A DNA stretch of 64,000 nucleotides from Azospirillum thermophilum. Its GTDB lineage: Bacteria > Pseudomonadota > Alphaproteobacteria > Azospirillales > Azospirillaceae. A model generated the notes under the pieces. The model searched no databases and was not told the DNA's origin. It was given only the letters and a program-made list of their open reading frames with translations. Below, one piece after another: positions 1 through 64,000 of this stretch (positions within the stretch are counted from its first letter, which is position 1; every line of letters starts with the position of its first letter). The stretch covers positions 248,001 through 312,000 of the forward strand of contig NZ_CP029356.1 in assembly GCF_003130795.1 (NCBI RefSeq), written 5' to 3'. The translations under genes were made by a program, and so were the position numbers.

Positions 1-288
1 GACCGTCAGATCGAAGCTCTCGGTCTGCGGCTCGAAGCCGGCGGCCTCGATGGCCTCGGCCACCGCCTTGGGATCGGGAGCGCCGTCGAACCGCACCCGC
101 GCCCGCTCGGTCGCCAGATTGACCGACACCGACGACACGCCCGGCACGCGGCCCAGCGCCTTCTCGACCCGCCCGACGCAGGAGGCGCAGGTCATGCCGG
201 ACACGCCGATGTCGAGAACATTGCCGGGGACATCGCCGGAAGGACGGGCGTCGTCTCCGGCCGCGCCGGGCAGCTCCACGGTGGACAT
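1..288 (-). CDS. copA: Copper-translocating P-type ATPase, N-terminal part (cut by window edge)
   Basis: The 96 visible codons encode a heavy-metal-associated (HMA) domain. It carries the metal-binding motif GMTCASC with cysteines at about residues 34 and 37, after a short acidic leader. This arrangement is known from the cytosolic N-terminus of Cu(I)-exporting P1B ATPases, which pump copper out of the cytoplasm. The ATPase core lies beyond the window, so the substrate is inferred from the HMA motif and from copZ directly upstream. The start ATG is supported by a good ribosome site (AGGAGA, 6 bases before it). A larger multi-domain HMA protein of another kind cannot be excluded, but P-type ATPase is by far the likeliest. 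Confidence 0.8.
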   Translation of the reverse strand, partial: MSTVELPGAAGDDARPSGDVPGNVLDIGVSGMTCASCVGRVEKALGRVPGVSSVSVNLATERARVRFDGAPDPKAVAEAIEAAGFEPQTESFDLTV

Positions 289-340
289 CGCAGATCTCCT
301 GTACTGGCTCGCCGACCCTTCGGCCACCCCGCACCTGTGG

Positions 341-371
341 TCAATAAGGGTTCCAGCGATGGGAAGGTCAA
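341..371 (-). promoter_or_regulatory. CueR/MerR-type promoter-operator of copA
   Basis: Read on the minus strand: -35 TTGACC (366-371), a spacer of exactly 19 bp containing the imperfect dyad CTTCCCATCGCTGGAA, and -10 TATTGA (341-346). A 19-bp spacer with a CCTTCC/GGAA dyad is the hallmark of promoters activated by CueR-like MerR regulators. It overlaps the copZ stop codon, so copA can be transcribed separately from copZ. Confidence 0.65.
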
Positions 372-574
372 GCCGCCGGAAGGCCCTGCGGTTCGAATCC
401 GGCCGCGGTCAGCGCGTGGGTGACGGCGGCGGGGGCCGGCCGGCCGGCGACCTCGACGCTGCGGCTCGGCAGGTCGATGGCGACGCTCTCCACCCCCTCG
501 ACCGTGCCGAGGGCCTTGCGGACCGAGGCGGCGCAGCCACCGCAGGTCATGCCGGGAATCGTGAAGCGCAGCAT
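368..574 (-). CDS. copZ: Copper chaperone, heavy-metal-associated domain protein (CopZ-like)
   Basis: This 68-residue protein is a single HMA domain with the metal-binding motif GMTCGGC (cysteines at residues 11 and 14). Proteins of this size and motif carry Cu(I) in the cytoplasm and hand it to CopA, whose gene begins 80 bp downstream on the same strand. The start was placed at the ATG at 574 because AAGGAGAG lies 4 bases upstream; an in-frame ATG ten codons earlier lacks such a site. Its own CueR-type promoter lies just upstream. It could bind another soft metal, but the neighbour and operators favour copper. Confidence 0.85.
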   Translation of the reverse strand: MLRFTIPGMTCGGCAASVRKALGTVEGVESVAIDLPSRSVEVAGRPAPAAVTHALTAAGFEPQGLPAA

Positions 575-610
575 GGGACTCTCCTTCGCATGGGACATAT
601 CCATGTCCCC

Positions 611-641
611 AGCCTCCGCCTTCCCATCGTTGGAAGGTCAA
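611..641 (-). promoter_or_regulatory. CueR/MerR-type promoter-operator of copZ
   Basis: On the minus strand, TTGACC (636-641) is followed after 19 bp by GAGGCT (611-616). The spacer holds the dyad CCTTCC-N7-GGAAGG (619-637). The half-sites and spacer length match CueR-type operators and resemble the second copy in front of copA. The -10 is weak, as expected for a promoter that needs activator-induced distortion. Confidence 0.65.
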
Positions 642-717
642 GAGGAAAAATGCGGCTGAACTTTCCGGCGCCGCGTCCGTTCCCCCTGCGCCCAGCCACC
701 ACAGCGGTTTTCCCCCG

Positions 718-1278
718 ATGACCCGCCTGACCATCGACGAGGCCCAGCAGCGCGTCTTCCGCATCCTGACCCACGACATGGTGGAGGAACTGCGGGCCGT
801 GGAGTACGAGACGCCGCCGCTGGCCGACGCCCCCTCGCCCACCCCGCTGGCCGGGCTGCGGCGGGCGACGGTCACCTTCAGCCACGCGCCGGGCGCCCCC
901 GACTGCCTCTATCGCATCGAGGCGTTCGGCGACGCGCTGCTGATGCGGCTCCAGCTCAATGTCCGGCGCTTCGTGGCGATCTATCAGGTGCCGGTCGAGG
1001 ATCCCATCGACAGCAACACCATCGCCCCGCATTTCGAGCGCTGGGCCATCGGCGCCGGCCATGCCGGCTGGATGATCGGCTGGCGCGACGGCACCGACCC
1101 CTGGGCGGCCGACCGCCGGGTGGTGGAGACCTACTGCTACGCCATGCTGCCGGAGGATTACCTGGACGATCCGCTGGCGCAGCTCTACTGGCGGACCGAC
1201 CTGCTGCAGATGACCCGCGCCTTCATGCTGGAGGCCCGGCGTATGGGCATCCGGCTGTCGGCGCCGAAGTCGGTCTAG
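718..1278 (+). CDS. Conserved hypothetical protein
   Basis: The 186-residue product is not one I recognise. It has no signal peptide or membrane segment and is rich in aromatic and acidic residues, with a Trp-rich centre (RWAIGAGHAGWMIGWRDG, about residues 115-132), so it is probably a compact soluble protein. It is transcribed divergently from copZ, with 143 bp between the starts that include the copZ operator. Its stop overlaps the stop of the convergent racemase-family gene by 4 bases. No function is proposed. Confidence 0.6.
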   Translation: MTRLTIDEAQQRVFRILTHDMVEELRAVEYETPPLADAPSPTPLAGLRRATVTFSHAPGAPDCLYRIEAFGDALLMRLQLNVRRFVAIYQVPVEDPIDSNTIAPHFERWAIGAGHAGWMIGWRDGTDPWAADRRVVETYCYAMLPEDYLDDPLAQLYWRTDLLQMTRAFMLEARRMGIRLSAPKSV

Positions 1279-1970
1279 CCGCCCGCCATCCTTCCGGCCG
1301 CCGTCCTCCCGCCCGCAAGGTCCATGGCCGCCGCCACCGCGGCCCGCAGACCGGCGGCCGGGCTGGTGAGGGGCGCCGGCCCCGACCGCACGAGCCGGGC
1401 CGCTCCCGCCATGGAGGCCTGGGCCAGCGCCACCCGCGTCGCCCCCTCCTGCAGGGCCCGGTCGGCGGCGGCGGCCACCAGCGCATGATATCCGGCAAGG
1501 TCGCCGGCCCTGAAGGCATCCCACGCCCGCGGCACCAGCCGCGCCTCGACCTCCGCCGCCGATCCCGCGGCATGGCGGCGGAACAGGGCGAGCGTCGGCG
1601 CCAGCGTCGTCTCCACCGCGCAGAGCGCCACCACCCGGCCGCCGCCGCGGACCGCCTCGCGCGCCAGGGCCTCATCGACGCGCAGCACGGGCGTGGGCGA
1701 TCCGGCGAACGCCTCGACCGACGGCCCGAGGGTCGAGCAGGTCAGCAGCACGGCATCCGCCCCGGCGCGCAGCCGGTCGAGCGCCGCGACCGTCGCGCCG
1801 CGGATCGCCCCGGTCAGGCCGCCGGCCCGTTCCGCCTCGGCCAGCAGGTCTGCGCGCAGCTCATGGCACAGCTCCACCGGCGGCGGGCCGGCCGGCTGCA
1901 ACGCCCCGTCGAAGACGGCGAGGTTGCTGGCGGCGGTGTGCAGGCAGGCGATGCGGATCGTCGTCATCAT
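1275..1970 (-). CDS. Aspartate/glutamate racemase family protein
   Basis: The 231-residue protein has the fold signature of the Asp/Glu/hydantoin racemase superfamily. A first catalytic-type cysteine sits in LLTCSTLGPSVE (about residue 78), followed by a motif of the type RVDEALA. At the place of the second cysteine it has ALAQASMAG, so the classic two-cysteine pair of true racemases is not complete. Some family members with that motif act as decarboxylases or isomerases, or are uncharacterised, so the substrate is unknown. There is no export signal, so it should be cytoplasmic. The gene stands alone, convergent with its left neighbour. Confidence 0.7.
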   Translation of the reverse strand: MMTTIRIACLHTAASNLAVFDGALQPAGPPPVELCHELRADLLAEAERAGGLTGAIRGATVAALDRLRAGADAVLLTCSTLGPSVEAFAGSPTPVLRVDEALAREAVRGGGRVVALCAVETTLAPTLALFRRHAAGSAAEVEARLVPRAWDAFRAGDLAGYHALVAAAADRALQEGATRVALAQASMAGAARLVRSGPAPLTSPAAGLRAAVAAAMDLAGGRTAAGRMAGG

Positions 1971-2154
1971 GCTTCCCCGGCGTCTTCCGATGCTCCCCGC
2001 GACGCTACCCCGGTCCCGCCCGCGGCGGCGAGCCCCGTTTGCGCCGACCCGGGAATGGGGTAATCAGGGGCGCCCCCGCGGCGGACGACGCGGCCCGCCG
2101 CCCGGGAATGCCCGGATCCGCCAGGACAGGAAGACCAGGACAAGAAGACAAGAC

Positions 2155-2778
2155 ATGACCGGCCAGACCTCCACCCTCCTGCTCGCCATGGATCTGGCGG
2201 GCGTGTTCGTCTTCGGGCTCAGCGGCGGGACCCTGGCGGTGCGGCACCGGCTGGACCTGTTCGGGGTGCTGGTGCTGTCGCTGGCGGCGGCGCTGGCGGG
2301 CGGGGTGTTCCGCGACCTGCTGATCGGCGCGGTGCCGCCGGCCTCGCTTCAGGACGACCGCTATCTGCTGGCGGCGCTGGCGTCCGGCTTCGCGGCCTTC
2401 TTCTTCCATCCGCAGATCAACCGGCTCGGCAAGCCGGTGATGGTGCTGGACGCCGCCGGGCTGGGGCTGTTCGCCGTGGCCGGCTGCGGCAAGGCGCTGG
2501 CCTTCGGGGTCGGCCCGCTGCCGGCCGCCCTGCTCGCCAGCCTGACCGCCTGCGGCGGCGGCGCCATGCGCGACCTGCTGGTGGCCGAGGTGCCGCGCGT
2601 CCTGCGCGAGGAGATCTACGCGCTGGCCGCCCTGCTGGGCGCGGCCATCGTCATCGCCGGCCAGGCGCTGAAGCTGCCGGACCTGCCGGTCGCCGTCACG
2701 GCGGTGCTGGCGGTCTTCATCCTGCGCGTCGTCAGCGTCCTGCGCGGCTGGAGCGCGCCGCGGGCGCCGGGAAGCTGA
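2155..2778 (+). CDS. TRIC cation channel family protein (UPF0126)
   Basis: This inner-membrane protein of 207 residues is built from two similar glycine-rich repeats. Each contains a signature of the type GG..RD(L/V)L (GGVFRDLLIG near residue 47, GGAMRDLLVAEVPRVL near residue 138), which is characteristic of the bacterial TRIC/UPF0126 family. About seven hydrophobic segments are visible. Family members form homotrimeric monovalent-cation channels. The ATG at 2155 was chosen because the first membrane segment starts immediately after it; the reading frame stays open further upstream but that sequence is Arg/Pro-rich and looks non-coding. Confidence 0.88.
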   Translation: MTGQTSTLLLAMDLAGVFVFGLSGGTLAVRHRLDLFGVLVLSLAAALAGGVFRDLLIGAVPPASLQDDRYLLAALASGFAAFFFHPQINRLGKPVMVLDAAGLGLFAVAGCGKALAFGVGPLPAALLASLTACGGGAMRDLLVAEVPRVLREEIYALAALLGAAIVIAGQALKLPDLPVAVTAVLAVFILRVVSVLRGWSAPRAPGS

Positions 2779-2894
2779 GGGACGGGCCGCGTTTTCAAAC
2801 CGCGCTTGTCCGGACCGGAAGGGACCGCTAGGCTGATCGCCGTCTCCGGCCGACCTGCGCCTTCTCCCCGTCCCGGCGGGACGTCGTTCCCGGC

Positions 2895-3017
2895 GCCGTT
2901 GTGCATCGCCCGCACAATGCACGCCTGCGAACGAATCGCCCAACCCCTTGATGCAGAACAAAAAATGGTCGATGACGTCATTGTGCGGCGGAAACGCTCC
3001 GCACAATGCGCACAAGG
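2895..3017 (-). repeat. Dispersed inverted-repeat element, copy 1
   Basis: This non-coding stretch contains a perfect 10-bp inverted repeat, CATTGTGCGG (2979-2988) and CCGCACAATG (2999-3008), around a 10-nt loop. A second pair, GTTGTGC and GCACAAT, lies near 2899-2918. Read on the minus strand it aligns with 25233-25346: both contain ATTGTGC, GCGTTTCCG, GCACAATG, then GCATCA and CGTTCGCAGGCG in the same order. It occupies most of the 298-bp gap between the TRIC gene and the ABC solute-binding gene; nothing else is visible in that gap. Confidence 0.65.
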
Positions 3018-3076
3018 CCGCACCGCCGCCGCCCCACGCTCCCCCGCCCGGGCGGAGGAGCGCGGAGCGGAGAGGA

Positions 3077-4354
3077 TCAGCCCCGCTTGCCCCAGCCGGG
3101 GGCCGGGAAGACCGGCTCCATCTCGGCCGAGCCCTTGGGCAGGACGACGGTCGGGCGCTGGTCGCGGTTCTGCACGCAGGCCGACACCAGCGTGGTGTTC
3201 TGCCCCTTGTCGTCGAAGGCGATGGCCGGGCCGACCATCAGCTTGTTCGACAGGTTGGTCTGGCGCAGGGCGGCGAGCAGGGCGGCCGGATCGGCGGAGC
3301 CGGCGCGCTTGAAGGCGTCGGCGGCGATCAGGATCGCCTCGAAGGTGAAGGCGACGTTGAAGGCGTAGCCCTCGAAGCGGTCGTTGGGGAACTGCTTCCG
3401 GAAGGCGGCCGAGACGCGCTGCGTCATGTCGGCCTTGGGGTCGTACCAGGGCAGGTTGGTGATGGCGTAGTCGGCGTACTTGCCCAGCACCTTGTAGAAC
3501 TGCTCGTCATAGAGGCCGGGCGAGCCGGGCGAGGCGATGCCCATCGGCTCCCACCGCTGCTTGACCATCTCGCGCACCAGCAGGATGGCGTCGTTGGCGC
3601 GGGTGGTGACGATGGCGAGCTGGGCGCCGGTGGCCTTGGCCTTGGCGACCTCGACCGCGAGATCCTGGGCCTTCGGGTCGTAGGAGATCGATTCGACCAG
3701 GGTGAAGGGCATGTCCAGCTTGGGGAACAGCGCGTCGATCGCCTGCTTGTTCGCCATGCCGAAGGTGTCGTTGGCGTGCAGGAAGACCGCCGTCTTCGGC
3801 GTGGCGCCGGTGGCGGCGAACAGGTCCTTCATCAGCGCCATCCCGTTCTGCACCAGCATGGTGGAGGTCGGGAAGTTGCGGAAGATGGTCTTGTAACCCT
3901 GCTCGGTCAGCCGGTCGGCGGCGGCGATGTTGATGACCAGCGGCACGCCGCGCTGCTCGCACACCTGGGCGGCGGCGGCGGTCTGGCCGCTGTCGAAGGC
4001 GCCGACGATGACGTTGGCGCCGTCGTTGATCAGCTTCTCCGTGCGGGAGCGGGCGACGTCGACGTTCGATTCGGTGTCGGCCGACAGGATCTCGACCCTG
4101 TGGCCGAGGTCGGCCAGCACGGCCGGCGCGATGTCGGCGCCGCGCTGGCAGGCCTGGCCCGCCTGGGCCAGCAGGCCGGAGCGCGGCAGCAGGACGCCGA
4201 CCTTCAGCGTGGGGGCCTGCGCGAAGGCCGGCGCCCGCCCGAAGGCAGCCAGCGTTCCCGCGGCGAGCGCCGCCTGACCGACCTGCCGGCGGGTCAGGGC
4301 AAGGCGCAGGTCTCCTCCCAGGGTACCGTTATTTCGTGTGCGGTCGTTCTTCAT
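3077..4354 (-). CDS. ABC transporter substrate-binding protein, branched-chain amino acid/amide type
   Basis: The 425-residue product is a periplasmic binding protein of the LivJ/Leu-Ile-Val type (Peripla_BP_6). After an N-terminal region with TRRQ followed by a hydrophobic stretch and APAFAQA (Tat- or Sec-type leader, cleavage near residue 46), the mature part begins LKVGVLLPRSG, the usual first strand of this family, and shows the bilobed pattern through about residue 415. Such proteins deliver amino acids, amides or aromatic compounds to a Liv-type permease. No permease or ATPase genes are adjacent, so it is an orphan and its ligand is unknown. Confidence 0.87.
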   Translation of the reverse strand: MKNDRTRNNGTLGGDLRLALTRRQVGQAALAAGTLAAFGRAPAFAQAPTLKVGVLLPRSGLLAQAGQACQRGADIAPAVLADLGHRVEILSADTESNVDVARSRTEKLINDGANVIVGAFDSGQTAAAAQVCEQRGVPLVINIAAADRLTEQGYKTIFRNFPTSTMLVQNGMALMKDLFAATGATPKTAVFLHANDTFGMANKQAIDALFPKLDMPFTLVESISYDPKAQDLAVEVAKAKATGAQLAIVTTRANDAILLVREMVKQRWEPMGIASPGSPGLYDEQFYKVLGKYADYAITNLPWYDPKADMTQRVSAAFRKQFPNDRFEGYAFNVAFTFEAILIAADAFKRAGSADPAALLAALRQTNLSNKLMVGPAIAFDDKGQNTTLVSACVQNRDQRPTVVLPKGSAEMEPVFPAPGWGKRG

Positions 4355-4517
4355 GGTCAGGCGTTTCCTTGCCGCATGAGTTTGATTGGGAAGATTTCCC
4401 CGGATGACGCCGCCGTGTCAAAGTGGAATCCTCCCCCCGCGATCCCCGACCGGACCCGCGCTCGCCCCACCGTCCGCCACGCCACCGCCCACCCGCAACG
4501 CAAAGGAACGCCGCGTC

Positions 4518-5945
4518 ATGGCGACCATCGCCGAAGCGCTCGCCATCGCGCTCGATCACCTGAAGGCCGGCCGCCACCGGGAGGCCGGCATCCTCTACGG
4601 CCGGGTGCTGGAGGTCGATCCCGACAATGCCGAGGCGCTGCACCGCAACGGCGTGCTGGCCTGGCTGGCCGGCGACCTCCCCGGCGCCACCGCAATGATC
4701 GCCCGCTCGGTGGAGCGCGACGGCAGCGACGCCGATGCCCACTTCAACCTGGGCGCCCTGCAGCACATCGCGCTGCGGACGGAGGAGGCGATCGCCAGCT
4801 ACCGGCGGGCCATCGACATCCGGCCGGACTTCCCCGACGCCGAATACCACCTGAGCGAGGCCCTGCAGGCGATCGGCCGCATCGGCGAGGCGCTGGGCGT
4901 CCTCGACGGGCTGCTGGCCCGCCATCCCCACCACCCGGACGGCTGGCGCCAGCGCGGCGACATCGAGGCCGACCTCGGACGGCCGGGGGCGGCGGTCGGC
5001 TTCTACGAGATGGCCCTGTCGCTCAACCCCGACGACCAGGGCGCGCGCGACCGGCTGGCGGCGCAGGACGCCGCCTACCGCAGCCGGCGCACGATCCTGG
5101 AGGCGGCCGGGCCGGACGGGCGGCACGACCTGTCCGACGTGACCTTCCTGATCGCCTTCCGCGCCGACAGCGACGACCGCAGGCGGAACCTGCGCTACAT
5201 CGTCCAGTACCTTCTGAAGCACACCACCGCCGCCATCCTGATCGGCGAGGACAGGACCGGGCCGAGCGACCTGCCCGACACGCTGGGTCCGGAACTGGCC
5301 GCCCGCTGCCTCCACCTGCAGGTGGAGGGCAACGACACCCCCTTCACCCACAAGGCCCATCTGGTCAACCGCATGGTCGATGCGGCCGGGACGCCGGTGG
5401 TGGCGCTGCACGACACCGACATCGTCGTCGATCCCGTCCAGTACGTGCTGGCGCGCGACGCGGCGCGGAAGGGCGGCTCGCTGGTCTTCCCCTACAACGG
5501 GCTGTTCTTCTGGGTGCTGGGCAAGGAGGTCGTCCGCTTCGGCCATACCCTGTCGACCGCGCCGCTGAACGCCCTGTGCCCGCGCTTCCCGCTGATGCAC
5601 CGCAACTCGCCGGGCGGGGCGGCCTTCTTCGACCGCATGACCCTGCAGGCGGCCGGCGGCTACAACGAGGCCTTCCTGTCCTGGGGCTACGAGGACGACG
5701 AGCTGGTGGAGCGCTTCCGCCGCCTCGGCCTCGGCGTGGAGCGGATGCCGGGGCCGCTCTACCATCTGGACCACGCGCGGCCGGAGAATTCGTCCGAGCG
5801 CAACCCCTTCATCCAGGCCAACAAGGCCGAGCTGGAACGCATCCGGACCATCGACCCCGACCGGTTGCGGGCGGAGATCCGGGAGGGGCGGCTCCGGCGC
5901 CCGCTGCTCTCCTCGAAGGACCTGCCGCCGCCGGCCGCCGGCTGA
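4518..5945 (+). CDS. TPR-repeat protein with galactosyltransferase-type glycosyltransferase domain
   Basis: The 475-residue protein has two parts. Residues about 1-190 are tetratricopeptide repeats (repeated A..L..A..L.P....A pattern). Residues about 205-455 resemble the beta-1,4-galactosyltransferase family: a DxD metal site in LHDTDIVVD, and the C-terminal acceptor motif GGYNEAFLSWGYEDDEL. A cytoplasmic sugar transferase that docks on proteins or glycans through its TPRs is the natural inference. The ATG at 4518 is preceded by AAAGGAA and begins directly with the first TPR helix; codons upstream are Pro-rich and look untranslated. No glycan cluster is adjacent, so donor and acceptor are unknown. 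Confidence 0.8.
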   Translation: MATIAEALAIALDHLKAGRHREAGILYGRVLEVDPDNAEALHRNGVLAWLAGDLPGATAMIARSVERDGSDADAHFNLGALQHIALRTEEAIASYRRAIDIRPDFPDAEYHLSEALQAIGRIGEALGVLDGLLARHPHHPDGWRQRGDIEADLGRPGAAVGFYEMALSLNPDDQGARDRLAAQDAAYRSRRTILEAAGPDGRHDLSDVTFLIAFRADSDDRRRNLRYIVQYLLKHTTAAILIGEDRTGPSDLPDTLGPELAARCLHLQVEGNDTPFTHKAHLVNRMVDAAGTPVVALHDTDIVVDPVQYVLARDAARKGGSLVFPYNGLFFWVLGKEVVRFGHTLSTAPLNALCPRFPLMHRNSPGGAAFFDRMTLQAAGGYNEAFLSWGYEDDELVERFRRLGLGVERMPGPLYHLDHARPENSSERNPFIQANKAELERIRTIDPDRLRAEIREGRLRRPLLSSKDLPPPAAG

Positions 5946-6024
5946 TCCGCCGGGAACGGCGGGGGAGCGTCCGGGGCCGGCCGGCTGTTGACCGGGGTAT
6001 GCAGCAACAGCCGGACCGCCCGCC

Positions 6025-6747
6025 ATGCCCCGCCCCTCGCCGGCCACCAAGCCAGCACCCGCCCCGGCCGCCGCGAGCGGCGCGGACAAGGAGCCCTTCG
6101 ACATCGACGAGGTCTTCCGCCGCCTGCGCAGGGCGGTGGCCGGCCGGCCCAAGGCGGCGATGTTCGAGCTGCGCGACCGCGGCCATGCCAGCCCCTTCGA
6201 GCAGCTCGTCGCCAGCCTGATCTCCGCCCGGACGCGGGACGAGACGACCCTGGTGGTTGCCGGGCGGCTGTTCGCCGCCGCCCGCACCCCCGAGGCCATG
6301 GCCGCCCTGCCGGAGGCGGAGATCGCCCGGCTGCTGGACGGCGCCACCTTCCCGGAGCCCAAGGCACGCGACATCCGGGAGCTGTCCCGCCGCATCGTCG
6401 GGGAGCATGGCGGCGCCGTCCCGGACACGCCGGACGGGCTGATGCGGTTCCGCGGCGTCGGCCCGAAGATCGCCGCGCTGACGCTCGCCGTCGGCTTCGA
6501 CATCCCGGCGGTGGCGGTCGACATCCACGTCCACCGGGTGACCAACCGCTGGGGCTATGTCGCCACCACCAGCCCGGAGCGGACGATGTCGGCGCTGATC
6601 GACAGGCTGCCGCGCCGCTACTGGGTGGAGATCAACGAGCGGCTGGTGCCCTTCGGCAAGTGGATGTGCACCGGCGAGCGGCCGCACTGCTCGACCTGTC
6701 CGCTGCTGTCGATGTGCCGGCAGGTCGGCGTCACCGCCTGCCGCTGA
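6025..6747 (+). CDS. nth: Endonuclease III-like DNA glycosylase/AP lyase
   Basis: The 240-residue protein carries the helix-hairpin-helix motif FRGVGPKIAALTL with the catalytic lysine. The catalytic aspartate follows in AVDIHVHRV. The C-terminal iron-sulfur loop has the exact C-x6-C-x2-C-x5-C spacing. Enzymes with this set excise oxidised pyrimidines and cleave abasic sites in base-excision repair. The first 35 residues are Pro/Ala-rich and outside the conserved domain, so the start could lie slightly downstream. The segment between the HhH and the Asp is slightly divergent from E. coli Nth, so a related HhH-GPD glycosylase is possible. Confidence 0.85.
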   Translation: MPRPSPATKPAPAPAAASGADKEPFDIDEVFRRLRRAVAGRPKAAMFELRDRGHASPFEQLVASLISARTRDETTLVVAGRLFAAARTPEAMAALPEAEIARLLDGATFPEPKARDIRELSRRIVGEHGGAVPDTPDGLMRFRGVGPKIAALTLAVGFDIPAVAVDIHVHRVTNRWGYVATTSPERTMSALIDRLPRRYWVEINERLVPFGKWMCTGERPHCSTCPLLSMCRQVGVTACR

Positions 6748-6857
6748 GGGGACGGTGACGCCGGGCCGGTCGAATTGACGCAGATCCTGGAGGGGCGGCG
6801 AGGCCTGCGCTAGAACAGGCGCCGGTTCCGCTTCATCCGTCCGGGAGATGCCTTGCG

Positions 6858-7103
6858 ATGATCGTCTATGCCCTGCACTGCGCCTGCGGCCACGAGTTCG
6901 ACCAGTGGTTCGACAACATGGCCGACTATGACGCCAGGAAGGCGGAGGGACTGACCTGCCCGTCCTGCGGCGGCACCGAGGTGTCGAAGGCGATCATGGC
7001 GCCGCGCGTCGGCAAGGCGAAGGCCGAGCCAGCCCCTATGCATCCCTGCAATCCCGGCGGCTGTGCCAACAGCCTGTGCCCGATGGCGCAGATGGCGTCC
7101 TGA
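6858..7103 (+). CDS. DUF1178-family small zinc-ribbon-like protein
   Basis: The 81-residue protein begins MIVYALHCACGHEFDQWF and continues with a second CxxC (CPSCGG) and the phrase KAIMAPRVG, the recognisable DUF1178 pattern. These proteins are common in Proteobacteria and have no settled function. This one is shorter than most family members (usually about 140 residues) and ends with a Cys-rich tail (CNPGGCANSLCP), so it may be a reduced variant. It probably binds a metal through its cysteines. Confidence 0.75.
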   Translation: MIVYALHCACGHEFDQWFDNMADYDARKAEGLTCPSCGGTEVSKAIMAPRVGKAKAEPAPMHPCNPGGCANSLCPMAQMAS

Positions 7104-7206
7104 TCCGGGGAACCCTCCGCCGTCAGCGCAGCGGGACGGCCATCCATGCGCAGGCGTGATCGGGTGGACCTGTCATGCTCGGGCCTGGACCGGCGCAGGC
7201 GAGGCT

Positions 7207-8916
7207 TCAGGCGGCGACCAGCTCGAACCGGTCGACGTCGACCAGCCCCCGGTCGGTGATCTTCAGATGGGGGATCACCGGCAGCGGCAGGAAGGCGAGC
7301 TGCAGGAAGGGCTCCGCCAGGGGACAGCCCATGGCGCGCACGGCCGCCCGCAGGGCGCGCAGGTCCTGCTCCACCGTCTCGAAGGGCTGCAGGCTCATTA
7401 GCCCGGCCAGCGGCAGGGCGAGTTCGCCGACCACCGTGCCGTTGCGCACGGCGACGAAGCCGCCCTGCAGCTCGATCAGCCGGTTGACCGCCAGCGCCAT
7501 GTCGGCGTCGCTGGCGCCGACGACGCAGACATTGTGGCTGTCATGCCCGACCGAGGAGGCCAGCGCCCCCTCCGCGAAGCCGAAGCCGGAGACGAAGCCG
7601 CGCCCGACGTTGCGGTTGGTGCCGTGGCGGGCGAAGACGCAGATCTTCAGCAGGTCGCGGGACGGGTCGGCGACCAGACGGCCGCCGGCCGCGGGGACCT
7701 CCATCCGCCGGTGCTCCGTCAGGATCTTGCCCGGCAGCACGCCGATCACCGACTGGACGGAGCCGCCCGCGGGAACGGCGAAATCCTCCACCGCCACCGG
7801 GTCGAGCCTGATGGAGCCGAGCCCGACCGGCTCCACCGCCGGCCGGCCGGCGAAGCTCTCCTCCGACACCGGACGGCCGCCGCGAATGACCCGCGAGACG
7901 GCGCAGCCCTCCAGGTCGTCGAGCAGGACGAGGTCGGCCCGCTGCCCCGGCGCGACGAGGCCGCGGTCCTGCAGGCCGAAGCTGCGCGCCGCCGACCAGG
8001 TCGCCGCCCGGTAGACATGCGCGACCGGCGCGCCCAGCCGGATGGCGCTGCGGATGAGGTGGTCCATGTGCCCCTCCTCCGCGATGTCCAGCGGGTTGCG
8101 GTCGTCGGTGCAGAACCCCAGGAAGGGCGAGGTCTCGGCGCTGATCACCCCGGCCAGCGCATGGACGTCCTTGGAGACGGAGCCGTCGCGGATCAGCACC
8201 TGCATGCCCTTGCGCAGCTTCTCCATCGCCTCGGCGGCGCTGGTCGTCTCATGGCAGTTGCGGATGCCGCAGGAGAGATAGGCGTTGAGCTCCCGCCCGG
8301 AGAGCAGCGGCGCGTGGCCGTCGATGTGCCGGCCGTCGAAGGCCGCGAGCTTGTCCAGGACCCCGTCCACCTTGTGGAAGACGCCGGGGAAGTTCATGAA
8401 CTCAGCCAGCCCCAGCACGCGCGGATGGTCCTTGTAGCGGACGAGGTCGGGCGCCTCCAGCCGGGCGCCGGACGTCTCCAGCTCCGTCGCCGGGACGCAG
8501 GAGGAGAGCTGGACGAACAGGTCGGTCGCGGTGCCGCCGGCGCTCTCCAGGAAGTAACGCAGCCCCGCCTCGCCCAGCACGTTGCAGATCTCGTGCGGGT
8601 CGCAGATGGCGGTGGTGGTGCCGCGGGGCAGGACGCAGCGGTCGAACTCCTGCGGCGTGACGCAGGTCGATTCGCAATGGACGTGGGTGTCGATGAAGCC
8701 GGGCACGACGGTCAGGCCGCGCCCGTCGATCTCCTCCACCCCGTCGTAGGACTCGTAGGTGCCGACGATGCGGTCGCCGCAGATGGCGATGTCGCCCGCG
8801 GCGATCTCGCCGGTCACGACGTTGAGGAACCGCGTGTCCTTGATGACGAGATCGGCCCGGCTCTCACCCAGCGCCTGGCCGATGCGCCGCTTCAACTCGT
8901 CCCGACCGACCGCCAT
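7207..8916 (-). CDS. ade: Adenine deaminase
   Basis: The 569-residue protein matches adenine deaminase in length and layout. The amidohydrolase metal motif PGFIDTHVHCES is near residue 76, DGHAP near residue 200 and GFCTDDR near residue 268. The C-terminal region contains SVGHDSHN, and the protein ends with a beta-sandwich segment typical of Ade. The enzyme deaminates adenine to hypoxanthine in purine salvage, using a binuclear metal centre. It starts at an ATG with GAGGGG upstream. The adenine phosphoribosyltransferase gene lies about 9 kb away in this window, the competing route for adenine. Confidence 0.92.
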   Translation of the reverse strand: MAVGRDELKRRIGQALGESRADLVIKDTRFLNVVTGEIAAGDIAICGDRIVGTYESYDGVEEIDGRGLTVVPGFIDTHVHCESTCVTPQEFDRCVLPRGTTTAICDPHEICNVLGEAGLRYFLESAGGTATDLFVQLSSCVPATELETSGARLEAPDLVRYKDHPRVLGLAEFMNFPGVFHKVDGVLDKLAAFDGRHIDGHAPLLSGRELNAYLSCGIRNCHETTSAAEAMEKLRKGMQVLIRDGSVSKDVHALAGVISAETSPFLGFCTDDRNPLDIAEEGHMDHLIRSAIRLGAPVAHVYRAATWSAARSFGLQDRGLVAPGQRADLVLLDDLEGCAVSRVIRGGRPVSEESFAGRPAVEPVGLGSIRLDPVAVEDFAVPAGGSVQSVIGVLPGKILTEHRRMEVPAAGGRLVADPSRDLLKICVFARHGTNRNVGRGFVSGFGFAEGALASSVGHDSHNVCVVGASDADMALAVNRLIELQGGFVAVRNGTVVGELALPLAGLMSLQPFETVEQDLRALRAAVRAMGCPLAEPFLQLAFLPLPVIPHLKITDRGLVDVDRFELVAA

Positions 8917-8998
8917 CGCCCTGCCCCTCGTTCGTTTCCGTTCCCCAGAGAGTGGCGAGCCGGACCCGGAGGTTCAATCGATCCCTTACCGGCCACCG

Positions 8999-9892
8999 TC
9001 AGAAGGTCCGGGTCTTCGTGCCCTTGCCGTCCCAGGGCCGGCCGTCGCACTCCGGCTTCTCCTCGAGCTGGACGAGCTTCAGCGTCTGCCCCTCCACCCG
9101 GTAGCGCCACTTGCTGCCGCAGTCGCCCAGCCCGCGGCCCTGCTCGAAGAACTCGACGAGGGGGCCGTTGAGGGAAACGAGGCCGACCGGGGCGGCGCCG
9201 GGATCGACCCGCCGCTTGCCGTCGGCCAGCACCTCCACCCCCAGCCGGGCCGCGATCCCCTTGGCCTTGTCGATGAGGAAGGGGAAGTTGGAGCACTGAT
9301 AGGCGCCGCAGCCCTCCGGCACCGCGACGAACAGCCGGCCGTCCGGCAGCGCGGCGGCGAAGCTGAAGCCGCCGTAGAGCTCGAGGTTCGACAGAACCTC
9401 CTCCGCCCCGCCGGGGTCGGGCGCGTCCGGGCTCGGGAACAGCGTGGTCAGCGTGTAGGCGACGAAGCCGGCATCGTCCTCGGCGTCGCGTCCGGCCTCC
9501 TTCAGCGGGTCGATCGGCTTCGCCACGGCGATGGCGGCGGCGAGCGCGCGCTGGCCGGCCAGCCTGATCACCTCCTGGATGCGGCGGTGATAGACGCCGT
9601 TCAGCATCATCGGGTCGTTGTTGGCGTCCTTGAAGGCCTTGTTCCGGTCGAGCAGCCAGCGGCCCTGCGCCGCCTTCAGCGCGGTGACGCGGTCGGCCGG
9701 CTGTCCCTCGACCGCCAGCCGATAGACCCGGCCGAGCAGGCGGTCCATCGCCGCCAGGGAGTCGTCGGCGCAGATCGCCTTTTCCGCCGGCTGGGTCGCC
9801 TTGGCGCAGTCGAAGCCCGGCTGTTTGGTCAGCGGGGCCGCCTCCGACGCCAGCGGCGCCAGCAGAATCATCGCGGCGAGAAGTCGGCGCAT
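8999..9892 (-). CDS. Secreted LprI/DUF1311-domain protein
   Basis: The 297-residue protein begins with a Sec-type signal peptide (MRRLLAAMILLAPLASEA). A domain of the LprI (lysozyme inhibitor-like, DUF1311) pattern follows: FDCAKATQPAEKAICAD..L..MDRLLGRVY, where paired cysteines bracket the helix. The second half (about residues 130-297) has four further cysteines, probably in disulfides, and is not one I recognise. Location should be periplasmic. LprI of mycobacteria inhibits lysozyme, but most family members are uncharacterised, so no activity is claimed. The start was set at the ATG just before the signal peptide; the open frame extends 69 codons upstream without protein-like content. Confidence 0.7.
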   Translation of the reverse strand: MRRLLAAMILLAPLASEAAPLTKQPGFDCAKATQPAEKAICADDSLAAMDRLLGRVYRLAVEGQPADRVTALKAAQGRWLLDRNKAFKDANNDPMMLNGVYHRRIQEVIRLAGQRALAAAIAVAKPIDPLKEAGRDAEDDAGFVAYTLTTLFPSPDAPDPGGAEEVLSNLELYGGFSFAAALPDGRLFVAVPEGCGAYQCSNFPFLIDKAKGIAARLGVEVLADGKRRVDPGAAPVGLVSLNGPLVEFFEQGRGLGDCGSKWRYRVEGQTLKLVQLEEKPECDGRPWDGKGTKTRTF

Positions 9893-10233
9893 GGAAAAAC
9901 ACTCCGTCACAGCAAACCGGTGGACCAGCAAGAGCCGGGCTTCGACAAGAGCCGGGCAAGGAGAGGTTGTCAACCCGCCGCCCCCGACACCGCCCCCGAC
10001 ACCACTCCGCCGCGGCCGGGCGATGCGCCGTAACGGACTATGCAAAAGAACGCCGTCCAACCTGCGGTGGATCGCCGCACGGGCTTGGAACAGGACCATA
10101 CCTGTTGAAGATTGCGGCCGCGGGACAAAAGAGTCGTGTTCATCATTAATTGTCCGGAAACCTCACAATATCAAACTCGCTTCGGAACAGTGCGGCGCAC
10201 GCACCGTGATCGCGCCCGGGGAGGTTGCGCAGG
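9893..10233. other. Intergenic region, divergent promoters
   Basis: This 341-bp gap separates divergently oriented genes. It is clearly more AT-rich than its surroundings at about 10110-10195, which suits a promoter region. I see no convincing gene, hairpin or known operator in it. Confidence 0.5.
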
Positions 10234-11925
10234 ATGCTTCACAAACTTAGAAACGTTCGAATCAGCTCCAGAATTTACTTGATCTCCGGCCTGATGGCGG
10301 CCGTCGCCTTCATCGTCGGCGTGATCGGTCTTGCCGCGATGCACGACCTCTCCACCCGGACGGAGGCGATCGAGCTGGCCTACGAGCGGCAGGCGCTGGG
10401 CGAGCGGATGAACGCGCTGGTGCTGGCGGCGGTGATGGATTCGCGCGGCATCTACATGGCGAAGGACGCGGCGGAGGTCGAGAAGTACGCCAAGCCGCTG
10501 CTGGCCACCCTGACCACCCTGCAGGAGCGGAGCAACCGCCTGGCCGACCTGACCCCGCCGGCGGAGCGGGCGGAACTGGGCGAACCGGCCGCGAAGGTGG
10601 CGGAGTTCGTGCGCTTCCGGACCGAGCTCGTCCGCATCGGACGGGAGAAGGGGGCGGAGCAGGCGCGGATCTACGGCGACAACGACGCCAACCGGACCAA
10701 CCGGCAGGCGCTGAACAGCGCCCTGATCAAGCTCGTGGACTCGCTCAACCAGCGCGTCGCCCGCTACCATGCCGATCTGGTCGCCGCCCAGGGGCGCTGG
10801 ACGCTCGTCATCGCCGCGGTCGGCGGCGGCGGCGCGCTGTTCGCGCTGTGGATGACGATCGTCGTCGCCCGCCGCCAGATCGCCCGCCCGATCGTCGAGA
10901 TGACCGGCGTCATGACCCGCATCGCGTCGGGGGACACCGGGTCCGACGTGCCGCACACCGGCAACCGGGACGAGATCGGCGACATCGCCCGTGCCGTGGT
11001 GGTGTTCCGCGACGCGCTGCTCCAGGTCAGCCGGCATGCCGAACAGGAGCGCGTGGACACCGAGGCCCGGCGCCGGCGGCAGGAGTCGCTGGAGGCGCTG
11101 ACCCACAGCTTCGCCCAGAAGATCGACGGGCTCTGCCGCACGCTGACCGGCGAGGCCGACCACATCCGCAGCAGTGCCGAAACCCTCACCCGGACCGCCC
11201 GCGACGCCTCCCAGCGGTCCTCCAGCGTGGCGGCGGCGGCGCAGCAGACGACCGGCAACGTCGAGATGGTCGCCGCCGCGGCGGAGGAGATGACCCACTC
11301 CATCGACGCCATCAGCCAGCGCATCGGCGAGGCGGCCCGGATCGCCGGCGAGGCCGAGAAGGAGGCGCAGCGCACCAACGAGACGATCCAGGGCCTCGCC
11401 GCCGCGGCGGAGCGGATCGGGGCGGTGGTCAGCATGATCAACCAGATCGCCAGCCAGACCAACCTGCTGGCGCTGAACGCCACCATCGAGGCGGCGCGGG
11501 CCGGCGAAGCGGGCAAGGGCTTCGCCGTCGTCGCCGGCGAGGTCAAGAACCTGGCCAACCAGACCGCCAAGGCGACCGAGGAGATCTCCGGCCAGATCGC
11601 CGCGATCCAGGCGGAGACCCAGCACGCCGTGGGCGCCATCACGGCGATCGTCGGCACCATCGAGAAGATCAGCGACATCAGCACGGGCATCGCCGCGGCG
11701 ATGGAGGAGCAGGGATCCGCCACCCGCGAGATCACCCGCAACGTCCACGACGCCGCCACCGGCACCCAGAGCGTGTCGCAGACCATCGCCGGGGTGTCCG
11801 ACGTGGCGGAGCAGACGGGCACCGCCGCGGACAGGATGCTGGACGCAGCCCGCGGCCTGACCACCCATGCCCGGACGCTTCAGTCCGACGTGGACGAGTT
11901 CGCCGCTCAGATCAAGACGATGTGA
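10234..11925 (+). CDS. Methyl-accepting chemotaxis protein
   Basis: The 563-residue membrane receptor has a first transmembrane helix (about residues 14-36), a periplasmic four-helix-bundle-like sensor (about 40-185) and a second helix (about 190-212). A HAMP domain follows, containing RPI..MT..M..IASGD, and then a long signalling domain. The hairpin tip is the standard INQIASQTNLLALNATIEAARAGE, shown here only in part because it is so conserved. It should relay ligand signals to CheA/CheW. GGGGAGG lies 9 bases before the ATG at 10234, which is preferred over a TTG three codons earlier. It is an orphan receptor with no che genes nearby. Confidence 0.92.
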   Translation: MLHKLRNVRISSRIYLISGLMAAVAFIVGVIGLAAMHDLSTRTEAIELAYERQALGERMNALVLAAVMDSRGIYMAKDAAEVEKYAKPLLATLTTLQERSNRLADLTPPAERAELGEPAAKVAEFVRFRTELVRIGREKGAEQARIYGDNDANRTNRQALNSALIKLVDSLNQRVARYHADLVAAQGRWTLVIAAVGGGGALFALWMTIVVARRQIARPIVEMTGVMTRIASGDTGSDVPHTGNRDEIGDIARAVVVFRDALLQVSRHAEQERVDTEARRRRQESLEALTHSFAQKIDGLCRTLTGEADHIRSSAETLTRTARDASQRSSSVAAAAQQTTGNVEMVAAAAEEMTHSIDAISQRIGEAARIAGEAEKEAQRTNETIQGLAAAAERIGAVVSMINQIASQTNLLALNATIEAARAGEAGKGFAVVAGEVKNLANQTAKATEEISGQIAAIQAETQHAVGAITAIVGTIEKISDISTGIAAAMEEQGSATREITRNVHDAATGTQSVSQTIAGVSDVAEQTGTAADRMLDAARGLTTHARTLQSDVDEFAAQIKTM

Positions 11926-11942
11926 GAGGAAAGCACGGAAGA

Positions 11943-11965
11943 GCCGCGGCCGGTCAGGCCGCGGC
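11943..11965. terminator. GC-rich hairpin between convergent genes
   Basis: GCCGCGGCC (11943-11951) and GGCCGCGGC (11957-11965) form a perfect 9-bp stem with a 5-base loop. The loop contains the stop codon of the minus-strand DUF2336 gene. It sits 18 bases after the stop of the chemoreceptor gene. There is no T-run on the plus side, so termination is likely but not certain. Confidence 0.4.
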
Positions 11966-13075
11966 GTCGTCCCGGTGGATCATGTCGCCGAGCTTGTCGA
12001 GCAGATAGTCCAGGTCTTCCTGCGCCAGATCCTCGTACTGGGTCAGGATCCGCTCGATGAGGCGGCGGCGGTGGCGCTCCTGGTCGTGCGCCTCCCCGTC
12101 ATAGGGAGTTTCCTTCAGCACGTCGATGGCGATGCGGCAGGCCGGCAGCAGCGCCGGCGGCAGCTTCGCCTTGTCGTAGAGCGACTTCAGCCCCAGCCGC
12201 CCCGCATCGTGGATCAGCAGCCGGGCGTTGGTCAGCGGAACGTTGGCGAGATGGGACATCGCCATCTCGAAGAAGGCGATGTCGCCGGTGCACAGCGAGC
12301 GGACCAGCAGCGAAGGCGTCAGCCGCCCGGTGCGCGAGAGCTGCGCCACCAGCCGTTCCAGCGCGCGCTCGTCGTTCTCGCCGGTGAGGAGGGAGACGGT
12401 CGCCCGCTCCCGGCTCTGCAGGATCAGGTCGGCGGCGACCTTGGCCGGCAGCTCGTGGTTGGAGACGAGATGCTGGCGCAGCTTCTCCGACACCACGGCG
12501 ACCAGCCGCTCGGCGATGGTGATCGGCAGGTGGGCGCGGTGGACCAGCGGTTCCTGCACCGTCTCGCTGTCGCCGAACCGGTCGATCACCCGGCCGAGGC
12601 TGCCTTCGCCGAGGTCCGCCCCCTCGTTGGCGACCAGGGCCGCGACGGCCCCTTCGGAGCCCACCTCGATCAGGGCGTCGGCGACGCTGGCCGGAACGGT
12701 TTCGCGGCTGGCGATGGCGGTGTGCTTGGCGTCGGTGCCGGTGCGGACGATCTCGACGAGGTCCGCGTTGGTCAGCACGGTGGAGACGCTGAGAATCGGG
12801 ATCGCCACCGCCTCGACGTCCCGCGCCAGGGTCAGCGCGATGTCGCGGGGAAGCGAGGGGCTGGTCTTCAGGTTCTCGGCCAGCGACTGGCGGACGCGCA
12901 CGACGGCGTCGTTGACCATCACCCGGACGATGTCCTCGGCCAGCCGGCGTTCAGACGGGGAAAGCGTGTCGCTGTCGAAATGCCGGGCGACCTTGACCGC
13001 CAGATCAGCACGGGTGCTGGGCGAGGGGTCCGACAAAAGGCGGGCGACGTCTTCTTTCGACAAATGTTCGGTCAT
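11954..13075 (-). CDS. DUF2336 domain-containing protein
   Basis: The 373-residue soluble protein has the all-helical, HEAT-like repeat pattern of DUF2336, beginning LSKEDVARLLSDPSPSTRADLA and continuing with repeated blocks such as LP..IA..L...V. The family is nearly confined to Alphaproteobacteria and has no agreed function. GGAGACCC directly before the ATG supports the start. It is convergent with the chemoreceptor gene, and a functional link is not shown by the sequence. Confidence 0.82.
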   Translation of the reverse strand: MTEHLSKEDVARLLSDPSPSTRADLAVKVARHFDSDTLSPSERRLAEDIVRVMVNDAVVRVRQSLAENLKTSPSLPRDIALTLARDVEAVAIPILSVSTVLTNADLVEIVRTGTDAKHTAIASRETVPASVADALIEVGSEGAVAALVANEGADLGEGSLGRVIDRFGDSETVQEPLVHRAHLPITIAERLVAVVSEKLRQHLVSNHELPAKVAADLILQSRERATVSLLTGENDERALERLVAQLSRTGRLTPSLLVRSLCTGDIAFFEMAMSHLANVPLTNARLLIHDAGRLGLKSLYDKAKLPPALLPACRIAIDVLKETPYDGEAHDQERHRRRLIERILTQYEDLAQEDLDYLLDKLGDMIHRDDAAA

Positions 13076-13218
13076 GGGTCTCCGACCCCAGCTTTTGCGC
13101 GGCCCGTCCCTCTACGGCGGAGACGAATTCGTTACGGCCAAGCATGGAGCCAAACGGTTGAACCTTCCTTAACGTCAGCCGATCGGACCGTTTCACCCGT
13201 CATGCTTGCAACCGTGAG

Positions 13219-13983
13219 TCAGGGAATCCCGACGAAGCTCGGCGGCTCGGGAAGGATCGGGCGGCGCCGGCGCACGCCGTACAGCGCAAGGTCGATCGCC
13301 GCCATCTGCTCCTCAACCGAGATCGCGGCCTGCGACGCGACCTCCAGCTCCCGGTCCTCGTAGACGTAGCTGTCCGGGCGCTCCGCCCCCCAGCGGCCGA
13401 CGGCGGCATCGCGCTCGTGCAGCAGGGTGACGATCTGCGGCCGGAACAGCCGCATCAGCGCCGTGATCCAGCGGTTGGCCGGCCAGGAGGGCCGGGCATG
13501 GTCGATGATGAAGCAGTCCAGCATCCGCACCACGTCGCCCGCCGCATACCACGTCTCGCCGGTGACCCAGCGGTTGGTGGTGAACAGGCGCACCGGCTGG
13601 CCGGTGACGTCCATGGCGATGCCGATCAGGTGCGACAGCGCGTCGTTGTCGTTGGGGGGACTCTCCAGGTCGGGCAGCGGCGCCGGCCGCAGCCCGTCCG
13701 GCATGCCGTGGGGCCGGAGAAAGGTGTGGAAGTGGCCATGCTCGCCGGGCAGCCGCTCCTCCTCCGGGTGGCAATGGTAATAGTACTGCGCATGGTACTC
13801 GGCGTCGTAGACGTCGCCCGGCGGATAATGATGCCACTCGTAGAGCGTGCCGTGCCCGCGCACCAGTTCCCCGACCACCGTGTCGCCGGTCTTGGCGAGC
13901 ACGCGCTGGCAGGTCCGGATTTCGCGCCCGGCCTCGGCCATCTCTTCCAACTCTTCGCGGGAAAGCCCCGAGAGATCCGTCAT
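13219..13983 (-). CDS. Conserved hypothetical protein, His-rich centre
   Basis: The 254-residue cytoplasmic protein has a striking segment at about residues 66-88 rich in Tyr, His and Glu (AQYYYHCHPEEE, then HGHFHTF), followed by an NDND motif and TGETWYAAGDVVRMLDCF. The clustered histidines and acids suggest a metal site. I do not recognise a characterised family. It has no signal peptide or membrane segments. The ATG at 13983 begins a plausible helical start (MTDLSGLSREELEEMAEAG), although its ribosome site is weak. Confidence 0.62.
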   Translation of the reverse strand: MTDLSGLSREELEEMAEAGREIRTCQRVLAKTGDTVVGELVRGHGTLYEWHHYPPGDVYDAEYHAQYYYHCHPEEERLPGEHGHFHTFLRPHGMPDGLRPAPLPDLESPPNDNDALSHLIGIAMDVTGQPVRLFTTNRWVTGETWYAAGDVVRMLDCFIIDHARPSWPANRWITALMRLFRPQIVTLLHERDAAVGRWGAERPDSYVYEDRELEVASQAAISVEEQMAAIDLALYGVRRRRPILPEPPSFVGIP

Positions 13984-14088
13984 TGGCCAGTCCGCCCCGT
14001 GCGGGAATAGCGCCGTTTTCGAACCAATTACGTACGCCGCTATGACTGGTTGGCAAGCAATTTCAACCGGCGGGATGCCGTCGCCCCG

Positions 14089-14742
14089 TCAGCTCCGCGT
14101 GGCGGTCACGCGCATGACCGCCGTCCCCTGGCGCAGGGCCCAGGGAACCAGGCCGCCCATGACGGTGCCCAGCGCCTCGTTGAAGGCGGCGATCACGTCG
14201 GTGAAGGCCCGGCCGCGCACGGGCACCACCGCCTCGAACGTCTCGCCGGCCTCGATGGTGCGGCGGGGCATGGCGACCAGCTTGGCCGAGAGGCGGACAT
14301 GCACCCGGTCGGGGACGGTCGCGCCGGGGGTGCTGTACTCCGCCTGGAAATCCCGCAGTTCCGACTTCAGAACGAAGTCCGACCGCAGCCCGACCGTGTC
14401 GCGGCCGACCGAGACGATCCGCCCGCTGTCCTCGAAGGACTGGACGATCAGCCCCTGCACCATGTTCGGCACCCGGTCGGCCCAGGAGACGTCGGCGAAA
14501 TAATCGACGGAGGTGGCCGAGCGGGCGAGCGCGATCCGCGGCGTGTCGATGGCGGCCCCGGCCACCGGCGTCTCGACCAGCAACTGCCAGTCGGCCTTGC
14601 GGATCGACGGGTCGACCGCGGTGTGCGGGGTCAGCGTGTAGAGGCTGGGGGCGGTCGGGTTGAGCGCCGCGACGCAGGACGCCAGCACAAGCGCCGCGCA
14701 TGCGGCCGCGCACACCGTCGCAAGGGTCTTCATGGACGTCAT
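14089..14742 (-). CDS. ABC-type transport auxiliary lipoprotein (PqiC/ABC_trans_aux-like)
   Basis: The 217-residue product has a lipoprotein signal (hydrophobic stretch ending VLAS before Cys23) and the YTLTP start of the mature domain typical of the ABC_trans_aux/PqiC family. These lipoproteins accompany MCE-type transporters that move lipids between inner and outer membranes. It is the last gene of the four-gene Mla-like operon. The ATG at 14742 was chosen because AGGAG lies 10 bases upstream; an earlier ATG overlaps the mlaD stop as ATGA but has no such site. Confidence 0.82.
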   Translation of the reverse strand: MTSMKTLATVCAAACAALVLASCVAALNPTAPSLYTLTPHTAVDPSIRKADWQLLVETPVAGAAIDTPRIALARSATSVDYFADVSWADRVPNMVQGLIVQSFEDSGRIVSVGRDTVGLRSDFVLKSELRDFQAEYSTPGATVPDRVHVRLSAKLVAMPRRTIEAGETFEAVVPVRGRAFTDVIAAFNEALGTVMGGLVPWALRQGTAVMRVTATRS

Positions 14743-14756
14743 GGACTGCCGACTCC

Positions 14757-15716
14757 TCATTTCCCGCGCACCTCCACGCCCTGCCTCGTGCCGCCGAACA
14801 GGAAGTTCGACGGGTCGTTCTCGATCCGCGTGACCACCCGCGAGAGCTGCCCCGACAGGTCGCGGAGCTGGGTGATCAGCAGGGTCAGTTCATACAGCCC
14901 CGTCGCGCTGAAGTCGCGCAGCGGATCGCGGTTTTCCGCAAGCAGGGCGTTCAACTGCGTCGAGGTCTGCTTCAGCGACTGCGCCAGCTCCTTCCAGTCG
15001 GTCCCGGCCTGGCGGACGGTGCCGTTGAGGGTGGTCAGCGTCTCGCGCGCCTGGCGCAAGGTGCCGTTCAGTTCCGGCCCCACGGATTCGAACCCCTGCA
15101 GCGTCTTCTGCGCCTGCTGCATCGTGCCGCCGATGCCCTGCCCGGCCTCGGCGAGCTCGGCGGACAGGGTGCGGACGTTCGCCAGCGTCTCGGAGATCGC
15201 GCGCTGGTTCTCGCCGTTCAGCAGGTTGCCGAGCTGGCTGATCACCTCCAGCGACCGGTTCAGCAACTGGGGGGCGGCATCCACCACGGCGGACAGCGGC
15301 GACGGGCGCGACGGGATGACGGGGATGCCGTCGGGGTCGGTCGTCTTCAGCCGCTCGCTGGTCGCCGTCCCGCCGGCGATCTGGACATAGGAGCCGCCGG
15401 TGATGCCCTGGACCTCCAGCGAGGCGATGGAGTCCGCCATGATCGGCGTGCCCTCCTGCACCTGGATGGTCACGCGCACGCGGGTCACGTTCTCGGGATC
15501 GAGCCGGATGTCGCTGACCGTGCCGACGGGGACGCCGCGGTAGCGCACCGGGCTTCCCTGCTGCAGGCCGGTGACCGAACCGGTGAAGTAGATCCGGTAC
15601 GGCTGCCGGGTCTCCTCGAGCTGGATTTTGGCGACCCAGACGGTGAAGGCGAACAGCCCGGCGATGAGCGCGAGCACGAAGCTGCCGACCAGGATGTAGC
15701 TGGCGCGGGTTTCCAT
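14757..15716 (-). CDS. mlaD: MlaD/MCE-family lipid-binding protein
   Basis: The 319-residue protein has one N-terminal membrane anchor (about residues 7-29) and a single MCE domain (about 38-115) including the motif VRYRGVPVGTVSDI. A long helical C-terminal part follows (about 140-300) with heptad-like Leu/Ala spacing. MCE proteins form periplasmic rings or tubes that carry phospholipids between membranes. It follows mlaF by 9 bases and precedes the auxiliary lipoprotein. The longer helical tail resembles the LetB/PqiB-like and chloroplast TGD2 style more than the short E. coli MlaD. Confidence 0.87.
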   Translation of the reverse strand: METRASYILVGSFVLALIAGLFAFTVWVAKIQLEETRQPYRIYFTGSVTGLQQGSPVRYRGVPVGTVSDIRLDPENVTRVRVTIQVQEGTPIMADSIASLEVQGITGGSYVQIAGGTATSERLKTTDPDGIPVIPSRPSPLSAVVDAAPQLLNRSLEVISQLGNLLNGENQRAISETLANVRTLSAELAEAGQGIGGTMQQAQKTLQGFESVGPELNGTLRQARETLTTLNGTVRQAGTDWKELAQSLKQTSTQLNALLAENRDPLRDFSATGLYELTLLITQLRDLSGQLSRVVTRIENDPSNFLFGGTRQGVEVRGK

Positions 15717-15725
15717 GGGTGCCGG

Positions 15726-16568
15726 TCAATCCTCAGCATGGCGCGCGGCACGGCCGCGCGGTCCGTGGAAATAGTCGTGGATCCAGGGATGCGGATCGGC
15801 GAGATGCTGGTCCAGCGTCCCCACCCGGATCCGCTTGTCGATCAGGACGGCGATGCGGTCGCAGATCGACACCAGGCTGTCCAGGTCATGGGTCACCATG
15901 AAGACGGTCAGCCCCAGGCTGCGCTGCAGCCCGCGGATCAACTGGTCGAAGGCCGCGGCGCCGATGGGGTCGAGGCCGGCCGTCGGCTCGTCGAGGAACA
16001 GGATGTCGGGGTCGAGCGCCAGCGCGCGGGCAAGGCCGGCCCGCTTGATCATGCCGCCGGAAAGCTGGGACGGATGCTTCGCCCCGGCGTCGGGCGGCAG
16101 CCCCGCCATGGCGATCTTGACCCGCGCAATCTCGGCGATCAGCGAATCCGGCAGGTCGGAATGCTCCCGCAGCGGCAGCATCACGTTCTCCGCCACCGTC
16201 AGCGAGCTGAACAGGGCGCCGTTCTGGAACAGCACGCCGGTCCGCGACTGCAGCGCCACCCGTTCCCGCTCCGACAGATCGACGGTGTCGCGGCCCAGCA
16301 TCTCGATGCGGCCGGCCGCCGGACGGATCAGGCCGAGGATCTCCTTCAGCAGGACCGACTTGCCGGTGCCGGAGCCGCCGACCACCCCCAGCACCTCGCC
16401 CCGGCGCACGTCGAGGTCGAGCCCGTCATGCACCGTCTGCGGCCCGAACCGCGTGACCAGCCCGCGCACCCGGATGACCGGTCCGCCCGCCTCCGCGGCG
16501 GTCCCGCGCTCCACCGCCCGATCCTGGCCCGCGGGCGTGCCGTCCGTTCGCACCAGTCCGTTGTCCAT
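15726..16568 (-). CDS. mlaF: Mla-type ABC transporter ATP-binding protein
   Basis: The 280-residue ATPase shows Walker A GGSGTGKS, Q-loop FQNGALF, signature LSGGM, Walker B ILFLDEPTAGLDP and the H-loop VTHDLDS. The LSGGM signature and the QNGALFSSLTV sequence after the Q-loop are typical of MlaF, which powers phospholipid transport with the MlaE permease. It lies 12 bases after mlaE. The first 30 residues, before VIRVRGLVTRFG, are a divergent extension. Confidence 0.9.
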   Translation of the reverse strand: MDNGLVRTDGTPAGQDRAVERGTAAEAGGPVIRVRGLVTRFGPQTVHDGLDLDVRRGEVLGVVGGSGTGKSVLLKEILGLIRPAAGRIEMLGRDTVDLSERERVALQSRTGVLFQNGALFSSLTVAENVMLPLREHSDLPDSLIAEIARVKIAMAGLPPDAGAKHPSQLSGGMIKRAGLARALALDPDILFLDEPTAGLDPIGAAAFDQLIRGLQRSLGLTVFMVTHDLDSLVSICDRIAVLIDKRIRVGTLDQHLADPHPWIHDYFHGPRGRAARHAED

Positions 16569-16580
16569 GCCCTGCCGCCC

Positions 16581-17732
16581 TCACACGCCGATGAAGGAGA
16601 ACAGGACGGAGAACAGGGCGTCGATGACGATCACCAGGAAGATGCCCTCCACGACCGATTTGGTGGTCAAGGTGCCGACGCTCTCGGCACTGCCGGAAAC
16701 CTTCAACCCTTCGTAGCAGCCAACGATCGCGATGACGAGCGCGAAGACCGGCGCCTTGACGAGCCCGACGATGAAGGTGTTGAGGCTGACCGCGGTCTGG
16801 AGCTGTCGGATGAACTGCCCGAAGGTGATGTCGAGCGTCGCGTAGCTCATCACCGCCCCGCCGAACAGCCCCATGATGTCGGCGTAGAAGGCGAGCAGCG
16901 GCAGCGTGATCATCAGCGCCAGCGCCCGCGGCACCACCAGCAGTTCCACCGGGTCGAGGCCGAGCGTGCTGATGGCGTCGACCTCCTGGTTCACCTTCAT
17001 GGTGCCGATCTGGGCGGTGAAGGCGGAACCGGAGCGGCCGGCCACGATGATCGCGGTCATCAGGATGCCGATCTCGCGCAGGACCGAGATGCCCAGCAGG
17101 TTGACCACGAACAGTTCCGCCCCGAAACGCTTGAGCTGGTCGGCGCCCTGGAAGGCCAGCACCACGCCGATCAGGAAGGACAGCAGCCCCAGGATCGGCA
17201 AGGCGTTCAGCCCGGTCTGCTCGATATGGAACATCACCGAGGTCAGCCGCAGCCGGGAGGGCTGGAGCAGCAGGCGCCCGAAGGTCACGGTGACGAGGCC
17301 GAGGAATCCGACGAGGTCGCGCGCCTCCTTGCCCGCCTCGACCGTCGTGCGGCCGATGCGGACCAGCATGTCGACGACCGGCCGCGGCCTCTCATGTGCC
17401 GGCTTCGGCGTCCGGCCGGCCTCGCGCACCGCGTCGAACAGGGCGGCATGGTCGGGGCGCAGCCCGTCGATGGTCACGGCATGGCCGTCCTGGGTCAGCC
17501 GCTCCGACAGGCGCAGCAGCAGCACCACACCCACCGTATCCAGCGCCTCCAGCCGGCCGAGGTCCAGCCGGACGGCGCCCCGGACGGCGGCCGGGCGCAG
17601 CCGGTCGAGCCGCTCGGCCAGGCCCTGGGCGGTCTCCAGCGTCCAGCGTCCGCCGGCCGACAGGCGGCAGGCGCCGTCGCCGGCGTCGGCCGTCTCGATC
17701 CAGGCCCGATCAGCGGCGGCTTGCAGCGCCAT
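16581..17732 (-). CDS. mlaE: MlaE-family permease with N-terminal STAS domain
   Basis: The 383-residue protein joins a STAS-like domain (about residues 1-110; in other bacteria this is the separate protein MlaB) to a MlaE permease (about 130-383). The permease carries [23 protein letters not shown] and several membrane helices. It is the inner-membrane core of a phospholipid ABC transporter. I chose the ATG at 17732, which has AGGA upstream and starts just before the STAS domain. ATGs at 17768 and 17810 are in frame and would add 12 or 26 residues. It is first in the operon and divergent from apt. Confidence 0.85.
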
Positions 17733-17964
17733 GACCCCGTCCTGCGTAGTTCTCGGCATGCGTCCCATACCGCGCGAAAGGAAAAACCCAGGCTCGAACG
17801 TGGCGGTCATTACGGTTCCGGTCAACCCTGGGGATGGCGGAGAGCGCGGCGAAACGGCGGTTTGCACCCTGCCTAGGGCGTCGGTAGTATCACCGCAACA
17901 TGACGGCACCATGACGGGCCCCCGCCCGCCGGCTGCCCGAGCCTCGCCCCACGGACCCAGCGCC

Positions 17965-18480
17965 ATGAACCTGAAAGAGCACATCCGCGGCATACAGGAT
18001 TTCCCGAAGCCGGGCATCCTGTTCTACGACATCTCGCCCATGCTGGCGCATGGCGAGGCGTGGAAGACCGCGATCGAGCGGCTGGCCGACGCCATCCGCC
18101 CGCACAAGCCGGACCTGCTGGTCGGCATCGAATCGCGCGGCTTCCTGGTCGCGGCACCGCTCGCCCTGGCGCTGGGCATCGGATTCGTCATGGTGCGCAA
18201 GCACGGCAAGCTGCCCGGCGACAAGATCGCCCACTCCTACGACCTGGAATACGGCACCGACACCATCGAGGTGCAGGCCGACGCGGTGGAGCCCGGCCAG
18301 CGCGTGGTGGTGCTGGACGACCTGCTGGCCACCGGCGGCACCATGGCGGCGGCCATCAACCTGCTGCGGCAGGTGGGCGCGGACGTGCGCGCCGCCGCCT
18401 TCCTGGTGGAACTGACCTTCCTGAACGGCCGCGACAAGCTGGACGTCGAGGCGATCTCGCTGCTGTCCTACGATTCCTGA
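17965..18480 (+). CDS. apt: Adenine phosphoribosyltransferase
   Basis: The 171-residue protein has the standard Apt sequence: the start [17 protein letters not shown], the conserved VGIESRGF and RKHGKLPG segments, and the PRPP-binding loop [13 protein letters not shown]. The enzyme makes AMP from adenine and PRPP in purine salvage. Length is as usual for the family (about 170-180). It is transcribed away from the Mla operon, with about 230 bp between the starts. Confidence 0.95.
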
Positions 18481-18667
18481 TCCATTGCCCGGTCCCTTGT
18501 TTGCATAATCCTTGGGCGGTTGGCGGCATTTGCCTGAAATCTCATCAGGGACGACCGCCGGCCGATGGCGCCGCCGGCCCCGCTCCGGCAGGGCGGCGGC
18601 GCGTTCCATATGATGGCATACGGCTTGCGTGGGGCGGCGGGTACATCGGCACTAGTGGTCGTGTCCC

Positions 18668-20419
18668 ATGACTCATCTGGCCCCCGTGCTCCGCGAGCTT
18701 CCCTCCCCTCTTCCCGTGCGGCCGCCCGAGACGGTCTCCATGCGGACCCGCGACGGGGTGAGGCTGGACGCCGACGTCTACCGGCCCGACGCCGCCGGCG
18801 AGTGGCCGGTCCTGCTGCTGCGGCTGGCCTGCGGGCGCCGCACGGCGCTGACCAGCCATTACGCCCATCCCCGCTGGTACGCCGCCCGCGGCTATGTCGT
18901 GGCCGTGCAGGACGTCCGGGGCTGCGGCACGTCCGAAGGCCGCTTCCGTCCCTTCCAGGCGGAGCGCGAGGACGGCGCCGACGCGGTGGCCTGGGCGGCC
19001 TCCCTGCCGGGCTCCTCGGGACAGGTGGCGATGTACGGCTGCGGCTATGCCGGCATGGCCCAGCTCCTGGCGCTCGCCGCCGCGCCGCCGGCGCTGAGGG
19101 CGGTGGCGCCGGCCTTCGCCGGCTGGGACGTCCATTCCGACTGGGCCTATGAGGGCGGCGCCTTCCGCCTCGCCGACGCCATGGGCTGGGCCCTGCGCTG
19201 TGCCGCCGAGGCCGCCCGGCGGCTGGAGGACGGCGTGGCCCACCGGGCGCTGAGCGATGCGGTCCGCGCCCTTCCCCTCGACGACGAGATCCCGTCGCGG
19301 CCGGAGGTGCTGCGCGCCTATGCCCGCTATACCCATCACGACGACTGGCTGACCGACCCGGCGCCCGGCCCCGCCTGGGACGCGCTGTCGCCCCGTGCCA
19401 TGGTGGAGCGGATGCCGGCGGACGTCCCGATCCTGCAGATCGGCGGCTGGTACGACCCGCGGCTGGCCGGTTCCCTGGATGCCCATGAGGCGCTGAGCGC
19501 CCGGCCCGGCGCCGCGCCGGCCCGGCTGGTGGTCGGCCCCTGGACGGCGGCGGGGCCGCAGGAGCAGGGAACCGCGGCGGTGGCGCTCGACCGGCTGCAG
19601 CTTTCCTGGTTCGACCGCTTCCTGAAGGGCGAGGAGAACGGGGCGGAGCGGGCCGGGCCGGTGCGCCTGTTCGACGTCGGCGCCGGCCGCTGGCACGACG
19701 CCCCCGCCCTGGCCCCGGCGACGGCGGCGTTGCACCTGCACGGCGACGGGCTGGCGGCGCGGACCGGGGGCCTGCTGCAGCCCGCCCCGTCGCTCGACTG
19801 CGGCACGGACGTGGTGGTGCATGATCCGCGCAGCCCGGTGCCCACGGTCGGCGGCCATGGCGGACCGCAGCCGGGCACGCAGGACCGTGCGGCGGCGGAC
19901 GCCCGGCCGGATGTCGCCGTCTACGGCAGCGCACCCCTGACGGAGCCGCTGACCCTGGCGGGACGGGTGGCGCTCGACCTGTGGGTGGAGGCGGACGCCC
20001 CCTGCTTCGACGTCGCCGCCGCCCTGTCGGTGGTGAAGCCGGACGGGCGCGTGCTGCCGCTGACCCACGGCTATGCCCGCGTCGAGCCGGGGGCGCAGAC
20101 CCGGCCGCTGGTCCTGCCGATGCGGGCGGTCTGCGCGACGCTGGCGCCGGGCGAGGCGCTGCGGGTCAGCATCGCCGGCTCCTGCTTCCCGGCCTATCCG
20201 GTCAACCCGGGCAACGGGGCGGAGCCGGGGGAGACCCGCCGGGTGGACGCCCAGCCGATCACCCTGCTGATCCACAGCGGCGTCGCCCGCCCGTCGCGGC
20301 TGCGGCTGCCGGCGGGAGCGGAGGAGCCGGCGCTTCAGGCGCTCTCGTCCACCTCCATCACGTCGGTCGGGTCGGGAAACCCGTTCGCGACACTGACGAG
20401 GCAGAGTTCCAGGCTCTGA
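18668..20419 (+). CDS. CocE/NonD-family hydrolase homologue lacking catalytic Ser and His
   Basis: The 583-residue protein follows the CocE/X-Pro dipeptidyl-peptidase layout: an alpha/beta-hydrolase domain (about 20-310) with the strand DVRGCGTSEG, a helical cap, and a C-terminal jelly-roll domain (about 330-560). The nucleophile elbow, normally GxSYxG, reads G-C-G-Y-A-G, so Gly126 replaces the serine. The usual GPWxHG histidine site reads GPWTAAG, with Ala294 in place of His. The aspartate (D263 in GGWYDP) is kept. It has no signal peptide. I infer a non-catalytic or altered-function member. Its last 85 bases overlap the convergent Fic-family gene. Confidence 0.82.
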   Translation: MTHLAPVLRELPSPLPVRPPETVSMRTRDGVRLDADVYRPDAAGEWPVLLLRLACGRRTALTSHYAHPRWYAARGYVVAVQDVRGCGTSEGRFRPFQAEREDGADAVAWAASLPGSSGQVAMYGCGYAGMAQLLALAAAPPALRAVAPAFAGWDVHSDWAYEGGAFRLADAMGWALRCAAEAARRLEDGVAHRALSDAVRALPLDDEIPSRPEVLRAYARYTHHDDWLTDPAPGPAWDALSPRAMVERMPADVPILQIGGWYDPRLAGSLDAHEALSARPGAAPARLVVGPWTAAGPQEQGTAAVALDRLQLSWFDRFLKGEENGAERAGPVRLFDVGAGRWHDAPALAPATAALHLHGDGLAARTGGLLQPAPSLDCGTDVVVHDPRSPVPTVGGHGGPQPGTQDRAAADARPDVAVYGSAPLTEPLTLAGRVALDLWVEADAPCFDVAAALSVVKPDGRVLPLTHGYARVEPGAQTRPLVLPMRAVCATLAPGEALRVSIAGSCFPAYPVNPGNGAEPGETRRVDAQPITLLIHSGVARPSRLRLPAGAEEPALQALSSTSITSVGSGNPFATLTRQSSRL

Positions 20420-21111
20420 TCGAGAAAGCGCATCATCAGTTCGCGGTACGGCGTCTTGTCGCCGACCGACCAGGCCCGCTCCACGAGGTCGGCGAACAGG
20501 ATGCGGTCGTCCGCCTTGACGAAGACCGGCGGGTAGCCGGAGCGGTTGAGCAGCAGGTTGCACAGCATCAGTGCCGTGGCGGCGTTGCCGGCGGCGAAGG
20601 GCCGCACGCTCATCAGCCGGTGGTGCGCCTCGAAGGCGGCGTCGGGGCTGGGCTCGGTCCGGCGCAGCCAGCCGGACAGTGCGGACATCGAGACCCGCAG
20701 CTTGGCCGGGTCGGGCGAGGCGACGGCGTCGGGATCCGCCAGCGGCCCCTCGCGATAGCGCCCGGCCCCCTCGTCGATCCCGGCATAGAGCAGGCCGTGG
20801 AAGGCGGCGATCGTCCGTTCGGTGACGATGCCGCCCGGCTGGTAGGACAGGCGGGCCATCAGCTCCAGCGCCTTGCGGTGGTTGAGCGCCAGACGCTGCA
20901 TCGCCGGGTCGCGGTTGCGCAGCGCGGGAGAGCCGCGCTGGAACAGCGTCTTCACCTCAGCGGCGGTCAGGGGGCCGCCTTCCACGCCGAGCCCGGACAG
21001 GGTCAGCTCCAGCTCGAACCGGTCGGCGATGTCGGTGACGACCCGCATCGGCAGGGGACGGGCCTTGTCGAGAAGCCGCTTCTTTTCCGCGATATCGTCG
21101 AGCAGAGCCAT
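20335..21111 (-). CDS. Fic-family protein with degenerate active-site motif
   Basis: The 258-residue protein has the Fic fold pattern, including HHRLMSVRPFAAGNAATA, which aligns with the active motif HxFx(D/E)GNGRxxR. Here the catalytic His is Arg170, the acidic residue is Ala, and GNGR has become GNAA. AMP transfer by the usual mechanism is therefore unlikely. Upstream, SGLGVEGGPLT resembles the inhibitory helix motif (S/T)xxxE(G/N) with one extra residue. The ATG at 21111 has GAGGGG upstream. It is likely a structural or regulatory Fic relative, or decaying. Confidence 0.72.
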   Translation of the reverse strand: MALLDDIAEKKRLLDKARPLPMRVVTDIADRFELELTLSGLGVEGGPLTAAEVKTLFQRGSPALRNRDPAMQRLALNHRKALELMARLSYQPGGIVTERTIAAFHGLLYAGIDEGAGRYREGPLADPDAVASPDPAKLRVSMSALSGWLRRTEPSPDAAFEAHHRLMSVRPFAAGNAATALMLCNLLLNRSGYPPVFVKADDRILFADLVERAWSVGDKTPYRELMMRFLDQSLELCLVSVANGFPDPTDVMEVDESA

Positions 21112-21358
21112 CCGTCGCCCCTCCCCTCGCCCCGGCCAGTTCCACCATCCGTCATATAGCCTGTCCGCCGCACAGGGAAGACCAAGCTTGGCGGCCGGCG
21201 GCACACCCCCTGCGGGAATTTGCCGCTTTTACGACAACAGCGGCCCGGCCTAGGATTCGCCACGGCCTCCCCCAGACACGACCACGCGCCGGTGCGCAAC
21301 CATGCCGGCGCGGACGTGCAGCCACGAAGGGGAACCGGGTCGCACGGGGATTGGCGCC

Positions 21359-21769
21359 ATGGACCACGTCGCCTGGGACGAAACGATGAGCGTCGGCGTC
21401 GCCATACTGGACGACGACCACAAGAAGCTGCTCGACATGTTCAACGGGCTGCTGCGCACGGGCATCACCGCGGGCAACCGCGACGACCTCTGCGCCCTGC
21501 TCGGCAGCCTGCGCGCCTACACGACCGTCCATTTCGCCCGGGAGGAGGAGTGGATGGAGAGCCACGGCTTCCCCGAGCTGCCGGCGCACAAGGCGGCCCA
21601 CCGGTACTTCGTGGAGGAGGTCGAGAAGCTGCACCGCGACTTCGAGGGCAGCAACACCACGATGCTGCGCGTCGACCTGATCCTTCTGCTGAAGGAATGG
21701 TTCATCGAGCACATCCAGCATGTGGACGCGCAGTACCGGCCCTATGGCGGCGGCACCGCCCCTCACTGA
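21359..21769 (+). CDS. Bacteriohemerythrin
   Basis: The 136-residue protein has all seven iron ligands of hemerythrin: His21, His58, Glu62, His77, His81, His118 and Asp123, in the order and spacing of the family (H...HxxxE...HxxxH...HxxxxD). Such single-domain proteins bind O2 at a di-iron centre and serve in oxygen storage or sensing. Start at the ATG at 21359, just before AWDETMSVGV, the usual beginning. No partner gene is evident. Confidence 0.93.
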   Translation: MDHVAWDETMSVGVAILDDDHKKLLDMFNGLLRTGITAGNRDDLCALLGSLRAYTTVHFAREEEWMESHGFPELPAHKAAHRYFVEEVEKLHRDFEGSNTTMLRVDLILLLKEWFIEHIQHVDAQYRPYGGGTAPH

Positions 21770-21791
21770 GCCCCCCGACCGAAGCGGACGG

Positions 21792-22151
21792 TCAGCGCAC
21801 CCAGGCCACGCGGAAGGGGCGCTGCACCCCGTCATGCTCGGTGACGGCGACATAGTCGCCGGGAACGAAGCGGTGACGGTCGAACCGGAAGATCGGCTCG
21901 TCGTCGTCCGTATCGTCCTCCTCGTAATCGAACAGCCAGACCGACCCGCGCTGGACCAGCCGGCCGGTCTGGTCGTCCTCGCCGCGCCAGAAGCGGTGGA
22001 CCGTGCAGTCCTGCTCGTGGAGCCGCCATTCGACCGGGTCGAACTGCCCGTCCTCGGTCAGCGGGGCGGTGAACTCGTAGCCATGCTCGGCGCTGCCGTC
22101 GGGATGATCGGCGGTGCGCGCCAGTTCCAGGCGGATGGTCTTCAAGGGCAT
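21792..22151 (-). CDS. Conserved hypothetical protein, acidic
   Basis: The 119-residue soluble protein is not one I recognise. It is beta-rich, with an acidic stretch (YEEDDTDDDEPIF, about residues 76-88) and a basic end. The pattern GDYVAVTEHDGVQRPFRVAWVR at the C-terminus looks like a small barrel. It lies 119 bp from the next small gene on the same strand and is convergent with the hemerythrin gene. Confidence 0.6.
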   Translation of the reverse strand: MPLKTIRLELARTADHPDGSAEHGYEFTAPLTEDGQFDPVEWRLHEQDCTVHRFWRGEDDQTGRLVQRGSVWLFDYEEDDTDDDEPIFRFDRHRFVPGDYVAVTEHDGVQRPFRVAWVR

Positions 22152-22269
22152 GGGCGGTCTCCGAAGGTCGTCGCGGCGGCGGCGCGGGGGCGGGGAAGCC
22201 CGCCCGCAGCAACGACAATCGGCGGGTGGCGCGGACGTTCCGCCGCCACCCGAAAGAGCAGAGCCCCGA

Positions 22270-22530
22270 TCAGAGGCCCGGATGGCCGGCGACGAACCCC
22301 CTCAACACGTCCTGAAGCTCCGCCACATGGGCGAGCCGGCCGTGCGCCCGCGCCACGGCGATGTCCTCGCGGATCATGCCAGCGATCCGCCGGGCGGCGT
22401 CCGGGGCATGGACGAGGCAGCAGCCGATCTCGACCGCCACCATCTCCGGCACATGCTCGTGCTCGGCGATGGCGTCGATCTCCGCCTCGGTCAGGTCGCT
22501 CAGCGCGATGCAGTCTGTAATGGTGATCAT
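22270..22530 (-). CDS. Small conserved hypothetical protein
   Basis: The 86-residue protein begins MITITDCIALSDLTEAEIDAI and is all-helical, with a central AEHEHVPEMVAVEIGCCLV. I have the impression of similar small proteins in other Alphaproteobacteria, without known function. GAGGGAGGA lies shortly before the ATG, a strong ribosome site. It is located between UspA and the acidic hypothetical protein, all on the minus strand. Confidence 0.65.
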   Translation of the reverse strand: MITITDCIALSDLTEAEIDAIAEHEHVPEMVAVEIGCCLVHAPDAARRIAGMIREDIAVARAHGRLAHVAELQDVLRGFVAGHPGL

Positions 22531-22640
22531 GGCACGCTCCTCCCTCGCGGGCCGGGATCCTCGCGGGTCGAACCCCTGCGGGTGACCATCGACCGGCGTG
22601 GAGGGCGTGCCTGTTGGACGGCGAAGCGCCGCGCGTCTGG

Positions 22641-23507
22641 TCAGTGGGCCATCAGCACCGGGAGCCCGGCGTGATTGAGCACATAGCGGGTAACGCCACC
22701 CAGGATCATTTCCCGCATTCTGCTGTGGCCGTAGCCCCCCATGACGAGGAGGTCGGCGCCCAGTTCCGCGGCTTTCTCGGTAACCGCTTGTCCGACGGGT
22801 TCCGATCCGGGTTTGACAATAGTTAACTCAGGGTTAATGCCTTGCCAAGCCAGATAGTCCGCAATGCGACGTCCCGCCGCAGCCTGGGTGACCGAGGTCT
22901 CGGCCGTCAGCACCAGCACCCGGTCGGCGCTGCGGATGAAGGGCAGGGCGCCGCTGACCGCGCGGGCGGCCTCGATCGTGCCGTTCCAGGCGAGCGCCAC
23001 GGTGCGGCCGATCTCCGCCGGCACCACCTTGGGCACCAGCATCAGCGGCCGGCCGCCGGTCATCAGCGCCGTTTCCATGGTCGCATAGCCCTGGGCGTCC
23101 TGGTCCGGGTCGGTGTGGGCGAAGACCAGCAGGTCGGCGAGCCGGGCTTCGGCCGGCACCACCTCGTCGGTGCGGCCGACGATCTCGCGCCAGCGGGCCG
23201 ACGGCTCCTCCACCGTGGTGGGGGCGTCGCGCAGCTCGATCCCCGCGGCCTGGACCGCCGCGTCGAAATGGCGGCGGGCGGCCAGCAGATGGGTGTTCGC
23301 CTCGGTCTCCGCCGCGCGCATGATCTCGTCCACCATGGCGCCGGACATGCCTTCGCCCAGCATGGGGACGGCGTCGCGCGGGTCCAGCCTCACGAAGAGG
23401 GCCTCGACATGGGCGTCGAAATCGCGCGCCACCGACAGGGCGGCGTTCAGGGCGACCGGATCGTTGTCGGTACCGCCGAGCGGCACGAGGATTGTCTTCA
23501 GGGACAT
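22641..23507 (-). CDS. Universal stress protein, tandem UspA domains
   Basis: The 288-residue protein holds two Usp-like domains (about 1-150 and 152-288). The second has the nucleotide-binding loop GGYGHSRMREMILGGVT. It matches G-x2-G-x9-G, but the following Ser/Thr of ATP-binding members is Gly here. These cytoplasmic proteins respond to starvation and oxidative stress. The ATG at 23507 has GGGAGGAAG upstream. Codons at about 22815-22850 are unusually AT-rich for this genome and contain a CtrA-like site, listed separately. Confidence 0.85.
   Translation of the reverse strand: MSLKTILVPLGGTDNDPVALNAALSVARDFDAHVEALFVRLDPRDAVPMLGEGMSGAMVDEIMRAAETEANTHLLAARRHFDAAVQAAGIELRDAPTTVEEPSARWREIVGRTDEVVPAEARLADLLVFAHTDPDQDAQGYATMETALMTGGRPLMLVPKVVPAEIGRTVALAWNGTIEAARAVSGALPFIRSADRVLVLTAETSVTQAAAGRRIADYLAWQGINPELTIVKPGSEPVGQAVTEKAAELGADLLVMGGYGHSRMREMILGGVTRYVLNHAGLPVLMAH
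22823..22837. promoter_or_regulatory. CtrA-box-like sequence inside the uspA-type gene
   Basis: TTAACTCAGGGTTAA matches the full alphaproteobacterial CtrA consensus TTAA-N7-TTAA. It lies within coding sequence, in a locally AT-rich patch, so it may be chance or an intragenic site. Confidence 0.3.
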
Positions 23508-23656
23508 GACTTCCTCCCGGGCCGGCCCGACCGGCCCTTCAGGACGGTGGATGGCAAAAGCGGCGGCTGGCCGGACCATCGTTTCAGTACCGCCGGAGAC
23601 GACGCGGTGCTGGCATCATGCCAGGGCGCCTTCCGGCTCGCTCCTGCCAAGCGGAA

Positions 23657-25207
23657 TTAGGCCAGTCTTTTCCGGGCCTCGGCAAGGACATCCGCGGCAA
23701 CCCTGCCAGCACCGATACGCATCCAGCAGATTTGACCCAGGTCATAGGCTTCCTGCCGCTCTGCAACCTCTGCGGTTGCGTCGGATGCATCCTTGCGGCG
23801 ATTTGACACACGGTCGATCCGCAAGTCCAGCGGCGCCTCCAGCCAGATGCCGTCGAATCGGACGGCGGCCCGGCGGGCGACCGACTCGAACAGGTCGCGC
23901 TCGTCCGGCCGGGCGCAGACCGCGTCGACCACCGCCGCGTGGCCGGCCGCCAGCACCTGCCCCGCCCGCTCCGCCAGCAGGGCGTAGACCCGCTCCGTCA
24001 CGCCCGGCGCATAGCCCCCGGCCGGCAGCCGCTCCGTCTCCGCCACGCCGAACAGCGCCTTGCGCACCGAATCGGAGCGCAGCACCACCGCCCCCGGGGC
24101 CGGCCCCAGCGACGGGGCGAGCCCGCGCGCCAGCACCGACTTGCCGGTGCCCGACAGCCCGCCGACCGCCACCAGCCGGGCGGCCGCCGGTTCCAGCGCC
24201 GCCGCGGCGCGACCCAGATAGGCGACCGCCTCGGCCGCCGCCCCGGCATCACCGGGCTTCAGCGCGGCGACGGTCCCCGCAATCTTGGCGCGCACCGCGG
24301 CGCGGACCGAGAGGAACAGCGGCAGCGCCGCCAGCCCGGCGAGGTCTCCGGTCACCTCCAGATAGCGGTTGAGCACCGCGTTCCCCAGCGGCCGCAGCCC
24401 GCGATGCTCCAGATCCATCAGCAGGAAGGCGAGGTCGTAGAGGACGTCGACGACCGCGAAGGCGGGGTCGAACTCGATGGCGTCGAACAGGGTCGGCCGG
24501 CCGTCCAGCAGGACGATGTTGCGCAGATGCAGGTCGCCGTGGCAGTGGCGGACGAAGCCGGAGCGCCGCCGCTCCTCCAGCAGCGGGTCGAGCCGCGCCA
24601 GCGCCTGCATCGACAGGACGGCGAGCCGCTCCACCCGGGCGGGCGGGAAGAGCGACGGGCTGGCCCGCAGTTCCTCCAGGTTCTCCTCCACCACCGGCCG
24701 CAGGGACGGGCCGTCGGGCCGGCGCTCCGCCACCGCATGGAAGGCGGCGACGGCGTCGGCCAGACCGCGCATCAGGTCGGACGTCAGGCCGCCGGCCGTT
24801 GCCATGCGGTCGAACAGCGCCCCGTCCGGGAAGCGGCGCATCACCACCACCCAGTCCAGCACCTCCCCCGCCCCGCCGAGCGCCAGCGTCCCGTCGCTGC
24901 GGCGCACCACCGGCTCCACCCCCTGGTAGAGCTCCGGGGCGGTCCGCCGGTTGAGGGTCAGCTCCGCCTCGCAGGCGGCGCGCCGCCGGTCGGATGTCGA
25001 GAAGTCGAGATAGGGGTAGCGCACCGCCCGCTTCAGCTTCACCGCGCGGTCGCCGGCCAGGAAGACCATGGCCGCATGGGTGTCGATCCGCTGCACCGCG
25101 GCACCACCATGGGTGCGCGGGTCGGCGAGGAAGGCGACGACGTCCCGCTGGTCCCGATCCTCGGGACCCGGGACCGGCCGCGCCGATTCGGGCGGGTCGT
25201 GCTGCAT
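23657..25207 (-). CDS. Fusion of aminoglycoside-phosphotransferase-like and AAA/P-loop kinase domains
   Basis: The 516-residue protein has an N-terminal kinase-like fold (about 25-335) with the APH catalytic motif CHGDLHLRNIVL followed by FDAIEFDP. A P-loop nucleoside/nucleotide kinase-like domain follows (about 340-516) with Walker A GGLSGTGKS. This two-domain arrangement is a known family (COG2187 plus COG0645) of unknown substrate, often near stress genes. Here it lies 149 bp upstream of UspA on the same strand, which fits. It starts at the ATG at 25207. The product is probably a cytoplasmic small-molecule kinase, and antibiotic resistance is not implied. Confidence 0.85.
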   Translation of the reverse strand: MQHDPPESARPVPGPEDRDQRDVVAFLADPRTHGGAAVQRIDTHAAMVFLAGDRAVKLKRAVRYPYLDFSTSDRRRAACEAELTLNRRTAPELYQGVEPVVRRSDGTLALGGAGEVLDWVVVMRRFPDGALFDRMATAGGLTSDLMRGLADAVAAFHAVAERRPDGPSLRPVVEENLEELRASPSLFPPARVERLAVLSMQALARLDPLLEERRRSGFVRHCHGDLHLRNIVLLDGRPTLFDAIEFDPAFAVVDVLYDLAFLLMDLEHRGLRPLGNAVLNRYLEVTGDLAGLAALPLFLSVRAAVRAKIAGTVAALKPGDAGAAAEAVAYLGRAAAALEPAAARLVAVGGLSGTGKSVLARGLAPSLGPAPGAVVLRSDSVRKALFGVAETERLPAGGYAPGVTERVYALLAERAGQVLAAGHAAVVDAVCARPDERDLFESVARRAAVRFDGIWLEAPLDLRIDRVSNRRKDASDATAEVAERQEAYDLGQICWMRIGAGRVAADVLAEARKRLA

Positions 25208-25645
25208 GGCAGCAGGATACCACGAACCGGGCCCTGTCGTGCGGATTGTGCAGCGCGTTTCCGGCGCACAATGGGGGGAGGACCGGGATCCTCCTTCCGC
25301 ATCAGCGGCTTGCCATCGACCGTTCGCAGGCGGCCGTTGTGCATCGACGGCTGCGCGCCCGGCCGCCATGGATGGAGTCCGGCCGTCGACCGCGGCAGGA
25401 TACGGGAGAGCCGGGGACCGCGGCAAGACGAGCCGGCAACACGGCTGCCACACCACCCCGCGAAGCACCCGCAATACCTGTGTCAAATGCATCCGGCGCC
25501 GCCTTTCCGGTTGACGCGGCGCAGCAGGAGTCCGACATCAAAGGGGTAGTGCCGATACACCCCTCGCAGGGGTGCGAGCCGCATTATTATCAAGGGGGCA
25601 CGGCCACCCGTCGGGCCGGTTCGCTTGTCTCGGAGGCTGCTCGCC
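25208..25645. other. Intergenic region holding repeat copy 2
   Basis: This 438-bp divergent gap contains the dispersed inverted-repeat element (listed separately) in its left part. It also has the short palindrome GGAGG-accgggat-CCTCC at about 25278-25295. The right part (25350-25640) shows no gene that looks real in any frame. Confidence 0.5.
25233..25346 (+). repeat. Dispersed inverted-repeat element, copy 2
   Basis: ATTGTGC (25245-25251) and GCACAAT (25266-25272) form an inverted repeat around GCGTTTCCG. Then come GCATCAGCGG, CGTTCGCAGGCGG and GTTGTGCATCG. The same blocks in the same order occur on the minus strand at 2895-3017, 22 kb away. The middle part differs between copies (a GGAGG hairpin here, an A-rich stretch there). 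Confidence 0.65.
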
Positions 25646-26218
25646 GTGAGCCGACTGCCCGTCGCCAACGCCCTGACCTGCCTGGCCTTCGCAGCCGCGG
25701 CCCTGCTGTCGGCGACCGGACCGGCATCGGCGCAGGACAGCGGCGACCGGATCGGCTCCTGGAAGGTCGGCGGGCTCGCCTATGCCGTGGGGACCCAGAG
25801 CGAGACCAGGGTGTCGGACCTGCTGCAGGACAAGGTGCGCATCGGCGCCTCGCTGATCCCGCAGCTCGAATCCGTCGCCACCGTCCGGCCCTTCCTGTCC
25901 GCCGCCCCGTCCACCCCGGACATGGCGGGGGCCTCGGGCCTCGGCAACGTGCGCGCCGGCATCCTGATCGACGTGCCGCTCGGTTCCTTCGTCTTCACGC
26001 CCAGCTTCGGGGCCGGCTCTCTCGCCCGCTCCCCCCGCGAGAGCGGACCGACCACCGAGTTCCGCTCGCAGCTCGAACTGGGATATGAGTTCGACAACAA
26101 GTCGCGCTTCAGCCTGGGCTACAGCCGCATCGCCACCGACGGCAACCCGACGGACGGCACCGTGCCGGTCAACAATGTCTTCGGGCTCTATTACCGCCTG
26201 CCCTTCGGCGGTCAATGA
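25646..26218 (+). CDS. Outer-membrane beta-barrel, PagL (lipid A deacylase)-like, catalytic residues absent
   Basis: The 190-residue protein begins at a GTG with GGAGG 9 bases upstream. It has a signal peptide (MSRLPVANALTCLAFAAAAL, cleavage near ASA-QD). The mature part shows alternating beta strands; the end (EFRSQLELGYEFDNKSRFSLGYSRIA) resembles the last strands of PagL-type acyloxyacyl hydrolases. At the place of the PagL His-x-Ser-Asn active site it has R-I-A-T-D, so deacylase activity is doubtful. Location is probably the outer membrane. Family assignment is moderate, since short beta-barrels look alike. Confidence 0.6.
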   Translation: MSRLPVANALTCLAFAAAALLSATGPASAQDSGDRIGSWKVGGLAYAVGTQSETRVSDLLQDKVRIGASLIPQLESVATVRPFLSAAPSTPDMAGASGLGNVRAGILIDVPLGSFVFTPSFGAGSLARSPRESGPTTEFRSQLELGYEFDNKSRFSLGYSRIATDGNPTDGTVPVNNVFGLYYRLPFGGQ

Positions 26219-26279
26219 AACCCATCATCCGGAAGTGAATCGTCGGCACGGTGACCTGCGGCAATTGGGGCGAATCCTC

Positions 26280-26294
26280 TTAACCGCATCTTAA
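26280..26294. promoter_or_regulatory. CtrA box upstream of the FlaF-like gene
   Basis: TTAACCGCATCTTAA is a full match to TTAA-N7-TTAA, the binding site of the alphaproteobacterial master regulator CtrA, which controls flagellar genes. It lies 52 bp before the start of the FlaF-like gene, a sensible position for a promoter-overlapping site. Confidence 0.6.
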
Positions 26295-26346
26295 TCATGC
26301 ACAGGTCAAGTGGACCCCGTAGAAAAACGCTCCTGGGGAACACACC

Positions 26347-26886
26347 ATGGCCACCAAGCGCAAGTCCGCCGCCACCGCCGCTCCGGCTGCCGCCCCGGTT
26401 GCGGAGGTCGCCGCCCCCGACACCAGCGTCGGCGCGGAAGTCATCCTCCGCACCAACTTCGCTCAGGTCGAGCAGGACTCCGTCGCCCTGCTGCACGCCG
26501 CCAGCCTGCTGATCGAGGCGGACACGCCGGAGAAGGTCAGCTTCGCGCTCGACCACAACCTGAAGCTCTGGGTCGCGATCAAGACCGTGCTGGTCAACGA
26601 CGAGTGCCCGCTGGAGCCGGAGGTGAAGGCCAACCTGCGCAATCTGGCGCAGTATGTCTCCACCACCACGATGGAGGCGACCCAGGGCACCATCGAGGCG
26701 CGGCGGCTGGTGTCGCTGGCCCGCATCAACATGAACATCTCCGAGGGCCTGCTGCGCGGCGGCCAGAACAAGCTGATCGCCGAGCGCGCCTACGAGATCT
26801 GGGAGCAGGAGGGCCGCCCCGAGGGCCGCGACCAGGAGCACTGGCTGCGCGCCGAGGCGGAGATCAGCGGCAAGCTGCAGGACTGA
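26347..26886 (+). CDS. FlaF-like flagellar regulator fused to a DUF2934 domain
   Basis: The 179-residue protein has an Ala/Pro-rich leader (1-30), then a helical domain (about 35-140) with the FlaF pattern. That pattern includes ALDHNLKLWVAIK, PEVKANLRNLAQYVS and LVSLARINMNISEGLL, where FlaF has N..LW and an IN..IM.GL end. Residues about 143-178 match DUF2934 (ERAYEIWEQEGRPEGRDQEHWLRAEAEI). FlaF activates flagellin translation, opposing FlbT, in Caulobacter and Brucella. DUF2934 has no known function. The gene stands alone behind a CtrA box. FlaF identity is inferred from pattern only. Confidence 0.62.
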   Translation: MATKRKSAATAAPAAAPVAEVAAPDTSVGAEVILRTNFAQVEQDSVALLHAASLLIEADTPEKVSFALDHNLKLWVAIKTVLVNDECPLEPEVKANLRNLAQYVSTTTMEATQGTIEARRLVSLARINMNISEGLLRGGQNKLIAERAYEIWEQEGRPEGRDQEHWLRAEAEISGKLQD

Positions 26887-26939
26887 CCGCCCGGCCGCCT
26901 CAGCAGGGCCGCCATACCGCCGGGACATGACCGCCCGCG

Positions 26940-27923
26940 TTGCGACATCGTGACGCGGGCGGCGCCGTTTTGCTACGGTTGCGCAGTGAGACCTGCCTCC
27001 CATCCCCCGTCCAGCCGTACGTACGGACCGACAACACGCCGCTCGGCATCGGCATGATGCTGGGATCGGTGCTGCTGTTCTCGCTGATGAACGTGCTGGT
27101 GAAGCTGCTGACGGAGACCTTCCCGGTCGTCGAGGTCGCCTTCTTCCGCAGCCTGTTCGCGTTGATCCCGGTCGGAGCGATGATCGCCGCGCAGGGCGGC
27201 TGGGTGGCCAACCTGCGCACCGCCCGCCCCTTCGCCCATCTGTGGCGCGGCATGATCGGCATCGCGTCGATGTCGGCGATGTTCTGGTCCTTCCACCTGC
27301 TGCCGCTGGGCGACGCGGTGGCGCTGACCTTCGCCGCGCCGCTGTTCCTCACCGCGCTGTCGGTCCCGCTGCTCGGCGAGCGGGTCGGCATCCACCGGTG
27401 GAGCGCGGTGCTGGTCGGCTTCCTCGGCGTGCTGATCATGGTGAGGCCCTCGGGCGACGTGCTGCAGTTCGGCTCGCTGGTCGCGCTGGCCGCCGCCGCC
27501 GGTCAGGCGGCCGCCATGATCACCGTCCGGCAGTTGAGCAGGACGGAGCCGGCCAACACCATCGTCTTCTACTTCACCACCGCCACCACGGTGATGCTGG
27601 GCCTCGCCCTGCCCTTCGCCTGGAGCACCCCCACCGCCCACGAATGGCTGCTGCTGCTCGCCACCGGCCTGCTGGGCGGCGGCGGCCAGCTTCTGGTGAC
27701 GCGGGCCTATTCGCTGGCGCCGGCCGCGGTGGTGGCGCCGCTGAACTATCTGTCGCTGCTGTGGGCCGTGCTGTTCGGCTGGCTGCTGTGGGGCGACGTG
27801 CCGGCCAGCAACATGGCCGCCGGCGCCGTGGTGGTGGCCGCGAGCGGCCTCTACATCCTGCACCGCGAGACCCGGCGCCGCGCCGTTCCGTCCAAGCCGG
27901 TGCCGGCCGGCTCGGACGATTAG
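26940..27923 (+). CDS. DMT-superfamily EamA-type transporter
   Basis: The protein has about ten membrane helices in two EamA repeats (about residues 35-165 and 178-310), with the usual NxLxK-like segment (MNVLVKLL) in helix 1 and GERVG/WGDVP at the ends of the repeats. Members export amino acids, nucleotide sugars or other metabolites across the inner membrane. The start is uncertain: the frame opens at a TTG (26940), another TTG lies at 26979, and the first ATG (near 27054) would cut into helix 1. No strong ribosome site is visible. Confidence 0.82.
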   Translation: MRHRDAGGAVLLRLRSETCLPSPVQPYVRTDNTPLGIGMMLGSVLLFSLMNVLVKLLTETFPVVEVAFFRSLFALIPVGAMIAAQGGWVANLRTARPFAHLWRGMIGIASMSAMFWSFHLLPLGDAVALTFAAPLFLTALSVPLLGERVGIHRWSAVLVGFLGVLIMVRPSGDVLQFGSLVALAAAAGQAAAMITVRQLSRTEPANTIVFYFTTATTVMLGLALPFAWSTPTAHEWLLLLATGLLGGGGQLLVTRAYSLAPAAVVAPLNYLSLLWAVLFGWLLWGDVPASNMAAGAVVVAASGLYILHRETRRRAVPSKPVPAGSDD

Positions 27924-27956
27924 CACGATCGGGGACACACGGGCCGGGAACTGGTG

Positions 27957-28307
27957 CTACGCCTTCTTCACGAACTCCGACTTCAGGTTCATGGCGCCGA
28001 TGCCGTCGATCTTGCAGGCGATGTTGTGGCCGTCGGCCCCGTCGGTCAGGCGGATGTTCTTGACCTTGGTGCCGCCTTTCACGACCAGGGACGAGCCCTT
28101 GACCTTCAGATCCTTGATGACGGTCACGCTGTCGCCGTCGCTCAGCGGATTGCCGTTGGCGTCCCGCACGCCCTCCGCGGCCTCGGCGGCCGGCTCGCCG
28201 GCGGCCTGCGGGTTCCACTCATGGGCGCACTCCGGACAGACCCACAGGCTGCCGTCCTGGTAGACATGTTCGGAATTGCACTGCGGGCACGTCAGGTCGC
28301 TGTCCAT
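27957..28307 (-). CDS. yjdM: YjdM/PhnA-family zinc-ribbon protein
   Basis: The 116-residue protein has an N-terminal zinc ribbon (CPQC, then CPEC 17 residues on) followed by the PhnA/YjdM domain ([17 protein letters not shown] and the C-terminal K.EFVKKA). Length and sequence are as in the family. Although once named for phosphonate metabolism, YjdM is not phosphonoacetate hydrolase and its role is unsettled. The ATG at 28307 is preceded by GAGGA. It is convergent with the DMT transporter. Confidence 0.9.
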
Positions 28308-28611
28308 TCTGGTCCTCGTCGTTCGGGGGCGGCATCCTAGTGCAGGCGGCGGGCCGGGGAAACAGCCGCGGCGAGGGCGGAGCCGCCTTATTTCGGCCAT
28401 CGGGCGATGCTGGAGTCGGACGCGCTATCCCTATCCGCGGAGTCGGACTTTCTTACGGGTAGATGGTGGGCAAACCCGGGCGGAACGGCCAATATCCTGG
28501 GAGGGCCGCCGCAATGGACGAAATGGCTGCGGACGAAATGGCTGCGGACGAAATGGCTGCGGACGAAATGACTGTGGGCGGGACGGCTGCGGGCAGGATG
28601 GGAGTGGCGAG
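28308..28611. other. Divergent intergenic region with tandem repeat
   Basis: The 304-bp region lies between yjdM and the TIGR02302 gene. Its right third consists of the 15-bp tandem repeat listed separately; its left part shows no recognisable site. Confidence 0.5.
28517..28606 (+). repeat. 15-bp tandem repeat in the leader of the TIGR02302 gene
   Basis: GACGAAATGGCTGCG occurs three times without change (28517-28561), then once with two changes (28562-28576), then as two diverged units (to 28606). The last unit runs into the ribosome site (GGGAG) of the gene starting at 28612. As the period is a multiple of three, the frame stays open and would encode a Cys/Gly/Arg-rich repeat if translation began upstream. 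Confidence 0.85.
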
Positions 28612-31230
28612 ATGAGCGAGCAGGAGCAGCGGACGAGCCGGAGCCGCACCGCAGCCGACCATCCGGCGGCACCGCGCCTTCGCCTGATCGAGGCCCGCGC
28701 GGCCCTGCTGTGGGAGCGGCTGTGGCCGGCCCTGTGGGCGCCCGCCTCGATCGCCGGCCTGTTCCTGGCCCTGGCGCTGTCCGGCCTGCTGCCCGGCCTG
28801 CCGGGCTGGCTGCATTCGGCCGTGCTGATCCTGCTGGCCGCAGCCTTCGTGCTGTCGCTCGTCTTCGGCTTCCGCCGCTTCTCGCTGCCCGGCGAGGCGG
28901 AGATCCGGCGCCGGCTGGAGCGGGACAGCGGCCTGCCGCACCGTCCGCTGCACACGCTGGCCGACCGGCCGGCCGGCGGCGACCCGGTGGCCGAGGCGCT
29001 GTGGGCGCTGCACCAGGAGCGGGTGCGCGCGGCGATGCGCCGGCTGCGCGTCGCCTTCCCGCAGTCCGACGTGCCGTCGCGCGACCGGTTCGCCCTGCGC
29101 GCGCTGGTCGTGCTGGTGCTGGTGGCGGTCGGCGGCGCCACCTGGGGCGACTGGAGGCCGCGGCTGGCCGCCGCGCTGACGCCGCATTTCGGCGTGGGGA
29201 CGGTGACGGCCGCCGCGACGCTCGACCTCTGGGTGGCGCCGCCGGAATACACCGGCCTGCCGCCGGTCTTCCTGAAGACGGGCAGCGCCGGCACCCAGGC
29301 CCCGGCGGCCGAGGGTGCCGGCGCCCAGCCGGTGCCGGTGCCCAGGGGCAGCCTCGTGCTCGCCCGCGTCACCGGCGGGCGCAGCACCCCGACGCTGGAG
29401 GCGGGGGACCGGACCGCCGCCTTCGAGGCGGTGGACGCCGCGACCTTCCAGATCCAGCAGCCGATCGAGGGCGGCACCCGGATTTCGGTCACCCAGGGCG
29501 GCGGCACCCTCGGCTCCTGGCCGGTGCGGGTGGTGCCGGACAACCCGCCGATCATCGCCCACGCCAACCCGCCCTCCAAATCGGAGCGGGCGGCGCTGAA
29601 GCTCGACTATGCGGCGCGCGACGACTACGGACTTGCCGAGGTGAAGGCGGTGATCCGCCTCGCCACCGAGGGGGCGGAAGGGACGGAGGACGGCGCCATC
29701 GCCGCCCTGCGCGACGCGCCGCCGATCGAGCTGCCGCTGTCGCTGCCCGGCGTCCGTCCGAAGGAGGCCCATGCCTCCGGCTTCCATGACCTGACGCCCC
29801 ACCCCTGGGCCGGCCTGCCGGTGACGATCCGGCTGGTCGCCACCGACGGCGCCGGCCAGACCGGCAGCTCGGAGGAAGCCGCGCTGACCCTGCCGGAGCG
29901 GGTGTTCAGCCATCCGGTCGCCCGCGCGCTGGTCGAGCAGCGCAAGCAGCTCACGCTCCGGCCGAAGGACGCGCATGTCGACGTGGCCCGCGCGCTGGCC
30001 GACATCTCGGCCCGGCCCGGCACCTATGGCGGCGACATCGTCGCCTTTCTCGCCATGCGCACCGCCATCGGGCGCCTGATGCTCGACCGCAGCGAGGAGT
30101 CGGTGCCGCCCGTCCAGCAGCTTCTGTGGGAGACGGCCCTGCGCATCGAGGACGGCGGCGTGTCGCAGGCGGAGCGCGACCTGCGCAACGCCGAGCAGCG
30201 CCTGTCCGAGGCGCTGGAGCGCAACGCGTCGGACGAGGAGCTGCGCAAGCTGATGGACGAGCTGCAGGCGGCGCTCGACGCCTTCATGCAGGCGATGGAA
30301 CAGCAGATGATGGAGGCGCTGAAGCGCGGCGAGCAGATCCCGACCATCCCGCCGGAACTGGCCGACCGCATGATGGACCGCAACGACCTGCAGCAGATGA
30401 TGGACCAGATGCGGCAGATGGCGGAGACCGGATCGCGCGACGCCGCCCGCCAGATGCTCTCGCAGCTCCAGCAGATGCTGGAGAACATGCGCAACGGCGC
30501 CATGGCCATGCAGATGCAACAGCAGCAGCAGAACGGCCAGAACCAGGCCTGGGAGATGATGCGCGAGCTGCAGGAGATGGCCCGCCAGCAGCAGCAGCTT
30601 CTCGACCAGAGCTTCCGCCAGTCGCAGGAGCAGATGCAGCGCGAGCAGAACGGCCAGCCGATGCCGCGCAGCCGCCAGGGCCGCCAGGGCCAGCAGAACC
30701 AGCAGGGCCAGGGCAGCATGCAGGGCAGCCCGACCCTGCAGAAGCAGGCCGAGCAGCAGGAGGCGCTGCGCCGCCAGCTCGGCGAGCTGATGCGCCGCAT
30801 GGGCGAGGCGACCGGCGGCGAGATCCCGCGCCCGCTCGGCCGGGCCGAACGCGCCATGCGCGACGCCGGGCAGGCCCTGCAGCAGGGCTCGCCCAGCGGC
30901 GCGGTGCCGCCGCAGACCCAGGCGATGGACGAGCTGCAGCAGGGTATGCAGGGGCTCGCCGAGCAGCTCGCCCAGCAGATGATGGGCCAGGGGCCGATGA
31001 TGATGGGCCAGCCGCAGGGCACGCAGCAGCGCCCCAGCCGCGGACGCGACCCGCTGGGCCGCCGCCCCTCCGGCTTCGGCAGCATCGACGCCAACGACGT
31101 GAAGATCCCCGAGCAGTCCGACCTGCAGCGGGCGCGGGAGATCCTCGACGAGCTGCGCCGCCGGTCCGGGCAGTATTCCCGCCCGCAGACGGAGCGCGAG
31201 TATATCGACCGGCTGCTGAAGCAGTTCTGA
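28612..31230 (+). CDS. TIGR02302/DUF4175-family membrane protein
   Basis: The 872-residue protein has two N-terminal membrane helices (about 40-60 and 65-85) and a large extracytoplasmic beta-rich region (about 190-440, with ATLDLWVAPPEYTGLPPVFL). Its C-terminal part (about 560-830) is very rich in Gln and Met, with runs such as QQQQQ, and probably forms coiled coil or disordered structure. The ending (YSRPQTEREYIDRLLKQF) is the typical TIGR02302 terminus. The family occurs across Alphaproteobacteria with unknown role. GGGAG, 8 bases before the ATG, supports the start. Confidence 0.88.
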   Translation: MSEQEQRTSRSRTAADHPAAPRLRLIEARAALLWERLWPALWAPASIAGLFLALALSGLLPGLPGWLHSAVLILLAAAFVLSLVFGFRRFSLPGEAEIRRRLERDSGLPHRPLHTLADRPAGGDPVAEALWALHQERVRAAMRRLRVAFPQSDVPSRDRFALRALVVLVLVAVGGATWGDWRPRLAAALTPHFGVGTVTAAATLDLWVAPPEYTGLPPVFLKTGSAGTQAPAAEGAGAQPVPVPRGSLVLARVTGGRSTPTLEAGDRTAAFEAVDAATFQIQQPIEGGTRISVTQGGGTLGSWPVRVVPDNPPIIAHANPPSKSERAALKLDYAARDDYGLAEVKAVIRLATEGAEGTEDGAIAALRDAPPIELPLSLPGVRPKEAHASGFHDLTPHPWAGLPVTIRLVATDGAGQTGSSEEAALTLPERVFSHPVARALVEQRKQLTLRPKDAHVDVARALADISARPGTYGGDIVAFLAMRTAIGRLMLDRSEESVPPVQQLLWETALRIEDGGVSQAERDLRNAEQRLSEALERNASDEELRKLMDELQAALDAFMQAMEQQMMEALKRGEQIPTIPPELADRMMDRNDLQQMMDQMRQMAETGSRDAARQMLSQLQQMLENMRNGAMAMQMQQQQQNGQNQAWEMMRELQEMARQQQQLLDQSFRQSQEQMQREQNGQPMPRSRQGRQGQQNQQGQGSMQGSPTLQKQAEQQEALRRQLGELMRRMGEATGGEIPRPLGRAERAMRDAGQALQQGSPSGAVPPQTQAMDELQQGMQGLAEQLAQQMMGQGPMMMGQPQGTQQRPSRGRDPLGRRPSGFGSIDANDVKIPEQSDLQRAREILDELRRRSGQYSRPQTEREYIDRLLKQF

Positions 31231-31464
31231 CGGCTGGTAACCACCACAAGAGGGGTAAGCCGGCATCGCGCCGGCTGCCCCGCGACTTCCCTCAATGCCC
31301 AGTGTTCGCTCCCCGTGGGTCCGCCTACCGTAAGGGCGCCGCGCCATGGCGTTTGCGGTGCAGCACGACCTGGGTGAAACAAGGGCAGGAGCGGATGAGG
31401 CGATGATGGCAGGCTGGCTGAACGGCGTGCCGGGCGGATCGGACCGTCACGCGGCGGGAACGCC

Positions 31465-32919
31465 ATGCTGACGATCCTGCGGAACATCGGGCTGCTGACC
31501 CTGTCCACCGTGGTGACGACGCTGTGCGGGCTGGTGGCGACCGGCTGGCTGGCGCGGGCGCTGCAGCCGGAGCAGTTCGGCGTGATCGGGTTCGGCACGG
31601 CGCTGGTCGGCTTCTTCTCGCTGCTGGTCAATTCGGGCATCGCCACGCTGGCGATGCGCGAGATCGCGCGTGATCCCGGCTGCGTGCCGGAACTGACCGG
31701 GACGGTCGTCTCGCTGCGGCTGACGCTGTCGCTCGTCAGCTACGGGGCCTTCGCGGCGGTGCTCTTCGCGCTCGACCTGCCGGCCGACGCCCGCGCCGTC
31801 TATCTGGTGCAGGGGGTGCAGCTGATCGCGCAGGCGCTGGTGCTGGACTTCGTCTTCGCCGGCATCCAGCGGATGGGCGCCATCGCCCTGCGCCAGATCG
31901 GCACCGCCCTGCTGACGCTGGGGGCGACGGTGCTGCTGGTGCACGACAGCGGCGACACCGCCATCGCCGCGGGCATCACCGCCGGGTCGGCGGCGGTCAA
32001 CGCCCTGTGGATCTGGATCGGCTATGTCGCCCTGTTCCGCCGGATGACCTTCCGCTTCTCCGTCCGCCGCTGGTGGGACCTGCTGGCGCAGTCCGCCCCG
32101 ATCTCCATCGGCGGCTTCGTCTGGATGGCCTATCACAGCACCGGCGTGCTGGTCCTGGGGCTGATGCGGCCGGCGGCCGAGGTCGGGCTCTACAGCGCTG
32201 CCTACAAGGTGGTGACGCTGGTGGTCATGCTGGCCCACGTCATCCGCAACGCCTTCCTGCCGCCGCTCGCCAACGTGTATGGCGACCGGCCGGCGATGCA
32301 GGCGGGGGTGCGGCGCTTCGTGGTCACCATGGCGGCCATCGCCGTGCCGGTGACGGTCGGCGGCATGGCCCTGGCGCCGGAGATCCTGGCGGTGCTGTTC
32401 GGCCCGGCCTTCGAAGGCGCGCGGGAACCGATGCGCATCATGATGGCCGGCGTGCCGCTGCTGTTCCTGGTGATCGTGCTGGGCGACCCGCTGCTGGTCT
32501 GGCACCGGCAGAGGCCGTACATGATGGTGATGCTGGTCTGCGGCATCGCCAACGCGGCGCTGTGCTTCGCGCTGACCCCCTTCCTCGGCGCTCTGGGAGC
32601 GGCGACGGCGAGCGTCACGACGGCCGCCCTGATGCTGGTCGGCATCGCCGGCAACCATATCCGCACCGTCGGCCTGCTGCCGGCCCGGCCGCTGCGGCAG
32701 GCGGGCCTGAGCGTGCTGCTGACCTTCGCCGCCTATGCGCTGTTCGCCCTGGGCGCCGCGGACTTCACCGGCCACCTCGTCCCGGTCGCGGCCTTCCTGG
32801 TGAAGGGTTGCGTCATCGTGGCGCTGTGCGGGCTGGCGATGATGGTCACCGGGCTGCTGCCGGTGGTCCGGATGGCCGGCGCCTGGCGCCGCTCCGCCGG
32901 GCAGCAGGCGCGGGCCTGA
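31465..32919 (+). CDS. Wzx/MATE-like polysaccharide flippase
   Basis: The 484-residue protein has about twelve to fourteen membrane helices and the start LRNIGLLTLSTVVTTLCGLVATGWLARAL.P.QFG typical of the polysaccharide synthase/Wzx (MVF) superfamily, which flips lipid-linked sugar units across the inner membrane. It is separated by 20 kb from the EPS region and has no glycosyltransferase neighbours, so its glycan is unknown. A small hairpin, AGCCGGC-atcgc-GCCGGCT, lies in the 234-bp gap upstream (31258-31276). Confidence 0.85.
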   Translation: MLTILRNIGLLTLSTVVTTLCGLVATGWLARALQPEQFGVIGFGTALVGFFSLLVNSGIATLAMREIARDPGCVPELTGTVVSLRLTLSLVSYGAFAAVLFALDLPADARAVYLVQGVQLIAQALVLDFVFAGIQRMGAIALRQIGTALLTLGATVLLVHDSGDTAIAAGITAGSAAVNALWIWIGYVALFRRMTFRFSVRRWWDLLAQSAPISIGGFVWMAYHSTGVLVLGLMRPAAEVGLYSAAYKVVTLVVMLAHVIRNAFLPPLANVYGDRPAMQAGVRRFVVTMAAIAVPVTVGGMALAPEILAVLFGPAFEGAREPMRIMMAGVPLLFLVIVLGDPLLVWHRQRPYMMVMLVCGIANAALCFALTPFLGALGAATASVTTAALMLVGIAGNHIRTVGLLPARPLRQAGLSVLLTFAAYALFALGAADFTGHLVPVAAFLVKGCVIVALCGLAMMVTGLLPVVRMAGAWRRSAGQQARA

Positions 32920-32948
32920 GCGTCAGCCGCCGTCGCCCGGGGCGCGCG

Positions 32949-33626
32949 TCAGCCGCCGTCAAAGGTGACGGTGATCTCCGCCACCGCCCCCGGACCGGAG
33001 CCGGGATCGGGGTGCGCGGCGCGGAAGGTGGCGACCTCGCCGGGCAGCAGCGTCGCGGGCGCCGCCTCCAGCGTCCAGCCCGGCAGCGGGGCATGGTCCT
33101 TGCCGAAGGGCAGCACCTTCACCCGCGGCACCGGCCGCTGGCTGTCCGAGACGTTGACGATCTGCCCCTCGACCTCCAGGACCGTGGCGCCCCCCTCGGC
33201 CTTCTGCCGGGAGCTGACGTTCTGCAGCTTCAGCCCGGCGCCCGGCGGCTCCACCGGCAGGCCGGCCGTCTCGTAGAGCAGGGAGGCGGGCGGCCAGAGC
33301 GAGACGACCGCCTCGCGGCCGAGCGCCAGCCCGCCGGCCACCAGCAGGACCGTCGCCGCCAGCGCCGCCCAGGGCACCAGAGCCCGGCGGTCCGGGCCGC
33401 TCCGCCTGCCGGCCGTCTGCCTTCCGCCGCCGGCCGACCGTTTCGCAGGCGGACGGATTTCCGTCACCTCCTCCGCCATCACGGTTTCGAGGCCGGCCTC
33501 TTGCACCGGGGGCGCCTGCCACCAGATGTGGCCGCATTGCGAGCAGCGCACGCGGCGCCCGTTCGGCCCGACCGACGCATCGTCGAGCGTGTACCGCGTG
33601 CTGCAGGTCGGGCAGGAGACGATCAT
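32949..33626 (-). CDS. MJ0042-type zinc-ribbon protein with DUF3426-like domain
   Basis: The 225-residue protein begins with the zinc-ribbon motif MIVSCPTCSTRYTLDD, with its partner CxxC in RRVRCSQCGHIWW. A membrane helix follows (about 95-117), then a beta-sandwich region of the DUF3426 kind (GLKLQNVSSRQ...LEVEGQIVNVSD). It is probably an inner-membrane protein with cytosolic zinc ribbon. It is divergent from ftsE, an arrangement I associate with Alphaproteobacteria. The ATG at 33626 starts directly at the zinc ribbon. Confidence 0.85.
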   Translation of the reverse strand: MIVSCPTCSTRYTLDDASVGPNGRRVRCSQCGHIWWQAPPVQEAGLETVMAEEVTEIRPPAKRSAGGGRQTAGRRSGPDRRALVPWAALAATVLLVAGGLALGREAVVSLWPPASLLYETAGLPVEPPGAGLKLQNVSSRQKAEGGATVLEVEGQIVNVSDSQRPVPRVKVLPFGKDHAPLPGWTLEAAPATLLPGEVATFRAAHPDPGSGPGAVAEITVTFDGG

Positions 33627-33832
33627 CGTTCCGGTCGCGAAAAAGGGGACATGCGCGTTATAGATAGGAGTAGGCGGCAGCGCAAGGAACCGCCCGTACC
33701 GGCAGCCCCGCGCCCGGCGCGTCGCTGTGGACGGGGGGTGCCGCACGGGTGCATTGTCCGGGTGCGCGTGATGCGGGGTCCTCGCGTCCGGCGGGTCCGC
33801 GTCTTGCGGGGTGAGAGGGCTTTGGTGGCATC

Positions 33833-34513
33833 GTGATTCGCTTCGAGAATGTCGGCCTGCGCTACGGCACCGAACCGGAGGTGCTGCGCGACATCAGCTT
33901 CACGCTGGAACCGGGCTCCTTCCACTTCCTGACGGGGGCGAGCGGGGCCGGCAAATCCTCCCTGCTGAAGCTGATGTACCTGGCGCACCGGCCCTCGCGC
34001 GGGCTGATCACGCTGTTCGGCCGCGACATGGCCCGCGCCACCCGCGCCGACCTGCCGGAACTGCGCCGGCAGATCGGCGTGGTGTTCCAGGACTTCGCCC
34101 TGCTGGATCATCTCTCCACCCTCGACAACGTGGCGCTGCCGCTGCGCATGTCCGGCTCCCCGGAGGTGGAGGTGCTGGAGCATTGCACCGAGATCCTGCG
34201 CTGGGTCGGGCTCGGCAACCATCTGCACGCCCTGCCCTCCACCCTGTCGGGCGGGCAGAAGCAGCGGGTGGCGATCGCCCGCTCGGTCATCAACCGGCCC
34301 CGGCTGCTGCTGGCCGACGAGCCGACCGGCAACGTCGACGACGGCATCGGCATGCGCCTGCTCTACCTGTTCGAGGAGCTGTACAAGCTCGGCACCACGG
34401 TGGTCATCGCCACCCACAACGAGGCGCTGATCCGCCGCTTCGACCACCCGCGCCTGCATCTGGAGAACGGCCGGCTGCATGTCGTGCCGCCGGAACGCGC
34501 GCGGTGGGCATAA
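33833..34513 (+). CDS. ftsE: Cell division ATP-binding protein FtsE
   Basis: The 226-residue ABC ATPase has Walker A GASGAGKS, the FtsE-type Q-loop FQDFALLDHLS, signature LSGGQKQR, Walker B LLLADEPTGNVD and H-loop ATHNE. With FtsX it forms the complex that activates periplasmic peptidoglycan hydrolases at the division septum. It starts at a GTG, and ftsX follows 10 bases downstream. Gene order and the FtsE-specific residues after Walker A (LLKLMYLAHRPSRGLI) make confusion with LolD unlikely. Confidence 0.93.
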   Translation: MIRFENVGLRYGTEPEVLRDISFTLEPGSFHFLTGASGAGKSSLLKLMYLAHRPSRGLITLFGRDMARATRADLPELRRQIGVVFQDFALLDHLSTLDNVALPLRMSGSPEVEVLEHCTEILRWVGLGNHLHALPSTLSGGQKQRVAIARSVINRPRLLLADEPTGNVDDGIGMRLLYLFEELYKLGTTVVIATHNEALIRRFDHPRLHLENGRLHVVPPERARWA

Positions 34514-34523
34514 GGAGCCGGCC

Positions 34524-35420
34524 ATGCTGACGATGCTGGGCCTGCGCAGGCGCTTCGACCTCCCCCTGGCCAAGGATCCCTCCTCGCGCTTCCTCGTCTG
34601 GATCACCGCGCTGATGGTGTATCTGGCGACGCTGTCGCTGTGCGGCGCGATGGTCGTCTCCGACCTCGCCCGGCGCTGGGACAGCGGGCTGGCCGGCGGG
34701 CTGACGGTGCAGATCGCGCCGCTCGCCGGCAACGGCGCCGCTCCGCTGAACGAGCGGGTCGAGGCGGCGCTGACCGTGCTGCGCTCCACCCCCGGCATCC
34801 GCAGCGCCGGCGCCCTGTCGCCGGACGAGACCGGACGGCTGCTGGAGCCCTGGCTGGGGCCGGGGGCCGCCGACCCGCTGCTGCCCATGCCGCGGCTGAT
34901 CGACGTGGTCACCGACGGGCCGGTGGACACCGCCTCGCTGGCCGAGCGGCTGAAGTCGGCGGCCCCCGGCGCGACGCTGGACGACCATGCGGTCTGGCTG
35001 GCCGACCTGCGCAGCTTCGCCCGCGCGCTGGAGGGGGCGGCGCTGGCCGTCGTGCTGCTGATCGGCAGCGCCGGCGTCATGTCGGTGGTCTTCGCCGTCC
35101 GCGCCGGGCTGGCGATCCACCGCAACCTGGTGGAGCTGCTGCACCTGATGGGCGCCACCGACCGCTATGTCTCGCGCCAGTTCGAGGCGCATGTGACGGG
35201 TCTGGCGCTGCGCGGCGGCACGGTCGGGCTGGTCCTGGCGCTGGCGACGCTGGGCGGCGTGATGCATGCCGCGGACCGGCTGCAGGCCGGGCTGCTGCCC
35301 GACGTCGGGCTGCAGCCCTGGCAATGGGGCGTGCTGGTGCTGGTGCCGCTGGCGGCCGCCCTGCTGGCGACCGCGACCGCGCGCTGGACCGTGCTGCGCA
35401 CCCTGGAGTCGCTGCCGTGA
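34524..35420 (+). CDS. ftsX: Cell division protein FtsX
   Basis: The 298-residue inner-membrane protein has one N-terminal helix (about 25-48), a periplasmic domain (about 50-165) and three further helices in the FtsX/MacB fold, ending with the family's W..L..LP terminus. It partners FtsE. AAGGAG lies 7 bases upstream of the ATG. Its stop overlaps the start of the following ydcF-like gene (GTGA), which suggests translational coupling. Confidence 0.9.
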   Translation: MLTMLGLRRRFDLPLAKDPSSRFLVWITALMVYLATLSLCGAMVVSDLARRWDSGLAGGLTVQIAPLAGNGAAPLNERVEAALTVLRSTPGIRSAGALSPDETGRLLEPWLGPGAADPLLPMPRLIDVVTDGPVDTASLAERLKSAAPGATLDDHAVWLADLRSFARALEGAALAVVLLIGSAGVMSVVFAVRAGLAIHRNLVELLHLMGATDRYVSRQFEAHVTGLALRGGTVGLVLALATLGGVMHAADRLQAGLLPDVGLQPWQWGVLVLVPLAAALLATATARWTVLRTLESLP

Positions 35421-36070
35421 CCGGTCGCGCCGCGCCGCCGGGCCGCCGCCGCGACAGGCTGGCGCGCGTCGCCGTCCGGCTGGCGGTGGCCGCCCTGCTG
35501 CTGGGCGGGCTGTGGGCGGGCGGGCTGGCGTGGTTCGCCGCCGACGTGCCGCGCAACGCCCCCGATCCGGCGGGCGCCGAGGCGCAACGGCAGACCGACG
35601 CGGTGGTGGTGCTGACCGGGGGAAGCGGGCGGCTCGGCACCGGGCTGGAGCTGCTGGCGGCCGGCCAGGCGAAGAAGCTGTTCGTCTCCGGCGTCTATGA
35701 CGGCGTCGAGGTGCAGGAACTGCTGAAGCTGTCGCGCCGCCGCCCGCACGACATGGAATGCTGCATCACGCTGGGCTACACGGCCGACAGCACGATCGGC
35801 AACGCCTACGAGACGGCGGACTGGATGCGCGAGCAGGGGTTCCGCTCGCTGCGGCTGGTCACCGCCAACTACCACATGCGGCGAAGCCTGCTGGAGTTCC
35901 ACATGGCGATGCCGGACATGGAGGTGATTCCCCACCCGGTGGTGGCGCCGACCGTGCATCTGGCGGACTGGTGGATGTGGCCGGGCACCGCCAACCTGTT
36001 GATGAACGAGTACAACAAGCTGCTGCTGGCCTACGGCCGCTATCTGATCGGCCGCGCGCTGGGCGACTGA
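35417..36070 (+). CDS. YdcF/ElyC-family (DUF218) membrane-anchored protein
   Basis: The 217-residue protein has one N-terminal membrane helix (about 18-40) and a DUF218 domain with the motifs DAVVVLTGGSGRL, ETADWM and LVTANYHMRRS. Family members such as ElyC and SanA influence the cell envelope and peptidoglycan, consistent with its place after ftsEX. It starts at a GTG overlapping the ftsX stop by 4 bases. In other Alphaproteobacteria the same gene follows ftsX, which supports a link to envelope assembly. Confidence 0.88.
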   Translation: MTGRAAPPGRRRDRLARVAVRLAVAALLLGGLWAGGLAWFAADVPRNAPDPAGAEAQRQTDAVVVLTGGSGRLGTGLELLAAGQAKKLFVSGVYDGVEVQELLKLSRRRPHDMECCITLGYTADSTIGNAYETADWMREQGFRSLRLVTANYHMRRSLLEFHMAMPDMEVIPHPVVAPTVHLADWWMWPGTANLLMNEYNKLLLAYGRYLIGRALGD

Positions 36071-36229
36071 CGGCGGCGGCGGAGCGGCGGCGCTGCCCCA
36101 AAAAGTCCCGCCTCCTTGTCATCCGCAGACCACACGCATTTTAATAATAATCCCGTCGAGCCATCGCCCTACCACCGATTATCGGTAAGCGGGGTGTCCG
36201 GAATACTTGCAAAGAGGACAGGCAGAAAA

Positions 36230-37720
36230 ATGGCGGGAAGCACCTTTACCGGGACCGGCAAGACGGTGGTCGTGATCGACAGCGGCTGGGGCTCGGCGTG
36301 GGACAAGGGGAAGATGGTCTACCAGTACGACTTCGGCGAGCGCGACGGCGACGCGCGCAGCTCGAACCCCAATGCCCACGGCGCACGGGTGACCGCCACG
36401 GTCCTGAAGAGCGCGCCCGACGTCAACGTCATCGAGCTGAAGGTGACGGACGCCAACGGGTCGGCCGACACCGCCACCATCGAAAGGGCGCTGCAGTGGG
36501 TGGTGAAGAACGTCGACGCCTATGACATCGCCTCGGTGAACCTGTCGATGGTGTCCGGCGCGGCGTCGAGCCACACCAGCTCCGCCCTGTCGGACGAGTT
36601 CGCGGCGCTGGCCGCCAAGAACGTCGTCACCGCCGTGGCGGCCGGCAACGCCGGCTACAACGCCGCCCGCAGCGTGTCGGTCTATGCGGCCGATCCGAAC
36701 GTGGTGTGCGTCTCCGCCTCCGACGGCGACGGCGGGTTCCCGAGCTGGTCGCAGCGCAACTCCAAGGTCACCGACCTCTGCGCCGACGGCGTGATGGTGC
36801 CGATCAAGAACCTGGCCGGCCAGACGCTGAGCTACGGCGGCTCCTCCTTCTCCGCCCCGCAGGTCGCGGCGGCCGCGGCGCTGGTGCAGCAGGCGTCGGA
36901 GAAGCTGTACGGCAAGAGCCTGACGGTGCGCGAGTTCGTCGACCTCGCCCGCTCGACCGGCAAGGTGCTGAGCAGCAGCGACGGCTTCATCGAGCTGAAC
37001 ACCGACGCCATGCTGGCCAAGCTCGCCAAGGGCGCGCCGCAGGGTCCCCAGGTGCCGGCCCCGTCGCAACCGTCGACCGACCTGACCTCCATCGTGATCA
37101 AGGCGCACGGCTCGGCGGCGGGCGGCGTCAACCCGCACTTCAACCTGCTGGTGGACGGCAGGAAGATCGGCGAAGGCTGGGCCGGGGCGACGAAGGACTT
37201 CACCTTCAAGACCAAGCTGGCCGCCGATCAGGCCCACAAGATCCAGATCCAGTACGACAACGACGGCGTGGCGAACGGCCAGGACCGCAACCTGCACATC
37301 GACAAGATCACGATCAACGGCCACGCCATCGCCCCGACCGATTCCATGGTGCGCTACGACAAGGGTGCGCTGGACGGCCGCGACGTCGCCGCCGGCCAGT
37401 CGACCATGGCCTGGAAGGGCACGCTGGTGGTGAATGCCGGCAAGGGCTACTTCCCGGGCACCACCGCCAAGGTCGCCGAGGCGGACGACCGCCAGGACGC
37501 CGGGGACGCCGGCCACGACGCGGCGCTGGCCGACTGGACCTATGCCGCCACCGCCGCCCATGCGGCGAGCGACGCGGCCCGCTCGGCCGGCGCCGACCAC
37601 GCCGGTTATGCGACGGCCGAGTATGCGACGGCGCATGAGGCCGCCGGCCACGACTGGCACGACGGCCCGGCCGGCCACGGGCAGCACCTGCTGCACGGCG
37701 CCGACGCGCTGGCCGCCTGA
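36230..37720 (+). CDS. Leaderless S8 subtilisin-like peptidase with CBM60-like module and Ala/His-rich tail
   Basis: The 496-residue protein starts almost directly with the subtilase core. Asp17 (VVVIDSG), His50 (NAHG), Asn140 (AAGN) and Ser206 (GSSFSAP) make a full catalytic set. There is no signal peptide and no propeptide. Residues about 322-445 form a carbohydrate-binding module of the CBM60 (xylan-binding) pattern, nearly the same as the second module of the GH5 enzyme at 57.2 kb (shared blocks NGQDRNL and YDKGALDGRD). The tail (about 455-496) is rich in Ala, His and Asp and ends LLHGADALAA. It is probably secreted by a signal-peptide-independent route, perhaps acting on EPS-associated proteins. 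The ATG at 36230 has GAGGA upstream. Confidence 0.82.
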   Translation: MAGSTFTGTGKTVVVIDSGWGSAWDKGKMVYQYDFGERDGDARSSNPNAHGARVTATVLKSAPDVNVIELKVTDANGSADTATIERALQWVVKNVDAYDIASVNLSMVSGAASSHTSSALSDEFAALAAKNVVTAVAAGNAGYNAARSVSVYAADPNVVCVSASDGDGGFPSWSQRNSKVTDLCADGVMVPIKNLAGQTLSYGGSSFSAPQVAAAAALVQQASEKLYGKSLTVREFVDLARSTGKVLSSSDGFIELNTDAMLAKLAKGAPQGPQVPAPSQPSTDLTSIVIKAHGSAAGGVNPHFNLLVDGRKIGEGWAGATKDFTFKTKLAADQAHKIQIQYDNDGVANGQDRNLHIDKITINGHAIAPTDSMVRYDKGALDGRDVAAGQSTMAWKGTLVVNAGKGYFPGTTAKVAEADDRQDAGDAGHDAALADWTYAATAAHAASDAARSAGADHAGYATAEYATAHEAAGHDWHDGPAGHGQHLLHGADALAA

Positions 37721-37892
37721 TCCCGGCGAAGCCCGGCCCGGCGGCCGGGAGGACGGGCCGGCGGGGCAAAGGGGTGGAACGCCGCAATGGCCGACTTCCC
37801 CCCTTCCCGCGGACGGGAACATGCTATAGTCGGGATCGCGCCGCATCGCCGGCGCGGTCCCGTCCCGCTGCCCCGAAGCTCCCCGAACCCCC

Positions 37893-38084
37893 ATGTTCAT
37901 GGTCGATGAAGAGACGGCTGCCGCGATCCAGAACGCCTTCTGCGAAAAGGGCGAGTGGGCGGCCGTGGTCGAACTGCGCCAGCACTTCAAGATCAGCGAC
38001 AATGCCGAGGCGCTGAAGGCGGTCCGCGTGATCGCCGGCTGGCGCAAGCCGCGGATGCAGGCCGATCTGACCTCCGGCGGATAG
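37893..38084 (+). CDS. Small conserved hypothetical protein
   Basis: The 63-residue protein (MFMVDEETAAAIQNAF...) is helical and slightly acidic, with a Trp-Arg-Lys motif (GWRKPRM) near the end. I do not recognise a function. Codon usage fits the neighbours. A second in-frame ATG two codons later is an alternative start. It stands alone after the subtilase gene. Confidence 0.55.
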   Translation: MFMVDEETAAAIQNAFCEKGEWAAVVELRQHFKISDNAEALKAVRVIAGWRKPRMQADLTSGG

Positions 38085-38395
38085 GCCCCCTCCCAAGGCC
38101 GGTCCCGGTGCCGGCGGCGATGGGCTTCGGTCCTATGCCGGGAAGGCGCCGCATGCCGGCCTTCCGGCAGAGCGGGGGACGGGGCCTGGGCTTGCGGCGA
38201 TGTGACTTTTGCCGGTCTTGCGGCCGGCGGCCACGGCCGGTACCGTGTCCGCACGCCCGACAGACACGACCGGCAGCGACAGCGCAGGATTTGCCCCGAT
38301 GCCCCCCTTGAACCGGGAGCCGTCGGGCACTAGCTGCTGAGGCGGCCCGCGCGGGCGTTCGACAGCAACCCCGACAACCGACAGCGAGACGACCG
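38085..38395. other. Intergenic region without recognisable content
   Basis: This 311-bp stretch has only short frames with Arg/Gly/Pro-rich translations that look like chance. I see no repeat, hairpin with T-run or operator. Confidence 0.45.
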
Positions 38396-38590
38396 ATGAA
38401 CGACCTGCCCCACCGGCAGACGTGGCGCTGCCGCGTTGCCGAACTGCTTCAGGACCCGATCGCCCAGGCGCTGCTGCGCCGCGACCGGCTGACCGACGCC
38501 GCGGTGCTGGCCCAGCTTTCGCCCATCGCCGACCATCTGCGCGGCGCCGGGTCCCTCAGAGCTTCAGCCCCGCAACACCATCCAGATTGA
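38396..38590 (+). CDS. Possible small protein
   Basis: The frame encodes 64 residues (MNDLPHRQTWRCRVAELLQDPIAQALLRRDRL...), whose middle forms a credible amphipathic helix. The last dozen residues overlap the convergent pentapeptide gene and look unnatural, so the gene may be truncated or the frame may be chance. No function can be named. Confidence 0.4.
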   Translation: MNDLPHRQTWRCRVAELLQDPIAQALLRRDRLTDAAVLAQLSPIADHLRGAGSLRASAPQHHPD

Positions 38591-39851
38591 CGCCGTCCAG
38601 CAGGGCGCGGCGCTCCACCTTGGCGCCGAACAGCTTGGCGCCGCTGAGGTCCGCCTTGCCGAGGTCGCAGCCGATCAGGGTGGCGAAGGAGAGGTCGGCC
38701 CCCGACAGGTTCGCGGTGCGCAGGCAGGCCCCCGACAGGTCGGCATAGCGCAGCCGCGCGCCGGACAGGTCCGCGCAGCGCGACCGCTGCTCGTCGAACA
38801 CCAGCGAGCGGAGGTTGACGTTGCGCAGGTCGGCGTTGTTCAGCTTCGCCCGCTTCAGGTTCACGCCGCGCAGGTCGCCGCCGGCCAGCGTCGCCCCGCG
38901 GAAATCGGCGTTGTCCAGGGTCGCCGCCTGCAACTGCACCCCCGACAGGTCGAGCCCGTAGAAGGTCCCGCCCGACGCCCGCAGCATGGTGAGGCAGGCA
39001 TGGGCCAGCGACGGCGCATGGCGCAGGTCGAAACCCGAGAGATCGAGCGCCGTGCCCTGCGCCCCGCCCGACCCCACCCAGGCCATGTGGTCGTGCAGCA
39101 GATCCTCCAGCGACCGGCCGAGTTCGGCGATCACCCGGCCGACCGGCTTGTCGGTCAACGCCTCGCTGGTGTCGGCGTCGGTGAGGTCGGTCATGACCAT
39201 CGAGGTGCCGGTCAGCACCGCCCCGCGCAGGCAGGCGCCCCGCAGGTCGGCGCCCGACAGGTCCGCCCCCTCCAGGTTCGACCCGCTGAAGTTGGCGCCG
39301 CGCATGGTGGCGCGCACCAGCTTGCATCCCTTCATCACCGCGTCGGTGAAGTCGGTGTGGATCGCCATGGCGCCGGACAGCCGCGCGTTGGTCAGGTTGG
39401 CGCCGGAAAGGTCGGCGCCCGACGCCTCCGACGGGCGGGACTCGATCTGCAGCAGGCGGAGGTTGCCGTCGCGGTCCTTCTCGGCCAGCGAGCCGTCGCG
39501 CAGGTCGGCCTCGAACAGGTTGGCGCCGACGAGGACGGCGCCGCGCAGGCAGGCGCCGCGCAGGTCGGTCTTGATCAGGCTGGCGCCCTCCAGGTTCGCC
39601 TGGCGCAGATCGGCGGCGAACAGGGCGGCGCAGTCGAGCTTCGCCCCCGACAGGTTGGCGCCGCGCAGCACCGCCCCGGTGAAATCGGCATGGGCGAGGT
39701 CGCGGTGCGACAGGTCGAGGTGCGACAGGTCGTGGAAGGACAGGATCGCCCGCGCCCCGCCGATGCGGGCGTTGCGGAACATCTCGTGCCGGCGCACCGC
39801 CTGGTCGAGCTGCATCTGGTCGAGACGGATCATGGGTCGTTGCTGGGTCAT
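38556..39851 (-). CDS. Pentapeptide-repeat protein
   Basis: The 431-residue protein consists largely of pentapeptide repeats of the A(D/N)LXX type (ADLSGANL, ADLRGACL and so on) in three blocks, about residues 45-130, 145-235 and 290-425. Linkers at about 130-145 and 235-290 separate them. It should fold as right-handed quadrilateral beta-helices. No signal peptide or membrane helix is seen. Such proteins range from gyrase-protecting DNA mimics to uncharacterised scaffolds, and nothing here identifies the role. The ATG at 39851 was chosen over a TTG nine codons earlier. Confidence 0.88.
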   Translation of the reverse strand: MTQQRPMIRLDQMQLDQAVRRHEMFRNARIGGARAILSFHDLSHLDLSHRDLAHADFTGAVLRGANLSGAKLDCAALFAADLRQANLEGASLIKTDLRGACLRGAVLVGANLFEADLRDGSLAEKDRDGNLRLLQIESRPSEASGADLSGANLTNARLSGAMAIHTDFTDAVMKGCKLVRATMRGANFSGSNLEGADLSGADLRGACLRGAVLTGTSMVMTDLTDADTSEALTDKPVGRVIAELGRSLEDLLHDHMAWVGSGGAQGTALDLSGFDLRHAPSLAHACLTMLRASGGTFYGLDLSGVQLQAATLDNADFRGATLAGGDLRGVNLKRAKLNNADLRNVNLRSLVFDEQRSRCADLSGARLRYADLSGACLRTANLSGADLSFATLIGCDLGKADLSGAKLFGAKVERRALLDGVNLDGVAGLKL

Positions 39852-39926
39852 GGCGCGCCGAACCTGGTCGTTGCGCAACTGTCGCGCGCCGCCGCTTCAG
39901 ATTTGGTTAAAATGTCACGCGGTCGG

Positions 39927-42086
39927 TCACGCCGCCGTCTGGCGATGCACGGGGCGGCCGGGCGGCCCGACGGACAGGGCGGCCAGCGCCTCCCGGAGCT
40001 GGTCCGGCGGATAGGGCTTGTGCAGCAGCCGGCATCCCGCCGCCGCCGCCTCGCGGATGCGTTCGGCGGCGGTGTCGCCGGTCATGACGATGGCGGGGAC
40101 CGGGCCGCCGGTCATCTCCGCCACGCGGCGGATCACCTGGACGCCCGTCAGGGAGCCCGGCAGGCGGAAATCGGTCACCACCACGTCCGGCCGCTTGCCG
40201 GAGGCGCGCAGCAGGTCCAGCGCCGCTCCGCCGTCGGCCGCCGCCATCACCTGATGCCCCCAGCTCTCCAGCAGCATCGTGACGCCGCTGCGCTGAACCG
40301 GATCGTCCTCCACCACCAGGATCAGGCGCGGCGCGGCCGGACCGGCGGCGTCCCCCGCCGTGCCGGCCGACTCCTCGCCCCGCCGTTCCGCGCCCGAGAC
40401 GGGCACGGTGATGGAGAAGACCGAGCCCTGGCCGTAGCGCGAGCGCACCTCCACCACATGGCCGAGCAGGGCCGCCTTGCGCCGCACCTTGGAGAGGCCG
40501 AGGCCGAGGCCGTGGCGGCTGTCGCGCTCCGGATTGCCGAGCTGGACGAAGTCCTCGAAGATCGCGTCGAGATGTTCGGTCGGAATGCCGGAGCCGGTGT
40601 CCCACACCTCCACCCGCAGCCACTGGCCACGGCGGCGGCAGCCAAGCACGATGCGGCCCTCGCGGGTGTAGGTCACGGCGTTGCGCAGCAGGTCGCGCAG
40701 CATCCGGGTGAACAGCGCGCGGTCGGTGCGCACCGTCGCGTCGCAGGGCAGGACGCGGAACTCCAGCCCCTTCTCCGCCGCCGCCGCGCGGAACTCGGCG
40801 CCCACCGTCTCCAGCACCGGGCCGATCGGCACGTCGGCGACCTCCGGCCGGACCACCCCGGCGTCGAGCGTGGCGACCTCCAGCAGGGCGTGCAGCAGGT
40901 TCTCGCCGCTGTCCAGCGCCTGCCCCATCTTCTCGCCGATGGAACGGTCGCGCGGGTCGGCCAGCCGCTCCATCAGCAGATGGTGGAACAGCCGCAAGGC
41001 CTGGAAGGGCTGGCGCAGGTCGTGGTTGGCAGCGGAGAGGAAGCGTGCCTTGGCCTGGTTCGCCCGTTCCTTCTCGGCCAGCGCCCGCACCAGCTTGTGG
41101 TTGAGCGAGCGCAGGTCGGCGGTGCGGTCCGCCACCCGCTGTTCGAGCTGGGCATTGGCGTTGGTCAGCGCGCGGCGGGCCTGCTCCTCCCGCCGCAGGC
41201 TGCCGAAGCCGATCCAGGCGATGGCGCCCAGCGCGACGAGGCCGAGGAGGACCAGCCCAAGCCCGCGCTGCAGCCGGGTGTGCCAGGACAGCAGGATCGT
41301 CGCATGGGGGACGGCAACCGCCACGGTGACCGGCACGGTGCGCATCTGCTTCAGGCCGACCAGCACCGTGCGGCCCTCCAGAACACGGTCGCGCAGCACC
41401 GTCTCCTCTCCCGCAACCAGCGCCGGCAGCGCGCCGAGAGTCGCCGCGCCGGCCCCCGCCAGCCGGCGGCCGTCCTGCCGGAACAGGCCGGCCGTCACGT
41501 CCGGCCCCATGCTGAGGTTGCCGGCGACCGACGACAGCGCATCGGGCGGCAGGGCGAGCAGCACCGCCCCCTCCGTCGCTCCGGACGGACCGTGCAGCGG
41601 GCGGGCGAGGATGACGGCGGTGCGCCCGTCGACCGGGGCGGTGGTGATGAGGGTGCCCGCTCCGCCCGCCGGAGCGCTGCCCGCCGGGTCGAAGAGCGCC
41701 TGCATGTCCGCCGGCGGCAGCGGCGGCGGCGCGCCCGCCAGGGGCCGGCCCTGCGGATCGACCGCGGACAGCACGCCGAACTCCCCCGCCGCCAGGATCG
41801 CCTTGACCGAGGGACGCTCCAGAATCCCGATGCCGCGCTCCTGCTCCGTCAGGATGGCGAGGCGCAGCAGGGTGGTCGAGGCGCCCTCCAGCACCGTCTC
41901 CACATGGCCGCCGAGCAGGCGGGCGGCCTCGCCGACGCGCTGTTCGGCGCGGTGCAGGGTGTCGAACCGGTCGAGCAGGCTCATCACCCCCCAGGCGCCG
42001 ACGCCCAGCAGGCCGAGCAGGATGGTGCCCGCGGCAAAGACGGTCTTCAGGGTCGGCACCAGGGCATGGGCAGGAAACCGGGACAT
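39927..42086 (-). CDS. Hybrid sensor histidine kinase/response regulator
   Basis: The 719-residue protein has two membrane helices (about 13-37 and 265-290) around a periplasmic sensor of the double-Cache type. A coiled coil follows, then a HisKA domain with the phospho-accepting histidine in ANHDLRQP. The ATPase domain has N-box RNAVTYT, WDTGSGIP and HGLGLGLS, and a receiver domain (about 595-710) has the acceptor Asp in VVTDFRLPG. The HDLRQP motif marks the kinase subfamily often linked to alphaproteobacterial receiver fusions. There is no cognate regulator gene next to it, so output must go through another protein. Confidence 0.92.
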   Translation of the reverse strand: MSRFPAHALVPTLKTVFAAGTILLGLLGVGAWGVMSLLDRFDTLHRAEQRVGEAARLLGGHVETVLEGASTTLLRLAILTEQERGIGILERPSVKAILAAGEFGVLSAVDPQGRPLAGAPPPLPPADMQALFDPAGSAPAGGAGTLITTAPVDGRTAVILARPLHGPSGATEGAVLLALPPDALSSVAGNLSMGPDVTAGLFRQDGRRLAGAGAATLGALPALVAGEETVLRDRVLEGRTVLVGLKQMRTVPVTVAVAVPHATILLSWHTRLQRGLGLVLLGLVALGAIAWIGFGSLRREEQARRALTNANAQLEQRVADRTADLRSLNHKLVRALAEKERANQAKARFLSAANHDLRQPFQALRLFHHLLMERLADPRDRSIGEKMGQALDSGENLLHALLEVATLDAGVVRPEVADVPIGPVLETVGAEFRAAAAEKGLEFRVLPCDATVRTDRALFTRMLRDLLRNAVTYTREGRIVLGCRRRGQWLRVEVWDTGSGIPTEHLDAIFEDFVQLGNPERDSRHGLGLGLSKVRRKAALLGHVVEVRSRYGQGSVFSITVPVSGAERRGEESAGTAGDAAGPAAPRLILVVEDDPVQRSGVTMLLESWGHQVMAAADGGAALDLLRASGKRPDVVVTDFRLPGSLTGVQVIRRVAEMTGGPVPAIVMTGDTAAERIREAAAAGCRLLHKPYPPDQLREALAALSVGPPGRPVHRQTAA

Positions 42087-42570
42087 CGGCAGCGCGGTTG
42101 GTCTGGGTGACCACCGGCGGCGGACGCCGGGTGGTGGGGACGGGGGGTGGAGCGGTTCAGATCAGGCCGGATCGGCGGACGGCGGAAGACTCGACGACAG
42201 AGACAGAGATGGCTGAACCATTGGTTGCCGATCCCGCGGCAGACGAGCAGCAGCTTGCCACAGAGGATGGAACGGGCCGGCTTCTTGCCACGAAACGGTA
42301 ATCATCAGTCTGCCGAAGCGGTAATCGTTACTTTGCTCTATTTACGCTTTCGGACCATACCATGGCAGGCATTCCGCAGCGACCCGCCATCGAGGCTATA
42401 TCAATGCTCATACGGCGCCGGATCTTTGGGATGGATCCTTCAGGACGGGTTATCGCGCGGACGGCGATGCGGCTGCGGACTCCGGCGTCGGGGATCAATG
42501 AGGCGGCCGGCTTGTTCTTCCATCACCGGCGCAGCCCCCTGCGCAGTCTCCCCATCGTGCGAGGCCCAGA
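42087..42570. other. Divergent intergenic region before glgX, with a direct repeat
   Basis: The 484-bp gap has no convincing gene. Between 42291 and 42326 lies a direct repeat, CGAAACGGTAATC and CGAAGCGGTAATC, 23 bp apart (about two helical turns). The second copy leads into the palindrome GTAATCGTTAC (42321-42331) and an AT-rich stretch. This may be the glgX promoter with a regulator site. Confidence 0.4.
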
Positions 42571-44931
42571 TTGAAGAAGTTTCCCGCCGCCCCGCAGGTT
42601 TCCCGCCGGTCCCGGATCCGGGAAGGCCTGCCCTACCCGCTCGGCGCCACCTGGGACGGGTTGGGCGTCAATTTCGCGCTGTTCTCGGCCAATGCCACCA
42701 AGGTGGAGCTGTGCCTGTTCGACCAGGAAGGCCGCCGCGAGCTGGAGCGGATCGAGCTTCCGGAATACACCGACGAGGTGTGGCACGGCTATCTGCCCGA
42801 CGCCCGGCCGGGCACCGTCTACGGCTACCGCGTCCATGGCCCCTACGAACCGCGGGCCGGCCACCGCTTCAACCCGAACAAGCTGCTGCTCGACCCCTAC
42901 GCCAAGCACCTGATCGGCCCGCTGCGCTGGTCGGACGCCCATTTCGGCTATCGCGTCGGCTCGCCGCGCGGCGACCTGTCCTTCGACCGGCGCGACAGCG
43001 CGCCCGGCATGCCGAAATGCGTGGTGGTCGACCCCGCCTTCACCTGGGGCAGCGACCGCCACCCGGCGATCCCGTGGGAACGGACGATCATCTACGAGAC
43101 GCATGTCCGCGGCTACACCATGCGCCACCCGGCGGTGCCGCCGCAGCATCGCGGCTCCTTCGCCGGGCTGGCTCAGCAGGAGGTGGTGGACTACATCCGT
43201 TCGCTGGGCGTCACGGCGGTGGAACTGCTGCCGGTCCATGCCTTCATCGACGACCGCTATCTTCTGGAGAAGGGGCTGCGCAACTACTGGGGCTACAACT
43301 CCATTTCCTTCTTCGCGCCGGACCCGCGCTATCTCGGCACCAGCCGGATCTCCGAGTTCAAGGAGATGGTCGCCCGCTTCCACGAGGCGGGGATCGAGGT
43401 GATCCTGGACGTGGTCTACAACCACACCGCCGAAGGCAACGAGATGGGGCCGACCCTCAGCTTCAAGGGGATCGACAACGCCTCCTACTACCGGCTGGCG
43501 CCGGACCCGCGCTACTACATCAACGACACCGGAACCGGGAACACGCTGAACCTCAGCCACCCGCGCGTGCTGCAGATGGTCAACGACAGCCTGCGCTACT
43601 GGGTGACCGAGATGCATGTCGACGGCTTCCGCTTCGACCTCGCCACCATCCTCGGACGCGAGCCGCACGGCTTCGACCAGGGCGGCGGCTTCCTCGACAG
43701 TTGCCGGCAGGATCCGGTGCTGTCCCGCGTCAAGCTGATCGCCGAGCCGTGGGACTGCGGCCCCGGCGGCTATCAGGTCGGCGGCTTCCCGCCGGGCTGG
43801 GCGGAGTGGAACGACAAGTTCCGCGACACCGTCCGCGCCTATTGGAAGGGCGACGAGGGCAAGCTGCCCGAAATGGCGGCCCGCCTGACCGCCTCGGGCG
43901 ACCTGTTCAACAAGCGCGGGCGCAAGCCCTGGGCCAGCGTCAACTTCGTCACAGCCCATGACGGCTTCACGCTGAACGACCTCGTCTCCTACAACGACAA
44001 GCACAACGAGGCGAACGGCGAGGACAACCGCGACGGCCATTCCCACAACATCTCGTGGAACCACGGCGCCGAGGGGCCGACCGACGACGCGGAGATCCGG
44101 GCGCTGCGCCTGCGCCAGATGCGCAACCTGCTGGGCACGCTGCTGCTGTCGCAGGGCACGCCGATGATCCTGGCCGGCGACGAGTTCGCCCGCACCCAGC
44201 ACGGCAACAACAACGCCTATTGCCAGGACAACGAGATCAGCTGGATCGACTGGGAGGACATCGGCGAGGACGGCCATGCGCTGACCGAGTTCGTCCGCCG
44301 CGTCATCGCGCTGCGCCAGAGCCATGCCCTGCTGCGCCGCGGCCGCTTCCTGACGGGGGTGTACAATCCCGACCTCGACGTGAAGGACGTCACCTGGGTC
44401 ACCCCGGCCGGTACGGAGAAGACCACCGAGCAGTGGCAGGATCCGATGGCGCGCTGCCTCGGCATGCTGATGGACGGGCGGGCGCAGGCGACCGGGATCA
44501 AGCGGGTGGCCGGCGACGCCACGCTGCTGCTGATCATCAACGCCCACCACGACGTGGTGCCGTTCAAGCTGCCGGAGGTGGCGGGCGGCAGCCAGTGGAT
44601 CTGCCTGCTCGACACCGGCGAGCCGGAACGGCTGGAGGTCTCCACCGCCCGCAGCGGCGACGACGTCCCGGTCAACGGCCGGACCCTGATGCTGTTCGAG
44701 CTGATGCCCGACCGCCGGGCCGACACCGCCCTGCGCGCCGCCGCCCGGGCGATTCGCGACACCGCCCAGGCGGTGCCGGCCGAGGCCCTGGCCAGGCCGG
44801 AACCCGCCGTCCCCGCCGACGCGCTCGGCGAACCGGCGGAGGTCGAGCCGGTGGGGGCCGGGCCGGCGGACCCCGTGGGGACGCAGGAGGACATGCCGGC
44901 GCAGAGCGATGCCGAGTCGCCGGCCGAGTGA
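42571..44931 (+). CDS. glgX: Glycogen debranching enzyme GlgX
   Basis: The 786-residue protein has an N-terminal CBM48 domain (about 15-110, [21 protein letters not shown]) and a GH13 barrel (about 170-600) with [17 protein letters not shown] and TAHDGFTL. The nucleophile Asp, the acid Glu and the stabiliser Asp lie in those three motifs. It removes alpha-1,6 branches left after phosphorylase digestion of glycogen. The residues after about 725 form an Ala/Pro/Glu-rich tail not found in most GlgX. It begins at a TTG with GAGG 7 bases upstream. It is not in a glg operon here. Confidence 0.93.
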
Positions 44932-44947
44932 CGCGAGAGAGGCGGGC

Positions 44948-44988
44948 GCGGCCCGTCCGGCCGGCGCAGGCACGGCCGGACGGGCCGC
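44948..44988. terminator. Strong 15-bp hairpin between convergent genes
   Basis: GCGGCCCGTCCGGCC (44948-44962) and GGCCGGACGGGCCGC (44974-44988) form a perfect 15-bp stem with an 11-base loop. It lies between the stop of glgX and the stop of the convergent hypothetical gene, so it probably ends transcripts from both sides, although no T-run follows. Confidence 0.65.
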
Positions 44989-44992
44989 CCGA

Positions 44993-45337
44993 TCAGTGCG
45001 GGGGAGCGCTGGTCGGCGTCTCGCCGCGGATCGTCAGCACGACGCCGTCGTCGGCGGAGGCCAGGTCCTTCGACGCGTCCCGGGGAATGGGGATCTTCTG
45101 CCGGCGGCAGAACAGCAGGAGCAGCGCCAGCGTTTTGCTGGCGGTAAAGGCGATGTCGCGCGATTTCGTCGCGCCGCTCTGCTGGATCTGCACCACCAGA
45201 CCGCCGCCCGGCTTGGGTGTCACCGTCGTGACGACGCCGAGCGGCAGGTCGGACTGGTTCGGCACCTTCTGGTACCAGGCGAGGGCTTTCTTGAGAGCCG
45301 AGTTGGTGAAGAACAGCTCTCTGGTCTCGATGATCAT
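44993..45337 (-). CDS. Conserved hypothetical protein
   Basis: The 114-residue soluble protein is not one I recognise. It has a central beta pattern ([12 protein letters not shown]) and a hydrophobic helix with [17 protein letters not shown]. It follows the RepL-like regulator gene by 12 bp and is probably in the same transcript. The ATG at 45337 has no clear ribosome site, consistent with coupling to the gene upstream. Confidence 0.6.
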
Positions 45338-45349
45338 TCACAGGCCAAT

Positions 45350-45745
45350 TCAGGCCCGGCCGCCCTCCAGCCCCGGATTCAACCGGAACGTGATCGCACG
45401 ACCCAGTTTGGAGTCCCGCAGAAGGATCTGCTTGTTCTCCAGCAGCTTGATGGCCCGGTTCACGTTGGGCCGCTGCATGCCCAGCGCATCAGCCAGTTCG
45501 GACTGAAGCACCGGAACGGATCGATCGAAATGGAGCCGCCGGCTCAGGTAGGTGAACACGCGAAGGGCCTCCAGAGTGATCTCGCGGTCGGTCGACACGG
45601 CCCTGGAGAGGAGGTCATGATGCTGCATGGCGGCCTCGAAGCGCAAGGTTTGTACGACAAAAGGGGTGGAACACCGCCGGCGGACGCCACCGGTGCGACC
45701 GTCGATACCGGCCGGGTCCGGCGGCCGGAGCAGGGTCGGGTTCAT
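45350..45745 (-). CDS. Winged-helix DNA-binding protein, RepL/MarR-like
   Basis: The 131-residue protein shows a winged-helix pattern, with [20 protein letters not shown] helices, a recognition region ([25 protein letters not shown]) and a wing ending [15 protein letters not shown]. The latter resembles RepL-type proteins from plasmids and phage-related DNA as well as MarR regulators. An alternative start at the ATG at 45628 (with GAGG upstream) would give 92 residues. I prefer the longer form because [18 protein letters not shown] reads as a continuous helix in family style. It forms a pair with the hypothetical gene downstream. Confidence 0.6.
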
Positions 45746-46001
45746 CGCGCAATGCGCGTACCGTCCGCCTCTCCCGGCCTGGATCCCTAAAATGCCAGCA
45801 TTTTCGGTCGGGATAAGGTTATCCACCCAATGTTGTCCGAGTGTGTCTCCACGATTTCGCGCCTGACATATTGCAGCATGCACCGTGTAATATCGGAACT
45901 CCCCCCGCCGGGAGGGCGTTTGATGAGCCGGAACAAGATGTCGCGGCCAGCCCGCAGCCAGGGACCTGCGGTTGCCGCGCGTTGAGGAGGAGGTCCAAGC
46001 C

Positions 46002-46747
46002 ATGCACCGACTCGTCCTGCTGCGGCACGGCCAGAGCGTCTGGAACCAGGAGGACCGGTTTACCGGCTGGACCGACGTCGGCCTGACCGAGCGCGGCATC
46101 GCGGAGACCCGGCAGGCCGCGGCCCTGCTGACGGCCGCCGGGTTCGACTTCGACATCGCCTTCACCTCGGTCCTGACCCGCGCGATCAAGACGCTGCACA
46201 TCGTGCTGGAGGACATGGACCGGCTGTGGCTGCCGGTGCACAAGCACTGGCGCCTCAACGAGCGCCATTACGGCGCCCTGCAGGGGCTGAACAAGACGGA
46301 GACGGCGGCCCGCCACGGCGCCGACCAGGTCTTCCAGTGGCGGCGGAGCTGGGACATCCCGCCGCCGCCGATCGAGCCGGACAACCCCGCCTCGGCGGTC
46401 GGCGACCGGCGCTATGCCGGGATCGCCAAGGCGCAGCTTCCCGCGGCGAGAGCCTGAAGGACACGACGGAGCGCGTCATCCCCTTCTGGCAGGGCGAGAT
46501 CGGCCCGGCGCTGCGCCTCGGCGCCCGCGTCCTGGTCGCAGCCCACGGCAACAGCCTGCGCGGTCTGGTCAAGCACCTGGACGGCGTGCCCGACCAGGAC
46601 ATCCCGCTGTTCGAGATCCCGACCAGCCGCCCGCTGGTCTATGAACTCGGCGCCGACCTCCTCCCGCTGCGCCGCTATTTCCTGGGGGAGAACGGAACGC
46701 AGGAGGAGATCGTCTGGCCGCGGCGCAAGGCCAGCACCGCCGCCTGA
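46002..46747 (+). pseudogene. gpmA: 2,3-bisphosphoglycerate-dependent phosphoglycerate mutase, frameshifted
   Basis: The first part (46002-46457) encodes the N-terminal 150 residues with the catalytic [10 protein letters not shown] and [15 protein letters not shown]. It then runs out of frame at a CCC run (46440-46442) and stops at 46455. The +1 frame carries on exactly where homologues continue ([32 protein letters not shown], to the stop at 46747). Restoring one C would give a 248-residue GpmA of normal length. GAGGAGGAGG precedes the ATG. Since the enzyme is glycolytic, loss may be compensated by another mutase, or the shift may be a sequencing error. Confidence 0.88.
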
Positions 46748-46805
46748 GCGGACGCCCCGGCCCCGGCTCTCCCGTCAGGGCTTTCCGTCGGGGCGGGGCT
46801 TCCCG

Positions 46806-48488
46806 TCAGGAGTGGATCCAGAAGGCGGACTCGGCGAAGCGTTCGCCCTTGAACCAGTCGGGCGTCCCCGTGCCCAGGCGGAAGTTTCTGTCGCCGGCCT
46901 GGCTCTGCAGCGCGGAGGTCACCTCGCCACCGGCGTTCCGGATCGCCTGATGCGACTCCGTCTCCGGAACGACCGCGACGATGTGTCCCGACTTCCCGTC
47001 CTCCTTGCGCCGGGCGACGATCAGCCCCACCGCCCCCTGGTTCACCTCCGTCTGCAGCTTGGTCAGGGTACCGGTCTGACGCCATCCGAACTGCGGGCCG
47101 AAATCGCGGAGCCAGCGGAACAGGTCGTTGGCCCGCTGCTCGTCGACGGTGTCGGCATAGCGCGGGGAGACCGCCATGCCCTGCGCCAGCGCCATAAGCG
47201 CCTTCTGCGTCCACCAGACCCGCGGCAGGTAGACGCCGGCGAGGTGGCAATAGTCGTGCGCGTAGATGTTGCAGTAGGTGCTGCCGTCGGCCGGCTGGTA
47301 GCGGAGGTGCTTCGAATCGTCCACCGCCAGCCAGGCCACGATGCGGATGAGGGAGCGGCACAGATCTGCCGGCGTGTCGCCGGTGCGCCCCGGCTGGTCG
47401 GGCTCGTTGAGCGACAGCGCGCCCGCCTTGTCCGCCCGGCGCGTCACCTGCCCCGGCTTGCGCGGGAGGTCGGCCCGCGGGAGGTCGATGACCGGCGCCG
47501 GAGCGGGCAGCGGCTGTCCATCCTGCACGGGTTCGAGGAAGGCCATGGCGGCGAAACCGCGCAGGAACGCCCCGCGCAGGCTGGTCTCAACCTCCAGGAA
47601 GCCGTCGACCGGCACCCCGGTGACCGCACGCACCTCGTGGCCGTCGGGCAGGTCGCCGATGACGTTCGCCGTCAGGTCGGCCGGATCCCTCTGCGGACCG
47701 CTGCGCAGCCGGAGCGTCCCCGAGGTCGTGTCCACCCGGAACCGCGGCCCTGCCGCCGTCACCGGCGTCGGTTCGCGGACCAGCGCCCGCCCCGGCGGCC
47801 GGGCTGCCACGATCGGCTGGTCGAAGGAGCGGATCAGGCGAAGATAATCGTAGATCGCTTCGCCATAGTAGCGCCCCCCCGACGAGCTGCCCTGCTTCAG
47901 CCCACGCTCCGGCTTGTAGCTTCCGGTGTTGTAGGCTATTGCGACGCAGGCGAAGTCGTAGTCGCCCAGCGCGGTCCTGCCGCCCCAGCCGATCCTCTCC
48001 ATGGCCAGCCGCAGTTCTTTCAGAACCCGCTTCAGGCACTCCCCGAAGTCCATGTAGAGCCGCGACAGGAAGAAGTTCTTGTCGGTCCGGCAAAACTGAA
48101 GATCGTATTGGAAGATGCCGAAGCCGTGAACGAACTTGTGCGGCTTCTTTGAGGCGGGCAGGTAGTCCGGAACATGCTCGGCCACCTCCTCAAGCGCCCT
48201 GCGGGCGACGGCAAAAAGCTGGGGACCGTCCGGCGAAGCGATCAGTTCCTCATAGGTCCGCGGGAACGCCCGGCGCCCGCGGTCCTCGTCGAGCGTGTCG
48301 CCGACGCACAGCTCGAGTATCCTGCCGGTGGGAAGTCCCTTCAGACAGAGCGCCGACCATATATAGCCGGTTTCCTGGTACGCGACGGCGGTGAGCATAT
48401 CGACATCGAATGGCGTTCCCTGGATTTCCGGCGCGATGACTTCGGAAAACTGCTCCCTGAACCACCGCACACTGTCCCTGTTCGGCAT
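46806..48488 (-). CDS. Multidomain peptidoglycan hydrolase (lytic transglycosylase-like + SH3-like + CHAP/NlpC-like)
   Basis: The 560-residue protein has no signal peptide or membrane helix. Residues about 10-215 look lysozyme/transglycosylase-like: Glu39 in AYQETG, then GFGIFQYD and AIAYNTGSY, the usual order of the catalytic Glu, GxxQ and AYN motifs. Residues about 255-325 resemble an SH3-type wall-binding domain (GTLRLRSGPQ). Residues about 400-555 carry Cys406 in YCNIYAHDYC and His502 in SGHIVAVVPE, as in CHAP/NlpC amidases. A bifunctional wall enzyme is inferred, perhaps an endolysin-like or exported antibacterial effector. GGAGG precedes the ATG. Confidence 0.7.
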   Translation of the reverse strand: MPNRDSVRWFREQFSEVIAPEIQGTPFDVDMLTAVAYQETGYIWSALCLKGLPTGRILELCVGDTLDEDRGRRAFPRTYEELIASPDGPQLFAVARRALEEVAEHVPDYLPASKKPHKFVHGFGIFQYDLQFCRTDKNFFLSRLYMDFGECLKRVLKELRLAMERIGWGGRTALGDYDFACVAIAYNTGSYKPERGLKQGSSSGGRYYGEAIYDYLRLIRSFDQPIVAARPPGRALVREPTPVTAAGPRFRVDTTSGTLRLRSGPQRDPADLTANVIGDLPDGHEVRAVTGVPVDGFLEVETSLRGAFLRGFAAMAFLEPVQDGQPLPAPAPVIDLPRADLPRKPGQVTRRADKAGALSLNEPDQPGRTGDTPADLCRSLIRIVAWLAVDDSKHLRYQPADGSTYCNIYAHDYCHLAGVYLPRVWWTQKALMALAQGMAVSPRYADTVDEQRANDLFRWLRDFGPQFGWRQTGTLTKLQTEVNQGAVGLIVARRKEDGKSGHIVAVVPETESHQAIRNAGGEVTSALQSQAGDRNFRLGTGTPDWFKGERFAESAFWIHS

Positions 48489-48777
48489 GACCTGCCTCCG
48501 TTCGAAAGCCGCAAGGCATCGGGCCGACCGGATGGCGTGGGGAAGGCGGATCAATGGTCGAGAGAAAGCGACATCGGCCAGACGACACGCCACCTCCGCC
48601 GTCCACGACGGATGCTGGCATGATGGTCAGGCAAATTTACCTTAGCGAGTCAAATTCCGGGATTATTTCAACCGGGCGGACCGGCGCAGGGTGGTACCCA
48701 TAACCGTTACGGGCAGATACCCCCGGCGACCGCGACGCCGCAGGTCCCGGGCCGCGCCGGAAAAGGGAGACCCGGAC

Positions 48778-51093
48778 TCAGGCCGTGCCGGCCGTCGTGC
48801 GGCGTCCGCGATGGCCGGCGCCGCCCTTGCCGCGCTTCTTGCCCGGCAGCGGATGATGGTAGTGCGGGTGCCCCTCCGCCGGGGCGGGCGCCTGCTTCCC
48901 GGCCCCCGGCTTGGCGGCCCCCGACGTGATGGCCCCCGACGTGACGGCAGCCTCGCCGTCGCGGCGGGCACCGTCCCGCCGCCCGCCGCGGCGCTGCTCG
49001 ATCCGGCCGCTGTAGCAGGAATCGCAGACGCGGAAGCGGTGATTGGCCTTCAGCCGCGTGCCGCAGACCGGGCAGGCGCGCGCCAGCGAGCGTTCCGCCA
49101 GGGTCCGCTCGATGAAGGCGTTCAGCAGGGCGCGGCGTTCCTGGCACAGATCCATGTCGGGATAGGCGTCGGGGAAGCGGTAGGCCAGCCAGGCATAGGC
49201 CGTCAGCTCCTTCACCGCCCGTTCCGCCCGCTCCAGCTCCACGTCGGTGCCGACATGGTGGCGGAAGCGCTCCGCCTCGTCGGGGGCGGCGTTGGGAATG
49301 CCCTTGCCCTGGTTGATCGCCCAGCGGGCCAGCAGGCGCAGGTTGTTCTGGTCGCGCACGTCGATCGGGCAGCGCGCCAGCATGTCGCGCTCGGCCAGCG
49401 GCAGCTTCGCCTTGTCCACCGCGGCGGCGGCCTGGATGCGCTGCTCCAGGTCGGTCATGCGGAAGGTCTGGTTGGCGCGCAGCAGCTCCTGCCCCGCCGT
49501 CCGCAGCACCTTGGCGAGGCTGTCGGTGTCCAGCTCGCGGGCGATGGCCTCGACATGGGTCAGGTTGGGGCTGATCCAGGAGCGCGGGTCCTCCGGCGGC
49601 ACCGGCGGCGAGGTCAGCGCCCGGCGCACCGGGTTGATGCTCTCGCCCTCCAGCACCGCGACGCGGCCTTCCTCATGCATGCCGAAGCGGCCGGCGCGCC
49701 CGCCGATCTGGCGGATCTCGGACGGGGTCAGCTCGCGCTCCTCCCGGCCGTCGAACTTGCGGGTGGTGGACAGCACGACGCGGGCGACCGGCAGGTTCAG
49801 CCCCATGCCGATGGCGTCGGTGGCGACCAGAACGTCGGCGGTTCCCTCGCGGAAGCGGCGCGCCTCGGCGCGGCGGACCTCCGGCGACAGGGCGCCGTAG
49901 ATCACCGCGACGGTGTGGCCGCGCGCCAGCAGGTCGCGGCGCAGCGCCATGACGTCCTTGCGCGAGAAGGCGACCACCGCGTCGCCGCGCCGGACCTCCG
50001 CCAGGGGCACCCGCTCCTCCTGCACGCGCAGCGGCGACTTGCGGGTGAACTCGACGACCTCCAGCTCCTCGCCCATCGCGTCGGCGAGACGCTTGACGTA
50101 GGGGATGGCGTCGGCCGAGCCGGTCATGATGATCTCGGGCGCCGCCACGCCGGCCACCGCCTGGGTCCAGGCCCAGCCGCGGTCGGGGTCGCCGATCATC
50201 TGGATCTCGTCGATGACGCAGGCGCCCCAGATGCGGGAGGTGTTGACCATTTCGATGGTGGAGGAGGTGAAGGCGGCGCCCGGCCGCACGTCGCGCTCCT
50301 CGCCGGTGACGAGGCTGCAGGGACGGCCGCGCGTCTCCAGCGCCTCCTGCCCCTCCAGAGCCAGCAGGCGCAGCGGGGCGAGGTAGCAGCCGCTCTCCGC
50401 CTCGGCCAGCCGGTCCATGGCGGCGTGGGTCTTGCCCGAGTTGGTCGGGCCGACGAACAGCCGCAGCCGGCGCAGCATGGCGCGCGCGGTGGCGAAGCTG
50501 TCGAGATAGACGCCGAGGCCGGAGGCGTCCTCCAGCCGTTCCCGCCGGACCTTCAGGCCGGCACGCGCCGCGGCGGTGGAGAAGGCCTCCTCCAGCGCGT
50601 CGAGCAGGGTCTGCAGGCGCGGGATGCGCCCGCCGAAGCCGGCGACGCGCCCCAGCTCGTCGGCGAAGCCCTTCGGCCGCCAGGCATCGCCGAAGCTGGC
50701 GGCGCGCTGCGCCATCGAGGCGACCCAGCCGTCGACCCGCGCCTTCGCCTTGTCGATGGCCGGCGATCCCAGGCAGGCGGCCTTGACCTGCTTGCCCAGC
50801 AGCTTGGCCTGCGGACGGCCGAAGCCCTCCTCGGCGGTCATCAGCCCCCACAGCTCGGCCTCGACGTCGGGAAGCGGGCCGATGGCGACGCGGAAGCGAA
50901 GCTTCAGGTTGCGGTCGGTGCCGGGGATGGCGACCGTGTGGGCGACGGCGACCGAATAGCGGGCGGGAGTGCTGTCGGCGTCGATCTCGATCCCGTCGCC
51001 CCTGACCGCCGCGGCGACGAGGCGCAGGGCGGCGCGCCGGTCGGTTTCGTCCGCGGTGCCGGGCTGGCGGGTGTTGGGGAGGTCGTCGCTCAT
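48778..51093 (-). CDS. SUV3-like DEAD-type RNA helicase
   Basis: The 771-residue protein has the SUV3/MgpS helicase core: motif I GPTNSGKT, motif II DEIQMI, motif III TGSAD, and motif VI QIGGRAGRFG with VLVATDAIGMGLNLP before it. A helical C-terminal region follows, then a CxxC pair of zinc-ribbon type (CPVCG, CDSC), and a basic, His/Gly/Lys-rich tail (about 700-771). SUV3-like helicases unwind RNA in mitochondrial and alphaproteobacterial RNA decay. The tail probably binds RNA. It starts at the ATG at 51093 and is divergent from the EPS genes. Confidence 0.88.
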   Translation of the reverse strand: MSDDLPNTRQPGTADETDRRAALRLVAAAVRGDGIEIDADSTPARYSVAVAHTVAIPGTDRNLKLRFRVAIGPLPDVEAELWGLMTAEEGFGRPQAKLLGKQVKAACLGSPAIDKAKARVDGWVASMAQRAASFGDAWRPKGFADELGRVAGFGGRIPRLQTLLDALEEAFSTAAARAGLKVRRERLEDASGLGVYLDSFATARAMLRRLRLFVGPTNSGKTHAAMDRLAEAESGCYLAPLRLLALEGQEALETRGRPCSLVTGEERDVRPGAAFTSSTIEMVNTSRIWGACVIDEIQMIGDPDRGWAWTQAVAGVAAPEIIMTGSADAIPYVKRLADAMGEELEVVEFTRKSPLRVQEERVPLAEVRRGDAVVAFSRKDVMALRRDLLARGHTVAVIYGALSPEVRRAEARRFREGTADVLVATDAIGMGLNLPVARVVLSTTRKFDGREERELTPSEIRQIGGRAGRFGMHEEGRVAVLEGESINPVRRALTSPPVPPEDPRSWISPNLTHVEAIARELDTDSLAKVLRTAGQELLRANQTFRMTDLEQRIQAAAAVDKAKLPLAERDMLARCPIDVRDQNNLRLLARWAINQGKGIPNAAPDEAERFRHHVGTDVELERAERAVKELTAYAWLAYRFPDAYPDMDLCQERRALLNAFIERTLAERSLARACPVCGTRLKANHRFRVCDSCYSGRIEQRRGGRRDGARRDGEAAVTSGAITSGAAKPGAGKQAPAPAEGHPHYHHPLPGKKRGKGGAGHRGRRTTAGTA

Positions 51094-51498
51094 CGGTCGT
51101 GCCGTGTTGTTCTTGTCGTTTTACGGGATCCGGCCGCCGTCCGGCAGGCGGATCCGAAAGAAGGCGGCCACCAGAGGCCGGGTCATATCCCGCTCAACAG
51201 AGCACAGCGGCGGGCATATCCGGTCCTGCGCCGGCAAGGTCCCCTATATGGGCTGAACCGCATGCCCCGGCAAGCCGATTCAGCGGGCCGAGGCGAGGCC
51301 GGGCTAACCCGACTCCGCCTCGGCTTCGCCGAACTCACCGCTGCGAAAAAGGGGTTCCGCCGGCCACATAGAACCACGTGCGGGACCGGCCGCTGCCCGG
51401 ACGGGTTAGCCGGACCCGCAAGCGGGTCCATGCGGCGGACGGTGCCGCGGACCGTGTCGCGACCCGGATTCATCAGGGAAGTCATTTGGGAGATGCGC
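51094..51498. other. Leader region upstream of the EPS genes
   Basis: The 405-bp gap between the helicase gene and the WecG-type gene has no gene that looks real. It holds the nested hairpin listed separately and an AT-rich patch with TATATG (51245-51250) that could be a -10 element. Confidence 0.45.
51287..51324 (+). promoter_or_regulatory. Nested hairpin in the EPS leader
   Basis: GCCGAGGCG (51287-51295) pairs with CGCCTCGGC (51316-51324), and an inner CGGG-ctaa-CCCG lies between them. It lies 175 bases before the first EPS gene and could act as an attenuator, but no T-run follows directly. Confidence 0.35.
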
Positions 51499-52341
51499 AT
51501 GCCGACTCCTCGTGAGGTCTTCGCACTGATCGAGCGGATGCGGTGCATTTCAAGCGAGGCCGAACGCCGCGCGCTGGTCGCGGAGCTCGGCGCCGTCGAG
51601 CGGCCGACCGTGCTGTCCTTCCTCAACGCGCATGCGGTCAACCTGTGCATGAGGTCGCAGGAGGCCCTCGGCGCGTTCGACCGGTCGGATCTGCTGCTGC
51701 GCGACGGCGTCGGGCTTCGCATCATCATGCCCTGGCTGGGTCTTCCGGCCGGCTTCAATATGAACGGCACCGATTTCATTCCGCTTCTGCTGAAAAGCCT
51801 GCCCAAGCGCCGGGTCGCCGTCTACGGCACCGCCACGCCGTGGCTGGAGCGCGCCCGCGCGCATCTGGAGACCGTGACGCCGCACGTCTACGCCGACCTG
51901 CAGCACGGCTTCCACCCGGTGGAGCATTACGTCCGACAGGCGCGGCGCAGCCGGCCCGACCTGATCCTGCTGGCGATGGGGATGCCGCGCCAGGAGGCGG
52001 TGGCGGCGGAGCTGCGGGCGGCGCTCGACCACCCCGTGCTGATCGTCAACGGCGGGGCGATCGTCGATTTCCTGGCCGGCCGCTTCAGGCGCGCGCCGGA
52101 GAACCTGCAGCGGGCCGGCTTCGAATGGGCGTTCCGCCTGCTGCAGGAGCCCAAGCGGCTGTTCGGCCGCTATGTCGTCGGCGGCTTCGGCTTCGCCGCC
52201 ACCGCCTGCCGCCTCCGCCTGGCGGCCCCTGCCCTGCCCGCCCGGCGGCCCCGGCCGGCCCCCCTCCGCCCGGCCGCCCGCTCCGCCGTGCGCCGATCCT
52301 CCGGTACCGCCGCACCAGCGCCCATGCATAAGGAGCTTTGA
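51499..52341 (+). CDS. WecG/TagA/CpsF-family glycosyltransferase
   Basis: The 280-residue cytoplasmic/peripheral protein shows the WecG/TagA (GT26) pattern: SFLNAHAVNLCMRS, LLRDGVGLRI, GTDFIPLLL, RVAVYGTATPWLERA, then LLAMGMPRQE and the end GFEWAFRLLQEPKRLFGRYV. These enzymes add a ManNAc(A)-type or related sugar to lipid-linked intermediates. It opens the EPS region, and the BY-kinase gene starts 3 bases after its stop. GGGAG is 6 bases before the ATG at 51499; another ATG lies two codons upstream. The basic Ala/Pro-rich tail is outside the conserved domain. Confidence 0.9.
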   Translation: MPTPREVFALIERMRCISSEAERRALVAELGAVERPTVLSFLNAHAVNLCMRSQEALGAFDRSDLLLRDGVGLRIIMPWLGLPAGFNMNGTDFIPLLLKSLPKRRVAVYGTATPWLERARAHLETVTPHVYADLQHGFHPVEHYVRQARRSRPDLILLAMGMPRQEAVAAELRAALDHPVLIVNGGAIVDFLAGRFRRAPENLQRAGFEWAFRLLQEPKRLFGRYVVGGFGFAATACRLRLAAPALPARRPRPAPLRPAARSAVRRSSGTAAPAPMHKEL

Positions 52342-52344
52342 GAC

Positions 52345-54711
52345 GTGGAAAACCTTCCCCAGATCAACCGTGGCGGTCCACCGGCCCACGCCCAGACCCA
52401 GGTTCCGGGCTGGCCGGCCGTTCCCGGTCCCACGCCGCGCGCCGATTACGAGGGGCAGGCCCCGGCGATGGGCCCTGACTTCCGTTTCATCCTGCGCGTG
52501 CTCGCCGCGCACAAGCTCCTGATCGCCGTCATCGTCGTGGCGCTGACGGCGACGGCGGCGTTCGGCGTGTCGCTGCTGAAGGACCAGTACAGCTCCGAAG
52601 CGCTCCTGCTGGTGGACAACCGGCAGGTCCGGGTGGTGCGGCCGGAAGACCAGATGCTGGGCTCCATCCCCGCCGAGGATTCCTCCATCCTCAGCGAGAT
52701 CGAGATCCTGAAGTCCACCGCCGTGCTGTCCCGCGCGGTGGAGGACCTGAAGCTGACCGGCAATCCCGACTTCAACCCGCCGGCCCAGCCGGCGCCGGCC
52801 GAGGCGAACCAGCCCTTCGCGGCGCGCGCCACCGCCTATCTGCGGGACCATGCCCGGCAGATCTGGGGCGAGGACCTGCCCGGCCCGGTCGCCGCCCTGC
52901 TCGACCACGGCGACGGCATGGCGCGCGACGCCGTCCAGCGCGAGGCCTACGCCTCCACCGGCATCGACGGCATCCTCGACCGCATCCGGCGCAAACTGGA
53001 CGTCGCCATCGTCGGCCGGTCGCGGGTGATCCAGGTGCGCTTCACCGACAAGGATCCGGAGATGGCGCGCGACATGGTCGACACCATCGTCCGCCGCTAC
53101 ATGGAAACCCGCCAGCAGATGGACCGCGACCTGTCGACCAGCGCGGTGGAATGGCTGAAGGACCGCATCGACGCCCTGCGCAGGGAGGTCGCCGAGGCCG
53201 ACCGCAAGGTCGACGAGACCCGCTTCCGCGCCGGGCTGGTCAAGGGCGGCAACAACGGGCTGATGGCGACCGGCGAGCTGGAGCAGGCCCGCCTGCGGCT
53301 GGCCGAGGCGTCGGCCAACCGCGCCCGCGCCGTCGCCCAGGCCGAGGCGCTGGAGCGCGGCGCCCGGTCCAGCGGCAGCAGCATCGCCTCGCCGGTGGTG
53401 GCCCAGCTCCGCGCCACCGTCGCGGCGATCTCCACCGAGATGGCGCAGCTTTCCCGCCAGTACGGCCCCAAGCACCCGCGCATCATCGAGCTGCAGGCCC
53501 GGCTGAACGAGGCCAACTCCGCACTCGCCAGCGAGACGCGGCGCGAGATCGACGGCGTGCGCGAGGCGGCCAACGTCGCCATCGCCCAGGAGAACGCGCT
53601 GAAGGCGATGATCGCCCGGCTGGAGAGCAGCTACCAGACCATGACCGAGGAGGCGGTGCCGCTGCGCACGCTGGAGGCCGAGGCCCAGGCCAAGCGCCAG
53701 CTCCTCGACAGCCTGCTCGGCCGTCTGGAGGAGGTGCAGGCCCAGCAGGACAACCGCGCCTTCCCGACGGCGGTCAAGCTGGTCTCCGCCCCGCAGGTGC
53801 CGCGCAGCCCGTCGGGCCCGTTCCGCGCGCTGCTGCTGCTCGCCGGCTTCGTGGCGTCCTTCGCGGTGGCGATCTTCACGGTGTTCGGCGTCGAGCTGCT
53901 GCAGCGCCGCATCCGCACCCCGGACGCCGTGCGCCGCATCCTGGGCGTCGCCGGCGTGCACATCCTGCCGCACCATTCGACCCGCGGCGTCCACGGCCGG
54001 CTCTACGAGCTGTTCCAGCGCCATCCCTTCTCGCTGTTCAGCGAGTCCCTGCGCGCCCTGTTCCGCAACCATCTGGCCGATCTCGGCCCGGTCGGCTCGA
54101 TCGCGGTGACCTCGGCCCGGCCGCAGGACGGCAAGACCTCGCTGAGCCTCGCCGTCGCCCAGGTGGCGAGCCAGGCGGGCCGCCGGGTGGTGGTGGTCGA
54201 CACCGACTTCCGCCGGTCGCGGATCGACGGGCTGTTCAACCTGTCGGCCAAGCGCGGCCTGTCGGACTGGATCGCCGGCGAGGCGGCCCTGGACGAGATC
54301 GTCCACAGCGCCGACGACGTGCCGTTCGACGTGGTGCCGGCCGGCCGGCTGATGTCGGAGACGCTGGACCGCTTCAACGTCGACTGCCTCGTCCATCTGA
54401 TGGCCGGCCTGTCGCCGCGCTACGACCTGGTGGTGTTCGACACCGCCCCGGCGCTGGCCGTGTCGGACGCCCGCATCGTCTGCGCCGCCGCCTCCAGGGT
54501 GCTGTTCGTCACCCGCTGGGGCCACACCACGGCGAGCGACCTGCAGGCGGTCGCCGACCTCGGCCCGATCGACCACGAGAAGTTCGTGTGCGTGATGACC
54601 GACGTGAACCTGAAGAAGGCGGCCTCGCGCGGCTACCAGGGGCCCTACAGCAGCTATGTCGCCACCCGGAAATACTACGGCGGCAACCGTACGCTGCGGG
54701 CGACCTCGTGA
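52345..54711 (+). CDS. Polysaccharide co-polymerase/bacterial tyrosine kinase (Wzc-like)
   Basis: The 788-residue protein has membrane helices at about 57-78 and 495-517, a Wzz domain and long coiled coil between them, and a cytoplasmic BY-kinase domain. Walker A is ARPQDGKTS (about 590-600; the usual PGEGK is altered), Walker A' VVVVDTDFRRSR and Walker B LVVFDTAP. The C-terminal GYQGPYSSYVATRKYYGG gives a tyrosine cluster for autophosphorylation. It sets chain length of EPS with a polymerase. It starts at a GTG with AGGAG upstream, and its stop overlaps the GH10 gene start as GTGA. Confidence 0.92.
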   Translation: MENLPQINRGGPPAHAQTQVPGWPAVPGPTPRADYEGQAPAMGPDFRFILRVLAAHKLLIAVIVVALTATAAFGVSLLKDQYSSEALLLVDNRQVRVVRPEDQMLGSIPAEDSSILSEIEILKSTAVLSRAVEDLKLTGNPDFNPPAQPAPAEANQPFAARATAYLRDHARQIWGEDLPGPVAALLDHGDGMARDAVQREAYASTGIDGILDRIRRKLDVAIVGRSRVIQVRFTDKDPEMARDMVDTIVRRYMETRQQMDRDLSTSAVEWLKDRIDALRREVAEADRKVDETRFRAGLVKGGNNGLMATGELEQARLRLAEASANRARAVAQAEALERGARSSGSSIASPVVAQLRATVAAISTEMAQLSRQYGPKHPRIIELQARLNEANSALASETRREIDGVREAANVAIAQENALKAMIARLESSYQTMTEEAVPLRTLEAEAQAKRQLLDSLLGRLEEVQAQQDNRAFPTAVKLVSAPQVPRSPSGPFRALLLLAGFVASFAVAIFTVFGVELLQRRIRTPDAVRRILGVAGVHILPHHSTRGVHGRLYELFQRHPFSLFSESLRALFRNHLADLGPVGSIAVTSARPQDGKTSLSLAVAQVASQAGRRVVVVDTDFRRSRIDGLFNLSAKRGLSDWIAGEAALDEIVHSADDVPFDVVPAGRLMSETLDRFNVDCLVHLMAGLSPRYDLVVFDTAPALAVSDARIVCAAASRVLFVTRWGHTTASDLQAVADLGPIDHEKFVCVMTDVNLKKAASRGYQGPYSSYVATRKYYGGNRTLRATS

Positions 54712-55937
54712 CGGGCGTGCCCCTGTCCAGGCGGGCGGCACTGCTGGGGGCGGCGGGCGCCGCCGTCCTCGGCACCTGCCGGGCGGCGAGCGGACCGGCC
54801 CCCGCCGAAGCCGCGAGCCGCCCGGCCGAGCCGGCGGTGACCCTGCGCGAGATGTGCCGCAAGGCCGGCATCCTCCACGGCGCCGCCCGCGACCATTACG
54901 TCGATCCCGAGGATCCGATGCTGGACCGGCTGATGGCGCGCGAATGCGACGTCGTCACCCCGGAGAACGGCGGCAAATGGGTCCTCTTCCAGAACCGCGA
55001 GGGCCGGTTCGACTGGAGCCGGTTCGACGCGGCAGTCAATCTGGCGCGCGACATCGGTGCGAAGCCCAACTGGCACACCATCCTGTGGCAGCACATGGGC
55101 ACGCCCGACTACATGAAGCTGCCCAAGGCCCGGCAGGCGGAGCTGGGCATCGGCGAGGACGCCTATTTCTCGCCGGACGGCACGCTCGGGCCGGAGAACT
55201 ACTGGCAGCGCTTCACCGACGCGGTGGCGCGGGTGAAGGAGCGCTACGGCGACATCTTCTACCGCATCGACGTCGCCAACGAGATGTTCTTCTGGGAAAC
55301 GGTGGAGAGCCATCCCGAGGAGCAGGACCGCTTCGGCTTCCGCAAGGGCATGTGGTGGGTCGCGGCCGGCGGGGACAAGGGGCCGGAATGGCTCGACCCC
55401 TTCTTCCACCATGTCCGCAAGGTCTTCCCCAGCGCCAGGCTGGTGCTGAACGAGTTCGGCGTCGAGCTGGACGAGGGGTGGGAGCAGCGCAAGCGCGCCT
55501 ATCTGCTGGACTGGCTGACCGGGGCGGTGCAGCGCGGCGTGCCGATCGACGGGCTGGGGCTGCAGAGCCACCTGATCGGCGGCCGGCCTTACGACAGCGC
55601 CGGCATGCGCAGCTTCCTGCGGGCGGTCGACCGGCTGGGCCTGCCGATCCACGTCACCGAGCTCGACGCCGACGAGACGCGCCTGCCGCGTTCCTGGTCG
55701 CGGGAGGAGAAGGACCGGCGGCTGGCGCTGATGGTCGGCGAGTACCTGAAGGACCTGCTGGGCCATGCCCGGGTCGCCGAGATCTGCTGGTGGCACCTGC
55801 GCTCCGACCTGAACTTCATTTCGAAGATGCACCCGCAGATGAAGCCGCAGCCGTCGCCCTACGACGCGCGGTCGCGCCCGACGCCGATGTACGAGGCGGC
55901 GGTGCAGGCCCTGCGGGCGAAGACGCGGGCGGGGTAA
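54708..55937 (+). CDS. GH10 endo-beta-1,4-xylanase-type glycoside hydrolase
   Basis: The 409-residue protein has a Tat-type leader (SRRAALLGAAGAAVLG) and a GH10 barrel with the acid/base Glu192 in DVANEMFF and the nucleophile Glu318 in HVTELDADE. QSHLIGG and WWHLRSDLNF are further GH10 marks. GH10 enzymes cleave beta-1,4-xylan, but inside an EPS operon the substrate may be the cell's own polymer, for trimming or release. Start at the GTG overlapping the previous stop (GTGA), so translation is probably coupled to the BY-kinase. No carbohydrate-binding module is attached. Confidence 0.9.
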   Translation: MTGVPLSRRAALLGAAGAAVLGTCRAASGPAPAEAASRPAEPAVTLREMCRKAGILHGAARDHYVDPEDPMLDRLMARECDVVTPENGGKWVLFQNREGRFDWSRFDAAVNLARDIGAKPNWHTILWQHMGTPDYMKLPKARQAELGIGEDAYFSPDGTLGPENYWQRFTDAVARVKERYGDIFYRIDVANEMFFWETVESHPEEQDRFGFRKGMWWVAAGGDKGPEWLDPFFHHVRKVFPSARLVLNEFGVELDEGWEQRKRAYLLDWLTGAVQRGVPIDGLGLQSHLIGGRPYDSAGMRSFLRAVDRLGLPIHVTELDADETRLPRSWSREEKDRRLALMVGEYLKDLLGHARVAEICWWHLRSDLNFISKMHPQMKPQPSPYDARSRPTPMYEAAVQALRAKTRAG

Positions 55938-56088
55938 CCCCGTCCACGACGCTACCACGTCCGATCGCCCTGGCCGGCCAGCCTTCCGCACCGGTGCGGC
56001 GACGCGGGGAATGCCTAGAGTCTGGAAGCGTGCCGCCATGCTGATCGAGGCCGCGCTGATTGGGCCATGCTGATTGGAGAGGTCGATC

Positions 56089-57012
56089 GTGAAAAGCCTT
56101 ACCGCCGACGAACTGGTCGCACGCTACCGCCGGAAGTTCCATCTGGCGCCCGGCTACCCGCTGAACGAGAGCATGGTGCAGCAGCACTGGGAGTTGGAGC
56201 GCCGGCTGGCGCGCGAGCTTCTCGACTCCCGCAAGGAGGAGCGCTGGGACGTGTTCGAGCGCTGCTACACCGCCCTCTACAGCGCCTGCCCCTGGCTGAA
56301 CGAGGCCGAGCAGGACGCGTCCGAGCGCAACGAGGACCTGGATTTCCGCCACTTCCTCGACCTGCTGGGCGGACCGAAGGAGGTCTACGAGGTCGGCTCG
56401 GGCAAGGCGCGGCTGCTGACCTACCTCGCCCGCCACGGCTACAAATGCGTCGCCACCGAGGTGACGCGGGAGCGCGGCGAGCGCTGGACCGACGAGCGCA
56501 CCAACATCACCTGGCGCTGCTGCGACGGCGTCAACCTCGCCCGGTTCGAGCCGCGCGACCATTACGGCGCGGTGGTCTCCACCCACGTCATCGAGCATTT
56601 CCATCCCGACGACGTGCCGACCCACCTGGAGAACGTTTACGCCATCCTGAAGCCGGGCGGCCGCTACGTCTTCGCCATGCCGCACAAGCTCGCCGGGCCG
56701 GCCGACCTGTCGGAGGTCTTCGGGCTGGAGGAGCCGGTGTGCATGCACCTGCGCGAGTACGACTACCGCGAGATCTCCGCCATGCTGAAGGCGGCCGGCT
56801 TCACCGGTCTGGAGGCGGCCTACGTCGCCCCGATGGCCCTGCGGCGCTATCTGCCGATCCGCTTCTCCGGCCGCGGCTACCTCGCCTACGTAACCGCGGT
56901 GGAGACATTTTTGGGATCGCTTCCGTTAACCATGCGTCGCAAGCTTTCCAAGCTCGGCCAGCTTTACCTGTTCCGCCCCGAGCTGTTCATGATCGCGCAC
57001 AAGCCAGGCTGA
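56089..57012 (+). CDS. SAM-dependent methyltransferase (class I)
   Basis: The 307-residue protein has a class I methyltransferase core: motif I VYEVGSGKARLLTYLA (about 100-115), motif II CVATEVT, and VVSTHVIEHFHPDDVPTHLENVYAILKPGGRYVF, the usual post-motif region. No signal peptide is seen. Its place among EPS genes suggests O-methylation of a sugar or of the polymer end, though that is inference from context. It starts at the GTG at 56089, which has GGAGAGG upstream; a TTG five codons earlier is less likely. Confidence 0.85.
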   Translation: MKSLTADELVARYRRKFHLAPGYPLNESMVQQHWELERRLARELLDSRKEERWDVFERCYTALYSACPWLNEAEQDASERNEDLDFRHFLDLLGGPKEVYEVGSGKARLLTYLARHGYKCVATEVTRERGERWTDERTNITWRCCDGVNLARFEPRDHYGAVVSTHVIEHFHPDDVPTHLENVYAILKPGGRYVFAMPHKLAGPADLSEVFGLEEPVCMHLREYDYREISAMLKAAGFTGLEAAYVAPMALRRYLPIRFSGRGYLAYVTAVETFLGSLPLTMRRKLSKLGQLYLFRPELFMIAHKPG

Positions 57013-57233
57013 CGCCAGGTCATCGGAAATAAAACAACGTAGTTTCAGCGTATTAGGGATGGACAGATCCGCCGATGTTGCCGGCCGGCACCATGAAAGC
57101 GGATTTTTCCGTCCCATTCTTTTCACAGCATAGCGTGGCTTTTCAGCCTCAATTCGCTAAAATACGAAACATCTCGTTAACCTTTGTCGGCCAACCTCGG
57201 GTCCAACGAACCACGGACAAGAGGTTACTTCCA

Positions 57234-59768
57234 ATGGCAACGAACCCCGTCGACACGACTTTCGTCGTTAATGCCTCGGGTCTGGCTGCCGGAGGAGTCT
57301 GGCCGCATTTCAAACTGCTTGTCGACGGCACGGTCGTCGGTCAGGCCACGGTCAATTCCACCAACGCCGGTCGCTACACCTTCAAGACGAAGGTCGCCCC
57401 CGACGCCGCTCATAAGATCCAAATCGTTTACGACAACGACTGGCTGTCGACCGACAAGGCGGGCATGTACCGCGACCTGCTGGTCAAGTCGATCGAGGTC
57501 AACGGCAAGACCATCGCTTCCAACAGCTCCGTCGTCAGCTACGACGCGGACGGCCAGGGCGTCCTGTCCGGCCGCGAGCAGCTCTCCTGGGGCGGGTCCC
57601 TGGACTTCGCCCTGACGAAGAGCTACTTCCCGGCTCCGTCGGGCTCCGGCTCGACCCCCGTCCCGACCACCCCGCCCGCCGGGTCCACCGCCATCGTGGT
57701 GAACGCCAGCGGCACCGTCGCCGGCGGCAGCAACGCGCACTTCAAGGTTCTGGTCGACGGCAAGGTGATCGGCGAGGCCACGGCCGCCACCAGCTCGAAG
57801 GACTTCACCTTCCACGCCAACGTCGCCCAGGATCAGGCCCACAAGGTCCAGATCCAGTTCGACAACGACGCGACGATCAACGGCCAGGACCGCAACCTGA
57901 CGGTCAACAAGATCACCATCGGCGGCCATTCGGTGCTGCCGACCGACGGCATCGTCAGCTACGACAAGGGCGCGCTGGACGGCCGCGACGTCGTCGCCGG
58001 CAAGGCCACGATGAACTGGAACGGCACGCTGGTCGTCAACGCCGACAAGTCCTTCTTCTCGCACGACACCAGCCCGACGCCGACCAACCCGCCGGCCACC
58101 ACCCCGAAGATCTCGGTCAACGACGTGACGGTCACCGAGCCCAAGGCCGGCGGCGGCGGCGCCTCGGGCATCGTCGGCTTCCTCCACACCGAGGGCAACC
58201 AGATCGTCGACGCGGCCGGCAACAACGTCCGCCTGAACGGCGTCAACTGGTTCGGCGGCGAGGGCTACAACTACGTGCCGACCGGTCTGTGGGCCGACAG
58301 CTACCAGGGCCACATCAACAAGATGAAGGACATCGGCTTCAACGTCATCCGCCTGACCTACGCCGATGAGATGTTCGAGAGCAGCGCCGTCACCAACGGC
58401 ATCGATTATTCCAAGAACCCCGATCTGCAGGGCCTGACCCGCCTGCAGGTCTATGACAAGATCATCGACTATGCCGGCAAGGTCGGGATGAAGGTGATCC
58501 TTGATCACCACCGCAACGACGGCGGCGCCGGCACCAACGAGCACGGCCTGTGGTACTCGCAGAAGTACCCGGAATCGAAGATGATCGAGAACTGGAAGAT
58601 GCTGGCGAAGCACTATGCCGGCAACACCACGGTCATCGGCGCCGACCTGCACAACGAGCCCAGCGTCTCCGCCACCTGGGGCGGCAACCCCGCCACCGAC
58701 TGGGCGGCGGCGGCCGAGCGCATCGGCAACGCCATCCAGACGGTCAACAAGGACTGGCTGATGTTCGTCGAGGGCACGGAGTGGAGCAGCACGCTGGCCG
58801 GCGTGAAGAACAACCCGGTCGAGTTCAACGTCCCGAACAAGCTGGTCTACTCCCCGCACGTCTACGGCCAGAGCGTCTACAACTTCCCGTGGCTGCAGGA
58901 TCCCAGCTATCCGAAGAACCTGCCGGCGCAGTATGACGGGATGTGGGGCTACATCTACAAGAACAACATCGCTCCGGTCCTGATCGGCGAGTTCGGCGGC
59001 AAGTTCGAGACCGCGGCCGAACGCACCTGGGTCAACGCGCTGATGAAGTACACCAACGGCGACTGGAACCTGGACGGCAAGGCCGACATCGCCGCCGGCG
59101 ACAAGGGGATGAGCTGGACCTACTGGGCCTGGACGCCGGAATCGCACGATGTCGGCGGCCTGCTGAACAGCGATTTCAAGACCGTCAACCAGGCCAAGGT
59201 CGACCTGATCAAGACCGGCATGGCCGGCGTCACCCACGGCACCGGCAGCGGCGGCACGGCCACCACCAACGCGGTGTTCACCGTGAAGCTGTCGGGCGCC
59301 TCGGACAAGCCGGTGACGGTCGAGTACAACACCGTCGACGGCACGGCCAAGGCCGGGTCCGACTATGTCGCCACCAGCGGCAAGCTGACCTTCGCCGCCG
59401 GCGAGACGGTCAAGACGGTCGCCGTGAAGGTGCTGAGCGACAGCATCAGCGAGGGCACCGAGACCTTCAGCCTGAAGCTGGCCAACGCCACCTCGGCCAG
59501 CATCTCGGACGCCAGCGGCACCGGCACGATCCAGCAGGGGTCGAGCGCCTCGACCGCCGAGCTGGCCCACACCGCCGAGCTGAACGAGTGGACGAACGCC
59601 GTCACCAGCCAGCAGCACGCCGCCACCACCGCCACCACCGCCACGGCGGCGGAACTGGCCTCGGCGGGCAGCGCCGCCCAGGACGCGGGCGCCTATGCCC
59701 ACGCCAACGATGCGGCGGCCACCGCCGACCACGTCTACCACGACCCGTCGCTGCTGCACGCCGCCTGA
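57234..59768 (+). CDS. Modular GH5 cellulase-type enzyme with two CBM60-like modules, Calx-beta and Ala/His-rich tail
   Basis: The 844-residue protein has no signal peptide. Domains: CBM60-like 1 (about 6-136), CBM60-like 2 (about 157-285), a first Calx-beta strand (ISVNDVTVTEP, about 293), GH5 barrel (about 315-660) with acid/base Glu475 (LHNEPS) and nucleophile Glu586 (IGEFGG), the rest of the Calx-beta domain (about 675-768, SDYVATSGKLTFAAGE), and an Ala/Thr/His-rich tail ending DPSLLHAA. The GH5 unit thus sits inside the Calx-beta domain. It probably cleaves a beta-1,4-glucan or the EPS itself, outside the cell. Calx-beta and lack of leader fit type I-like export. AGAGG lies 9 bases before the ATG. 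A possible -10 is TAAAAT at 57159-57164. Confidence 0.88.
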   Translation: MATNPVDTTFVVNASGLAAGGVWPHFKLLVDGTVVGQATVNSTNAGRYTFKTKVAPDAAHKIQIVYDNDWLSTDKAGMYRDLLVKSIEVNGKTIASNSSVVSYDADGQGVLSGREQLSWGGSLDFALTKSYFPAPSGSGSTPVPTTPPAGSTAIVVNASGTVAGGSNAHFKVLVDGKVIGEATAATSSKDFTFHANVAQDQAHKVQIQFDNDATINGQDRNLTVNKITIGGHSVLPTDGIVSYDKGALDGRDVVAGKATMNWNGTLVVNADKSFFSHDTSPTPTNPPATTPKISVNDVTVTEPKAGGGGASGIVGFLHTEGNQIVDAAGNNVRLNGVNWFGGEGYNYVPTGLWADSYQGHINKMKDIGFNVIRLTYADEMFESSAVTNGIDYSKNPDLQGLTRLQVYDKIIDYAGKVGMKVILDHHRNDGGAGTNEHGLWYSQKYPESKMIENWKMLAKHYAGNTTVIGADLHNEPSVSATWGGNPATDWAAAAERIGNAIQTVNKDWLMFVEGTEWSSTLAGVKNNPVEFNVPNKLVYSPHVYGQSVYNFPWLQDPSYPKNLPAQYDGMWGYIYKNNIAPVLIGEFGGKFETAAERTWVNALMKYTNGDWNLDGKADIAAGDKGMSWTYWAWTPESHDVGGLLNSDFKTVNQAKVDLIKTGMAGVTHGTGSGGTATTNAVFTVKLSGASDKPVTVEYNTVDGTAKAGSDYVATSGKLTFAAGETVKTVAVKVLSDSISEGTETFSLKLANATSASISDASGTGTIQQGSSASTAELAHTAELNEWTNAVTSQQHAATTATTATAAELASAGSAAQDAGAYAHANDAAATADHVYHDPSLLHAA

Positions 59769-59808
59769 TCCGGCAGGCAGCAGGACCTTCATCCTCGGCA
59801 TGAAGACT

Positions 59809-59842
59809 GGGCCGGCAGCCATCGCTGCCGGCCCTTTTCTTC
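59809..59842 (+). terminator. Rho-independent terminator after the GH5 gene
   Basis: GGGCCGGCAGC (59809-59819) and GCTGCCGGCCC (59824-59834) form a perfect 11-bp stem with loop CATC, followed by TTTTCTTC. It lies 40 bases after the GH5 stop and is the clearest intrinsic terminator in the window. It also insulates the convergent acetyltransferase gene. Confidence 0.92.
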
Positions 59843-59871
59843 TGTCCGGAAACGGCGAAAGTGCCGACGGC

Positions 59872-60546
59872 TCAGCCCGGCCCGGCGGACAGGCCGGCAA
59901 CCGGCGGGCCGGGCTCCTCGCCCCGGACGGCGGACAGGCCGCTGCCGGCGAGTGGCGCCGGGTTCGGGATGTCGGGGATCGCCACCTCCCCCACCACCTT
60001 GCCGGGGTTGCCGGTGACCAGCGACCGCCGCGGCACCGGCCGGGTGACGACGGACAGGGCACCGACGATGCTCTCGTCGCCGATCTCCGCGGCGCCGATG
60101 ATCACCGCGTTCGGCCCCACCCAGACCCCGTCGCCGAGCACCGGATAATGCGTGACCCGGCCGGCCGGGGTGATGTCGTCCTTCTGGCCGATGGTGACCC
60201 CGTGGAACAGCGTGACGTTGGCGCCGATGCGGGCGCTGCCGTTCACCACCAGCCCCCATCCGTGCAGGATGCGGAGCCCCGGCCCGACGGAGGTCTCCCA
60301 CGGCAGGTCCATGCCCGCCGCCTGCTGCGTCCAGCGGTGAAGCAGGCGGCTGGCCATGAGGGCGGGACCGCGCAGGACCGCCGGCAGAGCCGCCGCCGCC
60401 TGGCAGAGCCGCAGCGTGAAGACCGGCCGGAACAGCCGGTTGCCGGCCAGCAGCCTCACCACCGGGCCGAGGCCGGAACGCCCGCAATAACGGACGCAGT
60501 CGGCGCCGACCTTGCGGGTGAAGGAGAGGGTCGAATGGTCCTGCAT
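59872..60546 (-). CDS. Serine-acetyltransferase-like hexapeptide O-acetyltransferase
   Basis: The 224-residue protein has a helical N-terminus (about 1-75) and a left-handed beta-helix of hexapeptide repeats (about 80-190) with GLRILHGWGLVVNG..ARIGANVTLFHGVTIGQK and VWVGPNAVIIGAAEIGD, the CysE/EpsH-like pattern. In an EPS region it more likely acetylates a sugar than serine. The last 25 residues are Gly/Pro-rich and not conserved. The ATG at 60546 is preceded by GAGGA. It is transcribed with the flippase gene upstream. Confidence 0.85.
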   Translation of the reverse strand: MQDHSTLSFTRKVGADCVRYCGRSGLGPVVRLLAGNRLFRPVFTLRLCQAAAALPAVLRGPALMASRLLHRWTQQAAGMDLPWETSVGPGLRILHGWGLVVNGSARIGANVTLFHGVTIGQKDDITPAGRVTHYPVLGDGVWVGPNAVIIGAAEIGDESIVGALSVVTRPVPRRSLVTGNPGKVVGEVAIPDIPNPAPLAGSGLSAVRGEEPGPPVAGLSAGPG

Positions 60547-60599
60547 GGGCCGGTCCTCCGGGATGGATCAGGCGAAGCGCGGTGGAGCGGGAGCGGGCG

Positions 60600-62081
60600 T
60601 CAGGCGGCCGGCTGCGGCCGGCGCAGCACCCGCCCCACCATGCGGAACAGGATCGCCCGGTCGGTCCGGCTGAAGCCCGGCCCGAAGACGGCGGCGATGG
60701 CGGCCAGCATGGTCAGGCCGACCTTGGCGGCGACATAGGCGGGGTCGACGGCGTGGCCGAACAGCTCCAGGCTGACGGCATAGGCGATCGCCGCCGGGAC
60801 CAGCACGCCCAGGACCTGCCCCGGATGCAGCGGCAGCTCCTGCGGGCAGAGGCGGCGGCAGACCAGCTCCGTCGCCACCAGCATGAACAGCTCCCGCCCG
60901 ACGACGCCGATGGCCGCCCCCAGCACGCCGAGCGGGCCGATCAGCAGGGCGGCCAGCGCGGTGCCGACGGCGATGCCGCCCAGCGAGATCAGCGGCAGCA
61001 CGCCGACCCGCTTGGTCTTGACCAGCGCCACCTCCGGATGCATCCGCACGCCGTGGAGCGTGTAGGTCAGCACCAGCAGCGGCATGCAGGCGAGCACCGG
61101 CGCATAGTCCGGCGAGGCGATCAGCCACAGGATCTCCGGCGAGATCAGCGCCATGCCCAGCGCCGCCGCCGTCAGCAGGACGATGAAGAAGTAGAAGACG
61201 AATTCCGCCTGGTCGCGGTCGGCGGCGCGGTGCTGCGCCTCGATCCGCGCGACCGACCAGATCTGCAGGAAGGAGGCGGTGAGGAACATGTAGAGCAGCG
61301 TCGCCAGCCGCATGCCGAAGGACAGCACGCCGACCGCCGCGATGCCCATCAGGATGTTCAGCAGATAGCGCAGGACGAACTGGTTGCCGATGTCCAGCAG
61401 CGTCTGCGGCATGAAGGGCAGACCCAGCATCCCCACCCGCTTCAGGATGCCGAAGGAGAAGGACACCCCGTTGGCGGCGAGGATCGCGACGGTCAGCAGA
61501 ACGCCCAGCGCCACGAAGGTGATGCCGTTCGCCAGGAAGATGCCGGCCACCCCCCAGTCCAGCCACCAGACGAACAGCAGGTTCAGCACCAGCAGCCCGC
61601 CGGCCTTGCCGATGGAGATCATCAGGCAGGTGCCGGACCGCCTGTGGACCCGGTAATAGGCGAGCGCCAGCTCGAACACCGTGCTGAAGGCGATGCTGGC
61701 GAAGGCGACGGCCACCACCGCCGCTTCGCCGCCGTTGCCGAACAGCGCCTCGCTGATGCCCAGCCCGACCGGCCAGGCCAGCGCCAGCAGCCCGAGCGTC
61801 GCGCTCCACAGCCCGATCATGGTGGTGCCGACCACGCGGCGGCGGCCGGCCTCGTCCGGATGTTCGAAATAGACGACGGTGAAGGCGTTGATCATTCCGA
61901 TCATCAGCATCACCGCCAGGATGTCGCCGACCACGCTGATCAGCGAATAGACGCCGAACTGCGCCGGCGACAGGACCTTGGTGTAGAGCGGCAGCAGCAA
62001 GAGCCCGGCAGCCCGGTTGACCACGTTGGCGACCATGAAGAGCCACCCGTGCTTGATGATTTGCTCAGCTTCCGAAGCCAT
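60600..62081 (-). CDS. Wzx-type EPS flippase
   Basis: The 493-residue protein has about fourteen membrane helices in the polysaccharide-flippase (MVF) fold, beginning HGWLFMVANVVNRAAGLLLLPLYTKVLSPAQFGVY, a standard Wzx start. It should flip undecaprenyl-linked EPS repeat units to the periplasm. It is divergent from the priming transferase and followed by the acetyltransferase on the same strand (53 bp gap). It is distinct from the flippase at 31.5 kb; the two show only the general family pattern in common. Confidence 0.88.
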   Translation of the reverse strand: MASEAEQIIKHGWLFMVANVVNRAAGLLLLPLYTKVLSPAQFGVYSLISVVGDILAVMLMIGMINAFTVVYFEHPDEAGRRRVVGTTMIGLWSATLGLLALAWPVGLGISEALFGNGGEAAVVAVAFASIAFSTVFELALAYYRVHRRSGTCLMISIGKAGGLLVLNLLFVWWLDWGVAGIFLANGITFVALGVLLTVAILAANGVSFSFGILKRVGMLGLPFMPQTLLDIGNQFVLRYLLNILMGIAAVGVLSFGMRLATLLYMFLTASFLQIWSVARIEAQHRAADRDQAEFVFYFFIVLLTAAALGMALISPEILWLIASPDYAPVLACMPLLVLTYTLHGVRMHPEVALVKTKRVGVLPLISLGGIAVGTALAALLIGPLGVLGAAIGVVGRELFMLVATELVCRRLCPQELPLHPGQVLGVLVPAAIAYAVSLELFGHAVDPAYVAAKVGLTMLAAIAAVFGPGFSRTDRAILFRMVGRVLRRPQPAA

Positions 62082-62838
62082 CCGGCACCCGTTGGGAGTC
62101 TGGAAAGGGAACAGCGCCGCCCGCGGGATGGATCGGCCGGCGGCGCGGGTCGCGGGTCGCGGGCCACCGGCCCCGGCGGGCGCGGCGCCGGAGCGCAGGA
62201 CGCCGGCCCGGTCCGATGATTGGAAGCGGGGCGGAGCCTGTCAATTCGACCTTGCAGCGAAGGGTATTCTCTTCCGTAATACTCGACCTAAAGGTCATCT
62301 CTTCTTCGGACGAGGCTCTGCACCCTTCCGTCTACGCACTCCGGCAGGTCGTGACCCTGCGCGCGCCGGCTGCAAGGCGCAAGGGCGCGTTCGCGCCATG
62401 CGGTCGTACGGAATTCCTCCCCGGTTCCGTTCGGGGATCCGCGGATCGCCTAAGGTCGGACCGGGCCCGGCGGACCTCCGCCGGGGCAGCACGGGCGGGG
62501 AGGCCGGACGGGGAGTGTCCGTTACCCCTTCGGCCCGAAATCGCGAGGCATTCCTGCCGCCAACGGCTGATGTCGGGCCGCTTTCCATCCCCGAACGGCG
62601 ATCCCTTCCGGGGATCCCGCCCCTTCCGGTTTCTCTGGAATATTCGAGGTGCTGCACCATTCGATTTCGCAGGGGTATCGCTGCTGTCCCTCCCGGTCCC
62701 TTAAGATCTGTTGCCGTTCGGCTGCTGCAATCCTAATTCGACTTCAACAACATGCGGCTTTGCTTCCCTGCCGATAATAGAAGGCTGTTACAGCGAACAA
62801 AGGCGGTCAGAAGTGTTCAGGCCCGACAGGCATAGCTG
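62082..62838. other. Large divergent intergenic region in the EPS cluster
   Basis: The 757-bp gap between the Wzx gene and the priming transferase has no frame that looks like a real protein on either strand. It holds a short triple repeat CGCGGGT (about 62155-62171), a small palindrome GACC-taaa-GGTC near 62284, and more AT-rich DNA at 62730-62800, likely the promoter of the priming transferase. The length suggests regulation of EPS synthesis. Confidence 0.5.
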
Positions 62839-64000
62839 ATGAGCGACCATCCTCGTGATGATCATGGGATGGCTGGCATTCCCTTCGAACGCATGGGACC
62901 TGCGATGAGCAAACTCGACCCAGAGGTGGTCATCGATATGACCCCGGCCAAGAAAGCGGCTATTCCGCCGCTGGCGCCGGGGTTGCTGCTGGCGCTGTCC
63001 GACGGTTTCGTGCTTGCCCTGGTCGGATGGGTGCTCAGCCACATCCTGGTCCAGGACCCGGCTGACATCGAAGCCGAACTGGGCCAACGGTCACTGGTGA
63101 CCGGCCTGATGCTGGTACCACTCGTTAAGTCTGTTTTTGGAATTTATTCACTCGGCCGCTTCGACTATTTGGAAAGGACCCGGCGGACGTTCCAGGCGGC
63201 GATGCTGTGCTGCGCCGTGCTGGCGGTCCCCTTCATCGTGCTGGACGGGTTCCGGCCCTTCTTCATGGAAGCCCTGTCGGTGGCGCTGATCGGCTTCGCC
63301 GCCACCTATGCCGCCGACCTGATCCTGGTGCACGGGCTGATGGCCAGCGCGCTGCAGTGGCGCACGCCGGTGGTCATCGTCGGGGCGGGGCCCCAGGGCG
63401 CCGCCATCGCCGCCAAGCTGCAGCGCCTGCCCTGGCTCGGCATGCGTCCGGTCGGCTTCTTCGACGACGACGCGGACCTCTGGCAGACGAGGATCGAAGG
63501 CCTGCCCGTCTTCGGCCCGGTCGAGCTGCTCGCCAAGTCGCCCGCCTTCGCCCAGCAGGCGCAGGCCGCCATCGTCGCCGACATCGGCCGTCAGGCGGGC
63601 CGCCAGGGCGTCGAACTGACCTAGCTGGTGCGCGCGCTGCCCTTCAAGCAGGTCTACTGCGTGCTCGGCGAGGGCAATGTCAGCGCCGTCGACGCGACCT
63701 TCCACAATCTGCACGGCTCGCTGGCTCTGCGGGTCAGCGTCCGGCCGCCCACCGGCTACCTGCGCATCCGCCGGGCGCTGGACGTGCTGCTGTCGCTGCT
63801 TCTGCTGGTGATGGTGGCGCCGCTGATGCTGCTGATCGCCGTGCTGATCAAGCTGGACAGCCCGGGTCCCGTGCTGTTCCGCCAGCAGCGCTGGGCCGGC
63901 GGCGCGGCGACCTTCGACCTGCTGAAGTTCCGCTCCATGCACATCAACGCGGAGGAGCACCTGCAGCGGCTGCTGGAGAGCGATCCGAAGCTGCGCGAAG
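62839..64000 (+). pseudogene. EPS priming sugar-phosphate transferase (WbaP/WcaJ-like), interrupted by in-frame TAG; cut by window edge
   Basis: The frame encodes N-terminal membrane helices (about residues 42-160), a nucleotide-binding CoA-like domain (VVIVGAGPQGAAIAAKL, about 175-250), and stops at TAG (63622-63624). The very same frame continues with LVRALPFKQVYC, a membrane helix, and the hallmark DSPGPVLFRQQRWAGG and FDLLKFRSM of bacterial sugar transferases, running off the window. A single GAG-to-TAG change would explain it. The intact enzyme transfers a sugar-phosphate to undecaprenyl phosphate, the first step of EPS synthesis. Either the gene is disabled, the two halves are made separately, or the base is wrong. 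Confidence 0.85.

Follow-up and report, generated by a model that had tools for sequence, protein, structure and literature searches.

The window (the whole stretch of 64,000 nucleotides analysed here) is part of a 6.78 Mb genome of nine contigs, in which it is placed at G000:C5:248001-312000. It encodes two leaderless enzymes, a subtilase and a GH5 enzyme, and both open reading frames are present where the initial annotation had put them. Their layout is as follows.

36230..37720, plus strand: S8 subtilase with a CBM60 module and a C-terminal tail, leaderless, 496 residues
36308..36922, plus strand: Peptidase_S8 domain match (Pfam), residues 65-269 of the 36116 open reading frame
37091..37345, plus strand: CBM60 match in the subtilase (Pfam); the module continues to about 37459
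37460..37717, plus strand: subtilase tail, 86 residues, after the CBM60 module
37532..37561, plus strand: core motif of the subtilase tail, DWTYAATAAH, starting 62 residues from the end
57234..59768, plus strand: CBM60-CBM60-GH5-Calx-beta-tail protein, leaderless, 844 residues
57258..57533, plus strand: CBM60 module 1 of the GH5 protein (genome search, G000:C5:305258-305533)
57693..57941, plus strand: CBM60 module 2 of the GH5 protein, close to the subtilase module
58206..59141, plus strand: GH5 (Cellulase) catalytic domain (Pfam)
59265..59492, plus strand: Calx-beta domain directly before the GH5 tail (Pfam)
59541..59765, plus strand: GH5 tail, 75 residues
59583..59612, plus strand: core motif of the GH5 tail, NEWTNAVTSQ
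59556-59633, plus strand: match of profile A1 in the GH5 tail (E 3.5e-4)

In the Pfam search, the Peptidase_S8 domain of the subtilase scored 53 bits (cut-off 21.8) and its single CBM60 module 57.7 bits (cut-off 28.2). Residues D17, H50 and S206, which we take by eye and from recall to be the catalytic Asp, His and Ser, are invariant in an alignment of 39 sequences. A prodomain was not seen in the subtilase (36230..37720). The GH5 protein gave 151 bits for Cellulase and 78.1 bits for Calx-beta, with two CBM60 stretches and a CBM60 (PF16841) score of 101.2 bits, above the Pfam cut-off of 28.2. The model for RTX nonapeptide repeats (HemolysinCabind) matched neither protein in Pfam, and a search of a defence library found nothing. 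Elsewhere in the window, a DUF4175 protein (28276-31230) is followed by a polysaccharide flippase (Polysacc_synt, 31465-32919), and these genes lie upstream of an FtsE/FtsX-like pair and the subtilase. A long pentapeptide-repeat protein (38556-39878, minus strand, 250 bits) lies downstream of the subtilase.

Both proteins had been described as starting without a leader, and this description held. The maximum of the 12-residue Kyte-Doolittle mean, with the upstream frame included, was 1.27 in the subtilase and 1.36 in the GH5 protein, on a scale that is a rough test for leaders, since a leader-bearing control (an M23 protein at locus L165) scored only 1.82 from its listed start. The possibility that leaders would appear on corrected starts did not materialise, as the upstream extensions showed none. 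Among the 96 search hits (P0001-P0096), none exceeded 2.0 in its first 40 residues.

The subtilase CBM60 module is 62.9% identical to module 2 of the GH5 protein over 124 residues and 45.7% identical to module 1, and the two GH5 modules are 43.0% identical to each other. The claim that the modules of the two proteins are far closer than the two within the GH5 protein is thus correct for module 2, but not for module 1. No match to the subtilase module was found among solved structures. The window genome contains 11 CBM60 modules above the cut-off in six proteins, namely the subtilase, the GH5 protein and four beta-helix proteins. The four beta-helix proteins are leaderless (by eye) and have no tail. 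One of them ends in RTX-like repeats, which scored 28.1 bits in the genome search and 21.7 bits in the protein scan (cut-off 23). Two of these beta-helix proteins, including the one with terminal RTX-like repeats, lie at C8:94000-104500 (locus L016), on the same contig as an HlyB-like exporter (C8:21561-23798).

The GH5 gene is surrounded by genes for the synthesis of exopolysaccharide (EPS).

52345..54711, plus strand: Wzz chain-length determinant with an AAA domain, near the GH5 gene in most relatives
56074..57012, plus strand: methyltransferase, which stays next to the GH5 gene in relatives
59872..60546, minus strand: hexapeptide acyltransferase, conserved in some relatives
60600..62081, minus strand: putative Wzx-type flippase, named by eye (Polysacc_synt_3, E 3.1e-4, below the Pfam cut-off)
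62839..63624, plus strand: CoA_binding_3 protein
from 63628: Bac_transf sugar transferase, after the CoA_binding_3 protein

Past the window end, a Wzy_C protein and a glycosyltransferase continue the EPS cluster. We read the GH5 loci of relatives at 24 places (25 less one duplicate). An EPS neighbourhood was found in 21 of them, all with the Wzz gene, the methyltransferase gene or both upstream. The flippase, sugar transferase and Wzy genes lay downstream of the GH5 gene in 19 of these 21; they were not seen in L122, and the stretch available for L074 stops before this region. By eye, the tail is present on the GH5 proteins of all 21 EPS neighbourhoods and on two of the other three, L157 being the one where it was not seen. 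Given this conserved synteny, the GH5 enzyme probably acts on the EPS of the cell itself, by analogy with the Ply glycanases of Rhizobium. The initial annotation had suggested a common glycan, possibly the cell's own EPS. As a target, EPS is favoured for the GH5 enzyme by its gene neighbourhood, but not for the subtilase, which shows no such link, and binding of one shared glycan by both would be conjecture.

Another target should be considered for these enzymes. The main substrate could be a plant cell wall polysaccharide rather than the cell's own EPS. Azospirilla are root bacteria, Pfam describes CBM60 as xylan-binding, and GH5 is a cellulase family. The GH5 gene, however, stays among EPS synthesis genes in 21 relatives, and we consider a plant wall target somewhat unlikely.

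The initial annotation had reported related low-complexity tails on the two proteins, beginning with a W-T-x-A-x-T pattern. This was borne out, and the pattern proved to be a local form of a genus-wide core. In a pairwise alignment (BLASTP), the two window tails matched over only 17 residues (41%, E 0.008). The case would thus be weak on these two tails alone, and it is carried by the genus-wide set. The core of this set is approximately [VL]-[YWL]-x-H-x-V-[AT], followed by an Ala/Asp/His-rich stretch nearly free of Lys and Arg. A search with the subtilase gave 110 proteins. In 68 of them the tail was cut after the last CBM60 module, giving 57-91 residues, and Lys and Arg make up 0.6% of these tails versus 5.1% of the rest of the same proteins.

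For further analysis, 73 non-redundant tails were taken from a set of 143, the tail being defined as the sequence after the last CBM60 or Calx-beta domain. The core with its His was present in 80.8% of the 73 tails versus 12.3% (maximum 23.3%) in 500 composition shuffles; the pattern was picked on the same proteins as were counted, and the weight lies on the contrast with the shuffles and on the fixed position. The core starts at a median of 52 residues from the C-terminus (interquartile range 50-54, n = 59). After the core, the sequence is hardly conserved. Lys and Arg together account for 0.8% of the residues in the 73 tails, His for 7.7% and Ala for 24.9%, and 45 of the tails end in AA. The window tails are divergent members of the set, in which the core His is replaced by Tyr or Asn (DWTYAAT and EWTNAVT) and the core starts farther out than is typical, at 62 residues from the end in the subtilase and 60 in the GH5 protein. 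No Pfam or NCBIfam model matched the tails of the two enzymes, no hydrophobic helix was seen in the tails by eye, and no description of the tail was found in the non-subscription literature searched.

The initial annotation had proposed a profile search for the tail, and such a search showed that the tail is not limited to the two window proteins. A core profile of 26 positions, built from 33 rows, gave matches with E <= 1 in 39 of the 45 genomes of the genus, many of the weak matches being antisense frames. The genus search gave 106 rows, of which 94 were classified and 12 weak rows (E above 0.4) were left out. The classified rows comprised 61 true C-terminal tails and 33 other matches, mostly antisense frames, and all 26 rows with E < 0.001 were true tails. 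One tail without CBM60 (L227) was entered among the true tails after reading, against the automatic rule. At least 35 of the 45 genomes thus have a tail, 34 by the classified rows and one (G033) by reading of the locus. Nine of the ten genomes without a found tail keep HlyB-like exporters. In the window genome itself, the core search gave one confident match (the GH5 protein) and three weak ones (E 0.8-1.6), two of which were chance matches on reading. It missed the subtilase tail, although this is one of the 33 rows of the profile.

Outside the genus, the tail was confirmed in none of 37 genomes of other genera in a search of 82 genomes of the family (E <= 0.01). The sole match there, in G070, was judged by eye to be an antisense shadow; its frame lacks CBM60 and ends 127 residues further on. 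It is worth noting that this search was less sensitive, recovering 25 of the 45 Azospirillum genomes versus at least 35 with a tail, so that weak tails elsewhere in the family could be missed. A search with a profile of CBM60 plus tail confirmed 165 places, from which 80 named loci were kept. These are labelled Azospirillum or 'Roseomonas genomospecies 6'; the latter is taken to be a misnamed Azospirillum. The closest relatives found with the subtilase bear Azospirillum names.

The tail is carried by subtilases, GH5 proteins with Calx-beta, CAP proteins, and pectate-lyase-like and other beta-helix proteins. Two GH16 proteins (P0061 and P0062) carry it with a deviating core, and in an enzyme of unknown kind (P0087) RTX repeats are followed by CBM60 and then by the tail. 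Eight GH5 proteins (L227 and P0230-P0236) have the tail without CBM60 or Calx-beta. In the seven near relatives of L227 among them, some of which bear the names A. brasilense and A. agricola, the core lies 52-55 residues before the C-terminus. The decisive case is L227, in which the GH5 domain bears nothing but the tail; the tail is therefore a module of its own. Both window proteins combine the tail with CBM60, but the CBM60-free GH5 proteins show that the tail is independent of CBM60, which the initial annotation had not foreseen. That the tail is a shared C-terminal module on unrelated enzymes is well supported.

The tail is also exchanged for other elements. RTX repeats replace CBM60 and tail in the subtilases P0078 (a partial record) and P0080, whose identity to the window subtilase is 50% and 49% across roughly half the length of the latter. 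The GH5 domain that occurs leaderless with the tail is also found leaderless with RTX repeats (P0241, P0257, P0259 and P0306), and in four further proteins (P0285, P0290, P0292 and P0293) its N-terminus is hydrophobic and a C-terminal module is lacking. In the P0087 family, a hydrophobic N-terminus was found in all eight enzyme-only relatives (2.27-2.93) and in none of 12 proteins with C-terminal RTX or CBM60 (1.55 or less); these 20 were picked by hand from the top of 120, with P0123 (an acyltransferase fusion) omitted, and P0114 looks truncated at its start. Such swaps would be expected if the tail and the RTX ends serve a like route and replace a Sec leader.

On the other hand, some leaderless CBM60 proteins lack both the tail and RTX repeats. 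They comprise three of the window genome's four beta-helix proteins, two further classes of beta-helix proteins, and at least 12 CBM60-GH5 proteins (P0057, P0077, P0081, P0239, P0246-P0252 and P0254) that stop right after the catalytic domain in forms like PALFDGTIA. The tail is therefore not the sole companion of a missing leader, which counts against its reading as a signal. Where beta-helix proteins carry CBM60 near the N-terminus, they share a different conserved end of the form GFDHLPFDQIGLL(G) (loci L102, L104, L112, L128, L132-L134, L136, L139-L141, L143-L145, L148, L151 and L160), possibly a second C-terminal signal. A third CBM60 class (L109, L117, L118, L120, L127, L129 and L130) ends in TNNTISS.SKANP, without the tail. 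Leaderless beta-helix, subtilase and GH5 proteins also show recurrent repeats of the form HY-x3-G-x-x-EGR towards their ends, either alongside RTX or instead of it (L165:13061-15781, L182:729-3335, P0080 and P0240).

The exporter was sought in the neighbourhood of the tail genes. Within flanks of up to 10 kb, the 80 named CBM60 loci gave matches to ATPase domains but no full-length type I secretion gene. An added locus (L075), which has an HlyD gene beside the subtilase gene, led to a second group of genomes. In further subtilase loci of this group, a pair of ABC and HlyD genes adjoins the subtilase gene. The linked ABC protein (locus L166) passes the cut-off of the HlyB model TIGR01846 (979.9 versus 725.55 bits), and its partner passes that of the HlyD model TIGR01843 (401.7 versus 208.65 bits). 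By eye, the C39-like domain of the ABC protein has no cysteine where one is expected.

Of the 45 genomes, 17 encode a relative with at least 80% identity to this ABC protein. In 14 of these, the contig that bears the pair also encodes a tailed subtilase, no more than about 1.3 kb away in 12 genomes and at 5.8 kb in G031 and G035; the 14 adjacencies represent a single inherited arrangement, not independent events. Wherever the genes of a locus were listed, subtilase gene and pair converge. In G012 (L184 and L168, G012:C21) pair and subtilase are 11.6 kb apart, separated by what look by eye like transposase, recombinase and arsenic-type genes. In G030 the ABC gene is at one contig end and the HlyD and subtilase genes are at the start of another contig, and in G032 exporter and subtilase are on different contigs. 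The subtilase beside the exporter shares only about 51% identity with that of the window. Several exporter loci also hold a leaderless beta-helix protein, and in L165 and L184 (the latter by eye) a DUF4347-RTX protein and the end of an RTX protein are present as well. These neighbouring RTX proteins could be the real substrates of the exporter.

The initial annotation had proposed a type I-like exporter and a check for a nearby operon. Such an operon lies beside the subtilase in 14 of the 17 genomes, and the HlyB/HlyD adjacency in this one group and the swaps with RTX and Sec leaders favour the proposal; no such operon was found in the window or in the 80 named loci, and the tail genes of the window genome showed no exporter gene next to them. 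The best relative of the linked exporter in the window genome is only 37% identical to it and lies on C8. It is HlyB-like, at 589 bits.

It is conceivable that the exporter is this C8 protein or a PrtD-type system, and that the adjacency of the HlyB operon in one group is due to chance. The window genome has two PrtD proteins above the cut-off, relatives of the C8 exporter (50% identity or more) are present in 43 of the 45 genomes, the comparable enzymes of Rhizobium are exported through PrsDE, and type I genes were not found around the tail genes of the 80 named loci. For one PrtD protein of the two, however, relatives were found in only 15 of the 45 genomes (at E 1e-170), versus tails in at least 35, and the score of the C8 protein is below the HlyB cut-off of 725.55 bits. 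We regard this alternative as unlikely.

The anatomy of the tail, its fixed core, its portability, the swaps and the adjoining exporter, all read from the sequences, together point to a C-terminal type I secretion signal. The tail is conserved, with the length and place expected for such a signal, and a role in export is predicted for it. RTX proteins carry an uncleaved C-terminal type I signal of about 60 residues (PMC3034196), and the match in length and place counts for the signal reading. Against it count the nine genomes that keep HlyB-like exporters although no tail was found in them and the lack of the core His in the window tails. On balance, we think it probable that the tail is an RTX-independent C-terminal type I secretion signal on EPS-remodelling and other surface enzymes, and the best reading is that the tail as such is an undescribed signal.

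The tail might instead be a flexible His-rich anchor to the surface or matrix, or a linker, with export depending on something else. Its low complexity and its content of His and Ala would suit such a role, as would the poor conservation after the core and the existence of leaderless CBM60 proteins without a tail. An anchor or linker would not account for the fixed position of the core, or for a tail on GH5 proteins that have no other module and whose relatives have RTX repeats or a Sec leader in its place; moreover, no leader remains to account for export. This explanation seems to us quite improbable. That the proteins are cytoplasmic and the tail a drift artefact of GC-rich Ala codons is scarcely credible, since, in spite of the GC-rich genome and the poor alignment of the window tails with each other, the core is found in 81% of tails versus 12% of shuffles and at a fixed place, the proteins have Ca-dependent sugar-binding modules and RTX relatives, and the tail occurs in at least 35 of 45 genomes.

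The type I signal reading can be compared with known systems. As in HlyB/HlyD (RTX) secretion, there is a C-terminal stretch of about 60 residues and no leader, and exporter genes adjoin in one group; unlike the RTX substrates, most tailed proteins lack RTX repeats, and the tail has a core of its own. A closer analogy may be drawn with Rhizobium leguminosarum, in which the substrates of PrsDE include glycanases without a leader, a beta-helix protein and lectins that bind Ca, and these act on the EPS of the bacterium itself (PMC2275737, PMC9298526). The Azospirillum set likewise has leaderless glycanases and a beta-helix protein, Ca-dependent modules, and the cell's own EPS as proposed target. 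It differs in having CBM60 or Calx-beta, and a subtilase. No cadherin-like Pfam match was found in the window proteins (E <= 1) or in 10 relatives (E <= 0.001). PrsD is a PrtD-type protein, whereas the linked Azospirillum exporter is of the HlyB type. The tail set may thus work like the PrsDE/Ply/Rap set, to which it is likened by analogy and not as a member. PEP-CTERM and GlyGly-CTERM are short C-terminal sorting tails on many unrelated exoproteins, and they require an N-terminal Sec leader and a hydrophobic helix. The Azospirillum tail is also short, C-terminal and found on unrelated proteins, but the tailed proteins have no leader, and no hydrophobic helix was seen by eye.

On the basis of the type I signal reading, the following mechanism can be proposed. 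The tail would serve as an export signal some 60 residues long that stays uncleaved and is recognised by an HlyB/HlyD-type type I system, with the core about 52 residues from the end and the remainder a flexible stretch poor in Lys and Arg. The leaderless enzymes would leave the cytoplasm and reach the exterior in a single step. There, the Ca-dependent modules, CBM60 or Calx-beta, would fold and hold the enzymes on polysaccharide. For the GH5 enzyme this polysaccharide is probably the EPS made by the surrounding genes, and the enzyme would cut or remodel it. The subtilase, leaving the cell by the same route, would act as a protease bound to the matrix. Recognition of the tail by the exporter, secretion, the bound glycan and the role outside are what we infer here. 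CBM60 or Calx-beta before the tail may take the role of RTX, folding on meeting external calcium, and the proteins made up of GH5 and tail would indicate that a Ca-binding module is not always required.

In a wider sense, the tail could be a new, genus-specific and RTX-independent class of signal, mobile among enzymes (even onto a bare GH5 domain), which marks a dedicated toolkit for remodelling of the cell's own EPS and in several enzyme families has taken the place of RTX modules and Sec leaders; for this broader proposal we see close to an even chance, and it is put forward tentatively. Type I signals without RTX repeats are hard to spot. A portable, RTX-free tail with a recognisable core would allow a direct test of what an HlyB-type exporter reads, and would give an inventory of exported proteins for a plant-growth bacterium. 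The tailed enzymes would also open the question of how such bacteria trim their own EPS.
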